A stretch of DNA of 64,000 bases, taken from NCBI RefSeq assembly GCF_014207445.1, contig NZ_JACHEM010000017.1, positions 1 to 64,000 of the forward strand, read 5' to 3'. The notes beneath the pieces are model-generated. The model ran no database searches and was not told the origin of the DNA. It worked only from the letters and a program-made list of their open reading frames with translations. Below are positions 1 through 64,000 of this stretch, in pieces (the stretch's first letter is position 1; every line of letters begins with the position of its first letter). The stretch is from Streptomyces candidus (GTDB taxonomy: Bacteria > Actinomycetota > Actinomycetes > Streptomycetales > Streptomycetaceae). A program made the translations under genes and the position numbers.

Positions 1-75
1 CGTTGTTGCCCGCTGAGCGGGCCAGGTCCGCCGCGTACCGCACCGATCACCGCACGACTACGGCTAGGAGCTTCA

Positions 76-1926
76 GTGGGGGAACAGGTTCCCTTCGTCC
101 AGGACGACGCCTTCCGGCGCATTCTGCCGACCTGGACCGCGGCGGCCGCCCGTCAGGACCGGCCGGTCCGCGTGTTCGTCGCCGGACCGCCCGGCAGCGG
201 GAAGACCGCGGTCGCGGACCTGGTGCAGGAGGCCTTGGACCGGCGAGGTGGGGCGGTCCGTATCAGCAGCGATCTCTACAAGAGCCTGCACCCGCAGTAC
301 GCCGGTTTTCTCGCCGACGACGTTCGCACCGCCGGGGTGCGGGTCCGGGCCGACATACGCCGGTGGCAGGAGCAGCTCGCCGCCCAGGCGCGCGCCCGGG
401 GGTATGACGTGGTGATCGAGACGGCCCTGGCGGAGGTGGAGGAGCTCCGGGCGGCCGCGGCCGCCGCCCGTCAGGACGGCGCGCGCCTTGAGCTGGTCGC
501 GGTGGCGGCTCCGCTGGCGCTGAGTCAGGCGGGCATCCTGGACCGGTTCCTGGACGGCGCGATGGAGGGGTCGGGTGGGCGGTATGTGTCCTGGGACAAC
601 CACGACACCTGTGCGCAGCGGCTGCTGGAGAACCTGGCGGTGGTCGAGGAGGAGCAGCTGGTCGGGCGGGTGACGGTGGTACGGCGTGACGGTGCGGTGC
701 TGTACGACAACTCCCTCACCGGCGGCACCTGGCGGCGCCGGCCGGGTGCGGCGCGGGCGGTGGTTGCTGAGCGGGAGCGGCCCTGGACGGCCCGCGAGAC
801 GGGCCAGTTCCTTTCGGGTCTCGCCCGTACGGAGCGGCGTGTGCACACGGCGGGGATCCCGGAGGACAGCCGTCTGGCGGTGCAGCGCGACGTCGCCAGG
901 GCGGCGGCGCTGGCCGAACCCCTGCGCCGGATCGCGCAGCCGACCCGGCGTGCGCCCGGGGTTGACTACCACCGGCTGTCCCCCGCCGAACACGACTGGA
1001 CTTTCACGGAGCTGATCGTGCCGGGCTATCTGGATGACGTCCTCACTCAGGAGCGGCCGCGGGTGGTGTACGTGATGGGACAGCCCGGGGCAGGCAAGAC
1101 GCGGGCCGCCCGTGGGGTGCTGCGGGAACTGCGGGAACAGGGTCGGCGTCCGGTGCGCGTCGTGGGCGAACGGTTCAAGACGCGGCACCCGGACTACCTG
1201 GAATTACTCCAGGGCGAGCCGCGGACCGCCGGGGCCCGGATCCGCCCCGACTACACGGCCTGGCAGGAGCGCGCCGAAGCGTGGGTGCGGGAACGGTCCG
1301 GCGACATGGTCATCGAGATCGCGCCAGGCAGTGCCGGGCGGTTCCTCGAGGGGGCCGCGCGGTGCCGCCGGGCGGGGTACCGGGTGGAGTTGGTGGTGCT
1401 TGCGGTGCGGGCGGCCGACAGCCGTCAGGGCACTGCCGCCCGGTACGCGGAGGTCAGCCGCGGCGGCATGCCCGCCCGTTTCACCAGCACGGCCGGGCAC
1501 GACCGCTGCTTCGCGGCTGTCACTGACGCCCTCGCGGCCGCCGAACACGACGGCGCGGGTCCGCTGGTGGACCTCGTGCAGGTCGTACGGCGCGATGGCA
1601 GCGTGGTGCACCACAACACCCGGGCCCCGGACGGACGGTGGGACCGCCCTGCGGACGGGGTACGGATGCTGGTCCAGGAGCGGCTGCGCCCGTACACCCA
1701 GGACGAGGCGAAGGTCTTCCTCGACCTTCACGGTGAGCTGTGGAGCCTGCTTCCCCGGTACCGGGGCGAGTTGGAGGAAACCCTCCAACTCGCCCGCCTG
1801 CTGCTGCCCGGGGCCCGTCGCCTGCACGCCGTGGGCACACCGCTGGCCGCCGTGCCCGAGGCAGAGCATGCGGTGCCGCTCGCGGTGGGCTACTGCCCGG
1901 TGAGCTCTTCCAAGAGAGCGGCGTAG
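76..1926 (+). CDS. Zeta-toxin-like kinase with two tandem kinase domains
   Basis: 616 residues from a GTG. Two P-loop kinase domains lie in tandem: GPPGSGKT at residues 37-44 and GQPGAGKT at about 335-342. Each is followed by a zeta-like segment (SDLYKSLHPQY after the first, ERFKTRHPDY after the second). Zeta toxins phosphorylate UDP-N-acetylglucosamine or related substrates and are normally single-domain, so an internal duplication or fusion is inferred. The GTG was chosen because GGAG lies just upstream and the reading frame covers the first P-loop. No epsilon-type antitoxin is recognisable; the 3' end overlaps a small convergent gene. It could equally be a housekeeping-type nucleoside kinase rather than a toxin. 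Confidence 0.85.
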   Translation: MGEQVPFVQDDAFRRILPTWTAAAARQDRPVRVFVAGPPGSGKTAVADLVQEALDRRGGAVRISSDLYKSLHPQYAGFLADDVRTAGVRVRADIRRWQEQLAAQARARGYDVVIETALAEVEELRAAAAAARQDGARLELVAVAAPLALSQAGILDRFLDGAMEGSGGRYVSWDNHDTCAQRLLENLAVVEEEQLVGRVTVVRRDGAVLYDNSLTGGTWRRRPGAARAVVAERERPWTARETGQFLSGLARTERRVHTAGIPEDSRLAVQRDVARAAALAEPLRRIAQPTRRAPGVDYHRLSPAEHDWTFTELIVPGYLDDVLTQERPRVVYVMGQPGAGKTRAARGVLRELREQGRRPVRVVGERFKTRHPDYLELLQGEPRTAGARIRPDYTAWQERAEAWVRERSGDMVIEIAPGSAGRFLEGAARCRRAGYRVELVVLAVRAADSRQGTAARYAEVSRGGMPARFTSTAGHDRCFAAVTDALAAAEHDGAGPLVDLVQVVRRDGSVVHHNTRAPDGRWDRPADGVRMLVQERLRPYTQDEAKVFLDLHGELWSLLPRYRGELEETLQLARLLLPGARRLHAVGTPLAAVPEAEHAVPLAVGYCPVSSSKRAA

Positions 1927-2210
1927 CGGGCGGCAATGCGGCTGATCTGGGCGGCGTCGGCGCCCTCGGGAGCGTCTTCAAGGGCCGTTTCGTCCTTGGC
2001 TGCCTCCCGCTCACCAGCGGCCAGAGCGGCGAGACGTTCCTGATCGGGTTCCGGCGCCCGGCGCTCTGCCTGGATCTGCCGCCGGTACCAGGCGATGACC
2101 TGGCCCACGAGCTCAAGGGCGGCCTCGTGACTGACCGGCCGCGGCTCCGGGGAACCGGATGCGGGCGCGGGGTCGTGGGGGGTCGGGTCGTTCATGGGGT
2201 CCGCCTTCAC
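1890..2210 (-). CDS. Small charged hypothetical protein convergent with the zeta-like gene
   Basis: 106 residues, rich in Glu, Ala and Arg, with a Pro-rich acidic N-terminus and a helical remainder around VGQVIAWYRRQIQ. There is no membrane segment and I do not recognise the family. Its 3' end overlaps the zeta-like gene by 37 bp tail to tail. An alternative start lies five codons in. A role as partner or neutraliser of the zeta-like protein is possible from position alone. Confidence 0.55.
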   Translation of the reverse strand: MKADPMNDPTPHDPAPASGSPEPRPVSHEAALELVGQVIAWYRRQIQAERRAPEPDQERLAALAAGEREAAKDETALEDAPEGADAAQISRIAARYAALLEELTGQ

Positions 2211-2373
2211 ATCGGGAATGAAAGATCATTTTGGGTGGCCGGGGCCAAGCCCACCAAGGCAACGCTGGCCAGGCCCGGTCCTCTACGCACCTGGCGGGTG
2301 CGTGCCGTTACGCCTCCTCTGCCCAACCGGGCCCCCGTGCACATAGGTTGGTGGCCGGTGATCACGCGCGGGG

Positions 2374-5064
2374 GTGGGTATGGCGGGGCGGGACTTACGG
2401 GCACTGTTCGGGTCGAACGACCGAGGCGTCACGGCCGGGGAGGCGTTCACGAACCGGGAGGGCCAGTGGCAGCTGGTCGCGGCCGCGCTCACCGAGCACC
2501 TGCAGCAGCTGGCTCAGCCCGGCTTCCGCATCGACGACTTCGAAGCACCCCGCCGTAATCTCCTGGCCTTCCACGGCGTCGGCGGCATCGGCAAGACGGT
2601 GCTCTCCCGCAAGCTGGAGAGCACCCTGAAGGACACGACGGACCGCCCGGCGCAGTGGGGCGCGCCCGTCTGGCCCGCGGGATGGCGGATCTGGCCGGTG
2701 CGGATCGACCTCGCCCGCTCCGCCGGCACCGACTTCGAGCACGTCATCCTCACGATCCGTCTCGCGCTCGCCGAACTCGGGCACCCGCTGCCCGCCTTCG
2801 ACATCGCCCTGCGCCGCTACTGGGAGCGTCAGCACCCCGGGGAGCCGCTGGAGGAATACCTGCAGCGCAGCACCCTTACCACCAGGTTCGGGAAGAACCT
2901 GCCGCAGCAGATGCAGTCCGCGCTCTCCGACGTCGCCCAGGCGCTGCTGCTGCCCGGCACGGTCGGCACCGTCGTCGGCCAGGTCACCGGATCCCTGGTC
3001 AGTGCGCTGCGCGAACGCCGCCAGTCCGTACAGGCCCTGGCTGGGTGTGCCCGGCTCGCCGACCTCCTGGAGGCGGAAGCCGACCTGGACGCCCTCTCCT
3101 ACTACCCGCACCTGCTGGCCTTCGAGCTCGCCCAGCTCCCCGCCGACAAGCGCGTGCTGCCGGTCATCCTCCTCGACACCTTCGAGGACGTCGGCGACCG
3201 CACCCACCGCGACCTGGAACGCCTGCTCCAGCGACTGGTGTGGCTGATGCCCAACAGCTTCTTCGTGATCACCGGGCGCTCCCGGCTGCAGTGGGCGGAG
3301 CCCGCCCTCGAAGGTCAGCTCGACTTCACCGGTCCCCACGCCTGGCCCGGCCTCGCCGCCCACGACATCCCCCTCCCCCGCCCCGCCACGGGGACCTCCC
3401 GGGGACGGCAGATCCTGGTCGGGGACTTCAGTGCCGAGGACTGCGAGGACTACCTCGCCCGCCGCCTCACCACCCCCAGCGGGCAACCGCTCCTCCCCGC
3501 GGGGCTGCGGGCGGAGATCGCCGCGCGCTCGCACGGGCTGCCGCTGTACCTCGACCTGGCGGTAATGCGGGTACTGGAGATCCGCCGCACCGGCCGCATC
3601 CCGGTCCCGGCCGACTTCGACGGCGGCTTCCCCGCCCTCATCACCCGCACCCTCCAGGACCTCACCCCCGAAGAACGGCACGTCCTGCGAGCCGCATCCC
3701 TCTTCGACGCCTTCGACACCGAACTCGTCGTCACCACCGCCGGCCTCACACACGAGGGCGCTGCCCGCCGGCTCATCGAGCGGCCCTTCGTCCGCGACAA
3801 CCCCTTCGGCCTGTGGCCCTACTACCTGCACGCCCTGATCCGCACCACCCTGCGCACCGCCCCCGACGCCACCGACGACACCTGGACCCCCACCGACTGG
3901 ACACAAGCCGCCGACCGCGCCCTCACCTCGCTGGGCACCCAGTGGCAGGCCCACACCGGACCCGGCGGCCGCCGGCTTCTGGTCGGCGCCCTGCGCCAAG
4001 GCCTCGCCCTGGCCCGGGACTTCCACCTCGACCTCGGCTGGCTCGCCGACGGAGCCTGGGCGTACGTCGGCGACTCCGTATGGGAGCCGCTCGCCCCGCC
4101 CGCCCCGCACAGGCCCGGCCCGGCACGGCTGGAGACGGCCGCCGACGCCCTGGTCGAACTCCTCAGCACCCTCGCCCGGCGGCAACACCAGCACCGCTCG
4201 CACACCGTCGCCCGCCTCACCGCGGTCATCGACAGCCAGCTGCTCCCCGACGACCTGCACCACATGGCCCTGTACTACCGGGCCAAGGCCCACCGCGACC
4301 TCGGGAACAGCCCCGCCTCCCGCACCGGCATGCAGGCCGTCGCCGACGGCCAGGGCCGCCTCGCTCCCGCCGCCCGACGCGGACTCGCCCATCTCGCCCG
4401 CATGGCCGGCGACTTTCCCACCGCCCTCACCACCGCCCGCACCCTGGGCTGGAACGGCCGCCACCACCGCGTCCAAGGCGACATCTGGTGGCCCCACGGC
4501 GACATGGACCGAGCCGCCACCGCGTACGCCGCAGCCCGCGACGAAGCCGAAAACCACGGCGTCACCGGAGAACGCGGCAACAGCCAGGCCCACCGCGCCT
4601 TCGCCCTCGCCTTCACTGACCCATCCGTCGCTGACAACGAACTCGCCCTCGCTGAGCATCTCCTGGCGGGCGTGGACCTGCGCGCCACCACCCTGATCAC
4701 CCACATCGCAGCGCTCGCGCGCGACGCCGGCCGCACCGACGCCGACATCGACCACCGCGCTCAGGTACTGCGCGCCGAAATCACCGCAGCAGGCGTGACG
4801 TACACCGAACTCGCCCTGGACCTCGCCCTCGCCTTCCACTACGCCGTCCGCAACGACCAAGACCAAGTGGCAGCGACGATCGCCCGGCTGCGAGACAACA
4901 CCCGCGGCGACGACTTCGCCTACTACAGCGACATCGCCGCCTTCATGGCCGACCTGCCCCCTGAGGAAGCCTCCCCCACGCGATGGATCGACGGCCCCGA
5001 GCGCGCCCGTACCCGCTGGCACACCCTGGTCAACGCCCGCCGCGCACACTTGAACGAGACGTAA
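2374..5064 (+). CDS. STAND-type NTPase with C-terminal helical repeats
   Basis: 896 residues. A P-loop GVGGIGKT lies at residues 68-75 and a Walker B-like ILLDTFEDV at about 264-272, the layout of NB-ARC/NACHT-like STAND ATPases. The N-terminal segment before the P-loop is too short for an obvious effector enzyme. The C-terminal third is Ala/Arg/Asp-rich alpha-helical sequence of TPR type. STAND proteins act as sensor switches in regulation, cell death or phage defence; which applies here is not visible. The GTG at 2374 is used; an ATG two codons later is equally good. The gene is followed by two hairpins and stands alone on its strand. Confidence 0.8.
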   Translation: MGMAGRDLRALFGSNDRGVTAGEAFTNREGQWQLVAAALTEHLQQLAQPGFRIDDFEAPRRNLLAFHGVGGIGKTVLSRKLESTLKDTTDRPAQWGAPVWPAGWRIWPVRIDLARSAGTDFEHVILTIRLALAELGHPLPAFDIALRRYWERQHPGEPLEEYLQRSTLTTRFGKNLPQQMQSALSDVAQALLLPGTVGTVVGQVTGSLVSALRERRQSVQALAGCARLADLLEAEADLDALSYYPHLLAFELAQLPADKRVLPVILLDTFEDVGDRTHRDLERLLQRLVWLMPNSFFVITGRSRLQWAEPALEGQLDFTGPHAWPGLAAHDIPLPRPATGTSRGRQILVGDFSAEDCEDYLARRLTTPSGQPLLPAGLRAEIAARSHGLPLYLDLAVMRVLEIRRTGRIPVPADFDGGFPALITRTLQDLTPEERHVLRAASLFDAFDTELVVTTAGLTHEGAARRLIERPFVRDNPFGLWPYYLHALIRTTLRTAPDATDDTWTPTDWTQAADRALTSLGTQWQAHTGPGGRRLLVGALRQGLALARDFHLDLGWLADGAWAYVGDSVWEPLAPPAPHRPGPARLETAADALVELLSTLARRQHQHRSHTVARLTAVIDSQLLPDDLHHMALYYRAKAHRDLGNSPASRTGMQAVADGQGRLAPAARRGLAHLARMAGDFPTALTTARTLGWNGRHHRVQGDIWWPHGDMDRAATAYAAARDEAENHGVTGERGNSQAHRAFALAFTDPSVADNELALAEHLLAGVDLRATTLITHIAALARDAGRTDADIDHRAQVLRAEITAAGVTYTELALDLALAFHYAVRNDQDQVAATIARLRDNTRGDDFAYYSDIAAFMADLPPEEASPTRWIDGPERARTRWHTLVNARRAHLNET

Positions 5065-5066
5065 AA

Positions 5067-5128
5067 GCGGATATCGAGCCGGTGACCGTCGACGCCCGGT
5101 CCGGGTTTTGTCCTCCGTCGATATCCGC
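5067..5128. repeat. Inverted repeat after the STAND gene
   Basis: Perfect 11-bp arms (GCGGATATCGA at 5067-5077 and its complement at 5118-5128) separated by 40 bases. It begins 2 bp after the STAND stop codon, so it may act in termination or as a protein-binding site. Confidence 0.5.
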
Positions 5129-5204
5129 CCGGCGCAAGATGCGCTGGGGTACGTGCACCGATTACAGGACGCCTGATTTTCTGCATGCATGCCGACGCAA
5201 TTGC

Positions 5205-5240
5205 GCGTGCCCGCCCCGGCCGGAGCCGGGGCGGGCACGC
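5205..5240. terminator. Strong bidirectional hairpin
   Basis: Perfect 16-bp GC-rich arms (5205-5220 and 5225-5240) around a CGGA loop. It lies between the convergent STAND gene and the last small membrane gene of the Rhs cassette array, and probably terminates both. Confidence 0.75.
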
Positions 5241-5318
5241 GAAACAATTACCGAGTGCTGCGCACCCAGAGAGCGTCAGATTGCAGATAGATCGACTCCA
5301 CTGCCGTAGGAAATCTTT

Positions 5319-5528
5319 CTACAAACCTTCCTCTTTGCGCCTATTTTTCGTTGTGCGCTGCCATATGAAGGCAAGCGGGTATGCGACAAGCCCCACTACC
5401 ACCGCCCACGCCACGAGCCACAACATATCCAGCGTTCCCCATTGCACTGAGGGGATCACAAAGGGACCTGAAGCCAATAGCAGAATGATAGCGATGATGA
5501 GCCTTGTTTGATCATCGCCGTTTCGCAC
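5319..5528 (-). CDS. Small two-helix membrane protein, candidate Rhs immunity (cassette 3)
   Basis: 69 residues from GTG at 5528 (GGAG about 8 bases upstream); a GTG at 5537 would add three residues. Two hydrophobic helices occupy roughly residues 10-27 and 36-56, followed by a basic tail (RRKEEG). It directly follows a decayed Rhs core fragment, as two other two-helix genes follow Rhs tips in this array. Immunity to a lost or decayed Rhs tip toxin is inferred from position only. Codons are less GC-biased than the backbone genes. Confidence 0.5.
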   Translation of the reverse strand: MRNGDDQTRLIIAIILLLASGPFVIPSVQWGTLDMLWLVAWAVVVGLVAYPLAFIWQRTTKNRRKEEGL

Positions 5529-5539
5529 AGCTCGCACTC

Positions 5540-5626
5540 CTCGATCAGATAATTCGCTGTCTCCAGGCCGGCGGGGGCCGATTTGGAGAAGCGTCCGATG
5601 TGGGGGTCGTGGTAACGGGGCCTGAG
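5540..5626 (-). pseudogene. Decayed Rhs core/tip fragment (cassette 3)
   Basis: Read leftward this encodes RYHDPHIGRF and then a segment ending ETANYLI. It aligns with the Rhs core end RYYDPRIGRF...NPYLY found twice upstream in the same array, but no DPVN-type continuation remains. The frame runs into the start of the 69-residue membrane gene. It is a remnant of a third Rhs tip. Confidence 0.5.
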
Positions 5627-5691
5627 GTTTTCAGGTTATCCCTTTCGCTGGGGCGGACGCGTAAAAATTGACTAGGCGGGACCTAGCAGCG

Positions 5692-5730
5692 ACACGGGGC
5701 CGGGCAGAGAGTGTCTGCCTGGCCCCGTGT
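5692..5730. terminator. Hairpin after cassette 2
   Basis: 17-bp arms with one mismatch (5692-5708 and 5714-5730), GC-rich, 42 bp beyond the stop of the leftward 70-residue membrane gene. Confidence 0.7.
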
Positions 5731-5772
5731 CTCATCGCCCGTCGGTGCACCTCTGGCCGTGTCGCCACCGCC

Positions 5773-5985
5773 TCAAATGACGCCGACCGCCATGAGCAAT
5801 CCAGCGATTGCCATGATGGAACCTACGAGGATGAACATGATCCGACTGAAAACCTTCATCGGCTTGCCGCCGGTGATCCCGAATATCTCCTTAGAGCTCG
5901 CTACGCTTCCTCGGGTGAATCGCCCCGAAAAGATGGCAAAGCAAGCGCCAAAGATCGCGAGGAAAATGCCGAGCAAGCGGTCCAT
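5773..5985 (-). CDS. Small two-helix membrane protein, candidate Rhs immunity (cassette 2)
   Basis: 70 residues. Hydrophobic helices lie at about residues 4-20 and 48-69, joined by a basic linker (GGKPMKVFSR). It starts 10 bp after the stop of the orphan Rhs tip and is followed by a strong hairpin, so tip and membrane protein form a unit. It has no evident sequence similarity to the other two small membrane proteins of the array, as expected for immunity proteins matched to different tips. Immunity is inferred from position. Confidence 0.6.
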   Translation of the reverse strand: MDRLLGIFLAIFGACFAIFSGRFTRGSVASSKEIFGITGGKPMKVFSRIMFILVGSIMAIAGLLMAVGVI

Positions 5986-5995
5986 ATGGTGTCCT

Positions 5996-6556
5996 TCAGT
6001 ATCGGTTCATGAGGTCTCTTGATCCTACGTATTCTACTGTGGCTGAGCATTTACCTGTGCTCCAAGCAGTGCCGACTCCACCACCGCCGTCCCACCCCCC
6101 GGCGTCCCTGCTGACGGTGCCCACTACGGGCCCTACACCGCAGCTGCCCTGGGCTGACCAGCCGCTGTCCGTGTCTCCGCTGTCTGCGGTGAAACCACCG
6201 TCGACTCCAGGCGATCCTGCGCCGAAGGACACGGTCGGGTGCAGTTCTTTGCCATCACCCTTCAGGCCAATGCCGATGCAGATTCCGAAACAGGCTTCGA
6301 TGCCGATGTTTCCGGTCGCCAGCCCTGACGGGTCGATTTTGTTGACGGGGTCGCCTTCGGCGTACAGATACGGGTTCTGCTCCTGGCCGGAAGGGTCGGG
6401 GCTGGTGAAGCGACCGATGCGCGGGTCGTAGTACCGCGCCTTGAGGTGGTACAGGCCCGTCGGGTCCTGGTAGCCGCCCGCGAAGCGGTAGGGCTGGGGG
6501 ACCTTTTCGGTGAAGGTGCCGTCGACGCCGCGGGGGCTGTAGCGGTATTCGTTCAC
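5996..6556 (-). CDS. Orphan Rhs tip cassette: end of core plus variable C-terminus
   Basis: 186 residues by the first in-frame GTG. Residues 1-60 repeat the end of the Rhs core of the large upstream gene almost exactly (RYSPRGVDGTFTEK, YYDPRIGRFTSPDPSG, DPVN). From about residue 65 the sequence is unrelated: Gly-, Ser- and Cys-rich with predicted beta character and no recognisable nuclease motif. Upstream the frame is blocked by a stop within a hairpin at 6600-6636, and no promoter or convincing ribosome site is seen. It looks like a silent tip that can replace the active tip by recombination through the 234-bp repeat. Confidence 0.65.
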   Translation of the reverse strand: MNEYRYSPRGVDGTFTEKVPQPYRFAGGYQDPTGLYHLKARYYDPRIGRFTSPDPSGQEQNPYLYAEGDPVNKIDPSGLATGNIGIEACFGICIGIGLKGDGKELHPTVSFGAGSPGVDGGFTADSGDTDSGWSAQGSCGVGPVVGTVSRDAGGWDGGGGVGTAWSTGKCSATVEYVGSRDLMNRY

Positions 6557-6574
6557 CTTGGTGCCGGTCTCGTC
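6341..6574 (-). repeat. Rhs core direct repeat, orphan copy
   Basis: This 234-bp segment is nearly identical to 7130-7363 in the full-length Rhs gene (same orientation, offset 789 bp). Identity is highest toward 6574 and drops toward the tip junction. It is the homology through which tips could be exchanged. Confidence 0.9.
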
Positions 6575-6599
6575 CGCGAGGCGAGGGCGGAACCGAGTA

Positions 6600-6636
6600 G
6601 AAGCCTTCTACTGCGCATCGCGCAGTAGAAGGCTTC
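6600..6636. terminator. Perfect hairpin between cassettes 1 and 2
   Basis: Perfect 17-bp arms (6600-6616 and 6620-6636) with a 3-base loop. It lies 47 bp past the stop of the 56-residue membrane gene and immediately before the orphan Rhs core, so it probably ends transcription of the active cassette and insulates the silent one. Confidence 0.75.
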
Positions 6637-6682
6637 ACCTAGGCCAGGATGCCGGTAGCCCGCCGGAACTCGAACATCATGC

Positions 6683-6853
6683 TCACTCTCTCTTGCCGGA
6701 CCTCATTACCTGAGCCGCGCAAACGAAAGTGACGATGGCAGCAGACACCGCCGTCACATAGGTGATCGAGGACTTTCCACCCGGGCCGATCAAGAGCAAC
6801 AGGCACAGCACGAGGCTGAAACCTCCGAGCACTATCCATCCTGTACGGGACAA
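6683..6853 (-). CDS. Small two-helix membrane protein, candidate immunity for the active Rhs tip
   Basis: 56 residues from a TTG with CGGAG six bases upstream. The protein begins MSRTGWIVLGG and has hydrophobic helices at about residues 6-22 and 29-48, then a basic tail ending SGKRE. It lies 30 bp downstream of the Rhs stop, in the same direction, and is followed by a perfect hairpin. The position matches a toxin-immunity pair; the hydrophobic Gly/Ala-rich Rhs tip makes a membrane immunity protein plausible. No function can be read from the sequence itself. Confidence 0.6.
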   Translation of the reverse strand: MSRTGWIVLGGFSLVLCLLLLIGPGGKSSITYVTAVSAAIVTFVCAAQVMRSGKRE

Positions 6854-6883
6854 GGTAACTCCGTTTTGAGAGAGTCGAACTGA

Positions 6884-9800
6884 CTAGTCGCGCAGTGTGG
6901 TGATGTACGCGACGGCTCCTGAAGCAGCAGAAACAGCGCCACATGCCACGCCAACGGGCACATTGCCCGAGCCGGCTGCTATCGCTGCGCAGCCACCAGT
7001 ACCGGCAGCTACTCCACCAGCTGCCTTTCCAATAATCTTCCGGGTCTTTTCGTCGCCGCACAGTGCAGGCCCAGCAGCCAGGCGAAAGACCTTGTTGTCA
7101 CACGCGTCGGTGCCTTGCGGGTCAACGAGGTTGACAGGGTCGCCCTTGGCATACAGGTACGGGTTCTTCTCCAGACCGGAGGGGTCGGGGCTGGTGAAGC
7201 GTCCGATGCGCGGGTCGTAGTAGCGGGCCTCGAGGTGGTAGAGGCCCGTCGGGTCCTGGTAGCCGCCGGCGAAGCGGTAGGGCTGGGGGACCTTTTCGGT
7301 GAAGGTGCCGTCGACGCCGCGGGGGCTGTAGCGGTATTCGTTCACCTTGGTGCCGGTCTCGTCGGCCATGGCCAGGACGGAGCCCAGTGCGTCGGTGAGG
7401 TAGTAGTACGACTTGCCGCCGGTCGTCATGGAGTTGAGGGTGCCCGAAGCTTCCCGGTTGAATCGCATGTCGCCGGTCGGGTCGGTCTTGCCGGCCAGGC
7501 CCAGGGGGCCGTTGTGCAGGGTGGTGTCACCGTAGTAGAGGCGCTCGGACTGGTCGGTGGAGCCGTAGAGGCCCACGTACTTCTTGCCCGCGACGGTGAC
7601 CGAGGTCTGCTGGGAGTGGTCGGACCAGATGCCGCCGGTGCGGGCGCGTTCGGCGCCGCTGGCACCGTCGGTTTCGTTGCCCGCCTTGTCGTAGCCCCAT
7701 CCTGCGGTGGAGCCGGCGCGGGAGATGAGCTGGGAGGCGTCGTTGTAGGTGAGGGCGATGCCGGAGGGGCAGCCCTTCGTCGAGCCCTGGGAGGTGAGGT
7801 TGCCTGCCGGGTCGTAGCAGTACTGGTAGGACGCGGCGAGGGTGGTGCCCTTCATCTCCTCGGAGTAGGAGAAGCGGCCCGCGCTGTCGTACTCGTAGGT
7901 CTTCTTCAGACCCATCACGCCGTCGGTGGCGGTACGGATCTTCGTCCCGTCCTTGCCCGCACCGTAGGTGTAGGTGTAGGAGGTGTTCGTCAGGGTTCCC
8001 TTGGGTGAGGTCGCCTTGATGGTGGTGGGGCGGCCGGACTTGTCCGGGGTGACCTCCTGGACCGTGCCGCCCGGGTAAGTGGTCTTCGTACGGACGTCGT
8101 TGGCGTTGTAGGCGTACGTCGTCGTCTTGCCCGACGGTTCCTTCAACGCGGTAAGACGGTTGGCCGCGTCGTAAGTGTAGTCGGTGAGGCCGGAGGGGTC
8201 CTTGTAGGTGTCGACGTTTCCGGCCGGGGTGTAGGTCAGCTCGGTCTGGGAGCCGTTCTGGAGGGTGCGGATCGTCTCGCGGGACAGCGGGTCGAAGGCG
8301 TACTTGATCAGACCGGCGTCGTCCGTGCGCTGCGAGAGGTTGCCGTCGCCGTCGTAGACGTAGGTGACCGTCGTGGTGGAGGAGGACACCTCCGTGATGC
8401 GGTCACGGCTGTCGTACTTGTAGACCGCGTTCACGCCCCGGCCGTCGACCATCGTCTCGATGCGGCCGGACCCGTCGTAGGTGTACGTGGTCTTGCCCAG
8501 CGGTGCGGGCGGGGTGACCTCGATCAGGTTGCCCTTGGCGTCGTACTGGAACCTGGTCACCTTGCCGCGGGCGTCGGTCAGCGTGCACCGCTGGCCCTCG
8601 AACCCGCCGCACGTCGGGGTCGCCTTGTTGTACGTGAACTTCTCCGTGCCACCGCCCGTACCGGTCACCGCTACGGATTCGGTGTTGCCGGCTGCGTCGT
8701 AGGTGTAGTTGGTCTTCTCGCCGTCGGGCATTTCCTGGTTGCCGGGCAGGTCCATGCCGGATTTCGTCGTGTACCCCCCGGCGAGCGCGGTGGCGCCGGT
8801 GGGGAGCTTGGACGAGGTGGGGTTGTTGCGGGCGTCCCATCCGTAGACCGTCTCGTTGCCGGGCGTCGTGCCGGTGCCCATGGCGTCGGTGGCGGTCTTG
8901 ACGTTGTGATTCGCGTCGTAGGTCGTGGAGCGCGAGTGGCCCAGGGCGTCGATGGTCTTGGTGACGCCGCCGTCCTTGTTCAGCTCGTAGGTGGTGGTGT
9001 GCTGTTCGGGGTCGGTGACCTTCGTCTTCCCGGCCTCGTACGCGTAGGTGTGGGTCGGGCCCGTGTGGGCGTTGCCGTTGAAGGCGGTGGCCCGCTGCAT
9101 GGAGGTGAGGCGGTTCTGGGCGTCGTAGCCGAAGTTGGTGACCCGGCCGTCCGGGGTGGTGATCCGGGTCAGGCGGCGCGAGGAGTCGTAGCCGAAGGCC
9201 GTGGACTTGCCGGCCGTGTCGGTGGTCCTGGCCAGGTCACCGGCGGCGTTGAGGTCGAAGACGGCGGTGCGGCCGGTGTGGTCCTTGGCCTGCCACTGCG
9301 ACGCGTCCGTCTTCACCAGGTCCACCGAGCGGCCCGAGCGGGTCTCGGTCAGCTTGAAGCCCTTGTGCTCGGGGCCGGAGTCGTGCTGCGTGACGGTGAT
9401 CGTGCCGTTGTTGCGGTCGGTGACCTTGGTGAGGGTGCCGCCCGCGTTGTACGTGTCCTTCGAACCCGACTTGCGGTCGGTCAGCGTGTACGTGCCGTCC
9501 GCGTTCTTCGCCAGGTCCTTGGAGTACCCGGCCGGGGTCGTGTACGTCCCGTCCGCCTTCTTCACGAAACTCAGGGACTCACCCGTGGCGTCGTAGACCA
9601 CGACTTCGGTGTCGGTGATCTGCGCGTACCGTTCCCAGCCCTGCCACCAGCGCTGCGAGACCTTGCCCCACGGCGCGTCCATCGAGTTGTAGGTCCGGGT
9701 CAGCTGCAGGCTCTGGCCGACACCCGGCACGTCGAAGTCCGTACCCGCGAGCATCAGGTTGCCGGTCGAGTGATTCACCCTCGCGACAAGGGAGTCCGTG

Positions 9801-10183
9801 ACCCGGATGTCGGAGATCTTGTGCCAGGGCACCGCACCCTGCCCCTTGGGCACCTCTGCCAGCAAGGGTGCCGCCGGCGCCGCCAGGCGGGCCTTCTGCG
9901 ACGACTGCGCGCGCTGCTCCTGTGCAGCGCGCCAGGCTGCCCGGTCCTTCGACGGCGCCGCCTCCGGCTCCGGGGCGACGGCCTTGTTCGAGCCCACCTT
10001 CACCGGCGGTATCGGGAGCTTGGGTGCGTCCTTGCCCCATACGGAGTTCGCAGGCATCGGCGGCGGCTCCACCGGATCAGCCATCGCCGGCAGCGTGGTG
10101 GCGCCCAGAGCCAGCACGGACAACGCCACGACCACTGACCGTCTTGCCCGTATCTGCGTGCGGGCATGGGTGTGCTTCTGCAT
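6884..10183 (-). CDS. Secreted Rhs/YD-repeat protein with variable C-terminal tip
   Basis: 1099 residues from ATG at 10183 (GGGGGAAG upstream; an upstream start would add 8). A basic signal peptide ends near PAMADPVE at about residues 37-44. Many YD-type repeats (for example TYNSMD, YDSSRRLT, YDAANRL) fill residues 170-880, then the conserved core RYYDPRIGRFTSPDPSG and DPVN. The tip after DPQG is only about 75 residues, Gly/Ala-rich and hydrophobic with four Cys, and no enzyme motif is visible. Rhs proteins form a shell that delivers a C-terminal toxin. The gene is preceded by about 560 bp without genes, which probably holds its promoter. Confidence 0.9.
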   Translation of the reverse strand: MQKHTHARTQIRARRSVVVALSVLALGATTLPAMADPVEPPPMPANSVWGKDAPKLPIPPVKVGSNKAVAPEPEAAPSKDRAAWRAAQEQRAQSSQKARLAAPAAPLLAEVPKGQGAVPWHKISDIRVTDSLVARVNHSTGNLMLAGTDFDVPGVGQSLQLTRTYNSMDAPWGKVSQRWWQGWERYAQITDTEVVVYDATGESLSFVKKADGTYTTPAGYSKDLAKNADGTYTLTDRKSGSKDTYNAGGTLTKVTDRNNGTITVTQHDSGPEHKGFKLTETRSGRSVDLVKTDASQWQAKDHTGRTAVFDLNAAGDLARTTDTAGKSTAFGYDSSRRLTRITTPDGRVTNFGYDAQNRLTSMQRATAFNGNAHTGPTHTYAYEAGKTKVTDPEQHTTTYELNKDGGVTKTIDALGHSRSTTYDANHNVKTATDAMGTGTTPGNETVYGWDARNNPTSSKLPTGATALAGGYTTKSGMDLPGNQEMPDGEKTNYTYDAAGNTESVAVTGTGGGTEKFTYNKATPTCGGFEGQRCTLTDARGKVTRFQYDAKGNLIEVTPPAPLGKTTYTYDGSGRIETMVDGRGVNAVYKYDSRDRITEVSSSTTTVTYVYDGDGNLSQRTDDAGLIKYAFDPLSRETIRTLQNGSQTELTYTPAGNVDTYKDPSGLTDYTYDAANRLTALKEPSGKTTTYAYNANDVRTKTTYPGGTVQEVTPDKSGRPTTIKATSPKGTLTNTSYTYTYGAGKDGTKIRTATDGVMGLKKTYEYDSAGRFSYSEEMKGTTLAASYQYCYDPAGNLTSQGSTKGCPSGIALTYNDASQLISRAGSTAGWGYDKAGNETDGASGAERARTGGIWSDHSQQTSVTVAGKKYVGLYGSTDQSERLYYGDTTLHNGPLGLAGKTDPTGDMRFNREASGTLNSMTTGGKSYYYLTDALGSVLAMADETGTKVNEYRYSPRGVDGTFTEKVPQPYRFAGGYQDPTGLYHLEARYYDPRIGRFTSPDPSGLEKNPYLYAKGDPVNLVDPQGTDACDNKVFRLAAGPALCGDEKTRKIIGKAAGGVAAGTGGCAAIAAGSGNVPVGVACGAVSAASGAVAYITTLRD
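7130..7363 (-). repeat. Rhs core direct repeat, copy inside the full gene
   Basis: Partner of the repeat at 6341-6574. It encodes the conserved core end immediately before the variable tip. Recombination between the two would swap the tip and delete the 56-residue membrane gene together with it. Confidence 0.9.
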
Positions 10184-10746
10184 CAACTTCCCCCCATGGA
10201 AAGTCACTTACCGCTAGCCCCGAATGGCCACCGGAGGCGCACACAGTCACACACTCCGCACACAGAGAAGCCTGAGATACCCCGAAGAAGCGAACACATG
10301 CACGCAGGAATAAGCCCCTCCGATTGAGGGTGAAATGGCAGGACATCTCCTGAAGGGGATGAAGGTTTTGGCGGAGGAAGCGGAGATTTCACCGGAGAAT
10401 CTGGCCTGTACCTTTCCCTGACGGCACGTGACCGTTTGCTTCAGAGAAGGCAGGCATATGTCTGCGTTGCTCAGGGTGCTGAGGTGCGAACAGTGCCCGG
10501 CAGGACGTTGGAGCTCCCTCGCTGCGCACTTCCACCCCTCCGTAGCGTGGCCGTCCAGCTTGGGGCACAGCTTTGGCCAGGTCCGGCAGGGGAGGCAATT
10601 TGCAGAAGGGCATGTGTGCGGCGCGGTTGAGCTGGCGTCACTTCGCCGTCAGAAGCCATCCTCGGAAGGTGCGCGGCCAGGTGCCGGAACAGCTGCATGC
10701 GGACAGCAGGGCGACCTCACGCAAGGCAAGGAAGGGATGGTTGGTG
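10184..10746. other. Stretch without a convincing gene upstream of the Rhs gene
   Basis: No frame on either strand combines a ribosome site, typical codon bias and recognisable sequence. It presumably contains the leftward Rhs promoter and the 3' flank of the LexA-like gene. I see no strong hairpin. Confidence 0.5.
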
Positions 10747-11478
10747 TCACAGTGGGCGCAGCACTGCGACGACTTTCCCGAGGATCGCCGTGCTGCTCTT
10801 CACCGGGATGGGGTCGAAGGCGGGGCTGCATGGCATCAGCCATAATCTGCCGTCTGCGATCTGCAGCTTCCTCACGGTGGCTTCGCCGTCGTCGTCGTCC
10901 AGCAGGGCGGCGACGATGTCGTTGTGTGCGGCAATGCGCTGACGCCGCACGGTGAGCACGTCACCATCGCATATCTGCGCCTCGTTCATGCTCTGGCCGC
11001 GCATCGTCACTGCGAAGAGCTCCCCCTCCCCCACCACACGGCGCGGCATGGGCAGCATCTCCTGGCCCTGCGGTCCGCTCTGGTGCGGTGCATCGACAGT
11101 GAACCGGGTGATCAGCGGGACCCAGGCCACCGCGGGCTGCTGCTGGTCTTCCTCGACGTGCTGCGCGAGGTGGCTGGCGAAAGCGGTGGGCTGCGGGTCG
11201 CTGACGAGAGCCAGTGCGCGGGCTGTGAGAGCGCAGGCGCGCGGGCGGTGGGGGTCGCGGTGCAGGAAGCCCTTGCGTTCCAGTTCCCTCAGATGGTGGG
11301 CGACCGAGGTGGTGGAGGACAGGCCCACCGTCTTGCCTATCTCGCGCATCGACGGCGAGTAGCCCCGGGTGCGTATCGAAGCGGTGATGCAGTCCAGGAC
11401 GGCCCGCTGGCGGAGCGTCAGGAGGTCCGCATCATCGCGCGCGGGCGTGACGCCTAAGTGGATGGCGCTGTCGTTCAT
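10747..11478 (-). CDS. LexA-like repressor without the self-cleavage residues
   Basis: 243 residues from ATG at 11478, chosen because LexA homology begins soon after; upstream codons look non-coding. The N-terminal winged helix is intact (RGYSPSMREIGKTVG, about residues 38-52), as is the S24 fold with Ser163 in RGQSMNEAQICDGD. Two features of cleavable LexA are missing: the Ala-Gly scissile pair is replaced by Val128-Asp129 (ITRFTVDAP), and the catalytic Lys is Arg203 (EATVRKL, AGG codon checked). It is therefore probably a DNA-binding repressor that does not self-cleave, perhaps competing with chromosomal LexA on SOS boxes such as 13861-13876. Confidence 0.85.
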   Translation of the reverse strand: MNDSAIHLGVTPARDDADLLTLRQRAVLDCITASIRTRGYSPSMREIGKTVGLSSTTSVAHHLRELERKGFLHRDPHRPRACALTARALALVSDPQPTAFASHLAQHVEEDQQQPAVAWVPLITRFTVDAPHQSGPQGQEMLPMPRRVVGEGELFAVTMRGQSMNEAQICDGDVLTVRRQRIAAHNDIVAALLDDDDGEATVRKLQIADGRLWLMPCSPAFDPIPVKSSTAILGKVVAVLRPL

Positions 11479-11544
11479 GGCCCGCCCTCTTGTCGATCTT
11501 GAACAGGCCGACCGTAGCCCGCCCGCCAGGCAAAGGGAACACAC

Positions 11545-11575
11545 CTGTCCTGCGCAACACACTGGCGCAGGACAG
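11545..11575. promoter_or_regulatory. Inverted repeat upstream of the LexA-like gene
   Basis: Perfect 11-bp arms CTGTCCTGCGC (11545-11555) and complement (11565-11575), 67-97 bp upstream of the LexA-like start. It could be an operator, or a hairpin ending leftward transcription from the PIN-domain gene. Confidence 0.4.
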
Positions 11576-11759
11576 TGCTCGGGCCAGGACCTGGCTCACC
11601 GCGGAGCCGTCGAGCAGTTCTGGTATTTGGTGCAGGGGGGCCAGGGCTTGGCGGCACGAATTGTGCAGCACGACGTCCTCGGAGTCACGCCAGTGATCAC
11701 GCAGCCGATCGCGGGTAGGTAGAGGTAGCACTCGGAGCGCCGAAGGCCTGGTGTGCCCG

Positions 11760-12128
11760 CTACGGGGTGAGGTCCAGGACGCGGACCGCCTCGCTCTCCC
11801 ACCGCTTCGGGGTGGTAGTGGCGATGACCGCTCCGTCGGGTCGGTCGGGGGTGGGTTGCGCGGCGTACTGGCTGTGTGCGGGCGCCCACGTCTCCTGTTG
11901 GGCGACGGCCAGCGCGGCGGTCAGGTCGAGGTCCAGGACGGTGATCCCGGGCATTGCGGCCAAGTGCTCGGCAGTACCGGGGCGGGCCCGGTCGGCTTCG
12001 ACGAGGGCGCAGGCCGGGGCGTAGAGGAACCAGTCGGCTTCGGCATGGGCGCGGTGGATGAGCCGGGAGGCCAGCACGTTGCCCTGGCCGATAGCGGCCA
12101 TCGCGCTCTCGTCCAGGACGATGTGCAT
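11760..12128 (-). CDS. PIN-domain protein, VapC-like toxin
   Basis: 122 residues from ATG at 12128. PIN-type acidic positions are visible: LDESAM near the N-terminus, ALVEADRAR in the middle, LDLDLTAALAVA, and a C-terminal DGAVIATTTP. VapC toxins are Mg-dependent RNases usually neutralised by an upstream small antitoxin. The gene starts 8 bp after the stop of an 85-residue DNA-binding-type protein, the expected antitoxin-toxin order. An in-frame start at 12224 is rejected because it overlaps that antitoxin. Confidence 0.75.
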   Translation of the reverse strand: MHIVLDESAMAAIGQGNVLASRLIHRAHAEADWFLYAPACALVEADRARPGTAEHLAAMPGITVLDLDLTAALAVAQQETWAPAHSQYAAQPTPDRPDGAVIATTTPKRWESEAVRVLDLTP

Positions 12129-12136
12129 CGCCCCGC

Positions 12137-12394
12137 TCACCGGGGCTGCGCCTGGGCGAGACGCCGGTCGAGCTCGTTGTCGAGGTTCTGCTCCTCGATT
12201 TTGGTGGGGGCGTACCCGTTCCACTCCTGGAGTGCGATCCGGGCGGCGGCCGCGCGGTCGGCGCGTTCCTGCGGGGTGAGGAGGGTGTCGGCGAGGCGGG
12301 CCAGGTAGGCGCGCAGCGATAGTCCTTCGGCGGCCGCGATCGCGGCGAGCCGGTCCTTGGCTTCCTCGGGGATCCGGACGTTGGCATCAGACAT
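12137..12394 (-). CDS. Antitoxin of the VapBC-like pair
   Basis: 85 residues. The N-terminus VRIPEEAKDRLAAIAAAEG followed by SLRAYLARLA is typical of ribbon-helix-helix antitoxins; the C-terminal half is charged and Ala-rich and would contact the toxin. It precedes the PIN gene by 8 bp. The promoter region carries a short GTACCC tandem repeat that could be the autoregulatory site. Confidence 0.75.
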   Translation of the reverse strand: MSDANVRIPEEAKDRLAAIAAAEGLSLRAYLARLADTLLTPQERADRAAAARIALQEWNGYAPTKIEEQNLDNELDRRLAQAQPR

Positions 12395-12424
12395 GGGGAA
12401 ACTCCTTCCGGTGCCAGCAGGATA

Positions 12425-12445
12425 CGTACCCGTACCCGTACCCGT
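12425..12445. repeat. Short CGTACC tandem repeat upstream of the antitoxin
   Basis: Three and a half tandem copies of CGTACC, 31 bp upstream of the antitoxin start. Position suggests an operator or promoter element, but a chance repeat in high-GC DNA is possible. Confidence 0.35.
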
Positions 12446-12490
12446 CAGGTAGCGGGCGACAGCAGATTCCTGTTCTTCGACCTGCGTGCG

Positions 12491-12709
12491 TCAGTTGACA
12501 GCGACTCGCAGCCCGTACAAGGCGCCGGAGCTGATGGCTGCGGCCTGCTCCTGGAGGTCGTTCTCGGTGAACTCGAGGAGCGCTCGGTTTGCGGCCCGGC
12601 GCAGCAGTGGGACCACGCTGGCCGGTGGGCGTCCGCGCTGGGTGGCGGCGAGCGAGGCGAATGCATCCTCGTAGCCCGTGTAGGGGGTGGGAGTCGCGTT
12701 CATGTTCAT
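12491..12709 (-). CDS. 72-residue protein coupled to the Y-family polymerase-like gene
   Basis: Starts MNMNATPTPYTG and ends GALYGLRVAVN. Its ATG overlaps the stop of the polymerase-like gene (ATGA), showing translational coupling. It is mostly helical (PLLRRAANRALLEFTEN). I do not know its function; the tight coupling implies it works with the polymerase-like protein. A 35-residue protein at 24031-24138 ends with the related motif GYGLRVAVS. Confidence 0.7.
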   Translation of the reverse strand: MNMNATPTPYTGYEDAFASLAATQRGRPPASVVPLLRRAANRALLEFTENDLQEQAAAISSGALYGLRVAVN

Positions 12710-13824
12710 GGCAGTTCCTGGAGCTGTGCGGGTCCGGTGTGTTCGAGGGCGGTTGCGGTCCGTGCCGCGGCAGAGCCCGGTGCAGGGTGCGGACGGGGTG
12801 CGGCTGCGCGTGCGCGTGGTGAGCGGGTGCGGTCCGGTACCGCGAGGGAGGCGGGTACCAGGGCCGTGTTGCCGAAGCGGGCGCGGAGGCGGTCGGCGAC
12901 TGCCTCGACGGTGCGGGCATTGTCGTCGACGGGGTCGAAGGTGAGCTGGTAGGAGGCGTCGGTGACAGGGGCCAGTGCTTCGGCGCGGAGGGTGAGGGCG
13001 CGTACGCGGGCCCGCTGGAGTCCGAGCAGGGTGTGGATCTCGTAGGCGGTGGCGGCCAGCGTCCGGCTGTGCTGGGTGGGCTCGGGAAGGGTGCGGCTGC
13101 GGGTGGTGGTGCTCCGGTCCGCGTACTGGACGGTCACCGAGAGGGTGCCGGCGACCTGGCGGGTGGTGCGCAGGCGCAGCCCAAGTTCCTCCGTGAGTTC
13201 CAGGAGTGCCTTGCGCTGGGCGGCGGGCGCGAGGGTGTCGTGAGGGAAGTCGCGGCGGGCGCTGATCGATTTGGCCAGTTCGCCGGGTGCTACGGGGCGG
13301 GGGTCGATGCCGTGGGCGCGCTCGTGCAGGAGGCGTCCGGTGGCGGTGCCCAGGATGCGCTGGAGGGTGAGCAGCGGGGTGTCGGCGAGGGCGCCGATGG
13401 TGTGCAGTCCGTACCGGGTGAGGGTTCGGGCGGTAGAGGGGCCGATCCCGGGCAGGGCGGCGGCAGGGCGGGGCCGCAGGAACGACTCGACCTCGTCGGG
13501 AGCGATCAAGGTGGTGCGGCCGGGTGCGGTGAGGTCGGCGGCCATCGAGGCGATCAGCCGGGTGGGGCCTGCGCCGATGCTGGTGGGAATGCCGTGCAGT
13601 CCGGCCACCCGCATCTGGATCATTGCCGTGAGTGCGGCGGCGTCCTTGTCGAAATGCCGCAGCGCCCCGGTGATGTCGAGCTCCGCGCTGTAGTCCTGCG
13701 GCAACGGCTGCACCCAGGGAGTAAAGCTCTGCAGGAGCTCCAGGAGGTCCTCGTACTGCTCTTGGCTCGCGGACCCGTGCTGGAGGTGGAAGTGGACGCG
13801 AAGGATGGAGCGGTGGTTTTGCAT
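12706..13824 (-). CDS. Y-family DNA polymerase-like protein lacking catalytic carboxylates
   Basis: 372 residues from ATG at 13824 (AAGGAG upstream). Y-family features are present: PTSIGAGPTRLIASMAADL, the helix-hairpin-helix LPGIGPSTARTLTRYG and a little-finger-like C-terminus. The metal ligands of active enzymes are absent. The first motif reads LRVHFHLQ instead of the usual VDMD-type sequence, and the SIDE motif aligns with QDYSAELDITG. It therefore resembles ImuB-type accessory subunits, not an active polymerase. An SOS-box-like site lies 37 bp upstream, so damage induction is likely. The C-terminal 40 residues are Ala/Pro/Arg-rich. Confidence 0.8.
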   Translation of the reverse strand: MQNHRSILRVHFHLQHGSASQEQYEDLLELLQSFTPWVQPLPQDYSAELDITGALRHFDKDAAALTAMIQMRVAGLHGIPTSIGAGPTRLIASMAADLTAPGRTTLIAPDEVESFLRPRPAAALPGIGPSTARTLTRYGLHTIGALADTPLLTLQRILGTATGRLLHERAHGIDPRPVAPGELAKSISARRDFPHDTLAPAAQRKALLELTEELGLRLRTTRQVAGTLSVTVQYADRSTTTRSRTLPEPTQHSRTLAATAYEIHTLLGLQRARVRALTLRAEALAPVTDASYQLTFDPVDDNARTVEAVADRLRARFGNTALVPASLAVPDRTRSPRARAAAPRPHPAPGSAAARTATALEHTGPAQLQELP

Positions 13825-13860
13825 GGGAGCTCCTTCCTTGCGGGGTGCGCCTGACCGTTT

Positions 13861-13876
13861 TCGAATGCTTGTTCGA
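13861..13876. promoter_or_regulatory. Actinobacterial SOS box
   Basis: TCGAATGCTTGTTCGA matches the actinobacterial LexA consensus TCGAAC-N4-GTTCGA with one mismatch (T for C at position 6). It lies 37 bp upstream of the polymerase-like start. Confidence 0.7.
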
Positions 13877-13938
13877 AGCGTAGCGAGTGGAGTCCCCGAG
13901 TGCGAAAGGAGCGACAAGGCAGGAGGTGAGGGCGGCCG

Positions 13939-14166
13939 TCAGTCCCCGTGCCGCAGCCGCACGAAGCGGATGCTGGGGTGGCGCCCGCTGACCACGTGGA
14001 ATTCGGCAATCGGGCCGTCGGACACCTGGTGAATCACCCGCCCGTCGGTGGTGTGCCCGGCAGGGGTGAGGCGGTCGGCGACGGCCGCGCCGACCTGTGC
14101 GGCCGCGACGGCATCCAGGCGCACCGTGGTGGTCAGCGGGCTGTTGTCGGCGAGTTCGGCCACCAC
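13939..14166 (-). CDS. Small hypothetical protein
   Basis: 75 residues from GTG, beginning VAELADNSPLTTTVRLDAV and ending SIRFVRLRHGD. It reads as a compact alpha/beta protein with no membrane segment. It lies upstream of the SOS-box gene on the same strand, 62 bp before the box. Family not recognised. Confidence 0.5.
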   Translation of the reverse strand: MVAELADNSPLTTTVRLDAVAAAQVGAAVADRLTPAGHTTDGRVIHQVSDGPIAEFHVVSGRHPSIRFVRLRHGD

Positions 14167-14183
14167 GGCGTGTGGGCGGCGCG

Positions 14184-14261
14184 GTGAGCTTCTTCGGGAT
14201 CACCACGTGCGACCCCGAGGCCGTCACCGACCGCCTGGCGGCGGCGATGGACGCCCTCTGA
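14184..14261 (+). pseudogene. Short coding remnant
   Basis: A 25-codon frame from GTG (VSFFGITTCDPEAV... ending AAMDAL) with normal Streptomyces codon bias. It overlaps the 3' end of the SARP gene tail to tail. It looks like the C-terminus of a lost gene; low confidence. Confidence 0.25.
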
Positions 14262-16272
14262 GCCCTGGGGACCTGATCAGGCCGGGGCCGTGGGGCGGGC
14301 GCGCACGAGCTCGGGGTTCGCGTATTTCGGTCGCTTGCCCCGCTCCGGCGCATGCCTCCGCCTCAGCCAGGTAGCGCGCCACCGGGCCCAGGGTCAGCAT
14401 TCCGCTGGCGGCGCCGGCGTGCTCGGCACGGGCATCGCGCAGGGCAGCTCCGGCGCGTGCGGCGATTCCGCGCTCGCCGAGGCGTACGGCAGCGCGGGCG
14501 GTCAGGCACCACAGCGCCTCCTGCATGTGGTCACGCGGTGGCTCGGGCACCGCGTTGAGGGCGGCACGGGCCTCCTCGACTCGGTCCTGGGCGAGCAGCA
14601 CGAGGGGGCGCCCCCAGGGTCGGTACGGGCCCCAGTCGAGGTGAGGGTCGGTGGGCGCGGGCCGGTCGTGCAGCAGGCGCAGCCCCAGTAGGGCGAGCGG
14701 GAACAGGCCCCGGTGCAGCCCCGGCATTCCGGCCGCCTGGAGGGCGTCCTCGGCAGCGCGGTAGTGCGCTGCCGCCGTGGCGGCGGTCGGTCCGCCGGGT
14801 TCGGCGCTGCGGGCGGCCGTGGCCCGCGCCCGGAACCACCCGGTGAGGACGGAGACGAGGGGCGCCTCGGTGGTAGCGGCGAGCTGTTCGGCTGCCTTGG
14901 CGTGCGAGGTTGCGGCGTTGAGGTCGCCGAGGGCCGAGGCGGATTGCAGGCGGACGAGTCGGCCGAGTACAGCGAAGTTCGGCAGCTCGTGCCGGGTGGC
15001 CAGGTCGAGGATCTCGGCGCCGATCCGGTCCCGTACCGCCGCGAGCCCGGGGCGGGTGAAAGACTGCAGGAATACCCCGTTCAGGGCGAACGCCAGCAGG
15101 GCGGGATCGGCCAGGTCCCGTGCCAGCGCCTCCGCCTGCCGTGCTGCCTGCTGCGCGCGCTGCAACTCGGTCCTAGACAGATCGGCGCTGCGGCTCTCGA
15201 CGGCGACCGTGGCCAGCAGGCGGGCGGGCAGGTCGGCGGGGCTGTCGGGGTCGAGCGCGCTGAGCGTGCGCTCGGCAGCCGCGACGACGGCGCGGGACTG
15301 CGCGGGGTCGTCGGCCCGGCTCCAGAGGGCGGGCACGTCGTAGGCGCCGATGATCCGGGCGGTCAGGGAGAGGTCTCCCGTGCGTTCCGCCGCCTGGACG
15401 GCGGCGAGGCGGTCGCGCCGCGAGTGGACGAGGGCGTCGCCCCCCGCCAGTGCGAGGGTGCGGGCCAGATCCACGGTGGTGCGCGGACCGAGACGGACCC
15501 CATGGCCGGTCCATGCGGTACGTGCGCCTTCGGGGGGCACGTACCCGTTGAGGATGTCCGTCTCCAGGCGTTGGAGGTCGGCACCAGGGTCGAGCCCGAG
15601 TTGATCAACGAGCATCACGCGGGCGCGGCGGAGGGTGGCCAGCGCGTCGGCCTGGCGGCCCGCGCGGTAGAGCGCGCGGGCAAGCAGCCCCCACGTCGGC
15701 TCGCGCCACGGATGTTCAGCAACGTGGGCACCAAGTTCGGCGACGAGATCGGCCCCTTCCCCGGAGTCGAGGAGGATGCGGGCGCGCAGTTCCGCCCCCT
15801 CCAACCTCAGCTCCTCCAGTCGGGCCCGCTCCCGCTGCGCCCATGCGGAGCCGGTCACATCGGCGTAGGCGGATCCACGCCAGTCCGCGAGTACCCTGCC
15901 GAGGTCGGTCACCGCGTCGGGGTCGCGCCGGGCTCGGGCCAGGGTGTCCTGGAACCGGTGGACGTCCACGTCCTCACGCGGCAGGCGCAGCGCGTAGCCG
16001 GGACCTTCGGTGACGAGTACGCGCGGCGGATCGCGGGGCGGCCGGTGAGGTTCGAGGGCGCGGCGCAGCGCGGCGACGAACGTACGCAAGGCGCCCACGG
16101 CGCGGGCCGGCGGGTCGGTCCACAGGTCGTCGACAAGGCTGTCGGTGGTGACCATGCGTCCCTCGGCGACGACGAGCCGGGCGAGTACTTCGCGATGGCG
16201 GGGTCCGCCCAGGTCAACCGGACTGCCGTCGTCGCGGAAGGCCCGCACGGCACCGAGCACGTCGATTCGCAT
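14224..16272 (-). CDS. SARP/AfsR-family transcriptional regulator
   Basis: 682 residues. The N-terminus is an OmpR-like DNA-binding domain (MRIDVLGAVRAF, PRHREVLARLVVAEGR, ALRTFVAALRRALEP), followed by the bacterial transcriptional activation domain (about residues 100-250: RARLEELRLEGAELRARIL, QADALATLRRARVML, LGLDPGADLQRLE). The remaining 430 residues are helical, TPR-like, with no P-loop. The last 40 residues are unusually Pro/Arg/Gly-rich and may reflect a shifted stop. SARPs activate secondary-metabolism clusters; no such cluster is in view, so the likely target is the divergent hydrolase 111 bp away. Confidence 0.85.
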   Translation of the reverse strand: MRIDVLGAVRAFRDDGSPVDLGGPRHREVLARLVVAEGRMVTTDSLVDDLWTDPPARAVGALRTFVAALRRALEPHRPPRDPPRVLVTEGPGYALRLPREDVDVHRFQDTLARARRDPDAVTDLGRVLADWRGSAYADVTGSAWAQRERARLEELRLEGAELRARILLDSGEGADLVAELGAHVAEHPWREPTWGLLARALYRAGRQADALATLRRARVMLVDQLGLDPGADLQRLETDILNGYVPPEGARTAWTGHGVRLGPRTTVDLARTLALAGGDALVHSRRDRLAAVQAAERTGDLSLTARIIGAYDVPALWSRADDPAQSRAVVAAAERTLSALDPDSPADLPARLLATVAVESRSADLSRTELQRAQQAARQAEALARDLADPALLAFALNGVFLQSFTRPGLAAVRDRIGAEILDLATRHELPNFAVLGRLVRLQSASALGDLNAATSHAKAAEQLAATTEAPLVSVLTGWFRARATAARSAEPGGPTAATAAAHYRAAEDALQAAGMPGLHRGLFPLALLGLRLLHDRPAPTDPHLDWGPYRPWGRPLVLLAQDRVEEARAALNAVPEPPRDHMQEALWCLTARAAVRLGERGIAARAGAALRDARAEHAGAASGMLTLGPVARYLAEAEACAGAGQATEIREPRARARPPHGPGLIRSPGLRGRPSPPPGGR

Positions 16273-16383
16273 GCCCCCATCCTCTGTGCCAGGGGTCGGC
16301 TGCGCCCAACCGTACTGATCGACTGCTGATCGCCGTCGCCCAGGCTGATCCGGTCAGTCTCCCACCCGAAAAGACGGCCCTTC

Positions 16384-17262
16384 ATGACGCTCACCATTCC
16401 CGGCTTCGATCACATCCGCCTGCCCGGTGCGGACGGTGTGGAGCTGTCTGCCGCTGTCGGCGGCAGCGGCAGTCCGGTCGTGCTGTTGCACGGTTTCCCC
16501 CAGACCCACCTGATGTGGCGACATGTCGCCGAGCGGCTCGCCGACGGGCACACGGTGATCTGTCCTGACCTGCGTGGCTATGGCGCCAGCGACAAGCCGG
16601 CGGTCACCGGTCCCGATGTGTACGCCAAGCGCACCATGGCCGCCGACGTCGTGACTCTGGCGGCGGCCCTCGGCCACGAGCGCTTCGCCCTCGTCGGCCA
16701 CGACCGGGGCGCCCTGGTCGCCTTCCGGGCGGGGCTGGACCACCCCGAGACCATCACGCACCTGGGCATCCTCGACATCGTGCCGACGCTCGACATGTGG
16801 AACGTCCTGCGCGGCGCCTCGGCGGCGGTCGGCTACCACCTCTTCCTCATGGCGCAGCCGCCAGGTCTGCCGGAGGCGATGATCGCCAACAGCGCGGACG
16901 CGTTCTTCGGCTCGTTCCTCGACGCCTGGGCCAACGACCCGATCGCCATACCGGACGATGTCCGTGCCGAGTACCTGCGGGCGAGCGCCGCGGCGGTGAC
17001 GTCGATCGTCGCGGACTACCGGGCCTCGGCGGGCATGGACGTCACGCACGACCAAGCGGACCTGGACGCCGGGTCGCAGCTGGCCATGCCCGTGACGGTC
17101 GTCCAGCAGGACTGGGGCGCGCAGCTGGGCTACGACGCTGCTGCGGTATGGAAGGCGTGGGCGCCGGACCTGGACCACCGGCTGACCCGAGCGGGGCACT
17201 TCATGGCCGAGGAGACACCCGACGAGATCGCCGAGGCCATCCAGGACCTGCTGGCCCGCTGA
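16384..17262 (+). CDS. Alpha/beta hydrolase, haloalkane/haloacetate dehalogenase or epoxide hydrolase type
   Basis: 292 residues, full family length. Motifs are intact: HGFPQTHLMW oxyanion region, DLRGYGASDKP, nucleophile elbow VGHDRGA with Asp as nucleophile, and the catalytic His in AGHFMAEE. An Asp nucleophile marks dehalogenases and epoxide hydrolases, not esterases. The substrate cannot be told. It is divergent from the SARP gene, with 111 bp of shared promoter region. Confidence 0.88.
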   Translation: MTLTIPGFDHIRLPGADGVELSAAVGGSGSPVVLLHGFPQTHLMWRHVAERLADGHTVICPDLRGYGASDKPAVTGPDVYAKRTMAADVVTLAAALGHERFALVGHDRGALVAFRAGLDHPETITHLGILDIVPTLDMWNVLRGASAAVGYHLFLMAQPPGLPEAMIANSADAFFGSFLDAWANDPIAIPDDVRAEYLRASAAAVTSIVADYRASAGMDVTHDQADLDAGSQLAMPVTVVQQDWGAQLGYDAAAVWKAWAPDLDHRLTRAGHFMAEETPDEIAEAIQDLLAR

Positions 17263-17533
17263 GCCTCCTGCTCCCGAGTCGCCGACTGGGCCACGGACGG
17301 TCGGCGAACCCTAGGTTTTCGGCGATGGACCGGTCCGGGCGCTGCGAGGCCAGGAACAGCTCCAGTCCCAGGTGTGGACGCTGGGGTGCCGCCGGGGGCT
17401 ATTCGTCGGTCATGGCCGGGTCGCGCAGCGGGCGCAGCGAGCCGTCCCCATGGGAGCGGACGATCGGATACCGGCCATGGAAATTAATGAGTTCATGGAC
17501 CAGCGGAGAGAGCCGGGAGCGGATCTCGGATGA

Positions 17534-17785
17534 GATGGTCAGCCCGCCGGCAACCACGTCCAGAGCGGCAACAACATCAGCCTGGGACCCGGTATCGCTC
17601 TCGGAGACGGCTGTCGTATCGACAGCGGCGTCACCCTCGCTGCCCGCATCATCCCCGCCCACCACACCCTCAGCGCACCCCACACCACCGAACTCCGCGT
17701 CCGGCAGCAACGCCGATCACCGCCGCGGGGCCCAGTGGCGGATCAACCCACTGACCCGCCCTCAGCTGGTTCTTTATCGTCCTGA
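17534..17785 (+). pseudogene. Remnant with hexapeptide-like repeats
   Basis: This open frame has no start; a stop precedes it directly. It encodes NNISLGPGIALGDGCRIDSG, which has the I-x-L-G-x-G spacing of left-handed beta-helix proteins. The rest of 17263-17800 shows no intact gene. A truncated acyltransferase-like or phage-like gene is possible. Confidence 0.3.
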
Positions 17786-17800
17786 CCGCTTCGAAGGCGC

Positions 17801-18115
17801 GTGACTAGATTCGACCGCCTCCTGAGTAAGGTTCTGGCCATGGCTCAGGGAATGCGGCGGCAGCCCAAGGTGGACTTGGACAGCGGTGTCGAGGACGCGA
17901 CGCTGCTCATCCTGGAGTGGCTCGGAGAGCAGGGTGTCGGTGCCATGATCCGGATCGACGCGGAGCGCGTGCGGGACGGTCGGCCCGCGTGGACGTTTGC
18001 CGCTTCTGGTGGGCCGCTGGACGGTGGGATGCGGGCTGACGGGGCCTCGGTTGCCGAGTGCATGGGTAGGGCGCTGCTGCGCTTGCGAGAGGCCGGGTTG
18101 GTTGTGCCCTTCTGA
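17801..18115 (+). CDS. Hypothetical protein
   Basis: 104 residues from GTG; an alternative ATG lies at 17840 (MAQGMRRQPK). The central segment DATLLILEWLGEQGVGAMIR and the end RALLRLREAGLVVPF suggest a small mixed alpha/beta protein with no membrane segment. Codon bias is normal. Family not recognised. Confidence 0.55.
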   Translation: MTRFDRLLSKVLAMAQGMRRQPKVDLDSGVEDATLLILEWLGEQGVGAMIRIDAERVRDGRPAWTFAASGGPLDGGMRADGASVAECMGRALLRLREAGLVVPF

Positions 18116-18146
18116 ATGCTGTGCTCAGCATCGGAGTTGGTTGCGT

Positions 18147-18485
18147 TCAGTCTTGCGGTCTTGCCTGAGAGGGCCAGCATGGCGCACCAGGATGGAGAAC
18201 AGGTTCTACCCAACCTGCCCGGGCCTTCTGGCTCCCAAGAACCTGAGCCAGCCCTATCAGGACGAGACCGCTCAGCATGAGCAGCGTGGTGCCTTCGAAG
18301 GGCATGATGCGGGCGGTCGCGAGAGCTCCTGCCAGCAGCAAGGCGCCAGCACCCCACATGCCAGGCCGTTTCACACCCCTGTTCAACCAGGGAAGAGCGA
18401 CACGGTCAGCCACCACGGCCAGCACTCCCACGACACCCAACACCAGCGCCATCACCACGCTGACGGCCAGAAATATCACCGACAC
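18147..18485 (-). CDS. Small membrane protein with three predicted helices
   Basis: 112 residues from GTG with GGGGAGG upstream. Hydrophobic segments lie at about residues 3-27, 46-60 and 66-83; the first could be a signal anchor. The C-terminal 25 residues are Pro- and Trp-containing and soluble. It stands alone between a rightward hypothetical gene and the leftward nuclease. Function unknown. Confidence 0.6.
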   Translation of the reverse strand: MSVIFLAVSVVMALVLGVVGVLAVVADRVALPWLNRGVKRPGMWGAGALLLAGALATARIMPFEGTTLLMLSGLVLIGLAQVLGSQKARAGWVEPVLHPGAPCWPSQARPQD

Positions 18486-18618
18486 GTACCCTCCCCTTGA
18501 TCACTTCTGCCGTGATGATCACACCAACTGCAGCTCACCACGATGCCGGACCCCGGCAGCGTGGCAACCTGCCGCCGCCGTCTCGCCGGGCAGCCGTGCC
18601 AGCCGATGTGCACGGTGA

Positions 18619-19350
18619 TCAGGAGAGAGTGCCGGGTTTACGCGGTCGGGGTACGGCTGGGAGCAGTTCCCACAGGGGGCGCGCTCCGGCGGCCCATGCG
18701 GCGAGGGTGGTGCGGTCGACGACGTGGAGGCGTTGCTGCTGGGCGAAGGTCACCGCGGGTGCGGTCACCCGTCCGTTCGTCACGATGACCGCGACATCGG
18801 CGTGGTGTACGGGGCGTGCGGTGCCGTTGAGGACGTGGAGGTCGGGGGTGCCGACGGCGGCTCCGGCGAGACCGTTGCGCCGGTGTTTGCACTGGATGAC
18901 CCACAGCCTGCCGTATGGGTCGGTGGCCTTCACGTCGGCGCCCTGGTCCCCGCCGCCGCCCACGCGGACCGCGTCCCGGCATCCGTCGCGGAACATCAGA
19001 TCCCGGACGGCGTCCTCGAACCGGGAGTGGTGCAGCGCATCCAGCTGCGGCATCGCATACCGCAGGGCTTGCGCTTGTACGGCGTTCCAGCGGGCCCGCT
19101 GCTGCCGCTGGTACAGCCAGACACTTCCGGCTCCCGCCACCAGTACGCCGACGACGATGAGAAGCCACCAGTTCGCCAGCAGCCAGTTGACGGCCGACAC
19201 CACCAGGCCCACACCCACGATGCCGGCCACGACGACACCCATGAGCTGCTCGTTCTCACGCTGACGCCGCTTACCGGACGTACGTGGACGCTGCTTTGAG
19301 CCGGTACGCCGGTTGCTTGCAGGTCGACGTCGGCGGGCGGGGGCGCTCAC
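18619..19350 (-). CDS. Membrane-anchored Mrr-like restriction endonuclease
   Basis: 243 residues from a GTG that overlaps the stop of the upstream gene (GTGA). A basic N-terminus precedes two hydrophobic helices (about residues 44-83), then an Mrr-type nuclease fold: FEDAVRDLMFRDG, GGGGDQGADVKA with the catalytic Asp, and WVIQCKHRR giving the D...QxK signature. Mrr-family enzymes cleave DNA, often methylated; the membrane anchor suggests action on incoming or outgoing DNA. No methyltransferase is adjacent. Confidence 0.8.
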   Translation of the reverse strand: MSAPARRRRPASNRRTGSKQRPRTSGKRRQRENEQLMGVVVAGIVGVGLVVSAVNWLLANWWLLIVVGVLVAGAGSVWLYQRQQRARWNAVQAQALRYAMPQLDALHHSRFEDAVRDLMFRDGCRDAVRVGGGGDQGADVKATDPYGRLWVIQCKHRRNGLAGAAVGTPDLHVLNGTARPVHHADVAVIVTNGRVTAPAVTFAQQQRLHVVDRTTLAAWAAGARPLWELLPAVPRPRKPGTLS

Positions 19351-19559
19351 TGGCTGCTCTGGGTGACGCTCTGTACGAGCTGCTTCAGGAAGTCCGCGAT
19401 TCCCTGCCCGACGGGGGTGGGCGCGATCAGGATGCCAAGGACCAGGACGATCAGCGCGGTGTTCCGTTCCTCGACGCGGCTGCGGGCCTGCGTTCGCCGT
19501 CGCAGCCGGAAGTACACGACGACGGCGAGCAACACCGCGACGTTGATGGTCAGAATCAC
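19347..19559 (-). CDS. Small membrane protein coupled to the Mrr-like nuclease
   Basis: 70 residues from GTG with GGGAGGG upstream. One helix (ILTINVAVLLAVVVYF) is at the N-terminus; after a basic segment a second (TALIVLVLGILIAP) follows. Stop and nuclease start overlap by three bases, so the two are co-translated. It probably assists or anchors the nuclease at the membrane; that is inference. Confidence 0.6.
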   Translation of the reverse strand: MILTINVAVLLAVVVYFRLRRRTQARSRVEERNTALIVLVLGILIAPTPVGQGIADFLKQLVQSVTQSSQ

Positions 19560-20277
19560 CAGGCCCTCCCCCAGTACCGCCAGCGCGCCTACAGAGGCGC
19601 AGCCGCCTCGGCTCTTCTGTGTAGCGACAGCCTGATGGAGGTAACCGTGAGTTGCAGCAAAATGGCACAAAGTGATATGCCGATCGTCTGAATTCTGCCC
19701 CTGAGACGGCCCCGACGTCGCTCGAGCGATACCGGCAAACTGCACCAACACTGGCAGTTGCCTGCCTCCGTCACCTGACCAAACGCGCGCCGCGACGGGA
19801 AAGCCGCTCATCACGTCCCGGGAATGACGCTGGTCGCCCTCGAAGCGAACGGCTGATGTGGATGCGGCGTGTGCCCTCTCGTGCTCCAGCGCAGCATGAC
19901 GGCGGGCACGGAATAGATCCCATGGGGGCGGTCCACGGCGGATCCGAAAATCGGCGAAAATCCCACGCCTCTCATAACGCAAGGGGTGACGCGCCGTGGC
20001 GTATTCGCGCGGCCGCACAAGCACCAGGCGTCCCCCCCTTCCACTGAGGCTCCGCTCCAGCGGCTTTGCGGGGGACGTCGGCTACGCCGCCGACCCCGCC
20101 ACCTCGACCTGGGCTACCGGCTGTAGCTGCTCAGGCTGGCACTGCCGTTCCTCCGCCCCGATCGGATGGTGGGAATCCCACTGTGCTCTCCTGCGCGTCT
20201 CTGAACAGACATGGGCGCTCAATCCAGCAGGAAGGCTGTGACCGAGGGAGCACTCAGTCCGTACCGGCGGGTCGCAC
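19560..20277. other. Long stretch without a convincing gene
   Basis: No frame has both a good start and coding character. The one notable signal is a perfect GGAGGT followed by GTG at 19647, opening a 14-codon frame (VSCSKMAQSDMPIV) that ends at 19691, possibly a leader peptide. Base composition is lower in GC than the surroundings around 19640-19700. Confidence 0.4.
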
Positions 20278-20814
20278 TCAGCACTGGGTGGGCTCGGGTG
20301 GCGTTGTTCCACTGCGGATGTGCTGCGTCCAGGCTGCAGTGGCAGTGGCCGCAGTGGCTTCGGGGGTGGTTTCCGCGTAGAGGGCGTAGCCGTCGCCGTA
20401 GCTGCCGCCGAGGTAGAAGCCGACCATGTACTGGTGGCCGGGGAGGAGGAGGTCGTAGCGGTTGGTAGCTTCGCTGGTGGTGTAGGAGCCGTCAGGTTTC
20501 GTGTCGACGGACTGACCGAGGGCGAAGGTGCGCGGGGGCGTGCCCTTCAGGGTTTTGTCCGTGCGGACTGTGACCGTCTGCACGCCGCCTGGGGTGGTCC
20601 GTTCCTCCGCGACGTAGCCCTGTTTTCCGGTCACGGTGACGAGCGCGACGTTCTGGCTCGCGGCGGCCACGTACTCCGGACGGGACAGGTCGGGGGCGCA
20701 GAGGGTGTGGGGGGAGGAAGTGTCGCCCTGCCACCAGGTGTAGCCCGCCCAGCCTCCTGCGGCCAGGCCGCAGGCGGACAGGGTTCCGACGAGGAGCGTG
20801 AAGGTGCGTTGCAT
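20278..20814 (-). CDS. Secreted or membrane-anchored hypothetical protein
   Basis: 178 residues. An N-terminal hydrophobic segment (LLVGTLSACGLAAGGWAGY) is a signal peptide or anchor. The rest is a soluble beta-rich domain (ALVTVTGKQGYVAEERT, TVRTDKTLKG, YDLLLPGHQYMVGFY) with Cys at both ends. It starts 3 bp after the metalloprotease stop, so the two form an operon; an inhibitor or partner of the protease is possible. Confidence 0.65.
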   Translation of the reverse strand: MQRTFTLLVGTLSACGLAAGGWAGYTWWQGDTSSPHTLCAPDLSRPEYVAAASQNVALVTVTGKQGYVAEERTTPGGVQTVTVRTDKTLKGTPPRTFALGQSVDTKPDGSYTTSEATNRYDLLLPGHQYMVGFYLGGSYGDGYALYAETTPEATAATATAAWTQHIRSGTTPPEPTQC

Positions 20815-20817
20815 GGG

Positions 20818-21408
20818 TTATCCCCAGAGTTTCCGGTAGTTGGCCTTGTCGATCTCGGTGGGCGACTGGAGTGGGTGCTGGGCGGGCTGGAGCCGCCACA
20901 TGATCGACAGGATCCGGTCCGATTTGTGGCACAGGCCGAGTGCGTGCCCGAGCTCGTGCACCGCGGTGGAGCGCCAGGCGTCCCGTGTGTTGAAGGGGGC
21001 CTTGTCGAGCCGTCGTGTGTTGAAGTAGATGTGGTCGACGCCGGGGTGGGGAGCCCACCGGCCCAGATGGTTGCGCGTGGATGCCTCGTCGCGCCATTCG
21101 AGGTCGTTGACGGACGACGCGTTGTCCGGGGCGATCCGCACCCTGCTCAGGGCACCAGACTTCTGGTACCACTTGCCCACCGCCCACCGCAAGGCGTCGT
21201 TGTACTTGCTGTCGTCCTCCCAGAGCAGTTCCTTGCCGTCCACACTGGAGCGCCCCCGGGTCTCACGGTCTGCGGGGTCGGCGCATGGGGCGGCGGGGGC
21301 GGCAGCGGACGGCCGCTGAGCATGGCCGATGCCGGCCCCCAGGGCCGTCATGGTCACGATCATGAGTCCGACGGTGACGCGTAGCCGCGGCGGAGGAGGA
21401 GTCGGCAT
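20818..21408 (-). CDS. Secreted zinc metalloprotease, matrixin/snapalysin type
   Basis: 196 residues from ATG at 21408. The signal peptide spans about residues 1-32 (VTVGLMIVTMTALGAGIGHA). The zinc site is HELGHALGLCHKS, with a Met further on (ILSIMWRL) as the Met-turn. Small secreted metalloproteases of this type are common in Streptomyces. The product is exported and probably extracellular. It is followed at once by a second exported protein gene. Confidence 0.8.
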   Translation of the reverse strand: MPTPPPPRLRVTVGLMIVTMTALGAGIGHAQRPSAAAPAAPCADPADRETRGRSSVDGKELLWEDDSKYNDALRWAVGKWYQKSGALSRVRIAPDNASSVNDLEWRDEASTRNHLGRWAPHPGVDHIYFNTRRLDKAPFNTRDAWRSTAVHELGHALGLCHKSDRILSIMWRLQPAQHPLQSPTEIDKANYRKLWG

Positions 21409-21414
21409 ATGCAA

Positions 21415-22002
21415 CTCAACGATTGCTACGCGATGCGGTTATGCGGGCGCAGCTATGTGAGGGCCGTCCGGCCGGGTGTTCGGACCCGTTCAAGCTCTCG
21501 AGCGGGGACCATGACGGTGGGGTTCGACGCAACCTACGTAACCCGGCAGGCAGTTCGCTCGGTGGGCGACCAATCCATAGCCGACCCTCAGCGGCTCACT
21601 GATCCGCACACGCCGTGACAGTAGAACGGGCCTGCCTCTGGACGCGAAGGAGACCGGCATATTCCGCCGCCGGCTCGCGGCGGCCGACCGGCGCGCCCAC
21701 CGCACCGCCCCGAACGGTGCTCTGCCCGCCGACCGGGCTCTCGCGGTGCAGCAGAACGCCGTACGGGCGGGCGTGCCGGCAGAGCCGGTCGGCCGCCGAG
21801 CCCGGCCGCGTCCGGAGCAGCTCGGCGTCGGCTATTACTGGCTGTCCGCCGAGGGGCACCGATGGGCGTTCGTCGAGCTGTTCGCCCCGGACCTGACGCA
21901 GCAGATCTTGGGACGGAAGAATCCGGTGGCCGCCCTCGCCGCGCGGCCGGACCGAGCACTGTTGAGGCCGATTCGCATGTCTCCCCCGGCGGCGGTCGTT
22001 GG
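21415..22002. other. Ambiguous stretch; possible rightward coding without a clear start
   Basis: Frame 2 of the + strand stays open from about 21590 and reads coherently (TGLPLDAKETGIFRRRL, then YYWLSAEGHRWAFVELF), but has no ribosome site and runs on into the antisense of the next gene. It may be the tail of a degraded gene. No confident feature. Confidence 0.3.
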
Positions 22003-22998
22003 TCAGGCTTCAGCATGGATAACGGTGCTGCATCCTTCGGCAGCTACTACCAGGACTCCTTGCTCTTCGTCGGAGGGACGTGAGGCCTTGCGTACCCGTG
22101 CCTCCCAGTTCTCCGGCCAAATGGTCGTGACGTCCCACAGGATGCCTTCCAGGCCTACTCCGTCGAGTTTGGCGCTGCTCAGGTCCGCCCCGAGAAAGTC
22201 GTTGCTTGCCCGCTCCACCTCAGCAACCACTGCTTCCAGGGCGTTTGCCTCGCTGCAGTCGTGGGTCAGGTCATCGATCATGTCCTGAGCGACTGCGCCG
22301 ACACCGAACAGGGAGTCGTGTTCCAGGCCACCCAGCGAGTGGACCGTCGGAGCCAGTTCTTCCTCCAGGAGATCCCGGAGTTCCTGGAGCCCGGTGAGGA
22401 TGCGTCCTGTGTGGTGGCTCAGCAGGGCTTCGATGGTATCGAGGTAGTTGAGTCCGGCCAGTGCTCCGGGCGCCCGAGCCGGTTCCGGCAGTCGGGCCAG
22501 GCGGTCCAGATGCGACCTCACCGTATCGACCGCCCGCTCCGGGGTGCGGGCCAGCCGTGCGTTGCCGGCCAGTAGTCCGCTCAGTTCCTGCAAGGCGGTG
22601 ATGCAGTCGCGCAGCGCATGAACCAGATCGAAGGGCCAGTACGTATGGGCCAGCCTGAGGGCCTGTGCCCGGTACTTCACCCGGATCGCGGGAGAGCGGC
22701 TCCACAGGAGCTCCTCTGCTGCCGAACGGCCTTCGGTTGCGGAGGCCCGCCCGGCCAGTCCGGCATGCGTCTCACGGAACAGACGGTCGCCGACAGCGCC
22801 GCCCACGGCCCGGTGCGTGGCGGCCAGGAGACGGTCGAGAGCAAGGTCCGGGGGGCGTAGTTCGGGTGGCCCCCCCTGAGCGTTGATGCGGTCCGCCACG
22901 GCGATGCCCAACTGCCGGTGAGCTGCCACCAGCAGGGCTTCGACGCCTTCCACGGAGTTCTGCCCAGGGTCTGCTGCCTGCGAGTCGGTACTCATCAC
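22003..22998 (-). CDS. Hypothetical protein coupled to a sigma factor
   Basis: 331 residues from GTG 22998 (or ATG 22995), overlapping the sigma-factor stop. Mostly helical. The C-terminal part has one pentapeptide-repeat-like stretch (LGADLSSAKLDGVGLEGI) followed by WDVTTIWPENWE. No membrane segment and no zinc motif, so it is not a classical anti-sigma factor. Coupling implies a joint function with the sigma factor. Confidence 0.75.
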   Translation of the reverse strand: MMSTDSQAADPGQNSVEGVEALLVAAHRQLGIAVADRINAQGGPPELRPPDLALDRLLAATHRAVGGAVGDRLFRETHAGLAGRASATEGRSAAEELLWSRSPAIRVKYRAQALRLAHTYWPFDLVHALRDCITALQELSGLLAGNARLARTPERAVDTVRSHLDRLARLPEPARAPGALAGLNYLDTIEALLSHHTGRILTGLQELRDLLEEELAPTVHSLGGLEHDSLFGVGAVAQDMIDDLTHDCSEANALEAVVAEVERASNDFLGADLSSAKLDGVGLEGILWDVTTIWPENWEARVRKASRPSDEEQGVLVVAAEGCSTVIHAEA

Positions 22999-23573
22999 AC
23001 CTTCTTCCTTCCGCCTTCGCGGCGTCCTTCCAGACCCAGGTCTGCTTTTAGGGCTGCCCTTGCACGAGCAAGGTTCTGCCGCACCGCAGCCTGGGTCGTG
23101 CCCATGGCGCGGGCGCTCTCCTCTGTGGTGAACCCGTCCAGATGCCAGGCCAGTACGGCCCGCTGCTTGGCCGGAAGCTGGAGAAGCAGGGCTATCACCT
23201 CACGGCCCTCCTCCCCGATCTCGGCGGCCTGGGCCGGGGTCTGCCAGCGCAGCGTGGGTGGCGGCTCAGGCATGTCCGCACACGGATCTTCGACGACGTG
23301 CTGTTTCACCCAGGACCGCCAGGCCACCTTGCGCAGCCAGGCGCGCGGGTGAGTGATCGCGGCGCCGGGGACGCACATCTGGGTGAAGGCGTCCTGCGCT
23401 GCGTCCTGGGCCTCTGCCCAGGACGCCCCCTGGAAGAGCAGGAAGCGCACAAGAGCCGGGTACTGCTCGTCGTGCAGACTGCCCGCGAGCTCGACCCCGG
23501 GGAGCGGCGGAGCAGCTTCCAGCACTTCCACCGGGGGCAGGTCAGTGCTGAGCGCGTCCTCCACGGCGGTCAC
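22995..23573 (-). CDS. ECF-type RNA polymerase sigma factor
   Basis: 192 residues from GTG 23573, or 189 from GTG 23564, which has better-spaced GGAG. Region 2 is recognisable (YPALVRFLLFQGASWAEAQD, AQDAFTQMC, PRAWLRKVAWRSWV) and region 4 is clear (LPAKQRAVLAWHLDGFTTEE, ARAMGTTQAAVRQNLARARAAL). It would direct transcription of a small regulon. Gene order is small membrane-type gene, sigma factor, coupled 331-residue protein, all leftward and overlapping. Confidence 0.85.
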   Translation of the reverse strand: MTAVEDALSTDLPPVEVLEAAPPLPGVELAGSLHDEQYPALVRFLLFQGASWAEAQDAAQDAFTQMCVPGAAITHPRAWLRKVAWRSWVKQHVVEDPCADMPEPPPTLRWQTPAQAAEIGEEGREVIALLLQLPAKQRAVLAWHLDGFTTEESARAMGTTQAAVRQNLARARAALKADLGLEGRREGGRKKV

Positions 23574-23790
23574 CTCCGCAACGCTCGTGTGCCGCCAGTC
23601 CGAGGCCCGGCCGGGAACCGGCAGGCGTAACGGCGGAGCCCGTCAGACAGCGCGTCCGATCGGTCAGTCCCGTCTCGGTGATGCGCGCCAACTCCACGCG
23701 GGCGGCCAGTCTCCGCTGAGCGATCCGCACGATGCCGCTGACCACGCTCAGAGCCACGGTTACCGCTGCTCCGACAGTCACTGGGTCCAT
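23542..23790 (-). CDS. Small hypothetical protein upstream of the sigma factor
   Basis: 82 residues, beginning MDPVTVGAAVTVALSVVSG, a hydrophobic N-terminal helix, then basic and Gly-rich sequence. It overlaps the sigma-factor start by 32 bp, which is long for a real overlap, so the stop may be misplaced. Moderate to low confidence. Confidence 0.45.
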   Translation of the reverse strand: MDPVTVGAAVTVALSVVSGIVRIAQRRLAARVELARITETGLTDRTRCLTGSAVTPAGSRPGLGLAAHERCGGDRRGGRAQH

Positions 23791-24030
23791 TCCGCAACCT
23801 CTCCTTCCCGAACGGCCTCTGACAACCGCTCATACACAGGGGCACCCCCAACAGTGCGCAATGAAGCGGAAGTTGTGACATCTCGCAGGTCACACGCCGC
23901 TAGACCTGCATCCGTCTCGCTGCAGGTGCCGCGCAGGCCGTCGCGTGGCCTCCATACGGCACGCGCGGGCTCTTTCTCACAGTTCCCGCCCGCATCACCT
24001 CCCGTACGTCCCATCGGTGCCTGCAGGCTG

Positions 24031-24138
24031 TCAGCTGACGGCTACCCGCAGGCCGTAGCCGGAGGCGTCCTCCTGGGCCAGGTCCAGGAGCTGAGCGGTG
24101 TCGACGGCTCGGACGGTGCGGGGAAGGGACGGGGTCAT
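24031..24138 (-). CDS. 35-residue peptide ending in a LRVAV motif
   Basis: Begins MTPSLPRTVRAVDTAQLLDL and ends GYGLRVAVS. The ending matches that of the 72-residue polymerase-coupled protein (YGLRVAVN). It might be a shortened relative. No other gene is visible in 23791-24177. Confidence 0.4.
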   Translation of the reverse strand: MTPSLPRTVRAVDTAQLLDLAQEDASGYGLRVAVS

Positions 24139-24177
24139 GTCGCGATGAGGCCAAGAAGCCAGTGCGGCGCCGAGAGG

Positions 24178-24492
24178 TCAGCTGGGCCGGGATGCGATCT
24201 GCTGACGGGCAGGGCCCCAGACGTCCTCGAACTCCTCGAAGGTGAGTTGTTCGGGGTCGTGGCCTTCCCATTCCGAGACGGGCAGCTCGGCGGTGATCCC
24301 GAATCTGCTGTCGTAATCACCGAGGCGGCCTGCGTCGCGGGCCCGCTGCCACTCGGCGAGGGAAGCAGCTGCGATTGGGATCAGCTCTGGCCCTTCGAGT
24401 TCGACCTGCCGGATCACCCAGCCTTCGGCGTCGACCTCGAAGTAGAACCAGATGTCTTCCTCGTCCCAGTAGCAGCGCGTCCATGTGGTCAC
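24178..24492 (-). CDS. Conserved Streptomyces hypothetical protein
   Basis: 104 residues from GTG at 24492 (VTTWTRCYWDEEDIWFYF). The acidic, Trp-rich N-terminus with FEVDAEGWVIRQVEL is a pattern I associate with a common Streptomyces family of unknown role. The upstream extension to 24642 reads as non-coding. It lies 46 bp downstream of another conserved small gene on the same strand. Confidence 0.7.
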   Translation of the reverse strand: MTTWTRCYWDEEDIWFYFEVDAEGWVIRQVELEGPELIPIAAASLAEWQRARDAGRLGDYDSRFGITAELPVSEWEGHDPEQLTFEEFEDVWGPARQQIASRPS

Positions 24493-24538
24493 CAGGCCAT
24501 GATGCCGGGCCAGAGGCGCCGCCCTACTCCGCTCTGTC

Positions 24539-24874
24539 TCATGACTGGACGATGAATCCTGCGGATCGGTCGAGCTGGAAAGGAGAACCGACCCGGGTTG
24601 GATCCCAACCTTGATCCCGTGCCTCTCGAATGCTGGCAACAACGTGAGCCGGACGAATGGGCTCCGCCTCGACGCCCACCCAGTTGCTGGGATGGGCCTG
24701 ACCGCTGGTGACGATCAAGGTCGTGCCCGGCTGGCTGCCGCTGGCCGCCTCAACCGCATAGGTCAGCGGTGTCCAGCAGAGTCCCTGCATGTAGGAGGGC
24801 TTCCTGCGGATCCGCCAGCGGTACTCGATCCCGTCAACGGTTATGCGCCGGGAACCCTTCTTGTTCAGCGCCAT
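24539..24874 (-). CDS. Conserved Streptomyces hypothetical protein
   Basis: 111 residues from ATG at 24874. The start KKGSRRITVDGIEYRWRIRR is basic and beta-rich; later ASGSQPGTTLIVTSG and AHPSNWVG. I associate this pattern with a widespread actinobacterial family without assigned function. Probably cotranscribed with the 104-residue gene that follows. Confidence 0.7.
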   Translation of the reverse strand: MALNKKGSRRITVDGIEYRWRIRRKPSYMQGLCWTPLTYAVEAASGSQPGTTLIVTSGQAHPSNWVGVEAEPIRPAHVVASIREARDQGWDPTRVGSPFQLDRSAGFIVQS

Positions 24875-25073
24875 CTTCGCCTCCTCCGCTGTGGGACTCT
24901 GCTGTGTTGCCGCGGTCGCGAAAAGCAGGTTGCACGCGAACGTACCGAACGTTGTCGCCGACAAGCGTCTTCGGGACTACGGATGGGTTGATCAGCCCAT
25001 AATTGGAATCAGTGCCGAGCGACCCGGCGCATCGCACCCGCCCCGGGTGCACTCACCGCGATCGGAGAGCATC

Positions 25074-26315
25074 GTGAAGAACAGCCCGTTGTGGCGAGTG
25101 GTTGACAACGAAAGTGGTAGCCAGTCCATCGTCAGCACGCCCTCCGAGGCGGTCGCGTTCGTCAACAGCCGGTTCGACACCGATGACGGCGACGAGCCGT
25201 TCAGCATCACCGAGGTCGGTCCTCTCCTTCCGAAGCCGCTCGGGGTCATCACCGCATGGGCCGCCGAGAAGGACGGCGAGCGAACCGACGGGCGTACTGC
25301 CCCGATCACCATCAGGCCGGTTGTGACGGACAAAGCCGGAGAGTGCGATGACGTAGTGCTCTGGCGCGACGTGTACGTCTCCTGGGACCACGACATGTAC
25401 ACCGTCGAGGAGCCGGACAGCTCCGAGTACAGCGAGGCTTACAGCGCTGCCGAGTTGAGCGCGATCCTCGACGAGTACGCCGACGACTACGAGTACGCGC
25501 CTGAAGGGCCCGACAGCCACAGGTGGCCGAAACCGGAAGAGTTGATCACCTACGGCGCCCAGGAGTGCGCCAAGCGGTTCGGGCACCTCGACGACGACGC
25601 CCTGCTGTGGCTCGCTGCCACCCGCATCACGCTCGCCGTGTGGCGCAACACACCCGTCGAGAACTGGCATGCCGGGAAGAGTCCGCTCCACGACGGCACA
25701 ATGATGCGGATCAACACGGCAACCACCCGACTCGTGCGCTCGATGCTGTCGTTCGACCATGTCGACTGGATCGGTCTCGGTCTCGCGATCGTCAACCCGT
25801 CCCGGGTTCTACCGACGGGGCAGTCTGTTCTCGAGCTCGGGCTGGCCTGCCACAATCCTGACGACCCGGCGCACGAGGCTGATCCGCGCGAAGAACTCGC
25901 GGAGATGGCACAGGACGCGATCGCTTGGGGGCGAGCGTACTGCCTTCGCGAGAAGACGTTCGGCTTGCGAACCCTGATCGAATTCTTCTGCGCGTCCGAC
26001 AACGGCTGGTTCGGAACACCGAGTTGGGGACGCGTCGTCGATCGGTTCACTACGGCTGTCGACGACCGGGAGAATGCGCACTGGCACGTGCACCGAGACA
26101 AGCCTTGGTTCGACGAGTGGTTCACCAACCGCCCGGTCGACATTGCGGACACCACGGACCTTCGTCGGCTGCTCCATGCCGGGCCCGACCTGCTGTCCGA
26201 GGAGGCCGCCGAATGGTGCGTGGATGGTGCCATCGGCTACGTCTGCCGGGACGACCACGCGAACGGCTGCCTGCAGTGCGGCATCCCGCTGGCAACGGAG
26301 TCCCCCAACGAGTAA
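25074..26315 (+). CDS. Hypothetical protein of 413 residues
   Basis: GTG at 25074 behind GGAGAG begins VKNSPLWRVVDNESG; an upstream in-frame start would read through non-coding DNA. Soluble and acidic, with DVYVSWDHDMYTVEEPD and a mostly helical centre. The C-terminus has CVDGAIGYVCRDDHANGC and CGIP, a possible metal site. Family unknown. Convergent with the DnaB-like gene across a compound hairpin. Confidence 0.75.
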   Translation: MKNSPLWRVVDNESGSQSIVSTPSEAVAFVNSRFDTDDGDEPFSITEVGPLLPKPLGVITAWAAEKDGERTDGRTAPITIRPVVTDKAGECDDVVLWRDVYVSWDHDMYTVEEPDSSEYSEAYSAAELSAILDEYADDYEYAPEGPDSHRWPKPEELITYGAQECAKRFGHLDDDALLWLAATRITLAVWRNTPVENWHAGKSPLHDGTMMRINTATTRLVRSMLSFDHVDWIGLGLAIVNPSRVLPTGQSVLELGLACHNPDDPAHEADPREELAEMAQDAIAWGRAYCLREKTFGLRTLIEFFCASDNGWFGTPSWGRVVDRFTTAVDDRENAHWHVHRDKPWFDEWFTNRPVDIADTTDLRRLLHAGPDLLSEEAAEWCVDGAIGYVCRDDHANGCLQCGIPLATESPNE

Positions 26316-26383
26316 ACGTGGGTACCAGCGTAGAAAAGCAGCAACCCACTGACCGCGCTCTCTCTTGCCTACTGCGACCTGCG

Positions 26384-26435
26384 AATCTCAGCATGGTGTC
26401 GGATCCGACTTCCATCCGACACCGACCGTGAGATT
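26384..26435. terminator. Nested inverted repeat between convergent genes
   Basis: Inner 10-bp arms GGTGTCGGAT (26395-26404) and complement (26414-26423) are enclosed by outer 7-bp arms AATCTCA (26384-26390) and complement (26429-26435). It lies between the stops of the 413-residue gene and the DnaB-like gene and probably terminates both. Confidence 0.65.
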
Positions 26436-26470
26436 CCGACACGGAATTTGAGATCCCACATGGCCCGGGT

Positions 26471-27817
26471 CTAGGCGCGTGCCATGTCGATGAAACGCCC
26501 GTACATCGCTTGATGGGCGACGGTGAGTTTCGCTGTCGGGCCGTAGCGGTGTTTGGCCACGAGGAGGTCGGCTTCACCGGCGCGGGGTGAGTCCTTCTCG
26601 TAGGCATCCTCACGGTGCAGGAGGATGACGAGGTCGGCGTTGTCCTCCAGGGCGCCGGAGTCGCGGAGGTCGTTGATCTGGGGCAGCTTGTCGATGCGCT
26701 GTTCGGGGCTGCGGTTGAGGGTGGAGACGGCGATGACGGGGATCTCCAGTTCCTTGGCCAGGTGCTTGAGGCCGCGGGCAATTTCGGAGACCTCTTCGTA
26801 GCGGGAGCCGAGGGGGCGGGTGCCGTAGTGGAGCTGCTGGACGTCGTCGACGGTGATGAGCTGCAGGCCGTGCAGGCCGTGCAGGCGTCGGCAGCGTGCG
26901 CGGAGCTCGGTGAAGCTGGCGCAGGGGTCGTCTTGCAGGTAGAGCGGCGCTTCGGCGACTTCGGGCATGCGCCTGGACAGGCGGATCCAGTCCTGGTCGC
27001 TCATGGAGCCGGAGCGCATGTGGTGCAGCGGGACGCGGGCTTCTGCGGCCAGCAGGCGCATGGTGATGTCGATGCGGCGGGATTCCAGGGCGAACAGCGC
27101 CGCGGGCAGGTTGTGCTTGATGGCCGCGCAGCGCAGCAGGTCCAGGGCGAGAGTGGAGGTGCCCATGGCGGTGCGGCCGGCGAGGACGACCAGCTGGCCG
27201 GGGTAGAGGCCGCCGGTGAGCGCGTCCAAATCCTCGAAGCCGGTGGGGATGCCGACCGTCTGGCCGGGGTTGCTGCCGAGGGTCTCGATTTCGTCCAGGG
27301 CACCTTCCAGAATCTCGGTCAGCGGGTGTGCTGGCGGGATGAAGGACCGGCTGCGGCTGGTGGCGGCGAGGATCTCAGCCTGGGCGGTGTTGATGACCTC
27401 GTCCACACTGTCGACGGTCGCGCCGGCGGTGAGGTTGTCGATGTGGGCGGTGGCCACCTGCAGGCGGCGCAGCACGGCCATGGCCTGGACCGTATCTGCG
27501 GCCCTTTCCCACGTGCCAGTGCCGACGGGAGCGTAGGCCAGGGTGTGCAGATAAATGCTGCCGCCGGCCTTCGTCAGCTGGTCGTGCTTGGCGAGTTCGG
27601 CGCCGACCGTGACGGCATCCGCCGTCTCGCCGCGGGCGTAGAGCGCCAGGACGGTGTTGTAGATCAGCTCGTGCACGGGGCGGTAGAAGTCGTCGCCCAC
27701 GAGGACTTCGACGATGTCGGAGATGGCGTCGGCCGAGCGCAGCATCGCGCGCAGCACGGTCTTCTCCGCTGCCAGGTCGTGAGGGGGCTGCCCCGCCTGA
27801 ACGTTGTCCTCGCCCAC
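26471..27817 (-). CDS. DnaB-like helicase protein with an altered Walker A
   Basis: 448 residues from GTG at 27817 (GGAGGAGC upstream). The full DnaB layout is present: N-terminal domain (AAEKTVLRAMLRS), linker, and RecA-like domain (GFEDLDALTGGLYPGQ). Many DnaB motifs are kept, such as AEARVPLHHMRSG, HREDAYEKDSPRAGEADLL and KHRYGPTAK. The Walker A is GRTAMGTSTLA, with Thr220 where Lys is expected (ACC codon checked), and the usual SQLNR reads STLNR. The Walker B Asp (TVDDVQQ) and arginine finger are kept. ATPase activity is probably weak or lost unless carried by mixed hexamers. Last gene of the replication module. Confidence 0.88.
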   Translation of the reverse strand: MGEDNVQAGQPPHDLAAEKTVLRAMLRSADAISDIVEVLVGDDFYRPVHELIYNTVLALYARGETADAVTVGAELAKHDQLTKAGGSIYLHTLAYAPVGTGTWERAADTVQAMAVLRRLQVATAHIDNLTAGATVDSVDEVINTAQAEILAATSRSRSFIPPAHPLTEILEGALDEIETLGSNPGQTVGIPTGFEDLDALTGGLYPGQLVVLAGRTAMGTSTLALDLLRCAAIKHNLPAALFALESRRIDITMRLLAAEARVPLHHMRSGSMSDQDWIRLSRRMPEVAEAPLYLQDDPCASFTELRARCRRLHGLHGLQLITVDDVQQLHYGTRPLGSRYEEVSEIARGLKHLAKELEIPVIAVSTLNRSPEQRIDKLPQINDLRDSGALEDNADLVILLHREDAYEKDSPRAGEADLLVAKHRYGPTAKLTVAHQAMYGRFIDMARA

Positions 27818-27908
27818 GGAGCTCCTCCACACGTCAGCACGGGGGCCGGTGTGCCTCCGTGTGCACCGCAGGTCAGCGTAACGACCGGGGGCGCACCGGT
27901 GGGCCGGA

Positions 27909-28559
27909 TCAGGACGGGGCGCCGCGCTGGGCGCGAGCTCGGGCCATGGCACGTGCGCGCACCAGTTCGCCCGGGGTCGCCGACAGCCGGTCGTCGCCGG
28001 CGGTGAACAGGTCCTCGGGTTCGCGGGGGGCTTGCGCGGCTTGCCGCCGCCGGGCGGCGAAGACCAGCTGTTCACCGGTCTGCGCATGCGGCTTGGGGTG
28101 CCGGAACGCCTGCGGCAGCGATGGGGCCTGCGGCCGCGCGGGCACGGGCGGGAGGAAGGCGAGCTCGCGTACTACCTGCTGGCCCAGAGCGTCGTTCACG
28201 GTGCGCATGATCTGCTGGGACCGGAAACGTCCCGTCGCCGCCCACACGGGAGACTCACCGCGCAGGCTCAGCACGCCGGAGCCGGGATCGAACCGGACCG
28301 CGATCAGGCCCACGGCGAGATTCCCGGCGAGTGCATCCCACTGGTTGACCAGGGTGGTCTCCACGGGAACGGGCCAGTCGAAGTGATCTGCGACTTCGGC
28401 GACCGTCACCTTCATCGGCACGGGCTGTGCTCCACCGGGCCGGGGCCGCGGGCGGGATCGGCGGGTGCCTGCCCGGCCGCGGTTGCGCCGGGCACCCTGG
28501 ACGGCGTTGCGCAGGGCGATCCGTGCGAGGTCCTGCCCGTAGGGAGTCTGCTCTTCCAC
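27909..28559 (-). CDS. DciA-like (DUF721) protein B
   Basis: 216 residues from GTG with GGAGG. The N-terminus DLARIALRNAVQGARRNRG resembles actinobacterial DciA, and residues 45-140 fit the KH-like DUF721 domain (NQWDALAGNLAV, SLRGESPVWAATGRFRSQQI, NDALGQQVVREL). DciA is the helicase operator that helps load DnaB. This gene lies 91 bp upstream of the DnaB-like gene in the same direction, a natural pairing. The Arg/Ala/Pro-rich C-terminus is low complexity. Confidence 0.75.
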   Translation of the reverse strand: MEEQTPYGQDLARIALRNAVQGARRNRGRAGTRRSRPRPRPGGAQPVPMKVTVAEVADHFDWPVPVETTLVNQWDALAGNLAVGLIAVRFDPGSGVLSLRGESPVWAATGRFRSQQIMRTVNDALGQQVVRELAFLPPVPARPQAPSLPQAFRHPKPHAQTGEQLVFAARRRQAAQAPREPEDLFTAGDDRLSATPGELVRARAMARARAQRGAPS

Positions 28560-28764
28560 CGTCGCGCCCTCCTAGATCTGACCTTTCCAGTCGAGTCTGT
28601 CCTGTGCGGCTCACCCCGCCCCCTCCTGTCTCCGGTTGGCACGCTGCGCGCGGGGCCGGTCGATCGAGGCCGCCGCCTCGTCCGACATCACCGGCGGCTC
28701 GGGAACGCGCGGCGACGGAGTTCCCGCATCGTCCGGTTCCGCCGTTCCAGAGGAACGAGCAGAT

Positions 28765-29412
28765 TTACCGTCGGCGGTCGCTGCGGGCGCGTACGACGAT
28801 TTCCAGGGACACCAGCTGGTCCGCCCACGCGAACCAGGGCTCCATGTCGCCGAAGGAGGCGGCCTCCAGCTCTTCGGTGACGCGCCAGTCGAGGGCGCCC
28901 TTGGGGCTTGCTCCACCGAGGAACTGCGCATCGGCAAGCATTTTCTCCCGGTCTCGATCGAACTGGCGGACCAGCCCGTCACTGCTGCCAGGAAGGAGAA
29001 CTGCTCCCGGCATGGACAGTGCTGCGCACAGGTCGCTCAAGGTCGGCTCTGCGGTCAGCTGCCGCAGATCGTCCAGCGAGAACCCTGGAGTGCCGCGGGC
29101 CAGCCTCTCCAGGAGCGCGGTCGCGAGCACGACGCACGCGCTGATGTGGCGCCAGGCCAGATTCTCGACAGCGTTCAGGTAGTCGACGGTGGCCGTCCCG
29201 AGTTCCAGCAGTGCGTCAGCGTGGCCGGTGAAGGAACTTCCGTCTCCGTACCGCTGGGCGTTGCCAAGCAGTTGGTCCACTCGGTGTCCCTGAGTATTTG
29301 CGCTCCTGAGTTCGTGCTGCAGGTCCGCGCAGGCACAGACCAAGTCGCGCAGAGCCTCCGCTTCGTCAACGGTCAGCAGATCCAGTCCAGGAAACGCAGG
29401 GCGCGTATTCAA
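28765..29412 (-). CDS. Hypothetical protein inside the replication module
   Basis: 215 residues from TTG at 29412 with GGGAGG. Helical and soluble (DEAEALRDLVCACADLQHEL, LAWRHISACVVLATALLERL). It sits between the two DciA-like genes on the same strand. Family not recognised; a replication accessory role is inferred from position. The 205 bp after it hold only a doubtful 25-codon frame ending at 28611. Confidence 0.65.
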   Translation of the reverse strand: MNTRPAFPGLDLLTVDEAEALRDLVCACADLQHELRSANTQGHRVDQLLGNAQRYGDGSSFTGHADALLELGTATVDYLNAVENLAWRHISACVVLATALLERLARGTPGFSLDDLRQLTAEPTLSDLCAALSMPGAVLLPGSSDGLVRQFDRDREKMLADAQFLGGASPKGALDWRVTEELEAASFGDMEPWFAWADQLVSLEIVVRARSDRRR

Positions 29413-29477
29413 GGTTCCTCCCAAGTAGTTGCTCGATCACGGTAGTGACGTGTCCGAACCGTCGGAGGGTGTTCACG

Positions 29478-30317
29478 TCACCTCACTGCTGAGGTCTGTT
29501 GCTGAAGTGCCGCAACGTCCGGCGCTGGAGCACTGCGAGACCGCTCGGCTCGGGCACGGCGTAGAGCGGCGGCCTCGGTCGCCGCGGCCTGGCGGCGCCG
29601 CTGGATGCAGGTCTGGTCGATCGGGGCTGGCGCATCGTGCGCGACGACGTCGACCTCGGGGAATGCCCGGCGCGACAGCTCCCGCATCGCGGCAGTCTGC
29701 CGCTCCACCGCCTTCGCGATGTCCGGGTCCGCCAGGGGCGGCCGTACTGCCTGGCGGTGGGCCTCGATCGCGCGTTGATACCCATCCGGCGGCGTCGGGC
29801 GCTCTATCGGTACGACCGGCGCGGTCAGTTGCGGCGCCGGGTTGGCGACCGGTACGTCGGGGCTGGCCTTCATGGGCGCGGGTGCCAGGACGTGCAGGGC
29901 GCGGACGTTCGCGTTCGGTACCCGCTTGTTGGCCGCCGCGACCAGCTTCGGCGCGTTCCAGCGCAGCTGCGTGCCGACTGCTGGGGCGTCGGGGACGACG
30001 TTTAGGCGGCCGGTGTCTGCGTCGAACGCCGTGGCCTGAACGCGCCCGGCGAGCTGGGGTACGGCTGCGGCGAGGATGGTGGCGAAGTCGGCGAGGACGC
30101 TTCCGCCGGCGGCCGGGGCGACCATGCCGCGCTCGGTCATCATGCGGCCGATCGTGCTGCCCAGTTCCAGGGGCTCGCGCCCGTCGCGCCGTACGACGGT
30201 GGTGGTGCGCCGCTTCGGCTTCCTGGCGGAAACGCCGTTCTTCTTCGCCGCTTCTCGGGCGGCGAGCAGGGCCTGGCGCGCGAGGTCGACGCCGCTCAGC
30301 TCCGTCTCGGTGGTCAT
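29478..30317 (-). CDS. DciA-like (DUF721) protein A
   Basis: 279 residues from ATG at 30317, overlapping the stop of the candidate initiator (ATGA). The order of motifs follows chromosomal actinobacterial DciA: SGVDLARQALLAAREAAKK, a basic stretch, DGREPLELGSTIGRMMTERG, then the DUF721 domain (DFATILAAAVPQLAG, LRWNAPKLVAAANKRV, VRALHVLAP). The C-terminal 110 residues are Pro/Arg/Ala-rich and extra to the family. It probably recruits or regulates a replicative helicase, either the DnaB-like protein here or the host DnaB. Confidence 0.8.
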   Translation of the reverse strand: MTTETELSGVDLARQALLAAREAAKKNGVSARKPKRRTTTVVRRDGREPLELGSTIGRMMTERGMVAPAAGGSVLADFATILAAAVPQLAGRVQATAFDADTGRLNVVPDAPAVGTQLRWNAPKLVAAANKRVPNANVRALHVLAPAPMKASPDVPVANPAPQLTAPVVPIERPTPPDGYQRAIEAHRQAVRPPLADPDIAKAVERQTAAMRELSRRAFPEVDVVAHDAPAPIDQTCIQRRRQAAATEAAALRRARAERSRSAPAPDVAALQQQTSAVR

Positions 30318-32938
30318 GCGATCACCGCCCTTGCCGTGTCGCCGCCCAACTGGCGGGTGGCGAGCTCGGGCAGCCGGTCCGTCCACGGCGCGGACACGGC
30401 CGTCTCGGTGCGGGCCGCCTGCTCGCGCATTTGCTTCAGGCGCGTGGCCAGCAGGTGCTCGACAGCGCGTTCCCGGGCGGTGTCGGCGGCCTTCGTCGCC
30501 GCCGCGAGGGCATCCGCGCCGTGCGGGTTGTGCTGGAACCAGCGCCGGTTCTGCTCGGTCCGGTACGCCCGCTTCGCCTCGGCTTCGGCTTCCTCGGCCT
30601 GCCCCAGCATCGCCAGGGCGTTGCGCTGGTACTCCGCAAGGGCCTGCTCAGCGGTGTGGAGAGCCCCGAACGCGAGGACAGACGCGGTACCCGCCGGGTC
30701 GCCGCCCTGGTCGGCCGGGTCCATGGCGCGCAGGTAGTCGGCGCGGACAGCAGCGATCTGGCGCTCCATCACCTCCCGCACGTCGGCGGTGACGGCGGCG
30801 ACGTCGCCCGGGTCGGTCAGGTCGGCGGACCAGGTGGCCGCGACCAGCCCAGCCTCCACGATCAGGGCCTCGGTCCGACGCCGGTAGCCGCACGCCTCGC
30901 ACAGCCCGGCCGACCGGTCCTGCCCGCAGTCCTCGCACGCCAGGGCCTGGCGCACCGCATCGGCAGCAGCCGCGGCCGCCGCTTCGCGCTCCGCCCGCTC
31001 CTGGTCAGCAGCACGGGCCGCTTCCCGCCGGGCCTGCTCCGCGCGGGCCTGCTCACGGCGCCACACGAAGCTCTCCGCCTCGATGGCCGCCTGCTCCCGC
31101 ATCCGCTCCTCGAGGACGCGCCGACGCTCACCGTCACCCAGGCCGGGCAGCTCCCGGTCGACGGCCGCAGCAAGCCGGGCGCGGCGGGCACGCCGGACGT
31201 GGAGCACGTTGCCGCAGTTCTCGCAGTCGCCGCCGGTGTCCAGCCGGATCCCGTCATCGCACCGCCGGTCCGAGCACGCCTGGCGCTGCACCAGACCACG
31301 CCCGATCAGCCACCCGTACGGCTTGTTGACCAAGGCCTCGCCGCCGGTCTGCTGAAGCCGGACCGTGAGCCGGCCGGCCAGCAGCTGCGGAGCCATCTCC
31401 GGATGGTTCAGCAGGCCCGCCAGCCGGGACAGCTCCGCCTCCGTCGCTGCTTCGACCTGGTCCTGCTGCCAGCCGGACAGCTGCTCCCACAGCCCCGAGA
31501 CCGGCCCCAGAGCCACCCGCAGATCACGTCCGGCCGGGAGGCCCACCCTCCGCTGCTGCTGCGCCTTTCCACCACCCACGGCCTTCGGTCGGCCACCGGC
31601 ACCGGCCACAGCAGCGCGCTGCCCCAGCTCCTCATCGACCGGGGACTCCTGCGGCTTTTCCCCGCGCAGCGGGCCGCCCTCCGCCACCGGCGACCCGCTC
31701 ACGTCAGCGGCGGCATCGCCGTCGACGGCCTGGTCCTCGCGCACGCACGCGCGGTCCGGCAGACCACCGGTCCCCCCACGGCCTTCGCCGGAAAAGCCAC
31801 AATCTAGCTGCTGAGGAACTACGGCAGTAACCCCAGAAGCGTGGTCTGCGTGGAGCTCTGCACCATCGGGACGCTCCTGATCCGCCGCATCCTTAGCGCC
31901 CTCAGCACCACCGAGCCCAGTCGTACCAAGGGCAGTGGCCGTACCGGCCGGAGCATGATCTCCGCCTGCACCATCGGGACGCGCCGAAAGTACGCTCTCA
32001 GGGCCCTGAACAGCCTCCACAGAGGCCAGCGTGCGGCCGTACGCGCGAGCCACCGGGAAAACCATGACCCGGGTCCGGCCGTTCATATGCGTCGACGTCG
32101 TCCGGCGCTGCCGCGCCACGACACCGGCCTCCGTCAGCCGTGCCAGGACCTTTCGGGCGCCCGAGGGCGAGCAGCCCAGCAGCCCGGCCAGCGTGGCCGC
32201 CCCGCGGCCCTCGCGCTTCTTCACCGAGCCGCCGCACAGCTGCAGCCAGCCCGACGCCCTTGTGTTCAGCACCATCAGCAGCAGCCCGAGCCGGTCGGTC
32301 GCGGCCCCCTTGCCTCTACGGCCGGCCAGCAGGCCCGGCGGCGTCGGCTCCTTGCCCTCAGGCGTCCAGCCGTGCCCGAACAGCGCCTCGATGAGGCGCA
32401 GCAGCGTTGCCAGCTCCGCCTTCGTCAGCGCCAGCGGATGCCCGGCCCCGCCGTGCGTGCGGGCCCGCCACAACGGCATCACCAGGCACCTCAGCCCCGT
32501 CGGATAGCCCTGCGCGTCCCGGACCTCCTCGGTGTGCACGCCGTCAGACGCGCGCAACGGGGCCAGCCCCCGGCGGTGCACCGTGGACTCCCCGACACCC
32601 ATCCACCGGCCGAGCTCCGCAACCCAGATCGACGTCAGGTTGTCGTTCCGGTCGCCCTTGGGCGCCCGCGACTTCGCGTACAAGACCACCGCTGCGAGCC
32701 TCGCCACATCCGACTGTCCGGCGATCGACGGGTCAGCCAGCAGCGCCTGGACCGCGTTGCGCAGCCGCAGCCTCATTGCGCGACCGAGACGAAGCGGGTC
32801 GTCCAGGTCGCCGTCGACCGGCTTCCCGGAGTCCGGCACCGACCGCAACGCGGCCCGTTGCCGAGGAAGGACTGCTGTGCGCCCCGCGGTGTCATCGGAA
32901 GGGCGCGGCTGCCTTGCGGCGAGCGCCGCTCTCGTCAT
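30314..32938 (-). CDS. Candidate plasmid replication initiator with HTH and zinc motifs
   Basis: 874 residues from ATG at 32938; GTG at 32968 would add ten. The first 300 residues hold two helix-turn-helix units (ELGRWMGVGESTVHRRG and LAGLLGCSPSGARKVLARL). A low-complexity Gly/Ala/Asp linker follows (about 310-490). The second half has two Cys clusters (CSDRRCDDG...CENCG and CEDCG...CEACGYRR) around a long charged helix. No relaxase or polymerase motif is seen. The wHTH, zinc fingers and coupling to helicase genes suggest an initiator like those of large Streptomyces linear plasmids; that assignment is inference. Confidence 0.65.
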   Translation of the reverse strand: MTRAALAARQPRPSDDTAGRTAVLPRQRAALRSVPDSGKPVDGDLDDPLRLGRAMRLRLRNAVQALLADPSIAGQSDVARLAAVVLYAKSRAPKGDRNDNLTSIWVAELGRWMGVGESTVHRRGLAPLRASDGVHTEEVRDAQGYPTGLRCLVMPLWRARTHGGAGHPLALTKAELATLLRLIEALFGHGWTPEGKEPTPPGLLAGRRGKGAATDRLGLLLMVLNTRASGWLQLCGGSVKKREGRGAATLAGLLGCSPSGARKVLARLTEAGVVARQRRTTSTHMNGRTRVMVFPVARAYGRTLASVEAVQGPESVLSARPDGAGGDHAPAGTATALGTTGLGGAEGAKDAADQERPDGAELHADHASGVTAVVPQQLDCGFSGEGRGGTGGLPDRACVREDQAVDGDAAADVSGSPVAEGGPLRGEKPQESPVDEELGQRAAVAGAGGRPKAVGGGKAQQQRRVGLPAGRDLRVALGPVSGLWEQLSGWQQDQVEAATEAELSRLAGLLNHPEMAPQLLAGRLTVRLQQTGGEALVNKPYGWLIGRGLVQRQACSDRRCDDGIRLDTGGDCENCGNVLHVRRARRARLAAAVDRELPGLGDGERRRVLEERMREQAAIEAESFVWRREQARAEQARREAARAADQERAEREAAAAAAADAVRQALACEDCGQDRSAGLCEACGYRRRTEALIVEAGLVAATWSADLTDPGDVAAVTADVREVMERQIAAVRADYLRAMDPADQGGDPAGTASVLAFGALHTAEQALAEYQRNALAMLGQAEEAEAEAKRAYRTEQNRRWFQHNPHGADALAAATKAADTARERAVEHLLATRLKQMREQAARTETAVSAPWTDRLPELATRQLGGDTARAVIA

Positions 32939-33015
32939 CACAGGGAGGCACCCCTGTCTACGCAGCACACCGCAGCGAACGGGAACCTGCCGTTGAACAC
33001 CTCGTTGTACGGGAC

Positions 33016-33522
33016 ATGGCAGCCAAGAAGAAGCCCGCCGCCCGCCGCGCCCGCGAGGCCGCGCGTCGCGCCGCCGTAGCCGAACGCGCCCGCCCGAAGT
33101 ACCTCTACGACCTCAAACCCCCGGGCACCTACTACCGCGAGTGGGACACCCCGCAAGGCACGGACGATGAAGCGATGAACAGGGTCAAGCGTGACTTCGG
33201 GCCGGACTCCGACGTAGCGCTCGGCATGCGTTTCATTCTGGAATACCGAAAGACCTACGGTCCGCGCGTTCCAGTAATGGCCGCGCGTCAACTCGATCAG
33301 ATCGTCGTTCGTACAGACCTCGCGACCGATCTCGCTCAGACCATGGGCATCCCTCCAGAAGAAGCCCGCGAGCACCTGCACACCCTCCACGCGCGAGGAA
33401 TCCTCCTGATCTCGGACGACGGCTCCCTGTGGATGACCGTCCCACCCGGATTCGGCACCAACGACCACTGGACGTTCGTGGACAAGAAAGCGGACAACCC
33501 GCTGGAAGGCGCTACCGAGTGA
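33016..33522 (+). CDS. Basic protein with a possible winged helix
   Basis: 168 residues from ATG. The N-terminal 30 residues are Lys/Arg/Ala-rich. The middle (ARQLDQIVVRTDLATDLAQT, MGIPPEEAREHLHTLHARGI) looks like a winged helix, and LLISDDGSLWMTVPPG like its wing. It is divergent from the candidate initiator with less than 80 bp between, so it may bind that promoter. Family unknown. Confidence 0.65.
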   Translation: MAAKKKPAARRAREAARRAAVAERARPKYLYDLKPPGTYYREWDTPQGTDDEAMNRVKRDFGPDSDVALGMRFILEYRKTYGPRVPVMAARQLDQIVVRTDLATDLAQTMGIPPEEAREHLHTLHARGILLISDDGSLWMTVPPGFGTNDHWTFVDKKADNPLEGATE

Positions 33523-34451
33523 TCCGAGAGCCGTAGCCGCCGTCCCGACCGGAGTGGCGGAGCAGTCCAACGTCGTTTGTGTCGTGGGGCTGGTGCACGT
33601 GCCGAAGCGGACACCCTCGTTTGGAGTGGTCAGAAACTGCGTCTCGTCTTCCATCTGCCGACCCTGCATCTGGCGACCTGTGGACAGAACCTGCTGAGCC
33701 CGGATCACCCCCGGCGCTCCCGCACGGCGGGCAAGAATCTCGAAAACCGTCCCACCCCACGGGAAACGCCCCCGGCGGACAGTGCCGTCGACGGAGGTGT
33801 CGACGACCTTTGCGAAGGGGTGCACGAACGGGGCGTTCGACATCACGACAGGGACCGGCGAGACCGCCCCGAAAGCCCTGCTCTCGTAGCTTCCTACCGG
33901 AAGACTCACTTCCTGTTGAAAGCAGGAGCAAGGTGATGAAGTGGACAGCGATCCCGTCACACGGGAAGTGCGAACACGGCGAACCTGTCCGAAACGGACA
34001 TGCTCCCGCTTTTCAGGGGACACACAATCGGGCACTATGACGAGTACCTGCCTCCATATAGCTGGAACGGCCTGAGCCTCTCGAGGTCAGACGAACCAGA
34101 TGTGCGGATGTGCGGACCTGCCCCCTTCGTGAGAAGAGGGCGGACACCGATCGGGCGGGGGGAGATTTCTCTCCCCTCCCGGTTCTCGTGACGTGCGAAG
34201 CCCCTGTGGTGGGGGCCACGCGGTGAAGCGAGTCGGTACTGATCTGGCTGTGGTGGCCGCGGTTAGTGGCCGGTGGTGCGGAGGCCCTGATGAGGGGCCG
34301 TGTGATGTTGAGCGGCTTGATGAGCCGCAGCTCGGGACCGGTTGCAGCCGGAACTGAGCGACCGACTCGGGTGAGCCCGGTCGGAGACGGGCCGCGCGAG
34401 GCCAGCGGGTGGTTAGTCCGCTTCTTGGCGCGCGCGGCCGATGGCCTTAGG
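33523..34451. other. 929-bp stretch between convergent genes
   Basis: Unusually long for a space between two 3' ends. A leftward frame at about 33900-33540 reads coherently (SNAPFVHPFAKVVDTSVDGT, FEILARRAGAPG, FLTTPNEGVRFGTC) but continues antisense through the neighbouring gene, so its end is unclear. The remainder to 34451 has no coding character. An origin region is possible but no iterons are obvious by eye. Confidence 0.35.
33936..34040 (+). CDS. Possible 34-residue peptide
   Basis: ATG behind GGAGCAAGG opens a frame beginning MKWTAIPSHGKCEHGEPV and ending GTHNRAL. Cys and His are present. It is too short to support by homology and lies in an otherwise empty stretch. Confidence 0.25.
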   Translation: MKWTAIPSHGKCEHGEPVRNGHAPAFQGTHNRAL

Positions 34452-34757
34452 TCATCCCGATCCCCCCTCGGAGGACGGCGTCGCGCTGCCCAAATCCAGT
34501 ACAGCGGCCTCGGGGTAGCGCTTTGCGAGCTGGTTGAGCAGGTGGATGTACGCCTGTCGCTGCGGGCGCCGGGGGTTGCTCTTCCCTAGCTCCCAATTCA
34601 CTACGGAAAGGCGCCTCACGCCCACCGCGTCCGCGATCTCCTGCTGGGTGAGGTTCGCGGCGAGGCGCAGCTGGGCGCGCACCCGCGGCGGGGGCAGGAC
34701 GTCGTCCAAGCTCTCCAGCAGGGCGTCGACCCGCTTCAAGCGGTCCGGGTCGGACAT
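34452..34757 (-). CDS. XRE-type helix-turn-helix regulator (small)
   Basis: 101 residues from ATG at 34757 (GGGAG upstream). The HTH is clear: LRLAANLTQQEIADAVGV then RRLSVVNWELGKS. The N-terminal helix DPDRLKRVDALLESLDD may dimerise. Last gene of the leftward XRE/RibD/deaminase cluster. A 10-bp direct repeat just upstream may be its own operator. Confidence 0.8.
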   Translation of the reverse strand: MSDPDRLKRVDALLESLDDVLPPPRVRAQLRLAANLTQQEIADAVGVRRLSVVNWELGKSNPRRPQRQAYIHLLNQLAKRYPEAAVLDLGSATPSSEGGSG

Positions 34758-34778
34758 AGCGCAAGCTCCCATGATCGA

Positions 34779-34812
34779 TTGATCTGCGAAACATACACCA
34801 TTTTGATCTGCG
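34779..34812. promoter_or_regulatory. Direct repeat upstream of the small XRE gene
   Basis: TTGATCTGCG occurs at 34779-34788 and 34803-34812 (24-bp period), 22-55 bp upstream of the XRE start. Spacing of about two helical turns suits binding by an HTH dimer. Confidence 0.45.
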
Positions 34813-34846
34813 TCGGGGTCCGCTGCTGTCGCGCGCGTTGATGCGT

Positions 34847-35326
34847 TCAACGCGATCCTTCCTCGCCCAAGCCCGGTAGGTGGGAGTTGGGCGCCTTCGC
34901 GGCCGCAGCCAGCTCGGGCAGCTCCACCACGGTCACTCCGGCCTCCACCAGCTGCTCGTAGCCGACGCAGTCGACGAACAGGCTCGGCTCGCGCCAGGCG
35001 ATGACTACGCGCGGGATGCCAGCCTCAAGGACTCGCTGCGCGCACGGCGTACGGGAAGCGCTGCGCTGGGAGCAAGGCTCCAGCGTGCTGTAGATCGTCG
35101 CCCCCGCGAGGCGCGGATCATCCTGCGGGAGTTGGGCCAGGGCGACTTCCTCCGCGTGCTCACGGGGGCCGGTCGCACGGGAGTAGCCAGACGCCAGCTC
35201 GGTGCCGTCCTCGCCGACGATGACCGCCCCGACCGAGTAGGCGCCGGCAGCCGGAGGGCACAGCGCGGCAAGGTCGATCGCACGCTGTATCCAGCGCACG
35301 TCCTGATCTCGGTCAGGTGCGTACAT
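34847..35326 (-). CDS. Cytidine/deoxycytidylate deaminase-family protein (RibD N-domain type)
   Basis: 159 residues from ATG at 35326. The zinc site is complete: HAEEVAL and EPCSQR...TPC. The sequence VRWIQRAIDLAALCPPAAGA and SVGAVIVGEDGTELASGYSR follows riboflavin-type deaminases. Its start overlaps the stop of the RibD-reductase-like gene by one base. The two halves of RibD are therefore encoded as separate, coupled genes. The substrate may be a pyrimidine in a modified-nucleotide pathway. Confidence 0.82.
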   Translation of the reverse strand: MYAPDRDQDVRWIQRAIDLAALCPPAAGAYSVGAVIVGEDGTELASGYSRATGPREHAEEVALAQLPQDDPRLAGATIYSTLEPCSQRSASRTPCAQRVLEAGIPRVVIAWREPSLFVDCVGYEQLVEAGVTVVELPELAAAAKAPNSHLPGLGEEGSR

Positions 35327-36006
35327 CAGCCGCGCTCCTTCGGTGCGTAGCGGAGGAGCACGACGTCGCCGATCGCGCGGGCCTCCAGCAGCTGCATCCG
35401 GGCGGTCGACCCGCCCGGGTAGTCGGCGTTGCCCAGGAACTTTGGTGCGTCGGCTTGGCCCACCAGCAGCGGCGCGACGGCAAGGTGGACCTCGTCGGCC
35501 AGGTTCTGCGCCATGAGCTGGGTGTGGATCGTGCCCCCGCCCTCCACCATGAGCCGACCGACTCCACGGCGACCCAGCTCGTCGAGGACCAGGCACCAGT
35601 TGAGCTTGGAGCCGACGCTGACCACGTCCGCCAGGTCCCCGAGGCTCGCCTTAACCTTGCCTACGGCAGAGTCGACCGTGAAGACGAGCTTCTGGCCTCC
35701 GAAGTGCCAGAACTTCAGGTCCGCGTCGAGATCGCCGGAGGCGGTCACCGTCACCTTCAGCGGGTACTCCGACCGGCCCTCCGCGATCCGTTTCGCGCGG
35801 CGCTCCTCCGAGTTGACCAGCAGCCTCGGGTTATCCTTCCGCATGGTCGTCGCGCCGATCAGGATCGCGTCGCAGGAGGCGCGCACCTCGTCCACGCGGT
35901 CGAAGTCGTCAGCGTTGGAGAGCAGCAGCCGCTCGGGGCGGGTGTCGTCCAGGTAGCCGTCGACCGACATGGCGGCGGACAGCAGAACGTACGGGCGGGC
36001 AGTCAT
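35326..36006 (-). CDS. RibD C-terminal/dihydrofolate-reductase-family protein
   Basis: 226 residues from ATG, two bases after the XRE stop. Motifs are SAAMSVDGYLDD, DAILIGATTMRKDNPRL (NADPH-binding region) and RLMVEGGGTIHTQLM, all typical of the 5-amino-6-ribosylaminouracil reductase fold. It is full length for a stand-alone reductase. Coupled to the deaminase, it could reduce the deaminated product. No other riboflavin genes are near, so a specialised pathway or resistance function is possible. Confidence 0.85.
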   Translation of the reverse strand: MTARPYVLLSAAMSVDGYLDDTRPERLLLSNADDFDRVDEVRASCDAILIGATTMRKDNPRLLVNSEERRAKRIAEGRSEYPLKVTVTASGDLDADLKFWHFGGQKLVFTVDSAVGKVKASLGDLADVVSVGSKLNWCLVLDELGRRGVGRLMVEGGGTIHTQLMAQNLADEVHLAVAPLLVGQADAPKFLGNADYPGGSTARMQLLEARAIGDVVLLRYAPKERG

Positions 36007-36008
36007 GC

Positions 36009-37442
36009 TCAGACTTCCGTTTCTGTCTCGTGGGCGAGGGTGGAGTCGAAGTTGGCACGGAACTCGGACACGGCCGGTTCGCGCTGCCAGGGGATCAGGG
36101 CCTTATCGAGCCGGGCGAGCTCGTTCGTGATCCGGCCGGACCCGGTGTCCTCCGCGACGGTCAGCGCGTACATGCCGATCGCGGCCGCCTTCTCCGGGGC
36201 GTGGGCACCGGCCAGCGCCACGGCCTGCCGCGCCATATAGACGCCGCGGTCGCGGTGGTAGCCGTCGGGCATGAGCCGGATCGCGGCGCCGAACGCGTCG
36301 GCGGCTTCGTTGTGTTTACCGAGAGCCTCCAGGCCCTGGGCGCGGTGGACCTCCACGTATGAGGCGTTCAGCCACACACCCCACGGCGTGGGGTCGGAGG
36401 CCAGGCCATCGAGGGCGTTGCGGACGTCGTCGCTCGCTCGCTCGCTTTCGCCAGCGTCACCGCGCAGGGCGTGGCCGTACGCCTCGTAGGTGCGTGCGAC
36501 GGCGGCGAGGCGGCTGCGCGGGCGTGCCATGCTGTGGGCGGCTTCGGCGAGGTCGACCACGTCGACCAGGTCCGCGACATCACCGGCCAGCTGGGCCTTG
36601 CGGGCCATCACGTACGTGGTCAGATCCTGGTCCCCAACCGTTTGCGACCACTGCATCGCCCGGTCCAGCCAGTACGACGCCGCCTTCGGGTCGCCCAGGT
36701 CCTGGTAGAGCCAGGACAGGAACTCGCCGTACTGCGTCTGGAGTTCCATCAAGTCGCGCCGGTCGATGCCCTTTGCGTCGCGCCGCAACTCCTGGATGAC
36801 CTGGATGTGGTCGCGAGTCGCGCTGACCGCGTGCCAGGGGCCGAGAAGGTTGTCGTTGTCGATCAGTAGACGCCGGGTGCGGCGTAGGTGCTCCACCGGC
36901 GTCGATCCGTACGCCGAAGCGCCCCGCGCTTTGCGTACGAGCCCCGGCACGGCACCCGAGTCCGCGACGGCAGACGAACTCAGGCCGATGGCACTTGCTG
37001 CTCCGATCCCCACTCCACTGCGGAGCAGCGCACGCCGATTCAGAGCCACCCAGCCCACCGACCCATCACGTAGACGACATGGGACCGAGATCCCCTCACC
37101 GTCCGACGCTGCCTGGTCTGGCACGGCCAACGCCAGGCCCACCGATGATCTGGCCACATGAACGGGCGGATTGGCCACATGGCCACGCTCGTCACCGATT
37201 CGTTCCCAGAGGCGGAGCAGCATCTCGCTGGCGTCCAAGGCACTGTCCAGGAGAGCTGCCTGGACGCGGTCGGCCATGCGCTCCGCTCGTTCGAACCGCC
37301 CCAGGTGAGCGTGGTCGATGCGCGTCCGCTTCGAGAGCTCGCGGAGGCTGAGACCCCGCGAATTTCGCAGCTCGCGCAACTGGTAGCCCCAGTTGTGTAA
37401 AGGGGACACCCAGGGCGTCAACTCCCTTGGTTTCTGCGCCAT
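36009..37442 (-). CDS. XRE-family regulator with large C-terminal helical domain
   Basis: 477 residues from ATG at 37442. The N-terminal HTH is LRELRNSRGLSLRELSKRT followed by IDHAHLGRFERAER. Residues 150-477 are helical, TPR-like (TYVMARKAQLAGDVADLVDV, YVEVHRAQGLEALGKHNEAA, HAPEKAAAIGMYALTVAEDT). A short hydrophobic Ala/Gly stretch (SGVGIGAASAIGLSSSAVAD) separates the two parts and resembles a Tat-like motif, probably by chance. It probably regulates the RibD-like/deaminase operon it heads. Confidence 0.8.
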   Translation of the reverse strand: MAQKPRELTPWVSPLHNWGYQLRELRNSRGLSLRELSKRTRIDHAHLGRFERAERMADRVQAALLDSALDASEMLLRLWERIGDERGHVANPPVHVARSSVGLALAVPDQAASDGEGISVPCRLRDGSVGWVALNRRALLRSGVGIGAASAIGLSSSAVADSGAVPGLVRKARGASAYGSTPVEHLRRTRRLLIDNDNLLGPWHAVSATRDHIQVIQELRRDAKGIDRRDLMELQTQYGEFLSWLYQDLGDPKAASYWLDRAMQWSQTVGDQDLTTYVMARKAQLAGDVADLVDVVDLAEAAHSMARPRSRLAAVARTYEAYGHALRGDAGESERASDDVRNALDGLASDPTPWGVWLNASYVEVHRAQGLEALGKHNEAADAFGAAIRLMPDGYHRDRGVYMARQAVALAGAHAPEKAAAIGMYALTVAEDTGSGRITNELARLDKALIPWQREPAVSEFRANFDSTLAHETETEV

Positions 37443-37565
37443 CCCGCCCCAATCCTGTGGCTGATGTGGCCAGTTCGCCCGGCCACATGTCAGATCTGGA
37501 ACTAGCAGCTCCCCCGGGCTTAGAACCGAACTGCACACAGTCGATTCCGGTCAGGGAGGTGGTGC

Positions 37566-38354
37566 TCAGTGTTCGTCTTCGTCGTCGTCCACATCCGAGA
37601 GGCGCGCGCTGGAATGCCGTCGGATGCTGTAGCCGATCTCAAATTCCTCAGCACTCATTCGGGTGTCGTTGAGTTCGAGAACCTCACCGCTTGGGGCCAT
37701 CGTCAGGCGCACGACGCGCAGCAGGGGAACACCGACGTCAGCGGGCAAGTTCAGCGCTTCGGCTTCCTCGGGGGAAGGCATACGAGCCGATACCCCCTCG
37801 CTCCAGCGCAAGGGGCGGTGGCCCATCTCCTCCAGGCGGTCGTAGATCCCGCCGGGGCCTGTGTCAGCTTCGGCGAGCTGGGTGCCACGGGCGAGATCCG
37901 CCGGCAGGTAGCTGGTCGCCAGCTGCTTCGGTTTCCGAGATTCCGGGTCGCCCATCACGCGGTCGCGAACCAGGACTTCGGCCCCGGCGCTGAGCCTCAT
38001 CAGCGCCGCGAGGTCGACTGGAACGATGCCCCAGCGCACGGTCGGAGGTTCCAGCGCCGTCCAGGGCTGCGCCGTTGGATCGAAGTAGTAGCCGATCTCA
38101 TCCCGGAATACCTGGCGCGAACGAGTGATCCGCTTCTTCTCTGGGCGCTCGCGGACGATCGTGCCTCTGCGGCGGACCGCCACCACGAGGCCCTCTTGCT
38201 CCAAGAGGGCGATGGCGCTCCGCACCGTTTGGTAGCCCGCGCCGTACTGCGCCTGGAGCTCCGTGAGCATCGGGAGCTTGTCGCCCGGCATGTATCGCCC
38301 CTCGCTGATCTGCTTTCGCAGGTCAGCGGCGATGTCGCGATACGAGACGGGCAT
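37566..38354 (-). CDS. GntR-family repressor, KorSA-like
   Basis: 262 residues from ATG at 38354. The GntR winged helix is complete: YRDIAADLRKQISEGRYMPG, DKLPMLTELQAQYGAGYQTV, IALLEQEGLVVAVRRRGTIV. The effector domain is HutC/UTRA-like (RDRVMGDPESRKPKQLATSY, YDRLEEMGHRPLRW). In pSAM2-type elements such a repressor (KorSA) silences transfer genes and itself. Here it lies at the left edge of the transfer region, with clustered candidate operators just upstream. Confidence 0.85.
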   Translation of the reverse strand: MPVSYRDIAADLRKQISEGRYMPGDKLPMLTELQAQYGAGYQTVRSAIALLEQEGLVVAVRRRGTIVRERPEKKRITRSRQVFRDEIGYYFDPTAQPWTALEPPTVRWGIVPVDLAALMRLSAGAEVLVRDRVMGDPESRKPKQLATSYLPADLARGTQLAEADTGPGGIYDRLEEMGHRPLRWSEGVSARMPSPEEAEALNLPADVGVPLLRVVRLTMAPSGEVLELNDTRMSAEEFEIGYSIRRHSSARLSDVDDDEDEH

Positions 38355-38391
38355 CGGCGTCACCTTTCGGAGTGCTGTGGGGGAACTGATT

Positions 38392-38546
38392 CTAGGGCTA
38401 GCTCTATCAGTCAGCCACGCGCGAGCACAACCGGTCGACACAAATAGAGCTATCGGTATTGACGTAACCCGCTGCCGTGGTCTCTACTAGGCGATAGCGA
38501 TAGCCCTAACGCTCCGTTGAGTAGGGGTTACGCACTAGCGCTACCG
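38392..38546. promoter_or_regulatory. Cluster of candidate GntR operators in the shared control region
   Basis: Related sites share TAGAGCTA/GATAGC-type halves: CTAGGGCTAGCTCTATCAG at 38392-38410, AATAGAGCTATCGG near 38443-38456, GCGATAGCGATAGCCCTAAC at 38491-38510, and CACTAGCGCTACC near 38532-38544. They fill the region between the repressor start (38354) and the first transfer gene (38749). The remainder to 38748 has no gene; it holds the 5' untranslated region of the rightward transcript. Confidence 0.6.
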
Positions 38547-38748
38547 CAAAACAGCAGGAAGCACCGTCTCTTCGGAGGCGGGGCAGTGGGGTGAGCCGAG
38601 CTCCCCCGGCCAGGCCCCTGTACCGAATAGCTCCACCTGATTCACCCCGACGGCGCTGCTGCGCTGTCTGTCCGCCAGGACCACCAGCCGAAAGGCCGGC
38701 CTGGCGCGGCAGAGAAGGCAGCACCCACACCCACGTCAGGAGGATCCG

Positions 38749-39561
38749 ATGCCCCGCATTCGCCCCGGCCGTAACCGGTCCAAGAACACCAACCGCCGTG
38801 CGCCGCTCCTGCTCAGCACCATGGCCCCGGAGGACTACAACGTCCGTCCGGCCGAAGTGAAGTCGATCGCCTGCCCCGACTGCCGCACCTGGCGTCGCAT
38901 CATGGGAGAGAAGATCCTCAAGATTCGCGAGCACGGCATCTCCGACAAGGTCGCGGAGGGCGGCAAGCGCACCCTCTGCCCGGGCACGGACCAAGTCGTG
39001 GTCATCGACATCGACGTGCGGCGCTGGCAGGTTAAGCAAGACCGCCTGCTGCGCGAGGCGATGCCGCAAGACAACCGGCGCGCTGCCCAGCAGTTCTTCA
39101 AGCCCCTCCCGCCTCCGCCTGCTCCGGTCTCCCGGATCGTAGGGGAGATCACGCTGGATTCGGCGCGCCAGTCCTACCTCGCTCACCGCAAGGGATGTAG
39201 GGACTGCATGAAGGGCCAGCACTGCACGGACGGCGAGCGCCTGGCGCGCCGCTTCGCGCAGGTGGTCATGAAGACACCCAACCACCGTGAGGCCAATGAG
39301 CTTTTGGCCCGCCAGGACGCGCGTACCGCACGGAAGCGCGCTCAGCAGCGGGCGGCGCGCGGTGAGCAGTGGGCCAAGCACGGGGGCGAGGCTGTCGAGA
39401 CGGCAAACAACCAGTGCCGCAAGCGGGAGTCGGATGCGCTCTCCGAGTTCCGCGGCCCCGACCTTCCGATGCTGCCGCAGGACGTGCCAGCGCACGACCG
39501 GCGCCAGGCCGAACTGGGCAGGCAGTACGGCCGGAAGGCCCCCGCGACGTCGGCCGCCTGA
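38749..39561 (+). CDS. Zinc-motif protein, first gene of the transfer region
   Basis: 270 residues from ATG with AGGAGG. Cys pairs occur in SIACPDCRTWRR and CRDCMKGQHC, suggesting a zinc-bound fold. The N-terminus is basic (MPRIRPGRNRSKNTNRR) and the C-terminal third is Arg/Ala-rich and helical. Soluble. It is the first product of the GntR-controlled rightward transcript and ends at a 19-bp perfect hairpin. Function unknown. Confidence 0.75.
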   Translation: MPRIRPGRNRSKNTNRRAPLLLSTMAPEDYNVRPAEVKSIACPDCRTWRRIMGEKILKIREHGISDKVAEGGKRTLCPGTDQVVVIDIDVRRWQVKQDRLLREAMPQDNRRAAQQFFKPLPPPPAPVSRIVGEITLDSARQSYLAHRKGCRDCMKGQHCTDGERLARRFAQVVMKTPNHREANELLARQDARTARKRAQQRAARGEQWAKHGGEAVETANNQCRKRESDALSEFRGPDLPMLPQDVPAHDRRQAELGRQYGRKAPATSAA

Positions 39562-39586
39562 CCCGCACACCGAGACGGACGAACGA

Positions 39587-39631
39587 CCACGGCCCTGTCC
39601 GCCCCGCAGTAGGGGGCGGACAGGGCCGTGG
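39587..39631. terminator. 19-bp perfect hairpin
   Basis: Arms 39587-39605 and 39613-39631, GC-rich, 25 bp after the stop of the first transfer-region gene. It would end or attenuate the first transcript. Confidence 0.75.
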
Positions 39632-39729
39632 CTGCTCGTACAAGCAGTCACTCCCCAAATGGGGAGCGATCTCGACAGCCCTTGGGATTGCAGCCCTCGG
39701 ACTGTCCAGGACCTGAATCGGAGGACCTG

Positions 39730-39939
39730 ATGCCCAGCATGCCACGCACCATCCCCGCCCCGACGAACGGCCTCTTCAAGGACATGGAGGACGACGACAA
39801 CCAGCGCGGCCCGGAGCGGGACGAGACCGACTCCTTCCACCAGCTGGTCCGTCACCTGGTGGCCGACGGCGACTCCCGCGCCGCGAAGGCCAGCCGCCTC
39901 GCCCGCCGCACCCTCGCGCAGATGGGAGCGGTCCGATGA
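39730..39939 (+). CDS. Small hypothetical protein
   Basis: 69 residues from ATG behind GGAGG. Begins MPSMPRTIPAPTNGLFKDM, with an acidic middle and a helical end SRLARRTLAQMGAVR. Its stop overlaps the start of a 31-residue gene (ATGA), so the two are co-translated. Unknown function. Confidence 0.6.
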   Translation: MPSMPRTIPAPTNGLFKDMEDDDNQRGPERDETDSFHQLVRHLVADGDSRAAKASRLARRTLAQMGAVR

Positions 39940-40031
39940 ACCCGGTCGCCAGCCTGACCGACGCGCAGCGCGAGGACTTGTCGAAGAAGAACGCGGAACA
40001 GAACCGACGGTCGGAGAGCAACCGCCGCTGA
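39936..40031 (+). CDS. 31-residue peptide coupled to the previous gene
   Basis: Overlaps the preceding stop by four bases. Sequence begins MNPVASLTDAQREDLSKKNA and is strongly charged and helical, ending SNRR. The overlap and codon bias support translation. Confidence 0.5.
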   Translation: MNPVASLTDAQREDLSKKNAEQNRRSESNRR

Positions 40032-40192
40032 ATACCCCGTCATTGCCCGTCGTCTCCGCGCCTCCATGGGCGGGGCCGACGGAGAGCGTCGGGAGCTCAC
40101 CCACGCTCCGGCCGTCCGGCCGCACACACGCGAACAGCCCCGGGGATGCACCCCCGGGGCTGCTTCTTGCACGGACCTTCTGGGAGGCCCTG

Positions 40193-40495
40193 ATGAACCA
40201 CTCCATCGTAAACGCGGTCTACGCGCCCTCCGCCGACCTGCCGGTCAACACCAACTGGCGGGCCGCCTCCGCCTGCAAGGACGAAGACCCCGAGCTGTTC
40301 TTCCCGATCGGCAACACCGGCCCGGCCCTGCTGCAGATCGAGGAAGCCAAGGCTGTCTGTCGTGCTTGCCCGGTCCTGGAGCGCTGCCTGCAGTGGGCGC
40401 TGGAGAGCGGCCAGGAGCACGGCGTGTGGGGCGGCCTCGACGAGGACGACCGCCACCGGATGAGGCGCCGCACGGCCCGCGAGCGCACCGCCTGA
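40193..40495 (+). CDS. WhiB-family iron-sulfur transcription factor
   Basis: 100 residues from ATG behind GGGAGG. The four Cys ligands are at 28, 56, 59 and 65 (SACKD, VCRACPVLERC), followed by the family turn HGVWGG and a basic C-terminus RRRTARERTA. WhiB-like proteins bind a 4Fe-4S cluster and act on sigma factors and promoters. Plasmid-borne versions probably control transfer or maintenance genes. A second WhiB-like gene lies at 59433. Confidence 0.9.
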   Translation: MNHSIVNAVYAPSADLPVNTNWRAASACKDEDPELFFPIGNTGPALLQIEEAKAVCRACPVLERCLQWALESGQEHGVWGGLDEDDRHRMRRRTARERTA

Positions 40496-40633
40496 CGGGA
40501 GCGTCGGGCAACTTCCGGCCCGCCCCGCAGCACCGCAGCACAACGGCTGTCCGCACGGCGGGCCGCCGGCCCTCTCGTATATCTCCAGCCCGGAACACTC
40601 CCGGGCCCGCCTTCCTCCCCGCAGGAGAGCCCC

Positions 40634-40888
40634 ATGGAACGCAGCCACCAGCTCGACACCGCGACGACCGCTACCGGCATCACCCGGCTGCCGACGTCGC
40701 TGTGCACCCACAACCCGCCGTGCCCCTCCGCAGAGAGCCCGGACCGCGAGGCCGCGCACGTCGTGGCCGCGTACCCGGAGCAAGGCTGGAGCCTGCTGTG
40801 CAACGCCGTCCTGATCTTCGAGGACACCGGCGAGCTGCTCCCCAACGGCCAGATCATCGCCCCGCACCGGCCCCTCGCTGCGGTCTGA
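40634..40888 (+). CDS. DUF5999 family protein
   Basis: 84 residues from ATG with AGGAGAG. The conserved core LCTHNPPCPSAESPDREAA, then VVAAYPEQGWSLLCNAVLIF and DTGELLPNGQIIAPHRPL, identifies the common Streptomyces DUF5999 family. Function unknown; three Cys may bind metal. Its stop codon lies inside the first copy of the repeated structured element. Confidence 0.85.
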   Translation: MERSHQLDTATTATGITRLPTSLCTHNPPCPSAESPDREAAHVVAAYPEQGWSLLCNAVLIFEDTGELLPNGQIIAPHRPLAAV

Positions 40889-40967
40889 CGGCTGCCTGAT
40901 CCGCCCGCACCGCCCGCCAACTCCCTGGCGGTCGGGTCGGGCGGTGACGGGGAGCCGGACAGCCCGG
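40884..40967 (+). ncRNA. Repeated structured element, copy 1
   Basis: Conserved blocks TCTGACGGCTGCCTGATC and TGACGGGGAGCCGG flank a hairpin. Inner stem CCGCCCG (40901-40907) pairs with CGGGCGG (40938-40944). Outer stem GGCTG (40890-40894) pairs with CAGCC (40960-40964). The inner loop is longer than in copies 2 and 3. It precedes the 125-residue gene by 42 bp. See copies at 52359 and 54017. Confidence 0.65.
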
Positions 40968-41009
40968 ACCGCCAACCCCACGCCGGCGCACGCGATACGA
41001 GGAGAGCCC

Positions 41010-41387
41010 GTGCCACAGCAGCCACAGACGCAGGCCGTCCAGCCGCAGATCCGCTACATCAAGGGCGACATCGTCCTGTTCCGCAACGTCGAACGGTTCT
41101 GGCTCGGCAAACCGGACCACACCTCCGTGGGCCGGGTGGAACGTTCCTGGCAGCACGTCGACACCAGGAAGGTCCTCTACGACCTGACCGAGCTGGGAAG
41201 CCTCAGCTACCGCGCCGGGGTCGACCCCAACTACATGCGGCCGCTCCCGGCGGCCGACGCGATGCGTGACATCGACACCGCGCCGCTGAACGAGACGGAC
41301 ATCGGCGCGATGACCCCGGCCGCCGTTGCCTGGCTGCGTCATCACCTCGCGCGCGGCAATAGCACGTTGCCCGCCCCGCACGCCTGA
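41010..41387 (+). CDS. Hypothetical protein
   Basis: 125 residues from GTG with GAGGAG. Beta-rich N-terminal half (IRYIKGDIVLFRNVERFWL, VGRVERSWQHVDTRKVLYDL) and a helical end (MTPAAVAWLRHHLARG). No membrane segment. It follows copy 1 of the structured element. Family not recognised. Confidence 0.7.
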   Translation: MPQQPQTQAVQPQIRYIKGDIVLFRNVERFWLGKPDHTSVGRVERSWQHVDTRKVLYDLTELGSLSYRAGVDPNYMRPLPAADAMRDIDTAPLNETDIGAMTPAAVAWLRHHLARGNSTLPAPHA

Positions 41388-41442
41388 CCGATCCACCCAC
41401 CGCCGCCCCCGCCGGGCGGCACCCGACCCGGAAGGAGGCGGC

Positions 41443-43650
41443 GTGGCCGCCACACGAACCCGCAAGAGGCCCACCGCCCGAAAGAAGCCGACGGCATCCC
41501 GTCCGTCCGCGGCTCCGCAGCCCACCGCCTCCCCCTCCATCGACGCCTCCCCGGCCGTGACGACGGAGACGGAGGCGGAGGTCGTCGACCTCGAGGCGAT
41601 GGCCCGCGTCGCGGACGCCCGGGACCGGGCCGCCGACGTCATCGACACCGCGCGCGAGCAGGCCGCCGCCCTTCAGGCGGAAGCCGAGAGTGTGGCCGCG
41701 CGCACCGTCGCCGACACGCACGAGCAGGTCACCGTGCTGATGTCCGAGGCGCAGACCCACGCCGAGGGCATCACCGCCTACGCCGACCAGGAGGCCGTCG
41801 CCCAGCGCGAGGCCGCCAAGAGTGCCCTGGAGGCGGCGCGCGGCGAGGCCGACCAGCTCCTGGCGCAGGCCCGCGAGCGCGCCAACACCCTGGTGTCGGA
41901 GGCCCGCGCGCAGGTCACCGACCTCACCGAGCTGGCCGCCACCGACCGCGCGGCCACGGCCACGGCCGTTGCCGAGCTGCGCCGCATGGCGGAGGCCGAT
42001 CTCGCTGAGATCAGTGCCTTGGTCGACCAGCGCCGCACCGACGCGGGCCAGATCCTGGCCCGCGCCCAGGAGCAGGCCGACGAACTGGTCGCCGCGGCAC
42101 AGCGGGAGGTCGACCAGGCCCGTGAGCGGTTCGCCCAGCTCGCGGCGACGGCGGCCGAACAGTACGACGGCCGCCGCGCGGAGGCGGAGGCGCTGTACGC
42201 GGACGCGGTCAAGGCCGCTGACGACCGGCGCCGCAAAGCCGACCTGGCCGTCGCCGCCGCGCACCGTGAGGCGGAGACCGCTCGCGCCGACCTGCGGGAG
42301 GAACTGCGCCAGCTCGGTGAGGAGTTCGACCGCGAGGCGGCATCCAAGCGGGCCATCCTCGACAAGGAACTCGCCGGCCTCAAGGCGGCATGCGACAAGC
42401 AGCGCGAGCGGCTGCGGGAGGAAGCCAAGACCGTCGCGGTGCAGCTGCGGGAGACAGCTCAGAAGGAAGCGAGCCGCATCACCACCGAGGCGGAGCGCAA
42501 GGCGAAGGCCGTCACCGAGCGGGCCAAGGCCGATGAGGCCCGTGCCCGCCGGCTGCTCGATGAGGCCCGCGAGGCGAAGAAGTCGGCCTCCCGCTGGAAC
42601 GGCTGGCAGCAGAACATCAGCCGCAAGGCGTGGAAGGCCGCCCCGTGGATCGCGCTCGCCGCCGGCGTCGGGCTCGCCGCCTCCGGCGAGTACGAACTGG
42701 CCCGCATGGTCGGCATCAACCAGTACGTCGCCCCGCTGCTGCCGGTCAGCATCGACGTCTACTGCGTCACCGCGTTCCGCGCCAAGAAGGACATCCCCTA
42801 CGCGCTGCTGCTGATGGCGTCGGCGAACGTCACCTACCACGTGGCGGAGCAGGCCCACCTCGTGAAGGACGGCCAGTCGGCACCGTGGCAGCTGACCACG
42901 TTCGTCGTGCTGATCTTCGTGGCCGTCATCTGGCGCGTCCACACCCTCATGCACGACGACAGTACGGACGGCCACGGCGCGGATGCTGCGGTCGGCCGTA
43001 CAGGTACGGACGAAGGAAACGGAATGCCCGCCCGTACAGGTACGCACCGGCGTACCGACGGAACGGACACCGGATCGTCCACCCGTACAGAAGGCGCGAG
43101 CCACGACCTGTACGCCGGGCACAACCCGGTTCGGCCGGACGGCACGGGCTCTGAATGGGACGGTACGGGCCCTGTACGCCCCGCCTCGCACCCGCCGCAC
43201 GACGGCGGGGCCGAAGCAGCGGTGACCAGGGCGTACAGCGACCGTACAGGCGGCGTACACACCACCCCCGAAGGAGCGGCGCGTACAGGTACGGCGACTG
43301 CGGGGCGTACCGGTACGGCCAGTGCGGCCGTCCAGGGACGCCCCGGCGCCATCAGCGTCCGTACACAGCCCGGCGGCGAGAGCGTTCCGGGAGCCCGTAC
43401 AGGTACGGACGCCGCGTCCTCGCCCGCAACCGGAATGGGCAGTACGGCGGGTTCGGAGCGTCCCGGTACGCCTGTACGCACGGATGAGGAACTCCTGCCG
43501 CTCGTACAGAACCTCCCCCGTACTGAGGACGGGTTCGTGACGCTCTACCAGGTCCGCAACCAGCTCTCCGTCAACAACAACCGCGCGGTACGCCTGCTCT
43601 CCAAGGCCGGCCTGCTGCGCCCCGAGGACGCGGACAAGCACCTGGCGTGA
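41443..43650 (+). CDS. Coiled-coil membrane protein with repeat-rich tail (DUF2637-like membrane part)
   Basis: 735 residues from GTG with AGGAGG. A Pro/Ala N-terminus is followed by a long Ala/Glu/Arg coiled coil (about 45-385). About four membrane helices at 400-490 resemble DUF2637 (WIALAAGVGLAASGEYELA, PLLPVSIDVYCVTAF, IPYALLLMASANVTYH). A low-complexity tail of Arg-Thr-Gly-Thr repeats (about 515-680) ends in a small HTH-like domain (TLYQVRNQLSVNNNRAVRLL). It could scaffold the transfer apparatus at the membrane and touch DNA with its end; that is inference. Confidence 0.8.
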   Translation: MAATRTRKRPTARKKPTASRPSAAPQPTASPSIDASPAVTTETEAEVVDLEAMARVADARDRAADVIDTAREQAAALQAEAESVAARTVADTHEQVTVLMSEAQTHAEGITAYADQEAVAQREAAKSALEAARGEADQLLAQARERANTLVSEARAQVTDLTELAATDRAATATAVAELRRMAEADLAEISALVDQRRTDAGQILARAQEQADELVAAAQREVDQARERFAQLAATAAEQYDGRRAEAEALYADAVKAADDRRRKADLAVAAAHREAETARADLREELRQLGEEFDREAASKRAILDKELAGLKAACDKQRERLREEAKTVAVQLRETAQKEASRITTEAERKAKAVTERAKADEARARRLLDEAREAKKSASRWNGWQQNISRKAWKAAPWIALAAGVGLAASGEYELARMVGINQYVAPLLPVSIDVYCVTAFRAKKDIPYALLLMASANVTYHVAEQAHLVKDGQSAPWQLTTFVVLIFVAVIWRVHTLMHDDSTDGHGADAAVGRTGTDEGNGMPARTGTHRRTDGTDTGSSTRTEGASHDLYAGHNPVRPDGTGSEWDGTGPVRPASHPPHDGGAEAAVTRAYSDRTGGVHTTPEGAARTGTATAGRTGTASAAVQGRPGAISVRTQPGGESVPGARTGTDAASSPATGMGSTAGSERPGTPVRTDEELLPLVQNLPRTEDGFVTLYQVRNQLSVNNNRAVRLLSKAGLLRPEDADKHLA
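42996..43408 (+). repeat. GTACAGGTAC-type repeats inside the coiled-coil gene
   Basis: CCGTACAGGTACGG, a perfect palindrome around AG, occurs at 42996-43009 and 43395-43408; near copies lie at 43032-43045, 43281-43294 and 43304-43317, with single GTAC halves between. They encode the Arg-Thr-Gly-Thr repeats. Repeats may be selected at protein level or serve as DNA-binding sites. Confidence 0.6.
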
Positions 43651-43672
43651 TCCACGTCCGGCACACACCAGT

Positions 43673-43705
43673 GAGGGCCAGCCCGAAGGAAGCGGGCTGG
43701 CCCTC
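43673..43705. terminator. 13-bp perfect hairpin
   Basis: Arms 43673-43685 and 43693-43705, 22 bp after the coiled-coil gene stop. Confidence 0.7.
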
Positions 43706-43772
43706 GCTGCGACTGCCGGAAGCAGTCCACAGCCCCCCGAGTACAGCAGATCCGACCCCCACGGAGGACCCC

Positions 43773-44261
43773 GTGAGCACCGAAAACAACTTCTTCGACG
43801 ACCCGAACGCGGCGCTGCGCGAGATCGCGCAGAACCCCGCCGCCTACGCGCACTACCTTGCGGACTTCCACCGGGTCGTGCTGGACATGCAGACCAAGCT
43901 GGAGATCCTCCAGCGTGAGGCCCGCGTGCACTGTCGCGGAATGCACGTCGAGGGCGACAAGTGGGGCCAGGCCTACCTGCGCTCGTTCCCGGTGGAAAAG
44001 TCCCTGAACGATGTTCTGAAGAACCTCAAGAGCGTCACTTCGGGACTGGAAAAGAGCGCTCATAAGCGCCACGCCCACGACGAAAAAGTGAAGGAGGTTA
44101 AGAAAAACCGAAAGGAAAAGGCGCAGCTCAAGGCGTTTAAGAACAACCCGACGCTCCAGGCCGCCCCGGAAAACCCGGGTCGGCAGGGTGCGCAGAGCCC
44201 GAATCCGGGCTATGGTGGTCCCACGTCGATTTACAACCTGGACCGCAGGGAGTCGGCGTGA
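43773..44261 (+). CDS. Helical hypothetical protein
   Basis: 162 residues from GTG with GGAGG. Helical throughout (LADFHRVVLDMQTKLEILQR), with a very basic stretch at about 105-130 (DEKVKEVKKNRKEKAQLKAF) that could bind nucleic acid. GC content falls around 44040-44160 compared with neighbours, hinting at separate origin. Stop overlaps the next start (GTGA). Confidence 0.7.
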   Translation: MSTENNFFDDPNAALREIAQNPAAYAHYLADFHRVVLDMQTKLEILQREARVHCRGMHVEGDKWGQAYLRSFPVEKSLNDVLKNLKSVTSGLEKSAHKRHAHDEKVKEVKKNRKEKAQLKAFKNNPTLQAAPENPGRQGAQSPNPGYGGPTSIYNLDRRESA

Positions 44262-44494
44262 GTGCAGGTCGCCCGCTCACGAAAGCAGAGCGGAAGGATT
44301 TCAACCGTGCGGAACACGAGCGCAAAATCAAACAGGATTTGATTGCGCAGCACGGCAAAGACCTCGGCACCTTCTACGCCTGGCTCCGGATTGTGAACAT
44401 CCGAGGCACCCAGGCATATCGCAGCGGGAACACGGAGTTCATCCGTGAGGCCGCGCTCGCCCTGCACAACGTCTACAGCCGCCACGTCGGCTAG
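44258..44494 (+). CDS. Small basic hypothetical protein
   Basis: 78 residues from a GTG overlapping the previous stop. Charged N-terminus (KAERKDFNRAEHERKIKQDL) and helical rest (FYAWLRIVNIRGTQAYRS). Co-translated with the 162-residue gene and sharing its lower GC. Function unknown. Confidence 0.65.
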   Translation: MSAGRPLTKAERKDFNRAEHERKIKQDLIAQHGKDLGTFYAWLRIVNIRGTQAYRSGNTEFIREAALALHNVYSRHVG

Positions 44495-44510
44495 CTTCCC
44501 GCGCCCCGCA

Positions 44511-44547
44511 CGAAGGGCCGCTCCCGATCCCCGGGAGCGGCCCTTCG
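44511..44547. terminator. 16-bp perfect hairpin
   Basis: Arms 44511-44526 and 44532-44547, 16 bp after the 78-residue gene. A GCGTGCCGCGCGTG-type low-complexity stretch follows before the next gene. Confidence 0.75.
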
Positions 44548-44646
44548 GCGGTCCCAACGCGTGCCGCGCGTGTCGCGTGCCGCGCGTGGCGTGCGCGCGT
44601 GTACGCGAGGCCAAGGCCGACTGTCAAGCCCAGGAGGAGGGGTCGC

Positions 44647-46896
44647 GTGTCCGACGACACCGACAGCAATGTCATCAACCTCCCCACTCGGGGCAGTGAT
44701 TCCGGCGCAATGCCGGATGCCCCCGATGGCGGGGATCTCTTTTATTCCGAACCGTCCGGCGGCAGTGCGGACGACGCTGCTCCCCCGGGCTCCCCGGAAG
44801 GGTCGACCAGGGAAATTCCTGCCATTCGCGGCCCTATTTCCCCGGAAGTGGCATTGCGGGAAACGGGAATGCCCGACGCCCCGGATTCCGAGGATGAGGA
44901 ATACGAGGAAGGCGAATACGAGCAGCCTCGTTCTCTTGCTGATCGCCTCGGTGACTGGCTGGAGCTTCGTTTGGAAGTGGCGCGGGACCGGCACGCCGGT
45001 GAAGCGCCGTTCCGGGAGGCGGAAATAGCGCGCAAGGCTGCGCTTGTGAAAGCCCGCACCGCTCAGGAAACCGCGCTGATGGAGCAGAACGCGCAGTTCC
45101 ACGCTGCGCAGATGAAAGCGAAGTCCGACAAGGCGGCGGCGCGCGGCAAGGCCGACGCGGCGCGGTCCTCCGGCTCCGGCATGGGCGCCGACAAGGGCGG
45201 CCGCTCGAAGGGCGGCGGCGGGGGCAACTCCGGCGGCTCCGGCCGCGGCGGGGGCCGGGGGTCGGGAACGAACGGGTCCGGCGGCTCCGGTCGCGGTTCC
45301 GGGGGCGGCAACTCCCCCAAGGGCGTCGGGAAGGGCTCTGATCGCTCCGCTGGCGGCGGTAAGGGCACCTCGAAGGGCAATGAGTCGTCCGGTGGCCCGA
45401 AAGGCCGTCAGAACGGCTCTGGAGGCTCCGGGTCGGGCAAGTCCGGATCGGGCAAGGGCAGTTCGGGTGGCTCCGGCGGCAAGAACGGCTCGGGCAGTTC
45501 CGGGACCGGCAAGGGCGGTTCGAAGGGCGACGGCGGCAGGTCGAAGGACTCGCCGGCCGCCAGCCCCAGGACTGAGCGGGCCCGCGGCCGCCAGGAGCGT
45601 GCCGCCGCCCGCCAGGCGGCACGCCAGCAGCGGCGCGGCGCGAGCCAGGCCGCCAACCTCGCCGACCGGAGCAAGGACCGCGACCAGGACCGCGCCGCCG
45701 TCCAGGCGGCGCGCGAGGAACGCCGCAAGCTGAAAGCCGAGCGGAAGGCAGCGGCACGGACGAAGCGGGAGGCGGCCAAGGCCGCCGACGACCGCACCAC
45801 CCTGGGAGCGGCCGTCGGGCAGGAGGCGCAACGCCGCTGGGACAAGCGCCGCCCGGCGGACAAGGACAAGGCCGCGAAGGACGGCAAGGCCAAGGACGAC
45901 GCTGGTGACGCCAAGGACACCACCGGCGACAAGGACTCCGAGGCCACGACCAAGAAGATGACCAAGGACGACCCCGAGGAGCCCTCAGACGGCACGAAGG
46001 ACGACTCCGCGACCAAGAAGCCGGACGACGGCAAAAAGGGCGGCGAGAAGCCGTCTGGCGCCTCCGCAGACACCGACGCGAAGGACGGCACGGGGACGGG
46101 CACTGACCCCAAGGCCGACGACGTCAAGGACCCGCCGGACACCGGTGACAGCGACGACAAACGCTCCTTCAAGGAGAAGGTCAAGGATTTCTTTACGAAG
46201 GCCGGCGAGGACAACACCCCGCCCGAGCCGCAGGAGTCCTCGAGGCTTCGGCCCGAGGACTTGGGCGACGTCACGGTGGAGCGCCCCGGCGGCCCGACCC
46301 GGACCCCGCAGCCCGAACCGGCTGAGGACGACATCGAGGACGCGGACGTCGTCGACGACCCGTCCGACCCCTTCGGGGCGCACGTCAGCAGCCCGGCGAG
46401 CCTCCCGCGCGCGCCGGAGCCGCACACCCAGCGTCCCGGCACCAGCCGACCCACTGCACAGGAGGACCCCGTGGCATCGGAGGTCAACAGGCCCTCGGGC
46501 CAGGCCCGGATGGCAGCCAAGCACCGCACCGACATCACCTTCGGCGAGTACCTGACGGAGATCGTGAACATCGCGATCGCCGCAGCCCTCGACAAGGACC
46601 GCGCCCAGGACCTGGCCGACGCGCTCGGCAAGGTCGCCGACGCCCTGCGCGACATGGCCACCGACCTGGGTGCCGATCACAACATCGCCACCGCGGTCGT
46701 CAACCAGATCACCGACCTGGCCGACGCCGCGGACCGCATGAAGCAGGTGGCCGAACGGTGCGCCACCCAGTGCGACATCGCCTCGGAGGCCGCCCGGATC
46801 GCCGCCATGGCGGTCGGCCGCGTCTACGGCCAGGACATGAAGGCCATGGACGACGCCGGCCTGGCCACCGCGTCCTCCGCCGCCCACCACGACTAG
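44647..46896 (+). CDS. Large low-complexity protein with helical C-terminal domain
   Basis: 749 residues from GTG with AGGAGGAGGG. After an acidic start and a coiled-coil-like segment (about 95-180), a Gly/Ser/Lys-rich tract runs from about 180 to 320, then Lys/Asp-rich disordered sequence to about 600. The C-terminal 130 residues are ordered and helical (DITFGEYLTEIVNIAIAAAL, VADALRDMATDLGADHNIAT, QCDIASEAARIAAMAVGRVY). No enzyme motif. It lies two genes upstream of the DNA translocase and could be a structural transfer protein. Confidence 0.75.
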   Translation: MSDDTDSNVINLPTRGSDSGAMPDAPDGGDLFYSEPSGGSADDAAPPGSPEGSTREIPAIRGPISPEVALRETGMPDAPDSEDEEYEEGEYEQPRSLADRLGDWLELRLEVARDRHAGEAPFREAEIARKAALVKARTAQETALMEQNAQFHAAQMKAKSDKAAARGKADAARSSGSGMGADKGGRSKGGGGGNSGGSGRGGGRGSGTNGSGGSGRGSGGGNSPKGVGKGSDRSAGGGKGTSKGNESSGGPKGRQNGSGGSGSGKSGSGKGSSGGSGGKNGSGSSGTGKGGSKGDGGRSKDSPAASPRTERARGRQERAAARQAARQQRRGASQAANLADRSKDRDQDRAAVQAAREERRKLKAERKAAARTKREAAKAADDRTTLGAAVGQEAQRRWDKRRPADKDKAAKDGKAKDDAGDAKDTTGDKDSEATTKKMTKDDPEEPSDGTKDDSATKKPDDGKKGGEKPSGASADTDAKDGTGTGTDPKADDVKDPPDTGDSDDKRSFKEKVKDFFTKAGEDNTPPEPQESSRLRPEDLGDVTVERPGGPTRTPQPEPAEDDIEDADVVDDPSDPFGAHVSSPASLPRAPEPHTQRPGTSRPTAQEDPVASEVNRPSGQARMAAKHRTDITFGEYLTEIVNIAIAAALDKDRAQDLADALGKVADALRDMATDLGADHNIATAVVNQITDLADAADRMKQVAERCATQCDIASEAARIAAMAVGRVYGQDMKAMDDAGLATASSAAHHD

Positions 46897-46913
46897 AAGG
46901 AAGGGGTCCGCTG

Positions 46914-47330
46914 ATGAGCGACCTCGCACCCACCACCGGCGGCGGTGCCGCCGCCCGGACGGACGGCGACAACCGCTACAAGGCCGTCCAGCAGAAACTC
47001 AAGGCGCTCGGCCGCGCCATGGACCTGGCCACCAACGAACTCCAGACTCTGCAGCGCGACATGGAGACCAACGCCCGGCGCTCCGAGGGCCTGGCCGTCG
47101 ACATCGCCAACGCCGAACTCGACCGCACGCACATCGAGATGACCAACCAGGTGTCCGTCGCCCTGGGCGGCGCCGCCATCGAGGTGAAGAAGCTCCACGA
47201 GACGGCCCAGGAAGTCTCCGGCCAAGCCCACGACACACGGCGCACCCACGCGCGGCTGTACGAGGGCCTGGACGACATCCGCTCCAGCCGCAAGGAGCGC
47301 ACCCCCAAGCCGGGCTTCTTCGTCCGCTGA
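46914..47330 (+). CDS. Coiled-coil hypothetical protein
   Basis: 138 residues from ATG with AAGGAAGG. Long helix (VQQKLKALGRAMDLATNELQ, IEVKKLHETAQEVSGQAHDT) and a basic end (RSSRKERTPKPGFFVR). It starts 17 bp after the large low-complexity gene, so they are probably co-expressed partners through coiled coils. Function unknown. Confidence 0.7.
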   Translation: MSDLAPTTGGGAAARTDGDNRYKAVQQKLKALGRAMDLATNELQTLQRDMETNARRSEGLAVDIANAELDRTHIEMTNQVSVALGGAAIEVKKLHETAQEVSGQAHDTRRTHARLYEGLDDIRSSRKERTPKPGFFVR

Positions 47331-47347
47331 ACCAGCCCTCTCCCCCT

Positions 47348-47386
47348 GATGGGCGGCCCCTTCCACGACGGAAGGGACCGCCCATC
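47348..47386. terminator. 17-bp hairpin, one mismatch
   Basis: Arms 47348-47364 and 47370-47386, between the coiled-coil gene and the translocase gene. Confidence 0.65.
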
Positions 47387-47410
47387 GCCACACCACGAAG
47401 GAGAAAACCG

Positions 47411-49531
47411 GTGTCCGTGCCGCGCAGCGTCGCCCTGGAGCGCACCTTCTACACCCTGAGTGCCCCGGTCCTCGCCGCGGCCCCGAACCTGTTCGCCGAC
47501 AGCCCCGTCAACACGGTCGTGCAACTGGCCGGTGCGGCCGGTGTAAGCGGCTGGGTCCTGGCCGCCAAGAGCAACGAGCCCGGTGCGGGACGCAAGATCC
47601 TGCGCTGGTCGCCGCTCGTGACCGCCGCCGCGATAGACCTCGCCGCCGGCTACACGGTCGGCTGGGGCCCGTGGTGCCTGGACGGCCTTCTCGCCGCGAG
47701 CTGGGCGGCCGCCGGCCTGTTCGTGATGCCCTTCTCCCGGCACGCCCGCCGCCGTCACCGCCCCGCGCTCGCCACCCCGGCCCCCGCGCCGCAGCTGCAG
47801 GAAGCCCCCAAGCCGTCCCTCGCGCAGCCGGACGACGGCGCCGACAACTTCACCCGCCAGGTCCGCTGGCTGTGGGAGGAGCGCGGCTTGCCCGGCCGCA
47901 CCATCGTGGTGATGGCCACCCCGCACGCGGGCATGCCCAACGACCTGTCGCTGCTGCTGCGCGCCTCCGAGGCCGGACGGCCGATCTCCAGCCTCACCGA
48001 GGAGGCCGTCGCCGCCGCGTTCGGTGTCGACATCACCGACGTACGGATCGAGGACGTGCCCCGGCAGTACGGGCGTGAAGGAGGACCGGGCTGGAAGGAA
48101 GTCCACGTCACCCCCGATCTGAACGAGCGCCGCCGCAAGGCGCCCACCACCCACGAGTGGTGGGCCGACCGGATCGGCGGTGACCGTGGGCCGGTGCCCG
48201 GCTCGCAGTTCATCAAGAAGATCCGCGACCACGACCGCAAGGTCACCCACTACATCGCCCAGGTCCCCGACGAACTGGGCGAGCCGCGCGTCAACCAGGA
48301 CAACCTGGCCGCCGCGCTGAAGACCAAATACGACGACGGCCGGCTGTTCGTCACGGTCGACGGCAACCAGGTCCTGGTCTCCCTGTGGGACTCCAGCCCG
48401 CTCGCGCAGATCTTCCCCGCCACACGTGAGCTGCTGACCCCGGACAAGGACGGCCGGTGGGTGACCGGTTATCTCGGCAACGGGCAGCCCGCCCGCAACA
48501 GGGTCTACACCGACCGGGGCGCGGCCCACGGCTTGTTCGTCGCCCCGTCCGGCGGCGGCAAGACCCAGCTGATGGGCCTGCACGTCGCCGCCGACGCCCT
48601 GTTCGGCGCCGTGGTGTGGCTGGCCGCGGAAGCCCCGGACGAGAAGGCCGCCAAGCTGGGCGAATACACCGACCGCTACGGCGTCGGCGCGCTCTACATG
48701 ATCCGGCTCCTGCGCACCCTGGACGCCCTGATGGAAATCCGCGGCGAGATGGTCTGGGAAGACGGCCGGGTCTACGACTGGGACCCCAAACTGGCGGGCT
48801 GCCCCTACCGGATGCTGTCCGCCTACCTCGATGAGTTCCTCTCCGCCGCCCGCCACGGCGACTACGGCGCGGACATCATGGACCTCGCCGAAAAGGTGTC
48901 GGTCAAGGGCCGCAAGTACGGCATCGGCCTCAAGGTCGCCGGCCAGTCCATCTATGTGCAGGACGGGTTCACGCAGCTTTTGTGCGAGAACCTGCGCGAG
49001 AACTGCATCCCGGTCATCTTGAAGGTCGCACCGAAGAAGATCGCCGACATGTTCAAGGCCCTCGGCATCTCCTCCGACAACACCCCCGATGCGCTCCCCC
49101 GCTCTTTCTCCCCTGCCGAGGCGGGCCGCATCGAGCGGGTGATGCGCGGCGAGCCCGAGCCGCCCACCGACTCCAACACCGGCGGCGCCGGGTGGATCGT
49201 CGAAGCCAAGCACCCCGAGGTCCTGCGCACCCTGTTCATGGACTTCAAGACCGGCCTCGACGCCTACTTCCCCGACATGGTCGCCTCCCTCACCGACTAC
49301 GAGATCCGCGAACTTGAGGCGCGGGATCTGTGGTTCGACTGGACCGAGCCGCCTCGGCCCGGGGAATTCGGCCCCGAACCCGACGACGAGGACGACGACT
49401 GGGACGGGGAGGACAAGCCGAAGAAGGGCGGCGGCAAGCCCCGCCGCCCAGGGAAGTCCCCCGCACGCCGCGACGCGGTCACCTCGCCCCTCCAAGCACT
49501 GGAAGCCATCAAGAACCTCTCCGGCGTCTGA
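47411..49531 (+). CDS. FtsK/TraB-type DNA translocase for conjugation
   Basis: 706 residues from GTG. An N-terminal membrane part (about residues 35-115) is followed by an ATPase domain with Walker A FVAPSGGGKTQL (about 379-390) and Walker B MLSAYLDEFLSAAR (about 472). The C-terminus is acidic then basic (DDEDDDWDGED, KPKKGGGKPRRPGK). Streptomyces transfer double-stranded DNA with a single FtsK-like protein, TraB; this is the only such ATPase in the window and the likely transfer motor. It differs from short TraB proteins in having about 150 residues (VRWLWEERGLPGRTIVVMAT onward) between the membrane part and the ATPase. Confidence 0.88.
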   Translation: MSVPRSVALERTFYTLSAPVLAAAPNLFADSPVNTVVQLAGAAGVSGWVLAAKSNEPGAGRKILRWSPLVTAAAIDLAAGYTVGWGPWCLDGLLAASWAAAGLFVMPFSRHARRRHRPALATPAPAPQLQEAPKPSLAQPDDGADNFTRQVRWLWEERGLPGRTIVVMATPHAGMPNDLSLLLRASEAGRPISSLTEEAVAAAFGVDITDVRIEDVPRQYGREGGPGWKEVHVTPDLNERRRKAPTTHEWWADRIGGDRGPVPGSQFIKKIRDHDRKVTHYIAQVPDELGEPRVNQDNLAAALKTKYDDGRLFVTVDGNQVLVSLWDSSPLAQIFPATRELLTPDKDGRWVTGYLGNGQPARNRVYTDRGAAHGLFVAPSGGGKTQLMGLHVAADALFGAVVWLAAEAPDEKAAKLGEYTDRYGVGALYMIRLLRTLDALMEIRGEMVWEDGRVYDWDPKLAGCPYRMLSAYLDEFLSAARHGDYGADIMDLAEKVSVKGRKYGIGLKVAGQSIYVQDGFTQLLCENLRENCIPVILKVAPKKIADMFKALGISSDNTPDALPRSFSPAEAGRIERVMRGEPEPPTDSNTGGAGWIVEAKHPEVLRTLFMDFKTGLDAYFPDMVASLTDYEIRELEARDLWFDWTEPPRPGEFGPEPDDEDDDWDGEDKPKKGGGKPRRPGKSPARRDAVTSPLQALEAIKNLSGV

Positions 49532-49549
49532 CCTCACCCCGCACACCCC

Positions 49550-49582
49550 GCAGGGCCCGGCCGTATTCCGGCCGGGCCCTGC
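49550..49582. terminator. 14-bp perfect hairpin
   Basis: Arms 49550-49563 and 49569-49582, 18 bp after the translocase stop. Confidence 0.75.
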
Positions 49583-49607
49583 CCACACCTGGAAGGACAC
49601 ACCACTC

Positions 49608-49796
49608 GTGGCCGTATCGATCTCCGTCGTCGTCCTGCTCGCCATCGTCGTCTTCGTCCTCATCCGGGGCGGAACCGTACGCCTCCTGCCCGCCCTGGCC
49701 TGCGCCGCCTTCGGCTTCCTCCTCGCCTCCTCCGGTGCCGGGCCCTACATCACCGGCGCGATCAGCGGCATCACCGGCTGGATCTCCAGCATCTGA
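49608..49796 (+). CDS. Small membrane protein
   Basis: 62 residues from GTG with GGAAGG. Two hydrophobic helices (VAVSISVVVLLAIVVFVLI and LLPALACAAFGFLLASSG) and an amphipathic end GAISGITGWISSI. Follows the translocase gene. Small membrane proteins at this place in Streptomyces transfer regions are often spread (Spd-like) proteins; similarity is only in size and topology. Confidence 0.7.
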   Translation: MAVSISVVVLLAIVVFVLIRGGTVRLLPALACAAFGFLLASSGAGPYITGAISGITGWISSI

Positions 49797-49863
49797 CCCT
49801 GCCCGGCCGGCGGCGTCGACGGCCGCCGCCCCCTGCACCTCCGACGCCTTCCGAGGAGCCCCG

Positions 49864-50394
49864 ATGCCCCACCTCATCCACGCCCCGCCACTGCCGGCCC
49901 GCACGAGCGCGCCGCCCGCCGAACTGTCGCTGGAGGCCCGCATGGCCGCCACGGACGCGGCGATGACCGTCCGGCTGGAGGAGGCCGCCGTCGCCTACGA
50001 GGTCAACACCGCGCACATCGACACCGTGCCGGTCGACCTGGGCGACGTCGTCACCCTCCCGCTCACCCCGACCCTCCAGCCCCCCACCCCGTACGCGACA
50101 CCGGTGGCGGCGCTCCTGCAGCGCGCGCACCACCGGCTGCTCACCGACGGCTGGTGCACCGGCGCCTTGGTCGACGCGGAAGGCGCCCGCTGCCTGTACG
50201 GCGCGATCCACCACGAAGCCCGCGGCGACCAGAGCCTCGCCTCACGCGGCCTGGAGGTCCTGATGGACGCGATCCGCCGCGAGTTCAGCGACGTCGACTC
50301 TGTGCCGTCCTTCAACGACGCCTTCGCCAGCGGCCGCATCCCGCTGCGGATGCTCGACAAGGCCGCCGGCCTCGCCGACGCCCGCCTCCTCTGA
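49864..50394 (+). CDS. DUF6197-like protein
   Basis: 176 residues from ATG. The C-terminal half carries the pattern I associate with DUF6197: LLTDGWCTGALVDAEGARC, YGAIHHEARG, and FSDVDSVPSFNDAFASG. The first 80 residues are Pro/Ala-rich. Soluble, function unknown. Common in Streptomyces mobile elements. Confidence 0.75.
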   Translation: MPHLIHAPPLPARTSAPPAELSLEARMAATDAAMTVRLEEAAVAYEVNTAHIDTVPVDLGDVVTLPLTPTLQPPTPYATPVAALLQRAHHRLLTDGWCTGALVDAEGARCLYGAIHHEARGDQSLASRGLEVLMDAIRREFSDVDSVPSFNDAFASGRIPLRMLDKAAGLADARLL

Positions 50395-50569
50395 ACCTCC
50401 CCGGACCACCTGCCTCGTACCCGAACCCGTCGTGGTCGGGTGCGGGCCAGGCCGTCCGGCCTCCTTTACGCCGTAAAGACGCGCCTGGCGTGCGAACCAT
50501 CGCGCCGCCCCCGGAACACCTCCCCACCACCGGCCACCACGCCCACCCGACCAAGGGAGCACCTTCGCC

Positions 50570-51376
50570 ATGCAGTCCGACGACAAGCCCGTCAACGGCC
50601 AGCCCACCCCGAGCTTCCTCGACCTGCTCAACCAGAGGCCCCCGACGAAGAACACCGACCTGAGCAAGGACACCGACACCACGCGCCTCGCCCAGTTGCG
50701 GGCCGGCTGGAACGCCTCCTGGGAACAGGGCGGCTTCCTGCACGGGCGGTGGGAGGAACTACGCCTGGCCCCGAAAGCCGGGATGCACGGCATGGCCCGC
50801 TGGATCAAGGCACTCCTGATGCTGGCCGGGGTGTGCGCGCTCTTGATCCTGCTCGACACCGCGGGCGACATCTTCGGCGCTGCCCTGAGCCGCCTGGCCG
50901 ACTCGGTCCCCGCCACCCGGGCCGGAACCAGCGCCGTGGGCGAGCTGTGGGGCGTGGTCGACACCCCGATCCGCTCGTACATCGACCAGCACAGCATGGG
51001 TCTCAGCGTCAGCGGATCCGCCGTCTACACCGCCTGGCAGCTCGTGGGTTGGTTCGGCCTGATCGGCGGGTTCCTCGGCAGCACCGGCGCCCGCATCACC
51101 TGGACCTGCTGGGGCGCGGGCAGCGTTCTCGCCGTGTGGTCCGCGGCCCCGGCCGACGGACGCACCGTCGCCACCTCGATCGCCGTCCTCGCCTGGACCC
51201 TCGCCTCCACCCTCGCCCTGCGTGGCTGGAGCCTGCGCCCGATCGTCAACAACTACCTCCCGCCCCACCCGGCGTTCCAGCCCCAGATCGAGATCCGGCC
51301 CGAGATCCACCTCCCCGCCCCGGCCCCCGCGCCCGATGGCGACACCCCCGACAACGTCCACCAGCTCCAGCGCTGA
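50570..51376 (+). CDS. Membrane protein, paralogue of the protein at 52710
   Basis: 268 residues from ATG with AAGGGAG. About four helices lie in residues 78-225 (WIKALLMLAGVCALLILLD, TAWQLVGWFGLIGGFLGST, TSIAVLAWTLASTLALRGW). The part from VSGSAVYTAWQLVGW to LRGWSLRP aligns with residues 105-190 of the 52710 protein. The C-terminus is Pro-rich. Probably part of the cell-envelope transfer or spread machinery. Confidence 0.75.
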   Translation: MQSDDKPVNGQPTPSFLDLLNQRPPTKNTDLSKDTDTTRLAQLRAGWNASWEQGGFLHGRWEELRLAPKAGMHGMARWIKALLMLAGVCALLILLDTAGDIFGAALSRLADSVPATRAGTSAVGELWGVVDTPIRSYIDQHSMGLSVSGSAVYTAWQLVGWFGLIGGFLGSTGARITWTCWGAGSVLAVWSAAPADGRTVATSIAVLAWTLASTLALRGWSLRPIVNNYLPPHPAFQPQIEIRPEIHLPAPAPAPDGDTPDNVHQLQR

Positions 51377-51510
51377 CCCGGTCGCTCCGCCTGGCCCTCG
51401 CCCCTCCCCGCAGCCGCGGGGCGGGGCGAGGGCCGGACAGGCCGCCCGGCCTCAGCAACTTTCCCGCTCCCGCAGCACCCCTGCGGACGACCCCAAGGAG
51501 AGAGATCGTC

Positions 51511-51720
51511 TTGGCGAAAGCGCCCCGCGTCATAGGTGTCCTCGCAGAGCCCGCCCCGCCCACTTGGTGGCGCGCCCACCGGCACCAGGTCTTCCTGGTT
51601 CTCGGGCTGATCGGCGGCTTCTACCTCTGCTCACACACCAGCGACGCCGCGCCCCCTGCCGACCCGCCCCGGCCCGCACACACCGAACGACCTCACAGCA
51701 CCGCCACCGCACAGCGCTGA
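51511..51720 (+). CDS. Small single-helix protein, paralogue of the one at 52477
   Basis: 69 residues from TTG behind AAGGAG. The shared core is VIGVLAEPAPPTWWRAHRHQ followed by a helix (VFLVLGLIGGFYLC) and a Pro/Thr/His tail. The core is almost identical to that of the 52477 protein, so this is a duplicated gene. Confidence 0.7.
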   Translation: MAKAPRVIGVLAEPAPPTWWRAHRHQVFLVLGLIGGFYLCSHTSDAAPPADPPRPAHTERPHSTATAQR

Positions 51721-51917
51721 ACATCACCTCGTGCGCCCGCCACCCCGCACCGGGGCGGCGGGCGCACCGCTCTTCCCCGCTCATTCGCCGACCGCCTGGA
51801 GGACTTCACCGTGCTGACACCCCGGCCCCGCCGCAGGATCGGACGCCCGCGCCCCACCATCCCCGGCCCCCGCTACCCCGCGCCCCAGCGCCGACTTCCC
51901 GGTACCTGGAGCAGGTG

Positions 51918-52349
51918 ATGGCCGACCAGGACCAGGACCTGGTCGACGTCGATCCGAACGACCCCGGCGACGGCTCTCTACCGGTCTTCCGGTGGAGGCA
52001 GGCCGGGCGCGAGAACCTCGCGACACGCCGCCAGCTCCGGGAGATGGGACTGCGCCCCGGCGCCCAGGAGCCCGTCGCGCGGATCGAGTGCCGTGGTGGC
52101 AAGCGCTTCGCGTGGCTGTACCGGATCGATCTGGCGAAGCCGAAGTTCGCGATGACGCTCGCGAAGGAGGCCGCGCTCGACAAGGCGATGGCTGCCCGTC
52201 AGACGTGTCCCGGCCCCTGTGGCCGGCGCTATTTCCACTGCCTTCCTCTGCGCTCCCTCGGGTCGTGCCTGGAGTGCGCCGAGGGTATCCCGGCCGCGCC
52301 CGACACCTATATGCACCACGGCGGCGCCCAACTGGCCGCTGCCGCCTGA
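51918..52349 (+). CDS. RRQRL-motif zinc-binding protein
   Basis: 143 residues from ATG with GGAG. The motif region ATRRQLREMGLRPGAQEPVA and a Cys cluster (TCPGPCGRRYFHC, GSCLECAEG) match the actinobacterial RRQRL-motif family, here with RRQL. The segment WLYRIDLAKPK is also typical. Common in Streptomyces transfer regions; molecular role unknown. Followed directly by copy 2 of the structured element. Confidence 0.8.
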   Translation: MADQDQDLVDVDPNDPGDGSLPVFRWRQAGRENLATRRQLREMGLRPGAQEPVARIECRGGKRFAWLYRIDLAKPKFAMTLAKEAALDKAMAARQTCPGPCGRRYFHCLPLRSLGSCLECAEGIPAAPDTYMHHGGAQLAAAA

Positions 52350-52358
52350 CCGTTCACC

Positions 52359-52429
52359 CCTGACGGCTGCCTGATCCACCCGTACCGCACGCTGCGGGCC
52401 GGGTGGTGACGGGGAGCCGGGCAGCCCGG
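52359..52429 (+). ncRNA. Repeated structured element, copy 2
   Basis: Conserved blocks as in copy 1. Inner stem CCACCCG (52376-52382) pairs with CGGGTGG (52400-52406): the third pair is A-U where copy 1 has G-C, a compensatory change. Outer stem extends to 7 bp, GGCTGCC (52365-52371) with GGCAGCC (52420-52426). Lies 9 bp after the zinc-protein stop and 47 bp before the next start. Confidence 0.65.
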
Positions 52430-52476
52430 CCCCGCGCACATGACCTGTCCCCTGTGCCCTGGGAGCCCACCTCTTG

Positions 52477-52713
52477 ATGGCGAAGAAGCCGCCGCCCGCC
52501 GTGATCGGCGTCCTGACCGAGCCCGCCCCGCCCACCTGGTGGAGAGCCCACCGCCACCAGGTCCTGCTGATCGTCGGGATCTTCCTCGGCTGGCAGCTAT
52601 GCGGAGCAAGCAGCGGAGCCGCCGATCACGACCAGTACGGCCCCGCCCGCCCCGCCCACAGCGCCACCCCGTCCGCGACGCCGTCGACCACCTCGAAGGA
52701 GAACCACCGGTGA
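52477..52713 (+). CDS. Small single-helix protein, paralogue of the one at 51511
   Basis: 78 residues from ATG 52477 (a TTG one codon earlier is possible). Core VIGVLTEPAPPTWWRAHRHQ, then helix VLLIVGIFLGWQLC and a Ser/Thr/Pro tail. Its stop overlaps the GTG of the following membrane gene. Confidence 0.7.
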   Translation: MAKKPPPAVIGVLTEPAPPTWWRAHRHQVLLIVGIFLGWQLCGASSGAADHDQYGPARPAHSATPSATPSTTSKENHR

Positions 52714-53309
52714 GTGAGCCCGACAAGCCCCGCGAGCCCGAACCCGCCGTTCCGCCGCTGGACACCATCGACGACAGCCAGCGCGTCCCGCCGCCCCGGC
52801 GGCCTGCCCCGCCCCGGCCCCAGCCGATCAACGCCGCCGCCGACATCCCGCCCGGCGCCATCGCCGCCTTCGGCGTCGTCGGCCTGGTCGCCCTGGTCCT
52901 CGTCCTCAAGTGGGGCATCCCCAAGGGCATCGACTGGTACCACCACCAGGACTGGGCGTGGTTCACACAGTGGACCGCCACCGTCGCCGACCCCGTCCAC
53001 GCCTACCTGAGCGCGCACACGGTCGGCCTGCCGCTCACGGCCACCAGCGCTTTCGTCATCTGGCAGGGCGTCGGCATCGCCTCCCTGGCCCTGTCCTGGT
53101 TCACCGGCGCCGTCGGCGCCCGGCTGACCTGGACCGCGCACGGGGCCTCCTCAGTGTTCATGGTCTGGGACGCCTCCCCCGCCGCCGGCCGCCCCGTCGC
53201 CGCCGCACTCGCGGTCCTGGCCTGGACGATCGGCAGCCTCTTCGCCCTGCGCGGCCTGTCCCTGCGCCCCCGCATCAACATCCACAACCACAACCACCCG
53301 GCCCGCTGA
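52710..53309 (+). CDS. Membrane protein, paralogue of the protein at 50570
   Basis: 199 residues from GTG with AAGGAG, overlapping the previous stop. Pro-rich N-terminus, then helices (IAAFGVVGLVALVLVLKWG, TSAFVIWQGVGIASLALSWF, AALAVLAWTIGSLFALRGL) ending LRPRINIHNHNH. Similar in order of segments to the 50570 protein, which suggests duplication of a two-gene unit (small helix protein plus this one). Confidence 0.75.
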   Translation: MSEPDKPREPEPAVPPLDTIDDSQRVPPPRRPAPPRPQPINAAADIPPGAIAAFGVVGLVALVLVLKWGIPKGIDWYHHQDWAWFTQWTATVADPVHAYLSAHTVGLPLTATSAFVIWQGVGIASLALSWFTGAVGARLTWTAHGASSVFMVWDASPAAGRPVAAALAVLAWTIGSLFALRGLSLRPRINIHNHNHPAR

Positions 53310-53321
53310 GAGGACGTCGAC

Positions 53322-54011
53322 ATGTTCCGGATCATCAGCACGGCCCGGCTCAACGAGCTGGACAACCTCGCCTCCGCGTTCCCCATGGTCCGGAGCAAAA
53401 GCGACCGCCTGGAGAAGGACCTGGAGACGGAGCAGCGCCTCACCAAGGAGCTCACCGCGAAAGCCGAACAGGCCACTGCCCGCTTCCGCCAGGAGCTCAC
53501 CGACCTCGTTCAGCAGGCCGACGCCCGCGTCGCCGAAGCCAGGGCCTCGGTACAGCGAGCCCAGCACCAGGCCAACGCCCTGATCGACGGGGCCACGAAG
53601 CGGGCCAACGACATCGAGCGCCGGGCCGATCAGAAGGTCCGGGAGCTGAACGCACAGATCGAACAGCTCAAGGCCAAGCTGCCCCACCCGACGCCCATCC
53701 CGGAAGGGGTCGTCGCCCGGTACCAGAACCTGGTCGGCGCCCTCATCGACCTGACCCTGTTCACCATCGAGGACACCAACGCGGAGCCCGGCTACGGCTA
53801 CTCCGCCAAGCGCGTCGACCTGAAGCTGGTCAGCCTCTGCGCCGGTTGCGGCTACCGGCAGGAGGAGACCCGCAAGGAGGTCTACGACACCGCCGAGACC
53901 CGCACCAACTTCCTGGAGAACACCTACGAGGGCGAGAAGCTCAAGCGCTGGGCGCAGGAGCACGCAGAGACGTGCCGGGCCGTCGCCCTCCCCCTCCAGC
54001 GCGCCGCCTGA
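53322..54011 (+). CDS. Coiled-coil protein with a C-terminal Cys motif
   Basis: 229 residues from ATG. Long coiled coil over residues 25-125 (DRLEKDLETEQRLTKELTAK, AEARASVQRAQHQANALIDG), then a globular part with LVSLCAGCGYRQEETRK and a later HAETC that could bind zinc. It lies 12 bp after the membrane gene and is followed by copy 3 of the structured element. Function unknown. Confidence 0.75.
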   Translation: MFRIISTARLNELDNLASAFPMVRSKSDRLEKDLETEQRLTKELTAKAEQATARFRQELTDLVQQADARVAEARASVQRAQHQANALIDGATKRANDIERRADQKVRELNAQIEQLKAKLPHPTPIPEGVVARYQNLVGALIDLTLFTIEDTNAEPGYGYSAKRVDLKLVSLCAGCGYRQEETRKEVYDTAETRTNFLENTYEGEKLKRWAQEHAETCRAVALPLQRAA

Positions 54012-54016
54012 CCTGG

Positions 54017-54087
54017 TCTGACGGTTGCCTGATCCACCCGCCCCGCACGCTGTGGACCGGGTGGTGACGGGGAGCCGGACAGCCCGG
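54017..54087 (+). ncRNA. Repeated structured element, copy 3
   Basis: Conserved blocks as in copies 1 and 2. Inner stem CCACCCG (54034-54040) with CGGGTGG (54058-54064). The outer stem is GGTTG with CAGCC, keeping pairing through a G-U wobble. Begins 5 bp after the coiled-coil gene stop and ends 17 bp before the PycTM-like start. Confidence 0.65.
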
Positions 54088-54104
54088 CCCGGATGGGAGT
54101 CGAC

Positions 54105-54572
54105 GTGACCACCGCCCCCCTCACCCTCACCGGCGACCGGAATCTGGACGCCGCCTGCACCACCGTCACCGGCGAGATCGCCCGGACCGACAACAAGGCC
54201 AGCCTGCTGCTCGCCTTCGACGGCGCAGTCCTCGCGGGCCTGGCCAGCGTCGCCGACAAGGACCTGCCCGTGTTCACGAAGGTCGTCGGCAGCCTGGCCG
54301 TCCTCACCCTCGCCACCGCGGCGGTCCTGCTCCTCCTGGTCGTCCGGCCGAACCTGGGCGGCGGCCGTATCGTCCGCGAGGGCCTGCCGTGCTGGGCACG
54401 CCTCGAGGAGAACGAACTCCAGGAGGCGATGGGCCAGGACACGCGCCTCGCCCGCGTGAAGTCTCTGTCGCTCCTCGCGGTCCGCAAGTTCCGGCGCCTG
54501 GCCCTCGCGGTCGACGTCATCCTCGCCGCGCTTGCCCTGCTGACCGTCGCCGCGATCGGAGTGCTGGTGTGA
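54105..54572 (+). CDS. PycTM-like membrane protein (Pycsar-effector family, DUF5706-like)
   Basis: 155 residues from GTG 54105 (GGGAG upstream); ATG 54093 is possible. Layout fits the PycTM family: EIARTDNKASLLLAFDGAVL opening the first helix, a second helix ending LLLVVRPNLGGG, a soluble segment, and a last helix after KFRRLALAVDV. Pycsar effectors respond to cyclic pyrimidine nucleotides and disrupt the membrane in phage defence. No pyrimidine cyclase is in the window; many Streptomyces mobile elements carry PycTM-like proteins whose ligand is not known. A GGDEF gene lies 3.7 kb downstream. Confidence 0.72.
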   Translation: MTTAPLTLTGDRNLDAACTTVTGEIARTDNKASLLLAFDGAVLAGLASVADKDLPVFTKVVGSLAVLTLATAAVLLLLVVRPNLGGGRIVREGLPCWARLEENELQEAMGQDTRLARVKSLSLLAVRKFRRLALAVDVILAALALLTVAAIGVLV

Positions 54573-54700
54573 GCACCGCCGCCAGCTTCGTCATCAGCTA
54601 CGCCAGCCTCGCCGGCGCTCTCGCCATCCCGTTCGTGATCGCCGCCGCCCGCCGCACCGCCGCCCGCATCCACGCCCAGGCCGACCAGAAGGAGCAGTAA
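54569..54700 (+). CDS. 43-residue single-helix protein
   Basis: GTG overlapping the PycTM-like stop (GTGTGA). One helix (SFVISYASLAGALAIPFVIA) then AARRTAARIHAQADQKEQ. Translationally coupled to the PycTM-like gene and so a likely partner at the membrane. Its 3' end contains the ribosome site of the next gene. Confidence 0.6.
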   Translation: MSTAASFVISYASLAGALAIPFVIAAARRTAARIHAQADQKEQ

Positions 54701-54702
54701 CC

Positions 54703-55278
54703 ATGGCACCCAACCTCACCCTCTTCCGCCCCCGCACCGCCCCCGAGTCGGAGTACGCACCCGAGCCGTGGCCGGAGATCGGCGAGACCTGGAAGCCCGA
54801 AGGAGTGATCGTCTCCACGCGCTTCCTCGGAGTGGCCGGTGCCGTCGTCCTCGTCTACACCGCTGACGCCGGGGTCAACGGCACCTACTACGCGGTGGCC
54901 TGCCTGGGATGCTCGTTCCGCACCCGCACCAAGGACGACACCAACTACATCTCCACCGAGCAGGCGGGCGGGGAAATCGCCAACGCCCACGCCGCCCAGT
55001 GCCGGGCGCTGCCCCGGGACCTGCCGACCCGCCCCGACGACGACACCGCCCGCGAGATCGTGCGTCGGCGGCTGCATTCGGAGCGCCGCTCGGACTACGA
55101 CGTCACGGTCTACCTCACCAGCTTCCACCTGGACCGCCTGGTCCTCCAGCGCTCGACCGAGTGGATCGAGGAGGAGCTGCAGCGCCTCGCGGACGACCAG
55201 CCGGAGTTCCTGACCGCCAGGCTGCGCAGTTACGGCTCCAGCACCGAGTTCACGATCCTGCGCTTCCCCAAGAGCTGA
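54703..55278 (+). CDS. Hypothetical protein
   Basis: 191 residues from ATG two bases after the previous stop, with AAGGAG inside the previous coding end. Beta-rich N-terminal half with CLGCSFRTRT and a later HAAQC, possible zinc ligands. C-terminal half is helical (EIVRRRLHSERRSDYDVTVY, STEWIEEELQRLADDQ). Same transcript as the PycTM-like gene. Family unknown. Confidence 0.7.
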   Translation: MAPNLTLFRPRTAPESEYAPEPWPEIGETWKPEGVIVSTRFLGVAGAVVLVYTADAGVNGTYYAVACLGCSFRTRTKDDTNYISTEQAGGEIANAHAAQCRALPRDLPTRPDDDTAREIVRRRLHSERRSDYDVTVYLTSFHLDRLVLQRSTEWIEEELQRLADDQPEFLTARLRSYGSSTEFTILRFPKS

Positions 55279-55387
55279 CCGGACGCTCTCCGTACCGGCC
55301 CCGCCCGTCGCACATCGGCGGCCGGGGCCGGGCGGTGTCCGCCCGGTCAGCCGAGACCAGGCGACAGGCCCTCCCCCGGAGGTCACC

Positions 55388-55783
55388 GTGTCCCTCGCCC
55401 GCCGCTCCCTCATGGAAGTCGCCGCCGCCCGCTTCGGATGGCGCCACGCCTACGGCGACACCGCCCAGGTCGACGCGCTGCTCACCGAGCAGACCGAGGC
55501 CGCGTACACCGACGGCGCCCACCACGCCGCGCTCGCGACCGCCAAGAACGACGACGCGCTGGCCGTGCAGCCCGGCGCCCTGGACGTTCGCCGCCGCGTC
55601 CTGGACGACGTCCTCTACCTCGAAGGGCTCCTGGCCGGCGCCCGCAACCGGAACCTGCCCGCCGCGCTCATCGAGCGCCTGGAGGACGCCGTCGACCACG
55701 GCCACGAGCTGACGGTGCTGCTCGCCGACACCGTGCGCACCACCGCTGCCGTCCACGCGGCCACCGCCGGGAGCCACGGATGA
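55388..55783 (+). CDS. Helical hypothetical protein
   Basis: 131 residues from GTG with GGAGG. Helical (VDALLTEQTEAAYTDGAHHA, VRRRVLDDVLYLEGLLAGAR). Stop overlaps the DUF6919-like start (ATGA). Preceded by a GC-rich inverted repeat near 55300-55335. Function unknown. Confidence 0.65.
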   Translation: MSLARRSLMEVAAARFGWRHAYGDTAQVDALLTEQTEAAYTDGAHHAALATAKNDDALAVQPGALDVRRRVLDDVLYLEGLLAGARNRNLPAALIERLEDAVDHGHELTVLLADTVRTTAAVHAATAGSHG

Positions 55784-56379
55784 AACTCCGTTTCCCGTGG
55801 ATGAGCAGCGCCGACCGCAGGAAGTGGGCCGCTGCCTGCACCCTGCTCGACCTCAGTCACCTGACCGCCGCCTGGCTCGAGGGCACCATCCAGAGCCAGC
55901 CCGGCTACCAGCCGCGTTACGGACCCGATGACGAGACCCTGCCGTACGTGCCGGTCCTCGCCTCCGTCAACCGGGCCGGGTTCCTCACCGGTTTCTCCCA
56001 GCCCGGACTCACCAGCGCGGACGGCACCTGGTTACAGGCCGCCGCGGTGGAGGGAGTCGTCGCCGACTCCGCACTGCTGGAGCAGCTGACCGAGTCGGCC
56101 CGCCGGGCCGGACTGCAGGTCATCCTCAGCAACCTCCGGGACGGCGGCGAAGACTACGGGCCCGGCGTCGTCGTCACCTTCCGGGACGGCGACCCCTTCA
56201 CCCGCGTCGGCCGCGCCCTCTCGCTCCAGGACCTGGACGTGCTGTGGCACGGCGTCCCCGTCGCCCGCGACATCGTCGCCCGCGCCAGGCAAGTCACGGT
56301 CATCGAACCGGACTTCGGACCGAGCACCCGCCTGTGGGACGTCCTCGCTGAAGCCGCCGCACATCCGGTCGGCCGCTGA
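55780..56379 (+). CDS. DUF6919-like protein
   Basis: 199 residues from an overlapping ATG. Core SADRRKWAAACTLLDLSHLT, AAWLEGTIQSQPGYQPRYGP, VLASVNRAGFLTGFSQPG is the pattern I associate with DUF6919. Soluble. Function unknown; frequent on Streptomyces mobile elements. Coupled to the 131-residue gene. Confidence 0.78.
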   Translation: MKLRFPWMSSADRRKWAAACTLLDLSHLTAAWLEGTIQSQPGYQPRYGPDDETLPYVPVLASVNRAGFLTGFSQPGLTSADGTWLQAAAVEGVVADSALLEQLTESARRAGLQVILSNLRDGGEDYGPGVVVTFRDGDPFTRVGRALSLQDLDVLWHGVPVARDIVARARQVTVIEPDFGPSTRLWDVLAEAAAHPVGR

Positions 56380-56383
56380 ACGC

Positions 56384-56420
56384 CCGGGGCGGCCGCAGGC
56401 ATCGAACCCGGCCGCCCCGG
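56384..56420. terminator. 12-bp perfect hairpin
   Basis: Arms CCGGGGCGGCCG at 56384-56395 and complement at 56409-56420, 5 bp after the DUF6919-like stop. Confidence 0.65.
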
Positions 56421-56475
56421 AGCAACACCCCCTCCCCTCCCAGAGCGCACTGACAGAAGAAGGAGCTCCCCCATC

Positions 56476-57165
56476 ATGACCGCAACCCTGCGCCAGACGG
56501 CCAACACCGTCGCCAACTCGATGATCGAAGGCGCCAGCATGGCGTCCGCGCTGATCGGCGGCGCGGCCGGTGCCTACCTCGGCTACCAGCTCGCCCCCGC
56601 CGCATGGTCGGACGGAGCCCGCATCCTGTTCGCCGGGGCGGTCGCCGTCGTCGGGGCCGTCGCCATCGACGGGCTTGCCGAACTCGTCCTCGCCCCGATG
56701 CGCCGACTGATGCGGCGCACTCCGTTCCATGTCACCCGCGCATCGGCCCCGGCCCCGGCCGACAACCTGGACGACGCCCTCGCCCAGGTCGCCACCGCCA
56801 CCGAGGCCGACGCCGCGTACCGCGCTGCCGGTGCCGCCTTCTCCATTGACCAGGGCGACAACTTCCTGCGGGACGAGGACCGGTGGCGCGGCTACGAGGA
56901 CGGCGAGGCGTCCTTCTACCTCGCTCCCGGCGTCTGGCTCCACCACCGCAGCGAGCTGGGCACGTACGGGCGAGAGCACCACTTCACGCTGCTGACCGGC
57001 GACGGCGAGCAGCCGGTGACCATCACCGGCATGGAGCAGATCCGCCACCACCTCGCCGCCCGCGCCGCCGGCCTTCCCGCCGCCCCGGTGACCGCCGACC
57101 GGGACATCGACGGTGACAAGGACGACGTCCTGGACGACGACCTCACCGGCATCCACGCGGTCTGA
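56476..57165 (+). CDS. Membrane-associated hypothetical protein
   Basis: 229 residues from ATG with AGAAGGAG. Two hydrophobic helices near the N-terminus (SALIGGAAGAYLGYQLAPA, ILFAGAVAVVGAVAIDGLA), then a soluble beta-rich domain (SFYLAPGVWLHHRSELGTYG, HHFTLLTGDGEQPVTITG) and an acidic end. Family not recognised. Confidence 0.68.
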   Translation: MTATLRQTANTVANSMIEGASMASALIGGAAGAYLGYQLAPAAWSDGARILFAGAVAVVGAVAIDGLAELVLAPMRRLMRRTPFHVTRASAPAPADNLDDALAQVATATEADAAYRAAGAAFSIDQGDNFLRDEDRWRGYEDGEASFYLAPGVWLHHRSELGTYGREHHFTLLTGDGEQPVTITGMEQIRHHLAARAAGLPAAPVTADRDIDGDKDDVLDDDLTGIHAV

Positions 57166-57178
57166 CGGACTGCCCGTT

Positions 57179-57205
57179 CCGCCCCGGCCCACGCGGCCGG
57201 GGCGG
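57179..57205. terminator. 11-bp perfect hairpin
   Basis: Arms CCGCCCCGGCC at 57179-57189 and complement at 57195-57205, 13 bp after the previous stop. Confidence 0.65.
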
Positions 57206-57256
57206 TGCGGTGGCCAATCAGCCCACCCCGTGATCCGCGAGAGGACCGCATCGACC

Positions 57257-57826
57257 ATGCCCGCGACCAAGAACAAGCCCTCCCAGCTCAGCGTCCTGCG
57301 CTACGGCGCGTTCGTCTCCCGCACCGCCGAACAGCGCGTCACCTCCTACGCGCCGACCGTCCGTAACCTGGTCCACGACCACTTCGGACGCCGCCCGCTG
57401 GGCTCGGTCACGATCATCCTGACCAAGCCGCGCCTGCTGCTCCCTCTCGCCAACGAGGCGCAGGGCGAGGCCGCCGGCGTCCCGGAGAACACGTGGAAGT
57501 CCGTCGGCGTGCAGCAGAGCATCATCGACAAGCCCCACACCGTCCGCGTTGCCACGGTGATCGCCCCCAAAGGCGCGATGTGGATGCTGATCAGCGTTCC
57601 GAAGGTGCGGGACTCCAAGCAGCTCAAGCTGAGCCTGCTGCGCGGCTTCGTCGAGGTCGACCAGCTCATCCGCTCCGGCGCCCGCGAGAACCGCGTCACC
57701 TGGGTCCGCCACGAGATGAACGTCAACCCGCTCAGCAAGCGGCAGGCGAACAAGCTGAAGGCGCAGATCCTCGCCGACGAAGCCGAAGCCGAACGCATCA
57801 CCGCGGACCTCGCCCGGCGCCTGTGA
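57257..57826 (+). CDS. Hypothetical protein
   Basis: 189 residues from ATG. Basic start (MPATKNKPSQLSVLRYGAFV), beta-rich centre (GSVTIILTKPRLLLPLANEA, VRVATVIAPKGAMWMLISVP) and a helical charged end (NKLKAQILADEAEAERITAD). Soluble. It lies between two hairpins with the same 11-bp arms. Family unknown. Confidence 0.68.
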   Translation: MPATKNKPSQLSVLRYGAFVSRTAEQRVTSYAPTVRNLVHDHFGRRPLGSVTIILTKPRLLLPLANEAQGEAAGVPENTWKSVGVQQSIIDKPHTVRVATVIAPKGAMWMLISVPKVRDSKQLKLSLLRGFVEVDQLIRSGARENRVTWVRHEMNVNPLSKRQANKLKAQILADEAEAERITADLARRL

Positions 57827-57843
57827 CCTGACGCGCCGCCGTG

Positions 57844-57871
57844 CCGCCCCGGCCTCACCCGGCCGGGGCGG
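57844..57871. terminator. 11-bp perfect hairpin with the same arms as 57179-57205
   Basis: CCGCCCCGGCC at 57844-57854 and complement at 57861-57871, 17 bp after the stop at 57826. Confidence 0.65.
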
Positions 57872-57915
57872 TCGCGGTGTTCCGCCCCGACCAGCAACAG
57901 AAAGGAGTGGGCGTC

Positions 57916-58218
57916 ATGCGCCGCACCGAACAGTACGAAGTGGACGTCCCCATACACACCTACGACCGCGCTCTGCACGGAGTGCACGTGTTCACCGGCA
58001 GGGCGACCTCGGTGACCGAGGCCGTGCAGCGCGCTCACGAGGCCGTTGACGCTGCGTTCGCCGCGCGGCAGGCCGGACGTGAAATCCCCGGACAGCAGGA
58101 CGGCGGCTGGGGCGCGCGGGGGGTCCGCGACGGCTGGGAGCTGGACTGGGCGGCGGCGAAGGCCGGCCCCTGGTCCAACCCGTTCAGCTGGACCCGCAAG
58201 GAGCTCTACGAGCTGTAG
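57916..58218 (+). CDS. Small hypothetical protein
   Basis: 100 residues from ATG with AAAGGAG 8 bases upstream. Beta strand start (YEVDVPIHTYDRALHGVHVF), helix (TEAVQRAHEAVDAAFAARQA), then a Trp/Gly-rich end (DGGWGARGVRDGWELDWAAA). Family unknown. Confidence 0.62.
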   Translation: MRRTEQYEVDVPIHTYDRALHGVHVFTGRATSVTEAVQRAHEAVDAAFAARQAGREIPGQQDGGWGARGVRDGWELDWAAAKAGPWSNPFSWTRKELYEL

Positions 58219-58306
58219 ATACGCCCCGAGGCAGACGCACACGGCCTGGTAACCGACGCCTGCCTCGGGCCACCCATCCCGTACAAGACGAGAGGGAGAG
58301 ACCAGT

Positions 58307-58984
58307 ATGGCCTCCACCGTGCGCGTACAGGCCCCGTTCGGGCAACGTGCCTTGTTCTTCACCACCCTCGTGCCGCTGACCGGCTGGACCGTGCACGCGC
58401 TCACGCTGCACCGGAAGCTGTCTGCCGCCCGCCGCGACCCGCTGACGGGCCTGCTCGGACGCGACGGCTTCACCTCCCGGGCCCGGCAGATCACCGACCG
58501 GTACGGCAACAGCGCCCTGGTGGTCCTGGTGGACCTGGACCACTTCAAGCAGATCAATGACGGGCCCGGCGGTCACGCCGCCGGCGACCGGGTCCTTGCC
58601 GCCACCGCGACCCGGCTTACCGCCTGGGCGGGCAGCCGCGGAGCGGTCGGCCGGCTCGGAGGCGACGAATTCGCCGTCGCAGCCCGGATCGGGACCACCC
58701 GCCGTGAACTGCGGCTCGCCCAGCTCACGCGGCTGCTCGCGCAGCCCGTCCAGGTCGACGACGGCGCCCTGGTCGACGTCGCGGCATCGGTCGGCGCCGC
58801 CTCCCCCGACGTCCTCGGCACGACGGACCTGGGACTGCTGCTGCGGGCAGCCGACGCCGCGATGTACGCCGGCAAGCACACCGGCCGTGCGGTCCTCGCC
58901 GCACCGCAGCACACCGCGGTGCCCTCCATCAACGGCCGTCGCGTCGGACGGCCGGGCACCAGCACCCTGGGGCGGGCGGCATGA
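58307..58984 (+). CDS. GGDEF-domain protein, probable diguanylate cyclase
   Basis: 225 residues. A short N-terminal hydrophobic segment (LFFTTLVPLTGWTVHAL) may anchor it. The GGDEF domain is complete: RRDPLTGLLGRDGF, VVLVDLDHFKQIND, GHAAGDRVLAATATRL and the active-site RLGGDEFAVAAR. It should make cyclic di-GMP, a regulator of development and conjugation in Streptomyces. No EAL domain partner is present. Stop overlaps the ASCH gene start (ATGA). Confidence 0.87.
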   Translation: MASTVRVQAPFGQRALFFTTLVPLTGWTVHALTLHRKLSAARRDPLTGLLGRDGFTSRARQITDRYGNSALVVLVDLDHFKQINDGPGGHAAGDRVLAATATRLTAWAGSRGAVGRLGGDEFAVAARIGTTRRELRLAQLTRLLAQPVQVDDGALVDVAASVGAASPDVLGTTDLGLLLRAADAAMYAGKHTGRAVLAAPQHTAVPSINGRRVGRPGTSTLGRAA

Positions 58985-59436
58985 GCGAGGCCACCGCCGA
59001 CCCGGGCACCTGGATCCGGGGCATCACGATCCGCCAGCCCTGGGCGGCCTGCATCCTCGCCGGGAAAGACGTGGAGAACAGGCCGGCCCCCTGGTCCTGG
59101 CGCGGCTGGCTGCTGCTGCACGCCGGACGTACCACCGAACGGGCCCCGATGCGCGACCCGCTGGTCGCCACCGCGATCCGCGGCCGCGCCCTGCACACCC
59201 GGGCCGTCATCGGCGTCGCCCGCCTCACCGACTGCCACCAGGACCCCGCCCACGCCGCCCTCTGCTCCCGCTGGGCACAGCCCGACACGCACCACCTGGT
59301 CCTCGCCGACGTCTACGAACTCGCGCTCCCCATCCCGTGGCTGCACGGACAACTCGGGCCCTGGCGCCCGACCCAGGACCTCGTGGACCAGGTCCTCCTC
59401 CAGCTCCCCCACCTCGCCCCGGAGGGCACCTCATGA
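58981..59436 (+). CDS. ASCH-domain protein
   Basis: 151 residues from an ATG overlapping the GGDEF stop. The ASCH/PUA-like core is ITIRQPWAACILAGKDVENR and SWRGWLLLHAGRT, with VIGVARLTDCHQ following. ASCH proteins bind RNA or modified nucleotides. Coupled on both sides, GGDEF before and WhiB-like after. Confidence 0.82.
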   Translation: MSEATADPGTWIRGITIRQPWAACILAGKDVENRPAPWSWRGWLLLHAGRTTERAPMRDPLVATAIRGRALHTRAVIGVARLTDCHQDPAHAALCSRWAQPDTHHLVLADVYELALPIPWLHGQLGPWRPTQDLVDQVLLQLPHLAPEGTS

Positions 59437-59993
59437 ATGGCAACCGCACCGGCGTCCCCAACCCGCCGGTCATCATTGCGGCCGACAACCGGGTTCCCTT
59501 CCCCCACACCGACCAGAAGCTGCGCTGCCGCACGGAACCCGTCCTGTTCGCCATCGAGGACATCCACGACTCGGACGCCGACCGGCGCACCCGGGAGAAG
59601 GCGATCGCCGAGGCCCGGCGCGACTGCTCCGGCTGCCCGATCGTCGTCGGCTGCCTCAAGTGGGCGCTCGCCAACCCCGACCTCACCCCACACGGCATCT
59701 GGGCGCCGACCATGCCACGCGAACGCACAGAGCTGCGCGAGAAGCTCGTGGCCCGCCTCGGAGAGGACTGGGTCGGCGTCGTCGCCGCACAGGAGCGCCG
59801 CCGCAAGGATCAGGAGCGGGCCGCCCGGTTCGCCCCGCCGACCGTGCGCGATCCCGCGCTGGCCCGCCTCGAGCGGGAAGCCATCCCCACCCGGCCCACC
59901 CCGTACAACCGCTGGAAGCAGCCCATCACCCCGGCGCAGGCGGCGTCCCACCGCCACGTGCTGGAGCTGGTCGCCAGCGGCAAGGCGGCGTAA
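59433..59993 (+). CDS. WhiB-like protein with C-terminal extension
   Basis: 186 residues from an overlapping ATG. Cys ligands at 32, 65, 68 and 74 (LRCRTEP, DCSGCPIVVGC), then PHGIWAPTMPRER in place of the usual GVWGG turn. The 85-residue extension (KDQERAARFAPPTVRDPALA) is basic and helical. It is longer than ordinary WhiB proteins and less like the one at 40193. Last of the three coupled genes GGDEF, ASCH, WhiB. Confidence 0.8.
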   Translation: MNGNRTGVPNPPVIIAADNRVPFPHTDQKLRCRTEPVLFAIEDIHDSDADRRTREKAIAEARRDCSGCPIVVGCLKWALANPDLTPHGIWAPTMPRERTELREKLVARLGEDWVGVVAAQERRRKDQERAARFAPPTVRDPALARLEREAIPTRPTPYNRWKQPITPAQAASHRHVLELVASGKAA

Positions 59994-59997
59994 AGCC

Positions 59998-60837
59998 GTG
60001 TTCACCGACTGGACCGAAGCACTCGAAGCCGAGTCGCTGCCCCTGGAACCGACCCCGGCACAGGAACTCGCCGCCGCGGCCCGGGTCACCGCCCGCAGCT
60101 CCCGCGACAAGAACGACCTCGGACTGCTCCTGGACGTCCTCGCTCTACCCACCGACCCAGACACCCTCACCGCCCTGCTCCCCCTCCTCCCGGAAACCGG
60201 AGACGCACCCACCATGACGCACACTCCCGCCGCCCCGGCCCTGTCCGCGCACGAGGCCATGGCAATCTCCATGCACCACAACGGCGACAGCCAGCAGACC
60301 ATCCGCGAGGCCACCGGCCTGAGCGAGACCGAACTCAGCGACCTCATCGCCGACCAGGCCCTCGGACTGCCACGCACGGCCGCCACCGCCCCGACCATCG
60401 ACGTCCCCGTCATCTCGCTGCCCCTCTCCAACGAGGTGCAGCAGCTACTCGACTGGGCGACCGCGCACCCGGCCGCCTCGGTCCGCAGCCGCGCCGCCCG
60501 CATCACCGCCGACCTCTCCGAGCTCTCCGAGCGCCGCGGCAGCGAGGCCGCGCAGCGCGAGGCCGAAGAGAAAGTCGCCAAGGCCAAGGCCGAACTCGAA
60601 CGCGCGCAGGAGGAACTGCGCACCGTGAAGGCCGGCACCCGCACGACGGCGGCCGCGACCGCGCCCACCCCGATCCGTACGGGCCTGGGCAGCGGCCGCA
60701 CCCGCGAGGAACTCGCCGCCATCAGGACGTGGGCGCGGGCCAATGGCCACCAGGTCGCCGACGCGGGCATGGTGCCCAAGCGGGTGCTGGAGGCGTACGA
60801 CGCCGCGCACCAGGCGCCGGTCCGGAAGGCCGGCTGA
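59998..60837 (+). CDS. Protein with Lsr2-like C-terminal domain
   Basis: 279 residues from GTG 59998. The N-terminal two thirds are helical (DKNDLGLLLDVLALPTDPDT, a coiled coil around AEEKVAKAKAELERAQEEL). The last 40 residues resemble the Lsr2 DNA-binding domain: REELAAIRTWARANGHQVAD then PKRVLEAYDAAH. The RGR loop that enters the minor groove in Lsr2 reads AGM here, so DNA preference may differ. A nucleoid-type regulator of the element is possible. Confidence 0.72.
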   Translation: MFTDWTEALEAESLPLEPTPAQELAAAARVTARSSRDKNDLGLLLDVLALPTDPDTLTALLPLLPETGDAPTMTHTPAAPALSAHEAMAISMHHNGDSQQTIREATGLSETELSDLIADQALGLPRTAATAPTIDVPVISLPLSNEVQQLLDWATAHPAASVRSRAARITADLSELSERRGSEAAQREAEEKVAKAKAELERAQEELRTVKAGTRTTAAATAPTPIRTGLGSGRTREELAAIRTWARANGHQVADAGMVPKRVLEAYDAAHQAPVRKAG

Positions 60838-60840
60838 CCC

Positions 60841-61320
60841 ATGGCCGACGCGATAGCCCTGGACGGCTTTCTGTACGAAGAGACCATGCCCGGCGACGTG
60901 CACGAGTCGACGGCGCGGTTCCGGGTCATCGTCTCCCCGACGGACGAGCGGACGGACGAAATGATCCTGCCGTGCAGCGTCGCCGACCCCGCGCTGGCAC
61001 ATACCGTCATCCACGACCTGGTCCCCGGCGACAAGCTCCGCGTCACCGGCTGCCTGCGGCTCCCCCGCACCCCGGGCGAGCCGATGCAGTTCGTCGTCAA
61101 CGCGCTGACGGTCCTGCAGACAGCCCTCCAGCTCACCGATGGTGCCTACGAATCGGTACTTGAACGGTGCGGCACCTACCTGCACTACATCGACGGCGAT
61201 ACCGGCCAGGTGCAGGTGTGGACCGAGCACGGCAGTTGGGTCGGCTGGGCAGAGCAGCCCGATGAACTGGCCGCCCTGGTCGCCGCGTTCGAGCACGGCC
61301 AAGCCCCTGGCGGCGAGTGA
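60841..61320 (+). CDS. Hypothetical protein with possible OB-fold
   Basis: 159 residues from ATG three bases after the previous stop. Residues 1-95 alternate strands like an OB-fold (IALDGFLYEETMPG, TARFRVIVSPTDER, LVPGDKLRVTGCLRL, PMQFVVNALTVL), reminiscent of single-strand-binding-type proteins. The rest is acidic. The fold call is tentative. Confidence 0.6.
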   Translation: MADAIALDGFLYEETMPGDVHESTARFRVIVSPTDERTDEMILPCSVADPALAHTVIHDLVPGDKLRVTGCLRLPRTPGEPMQFVVNALTVLQTALQLTDGAYESVLERCGTYLHYIDGDTGQVQVWTEHGSWVGWAEQPDELAALVAAFEHGQAPGGE

Positions 61321-61327
61321 CACCGCC

Positions 61328-62044
61328 GTGCCCATCCGTCCCGAGAACCTCCACCGGTACCCGCGCGACTGGCCCCAGATCAGTGCCCGGATCCGGTTCC
61401 AGCGGGCGGGCGGCCGTTGCGAGTGCACGGGCCACTGCGGCCTGACGCACCCCGGCGGCCGCTGCCCCGCTGTCCACGACCAGATCCACCCCGACACCGG
61501 CTCCGTGGTCTGCCTCACCACCGCCCACCTCAACCACACCCCAGAAGACGTGCGAGACGAGAACCTGCTCGCCGCCTGCCAGCTCTGCCACCTGCGGATC
61601 GACCACGGACACCACCGGGTCACCCGCTCCCTCACCCTCGCCGCCCGCGCGGCCGCCGCCGGACAGCTCGGACTCCTCCCCGAGACCACGCTCACCCGCA
61701 CAGAGCCACCCACCCCACCGCGCCCCACCCGGGACCGCGCCCCCGCGGCCGCGCTCCACCAGTTGCCCTTCCCCGAACCCGAACAGGAGACGACACCCAT
61801 GGCCCGCATCAGCGTGAAGATCACCCCGCTCCACCCGGACGGCACCGAATGCACCCACGCCGTCCGGCCCTCCGGCAAACCCCGCGACGCCGACTCCGGT
61901 TGCGCCGGGCGCCGCAACTACGCCGTGGTGTGCAACGCCTGCGGCCCGGTCGGCGAACCGCACGGCCTGCGCGTCCTGGCCGAACCGGCGCAGAGCGCGC
62001 ACCGCGACCACCACAAGGCCGCCCTCGCCCCGGCCTCCCGCTGA
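61328..62044 (+). CDS. HNH-type protein with appended domain
   Basis: 238 residues from GTG. Residues 1-110 are HNH-like: PQISARIRFQRAGGRCECTG, HLNHTPEDVRDENLLAACQLCHLRIDH would be the His-Asn-Asp/Cys centre (shown here as HLNHTPED and CQLCHLRIDHGHH). After a Pro/Arg linker an ATG at 61800 with GGAG upstream opens the last 81 residues (MARISVKITPLHPDGTECTH), which have their own Cys/His pattern. Either a fusion or an internal second start gives two products. Confidence 0.7.
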   Translation: MPIRPENLHRYPRDWPQISARIRFQRAGGRCECTGHCGLTHPGGRCPAVHDQIHPDTGSVVCLTTAHLNHTPEDVRDENLLAACQLCHLRIDHGHHRVTRSLTLAARAAAAGQLGLLPETTLTRTEPPTPPRPTRDRAPAAALHQLPFPEPEQETTPMARISVKITPLHPDGTECTHAVRPSGKPRDADSGCAGRRNYAVVCNACGPVGEPHGLRVLAEPAQSAHRDHHKAALAPASR

Positions 62045-62108
62045 CCCCCACCCGCTCCGGCCGCCGGGACCACCACGGTCCCGGCGGCCCCGTCGAATGG
62101 GAGGGCCG

Positions 62109-62699
62109 ATGCCCACCACCGTCTTCGACCAGTTCACCCGCCGCACCGCCGACGTCACCGCCCAGCTCACCGCCCTCGGCATCCCGCTCACCGCACCGCC
62201 GCTGCCGCCCGCCGCTGACCCCGCCGACCTGTGGGCCAGCAACTACCCCATCCCGGTCGACCGCTCCACCCTCGCCTGGTGCACCGCCGCCCGGATGCTC
62301 GCCGACCACCACCACACCGGCATCGACCGCCAGGTCCTCGCCGCCGACGCCCTGCTGCGCGAGCTCGGAGTCCGCGGCCTCGCCCAGCTCCACTCCGACC
62401 TCCACGCAGGCGCCCCCGTCGACTACCGCTTCACCCGCTGCCCGTACTGCTCCGGCATCGGCGTGGACCCCACCCAGCCGACGTGCGCAGAGGTCGGCTG
62501 CGCGCCGTGGCTCGAGTTCGCCGGCCACGACCACCCGTGCCCGGTCTGCCCCGGCGACTACCAGCCCGAGTGGTTCGCCGAAGAGCGGTTGACCGTCCTC
62601 GATGAGCTGCTCGCCGACGCCATTGAGGAGCGCGAGGAGCGCGCCTCGCTCCGCTACCGGCTCGGGACGCTGCTGCGTCGCCGGGGGATGCGCTCGTGA
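62109..62699 (+). CDS. Zinc-ribbon hypothetical protein
   Basis: 196 residues from ATG. Helical N-terminus (VFDQFTRRTADVTAQLTAL). Two Cys pairs (RCPYCSGIG and PCPVCPGDY) with another CAEVGC between could bind zinc in a treble or DnaJ-like ribbon. C-terminal helix is acidic then basic. Stop overlaps the next GTG. Function unknown. Confidence 0.7.
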   Translation: MPTTVFDQFTRRTADVTAQLTALGIPLTAPPLPPAADPADLWASNYPIPVDRSTLAWCTAARMLADHHHTGIDRQVLAADALLRELGVRGLAQLHSDLHAGAPVDYRFTRCPYCSGIGVDPTQPTCAEVGCAPWLEFAGHDHPCPVCPGDYQPEWFAEERLTVLDELLADAIEEREERASLRYRLGTLLRRRGMRS

Positions 62700-63068
62700 C
62701 GGCCCGCGTCGTCGACGGCAAACCCTGGACCGGGCGCATGCGCACTGCGGCGCTCCGGCAGGGCCTGGTCCGGCCTGCCGAGTTCTCCACGTGGGCCGGT
62801 GCCCGCCGGTACCACGAGCGGCACAGGCGGGACCGCCAGGTGCTGGAGAAGCTTCCATGGGGGCGGCCGTTGCCGAGCGGCGAGCATGGCCCGGAAACAG
62901 GCCGCTGCGAGCGCCGCAGCGTGTGCACTGCGGCATCGAAAATCAGGGTGGTGCTCGTACGTGCTGCTGCGCCCGCGGGTGCTGCTGATTGTTACTCAGA
63001 CTGGCCTGAGTCGAAGCGCGTTCAACCTGCGTTAGATGGGTTGGATTGGGCTGCGGTTGCTCACACCT
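62696..63068 (+). CDS. Hypothetical protein, C-terminus probably displaced
   Basis: 124 residues from an overlapping GTG. The first 60 residues look normal for this region (TARVVDGKPWTGRMRTAALR, FSTWAGARRYHERHRRDRQV). From about nucleotide 62890 codon bias weakens and the composition becomes less GC-rich. The natural end was probably lost and the frame now runs into foreign sequence, marking a junction at the right edge of the transfer region. Confidence 0.5.
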
Positions 63069-63183
63069 AAGGTGATGATTGCCATGCCATGCACTCCAGC
63101 GATCGCCAGCCCAACTAAGCGAAGATGACCCCACTCTGATGACATCGGTGGTCATCCACCCGTATCGATTTGCTGGGGGAATC

Positions 63184-63792
63184 TTGAAGATACGTAAGGT
63201 CACGCGTTCGTTGTCGCGGGCAGCCGCAGCCGGTTCGCTCCTGAGCGCGGGGTTGCTGCTGGGGGCACCTGTGGCTACTGCAGCGCAGCTCTCCGACGCG
63301 CAGTCCGTCCCGACGGTCAATATTCCTCGTGATGACGATCTTCCGGCTGACGCATTCTTCCAGGACGCGCCCCTTGACGGTTCGGTGCCCGAAAGTCAGG
63401 ATGCGAGGCTGGCTCCAGCCGCTGTCGCCGGTGGCAACAACAAGTGGGGGTGCGGTGCCACCGTCGGCAGTCCGCACCCCTCTGGCGGAGCGGTGAAGGT
63501 GCACGGGACCATCAAGTGCAAGGCCGCGGTTCCCAGTGGCAAGGTGAGCAATGTGCAACTGTGGCGAAGCCGGTGGTGGGGCTGGGAGAAGGTCGGTCCG
63601 GCCAAGAGCTACAGCAACACCAACGCCAAGTACATCGATGCTTCCACCACCTACAAGCCGGGAAGTAAGGAGTGCCACTACTACCGTGGGACCGCTACCT
63701 TCACTATCACCGGCGTTTCGCCGAACGAGGTCTTCAACTACGACCAGCACTACCTGAAGGGGAAGAAGGAGCCGTGCGGAGTGAACTGGTGA
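63184..63792 (+). CDS. Secreted hypothetical protein with four cysteines
   Basis: 202 residues from TTG with GGGGGA. Signal peptide at residues 1-34 (basic start then AGSLLSAGLLLGAPVATAA). The mature part has four Cys (KWGCGATVG, TIKCKAAVP, SKECHYY, KEPCGVNW), fitting two disulfides, in a beta-rich domain similar in feel to small secreted Streptomyces proteins. Not part of the transfer operon. Role unknown. Confidence 0.7.
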   Translation: MKIRKVTRSLSRAAAAGSLLSAGLLLGAPVATAAQLSDAQSVPTVNIPRDDDLPADAFFQDAPLDGSVPESQDARLAPAAVAGGNNKWGCGATVGSPHPSGGAVKVHGTIKCKAAVPSGKVSNVQLWRSRWWGWEKVGPAKSYSNTNAKYIDASTTYKPGSKECHYYRGTATFTITGVSPNEVFNYDQHYLKGKKEPCGVNW

Positions 63793-63823
63793 CCCTTCCG
63801 CCAAACGGGAACAAGGCGGGGCG

Positions 63824-64000
63824 TTGACTACGCTCTTCCACTGGCGAAAGTCGGGGTGGCTCGATGACATCGGGGACCCCGACTTCTCCGCCTACGTCCA
63901 CGTAGCCGACAGATCGGCCGGTACAGCGCCCTTCTCGCTCCACACGCGACCCAGGAGTGCGGTCTGGGCGGCCCTCCTCTCCGATCTCGGTGGCCCCTGG
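63824..64000 (+). CDS. Partial gene running off the window
   Basis: TTG with GGCGGGG upstream opens a frame that stays open to the last base. It begins LTTLFHWRKSGWLDDIGDPD and is soluble so far. Thirty-one bp after the secreted protein gene. Too short to identify. Confidence 0.5.
   Translation, partial: MTTLFHWRKSGWLDDIGDPDFSAYVHVADRSAGTAPFSLHTRPRSAVWAALLSDLGGPW

Follow-up and report, generated by a model that had tools for sequence, protein, structure and literature searches.

A covarying intercistronic RNA hairpin family on plasmids and integrative elements of Streptomycetaceae, with a possible role in translation

What is the hairpin-forming element that occurs three times between genes in a 64,000-nt stretch of Streptomyces candidus DNA (positions 1 to 64,000 of contig NZ_JACHEM010000017.1, hereafter the window), and does it act in DNA or in mRNA? 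A first-pass annotation had placed the copies at 40884-40967, 52359-52429 and 54017-54087, and all three were found at those places, on the plus strand, with scores of 87.2, 86.0 and 90.3 bits under the family model R1 described below. Copy 1 lies between a DUF5999-like gene, whose UGA stop (40886-40888) falls inside the element, and a gene for 125 aa with a GTG at 41010, 42 nt away; the DUF5999 label comes from the annotation at the corresponding place in relatives and from a Pfam match of the homologue in L004. Copy 2 follows an RRQRL-type zinc-binding protein gene (51918-52349, plus strand) and is separated by 47 nt from the ATG (52477) of a 78-aa gene. Copy 3 follows a 229-aa gene (end 54011) and precedes a gene with a PycTM domain, standing 5 nt from an ATG at 54093 or 17 nt from a GTG at 54105. 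Each copy is thus located directly ahead of a start, as had been proposed, and the three downstream genes differ. The gene after copy 3 (54093-54572) carries the PycTM domain PF18967 of Pycsar effectors, and PycTM-annotated genes are found downstream of an element copy on several plasmids.

The copies share a string at either end, as the annotation had reported, although the letters it gave for these strings had to be corrected, to CTGACGGYTGCCTGATC and TGACGGGGAGCCGGRCAGCCCGG. Similarly, copy 2 had been located properly but begins with CCTGACGG rather than TCTGACGG. The 5′ string has three exact matches in the window, and allowing up to 3 mismatches returned only the same three; in shuffled sequence the mean at this tolerance was 0.59, and three matches were reached in 1 of 100 shuffles. 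Chance origin of the shared 5′ string is therefore excluded. Across the 7.4 Mb genome the 3′ string occurs, with up to 3 mismatches, at the three window sites only, and the reversed control pattern gave one match. The short tail pattern says little by itself (15 matches with up to 3 mismatches, compared with 6.8 in shuffles).

The window resembles a Streptomyces plasmid. A megablast search with the 34-58 kb segment matched 221 plasmid records, 212 of them from Streptomyces, and the best matches included a linear plasmid of S. subrutilus and SAP1 of S. avermitilis. Elsewhere in the window, positions 6324-6577 and 7113-7366 form a direct repeat of 254 nt with 91% identity. A divergent fourth copy that the annotation had not listed was found on the plus strand at 57161-57228 (26.2 bits with R1, 24.5 with the later model R2); it overlaps the stop (57163-57165) of a 229-aa gene, an open reading frame begins downstream at ATG 57257, and counterparts in a similar gene order are present in three other plasmids (L009, L010 and L011). 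Two further weak copies are located on contig C24 of the same genome, at 8354-8425 and 11993-12063 (30.6 and 43.7 bits with R2; minus strand of locus L105, 4355-4426 and 7994-8064), the second of them 36 nt ahead of a 57-aa open reading frame.

Other hairpins in gaps of the same operon have ends related to those of the element. One, at 51390-51449 on the plus strand (CCUGGCC, stem, GGCCGGACAGGCCGCCCGG; ends CCUGG and GGACAGGCCGCCCGG), has GGACAG and CCCGG in common with the element and lacks YUGCC and GGGGAG, which makes it a candidate relative; counterparts were found in L004, L005, L006 and L021. A second is located at 50409-50459 (CCUGCC and GGCCAGGCCGUCCGG), and the two possibly represent a third form of the family. 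The blocks 50570-51720 and 52477-53309 contain similar genes in tandem (73% identity over 130 nt), one gap holding a variant hairpin and the corresponding gap the canonical copy 2. By eye, further GC hairpins are seen in same-operon gaps at about 51740 and 57828; the latter (57828-57872) is 71% like the divergent copy (57162-57206) over 45 nt and falls under the model's threshold for a copy.

The annotation knew of no RNA family with this layout, in agreement with Rfam 15, in which nothing reached the gathering score against the window; with copy 1 as query and E values up to 5 allowed, the sole matches were to six microRNA families and scored far short of the cut-offs of those families. Blastn at E values up to 1, where the weakest matches are due to chance, found copy 1 in 202 plasmid records (194 from Streptomyces) and copy 3 in 165 (157 from Streptomyces). 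An exact-pattern scan of the genome collection yielded 87 stretches, 80 of which were taken as loci. Of these, 75 carry Streptomycetaceae names, if Streptantibioticus and Actinacidiphila are counted within the family, as we presume; one is from an actinobacterium, and four from other phyla (L055, L064, L071 and L074) gave no model match at E 1e-4 and were taken as chance occurrences. Model R1, constructed from 18 sequences, produced 119 matches at E 1e-4 in 89 sources, and these were used to construct model R2. At E 1e-4, R2 detected the element in 103 of 295 Streptomyces genomes and, across Streptomycetaceae, in 76 of the 297 genomes sampled (7 of 17 genera); a class-level sample searched at E 0.001 gave 16 of 394 genomes (1 of 137 genera). 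These prevalences are lower bounds, since stricter filters were applied in the large genome searches and 12 of 20 RRQRL loci from apparently negative genomes do hold copies (see below). Further copies, whose absence the annotation had named as refuting its reading, thus exist.

Plasmids and chromosomal AICE-like elements of Streptomycetaceae are the hosts, and one genome of the genus has a copy at SAP1 coordinates; the SAP1 copy of S. avermitilis occupies 46142-46226 of NC_004719. In viruses, an exact-pattern search of IMG/VR returned no stretches, and distant blastn of phage records gave no convincing copy, the one match to a Burkholderia phage having an E value of 0.2 over 42% of the query. 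None of the titles and abstract openings among the literature matches listed names the motif, and the words plasmid and SAP1 do not occur in the main text of a paper on S. avermitilis transcript boundaries.

Single-sequence minimum-energy folding gave the same type of irregular hairpin for most of the first 20 copies. From the base, its parts are a P1 helix (CUG/CAG), an A/GA loop, a P2 helix (CGGYU/AGCCG), a G·G mismatch, a CC/GG step, a purine loop of the UGAU/UGACG type or a paired equivalent, an apical stem and a CCCGG tail. In copy 1 the 3′ arm and tail (GGGGAGCCGGACAGCCCGG, 40949-40967, plus strand) pair with the 5′-arm segments CUG, CGGYU and CC, leaving the CCCGG unpaired, and the apical hairpin occupies 40901-40944 of the same strand (CCGCCCG...CGGGCGG with an inner extension). 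The structure of this apical hairpin is kept across the family while its sequence varies: both sequence and length are free, with 7-23 pairs in 119 copies. The change from CCGCCCG/CGGGCGG in copy 1 to CCACCCG/CGGGTGG in copies 2 and 3, from which the annotation had suspected a covarying stem, is a true two-sided replacement of G-C by A-U, and across the 119 sequences each of the 7 modelled apical pairs shows such two-sided changes.

Pairing was kept in 97.4% of 2014 cells in the 119 sequences, in alignments fitted to the model, and two-sided changes were found in 61 cells, compared with 7.6 in shuffles. When the structure was slid along the alignment as a control, pairing dropped to 12.6-61.5%. 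After thinning to rows below 80% identity (44 of 119), 715 of 739 cells still paired; a second, overlapping set of rows, in which 9 of 53 are minus-strand matches, was 97.1% paired. Compensatory changes beyond both shuffled and slid controls are what is expected of a covarying structured RNA. Folding energies were also low relative to shuffled sequences (median z -3.5; below -2 in 102 of 119). Taken together, these data leave little room for doubt that the RNA family is real. Roughly one in three of the genomes sampled from the genus carries it, and Rfam has no match for it.

The lower half of the hairpin behaves differently from the apical stem, in that the lower stem, the near-invariant G·G mismatch and the CCCGG tail are conserved in sequence. 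Because 80 of the 89 sources of alignment A3 were fetched by an exact pattern containing TGCC and GGGGAGCCGGACAGCCCGG, conservation of those letters in A3 is partly by construction; the apical stem lies outside the pattern. Among 37 type I rows that R2 rather than the exact pattern had found, each mismatch G was kept in 36 (47 of 52 rows were retained for this tally). The outer stem GGYUG/CAGCC of the annotation is probably not the main fold: of 117 minimum-energy folds, 105 pair the same U with AGCC (as GGYU/AGCC) and 2 pair it with CAGCC, median pair probabilities are 0.98 and 0.0, respectively, and CAG pairs instead with the basal CUG (median probability 0.94). As near-invariant helices can hardly covary, the P1 and P2 pairings rest on folding energy and on a variant form, type II, which keeps CCGGUU/AGCCGG and lacks CAGCC. 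Counts of GU versus AC (61 to 24) gave only a mild preference for the sense strand. Conservation of sequence in the lower half and of shape alone in the upper half suggests a recognition site held together by an arbitrary clamp.

The form in the window is designated type I. Type II (CCGGUUGCCUCC..GAGGGGAGCCGG) was found in chromosomal loci, and both forms are present in L108, L109, L111, L112, L119 and L120. Eight of 12 aligned type II copies stand ahead of DUF6284-like genes (PF19801 was confirmed for the gene in L108), often with a GC hairpin between copy and gene. The chromosomal loci are labelled AICE-like on the strength of nearby GntR and RRQRL genes and of a 718-aa open reading frame in L108 that was taken for a candidate TraB-like protein. 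When five chromosomal loci (L106, L108, L109, L111 and L119) were compared with Rfam, a single match was obtained, a gntR-DTE RNA (RF02989, 104 bits) at L106 1013-1183. It is not the element, which is located in the same locus at 4013-4079, about 2.8 kb away and without overlap.

Where the copies stand relative to genes was determined for 165 elements, obtained from the 171 rows of alignments A3 and A4 by removing L138, L143, one antisense row and repeated windows; genes in unannotated loci were called by codon composition. A start with a Shine-Dalgarno sequence was present within 60 nt downstream of 139 of 164 elements, compared with 12 of 165 on the antisense strand and 273 of 3000 random places. 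The downstream start, found for 158 of 165, lies at a median distance of 23 nt, with 121 at 14-32 nt. An upstream stop was found for 123 of 165 and falls between -30 and +8 of the element in 110 of these; in 47 of the 123 it is the element's own UGA (positions 3-5). In annotated plasmids all 38 matches of at least 50 bits are on the operon strand, and hand counts showed a co-directional gene ending no more than 30 nt upstream for 32 and a co-directional start no more than 60 nt downstream for 30. As exceptions, for 6 of the 38 the 30 nt upstream contain no annotated end of a co-directional gene, the match at L169 7813-7896 is inside an annotated gene, and the match at L173 27790 follows an opposite-strand gene. 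The 158 downstream proteins fall into 57 blastp clusters, the largest with 18 members. From these counts the element is mostly intercistronic and sense, and is tied to no single gene family; it marks gene junctions on plasmids and integrative elements, and by eye its versions are conserved place by place across different plasmids. The spread over 57 clusters also gives no hint of a ligand that a riboswitch would bind.

Strand, position and covariation make action in mRNA the simplest reading. The annotation had proposed that the RNA regulates in cis, that it is processed at the element or that a protein binds there, and these three proposals are supported as a set. Among specific roles we favor, tentatively and at somewhat less than an even chance, a cis-acting element through which a bound factor switches translation of the following gene. 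The lower half and tail would form the recognition site of a putative RNA-binding factor, and the apical stem would merely bring the arms together. Given the size of the ribosome footprint, the 5′ arm would be covered whenever a ribosome terminates at the upstream UGA. Whether the element is occupied would then hinge on translation of the upstream gene; the 3′ arm is just ahead of the Shine-Dalgarno sequence, and an occupied element would gate initiation there. A single factor could in this manner set the translation of several unrelated genes. Against such a switch, no off-state is evident, as the Shine-Dalgarno sequence is unhidden in the predicted fold, and the tight spacing on both sides could reflect mere gene compaction.

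The closest rival is an RNA processing signal, in which the hairpin would be the target of an endonuclease, for example RNase III, and a polycistronic message would be divided at the gap; we consider it unlikely, though a serious contender. Bacterial polycistronic mRNAs are described as processed by RNase III enzymes, and adpA mRNA as cleaved by RNase III of S. coelicolor (PMC2936110). The element is placed as such a site would be, in gaps between co-directional genes whose co-transcription is assumed from gene order, and its helix is long and irregular, the main form having an asymmetric 4/5 internal loop, and its apical sequence is free. RNase III usually requires shape and not a fixed sequence, however, and the some 20 fixed bases of the lower stem and tail go beyond that need; the shortest copies, moreover, have an apical stem of only 7 bp. 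The same fixed bases bear on the improbable alternative that the element is a passive spacer, a role open to any hairpin stable enough to prevent read-through, the loading of Rho or the sliding of ribosomes from one gene to another. Other GC hairpins do occur in gaps of the same operon, although the one at 57828 resembles the divergent copy, but a spacer would not need a conserved lower stem, G·G mismatch and CCCGG tail.

A transcriptional element (an attenuator, pause or antitermination site) is more doubtful still. Repetition along operons would suit it, as would the strong GC hairpin that often follows the chromosomal type II form before a DUF6284-like gene, but the hairpin has no U-tract after it and stands a short distance ahead of starts, mostly behind a co-directional gene and not at the beginning of operons. 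An intrinsic terminator in particular was rejected on reading the sequences, as UGA(C/A)GGGGAGCCGG or a variant of it, with no U run, comes after the apical hairpin. Action at the DNA level, as a REP-like mobile palindrome, a recombination or transfer site, or an operator, is very improbable: the element is an imperfect palindrome with several copies per plasmid, and palindromic enough for weak model matches on the opposite strand, but its orientation is fixed to the genes, its location is bound to stop and start, copies are found at matching places in other plasmids, and its own genome has few copies, three strong and three weak. REP-like repeats of RAYT transposases, by comparison, have many genomic copies in both orientations relative to genes, and with so few copies per genome and 38 of 38 on the operon strand this class was discarded. 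Least credible is a target for a trans-encoded antisense RNA, which would fit the 5′ and 3′ strings common to all copies, except that neither the 3′ string nor its complement occurs elsewhere in the genome with up to 3 mismatches.

If the element is a factor-bound translation switch, the RRQRL protein encoded directly upstream of copy 2 is, by co-location, a candidate for the factor. When open reading frames of the window from 33 kb onward and of three other plasmids were compared with 14 chromosomal loci, the only ones recurring in at least two loci were RRQRL (11 of 14) and GntR regulators (8 or 9 of 14). Among 295 genomes, RRQRL was detected in 186 and the element in 103, with 93 having the two together (odds ratio 9.9). 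In 12 of 20 RRQRL loci sampled from element-negative genomes, copies with an E value of 0.004 or lower are present at a distance of up to about 6 kb, and 13 of 14 matches in those loci are on the RRQRL strand. This co-occurrence is an association rather than proof, as both mark the same mobile elements, and the data do not make RRQRL an obligatory partner, since 10 of 103 element-positive genomes have no RRQRL at E 1e-8 (14 candidates scored per genome). Pfam gave no family for the two RRQRL proteins searched. The AlphaFold model has a mean pLDDT of 69.5 and a pTM of 0.46; its best Foldseek match has an E value of 2.2, and its best VIA match is Rad4, with Z 4.7 and 2.7 A over 55 residues; these structural comparisons were uninformative. 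A profile search of PDB sequences gave a weak match between the zinc-ribbon part and ribosomal L37Ae/eL43 (E 0.0014), which is a lead only.

A broader proposal, to which we assign a low probability, is a regulon private to conjugative elements of Streptomycetaceae, in which one element-encoded RNA-binding protein, perhaps RRQRL, reads an RNA mark at many junctions of plasmids and AICEs. Transfer and spread functions would then be set together, through translation or mRNA cutting. If a single factor does read the element, an RNA-level switch would be common to the conjugation genes of different mobile elements, and a single pull-down bait could suffice to find that factor.

Two candidate structured RNAs, the lactis-plasmid and Bacillus-plasmid motifs, take their names from plasmids. 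They are listed for Lactobacillales and Bacillus (PMC2864571), and the Rfam search of the window matched neither. The gntR-DTE RNA is likewise structured but differs from the element in sequence, size (119 positions) and fold. In phage T7 early mRNA, intercistronic RNase III sites are irregular hairpins with asymmetric internal loops, located in the gaps between genes. The element is alike in being an irregular gap hairpin with an asymmetric loop in a polycistronic message; we claim no shared sequence, and the element has a lower stem whose letters are fixed. Coat-protein operators of RNA phages such as MS2 are protein-bound hairpins near a downstream start that control translation, and the element too places a hairpin near the start of the downstream gene. 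Unlike these operators, it stands ahead of many unrelated genes, in several copies per mobile element, and its binding protein is putative.
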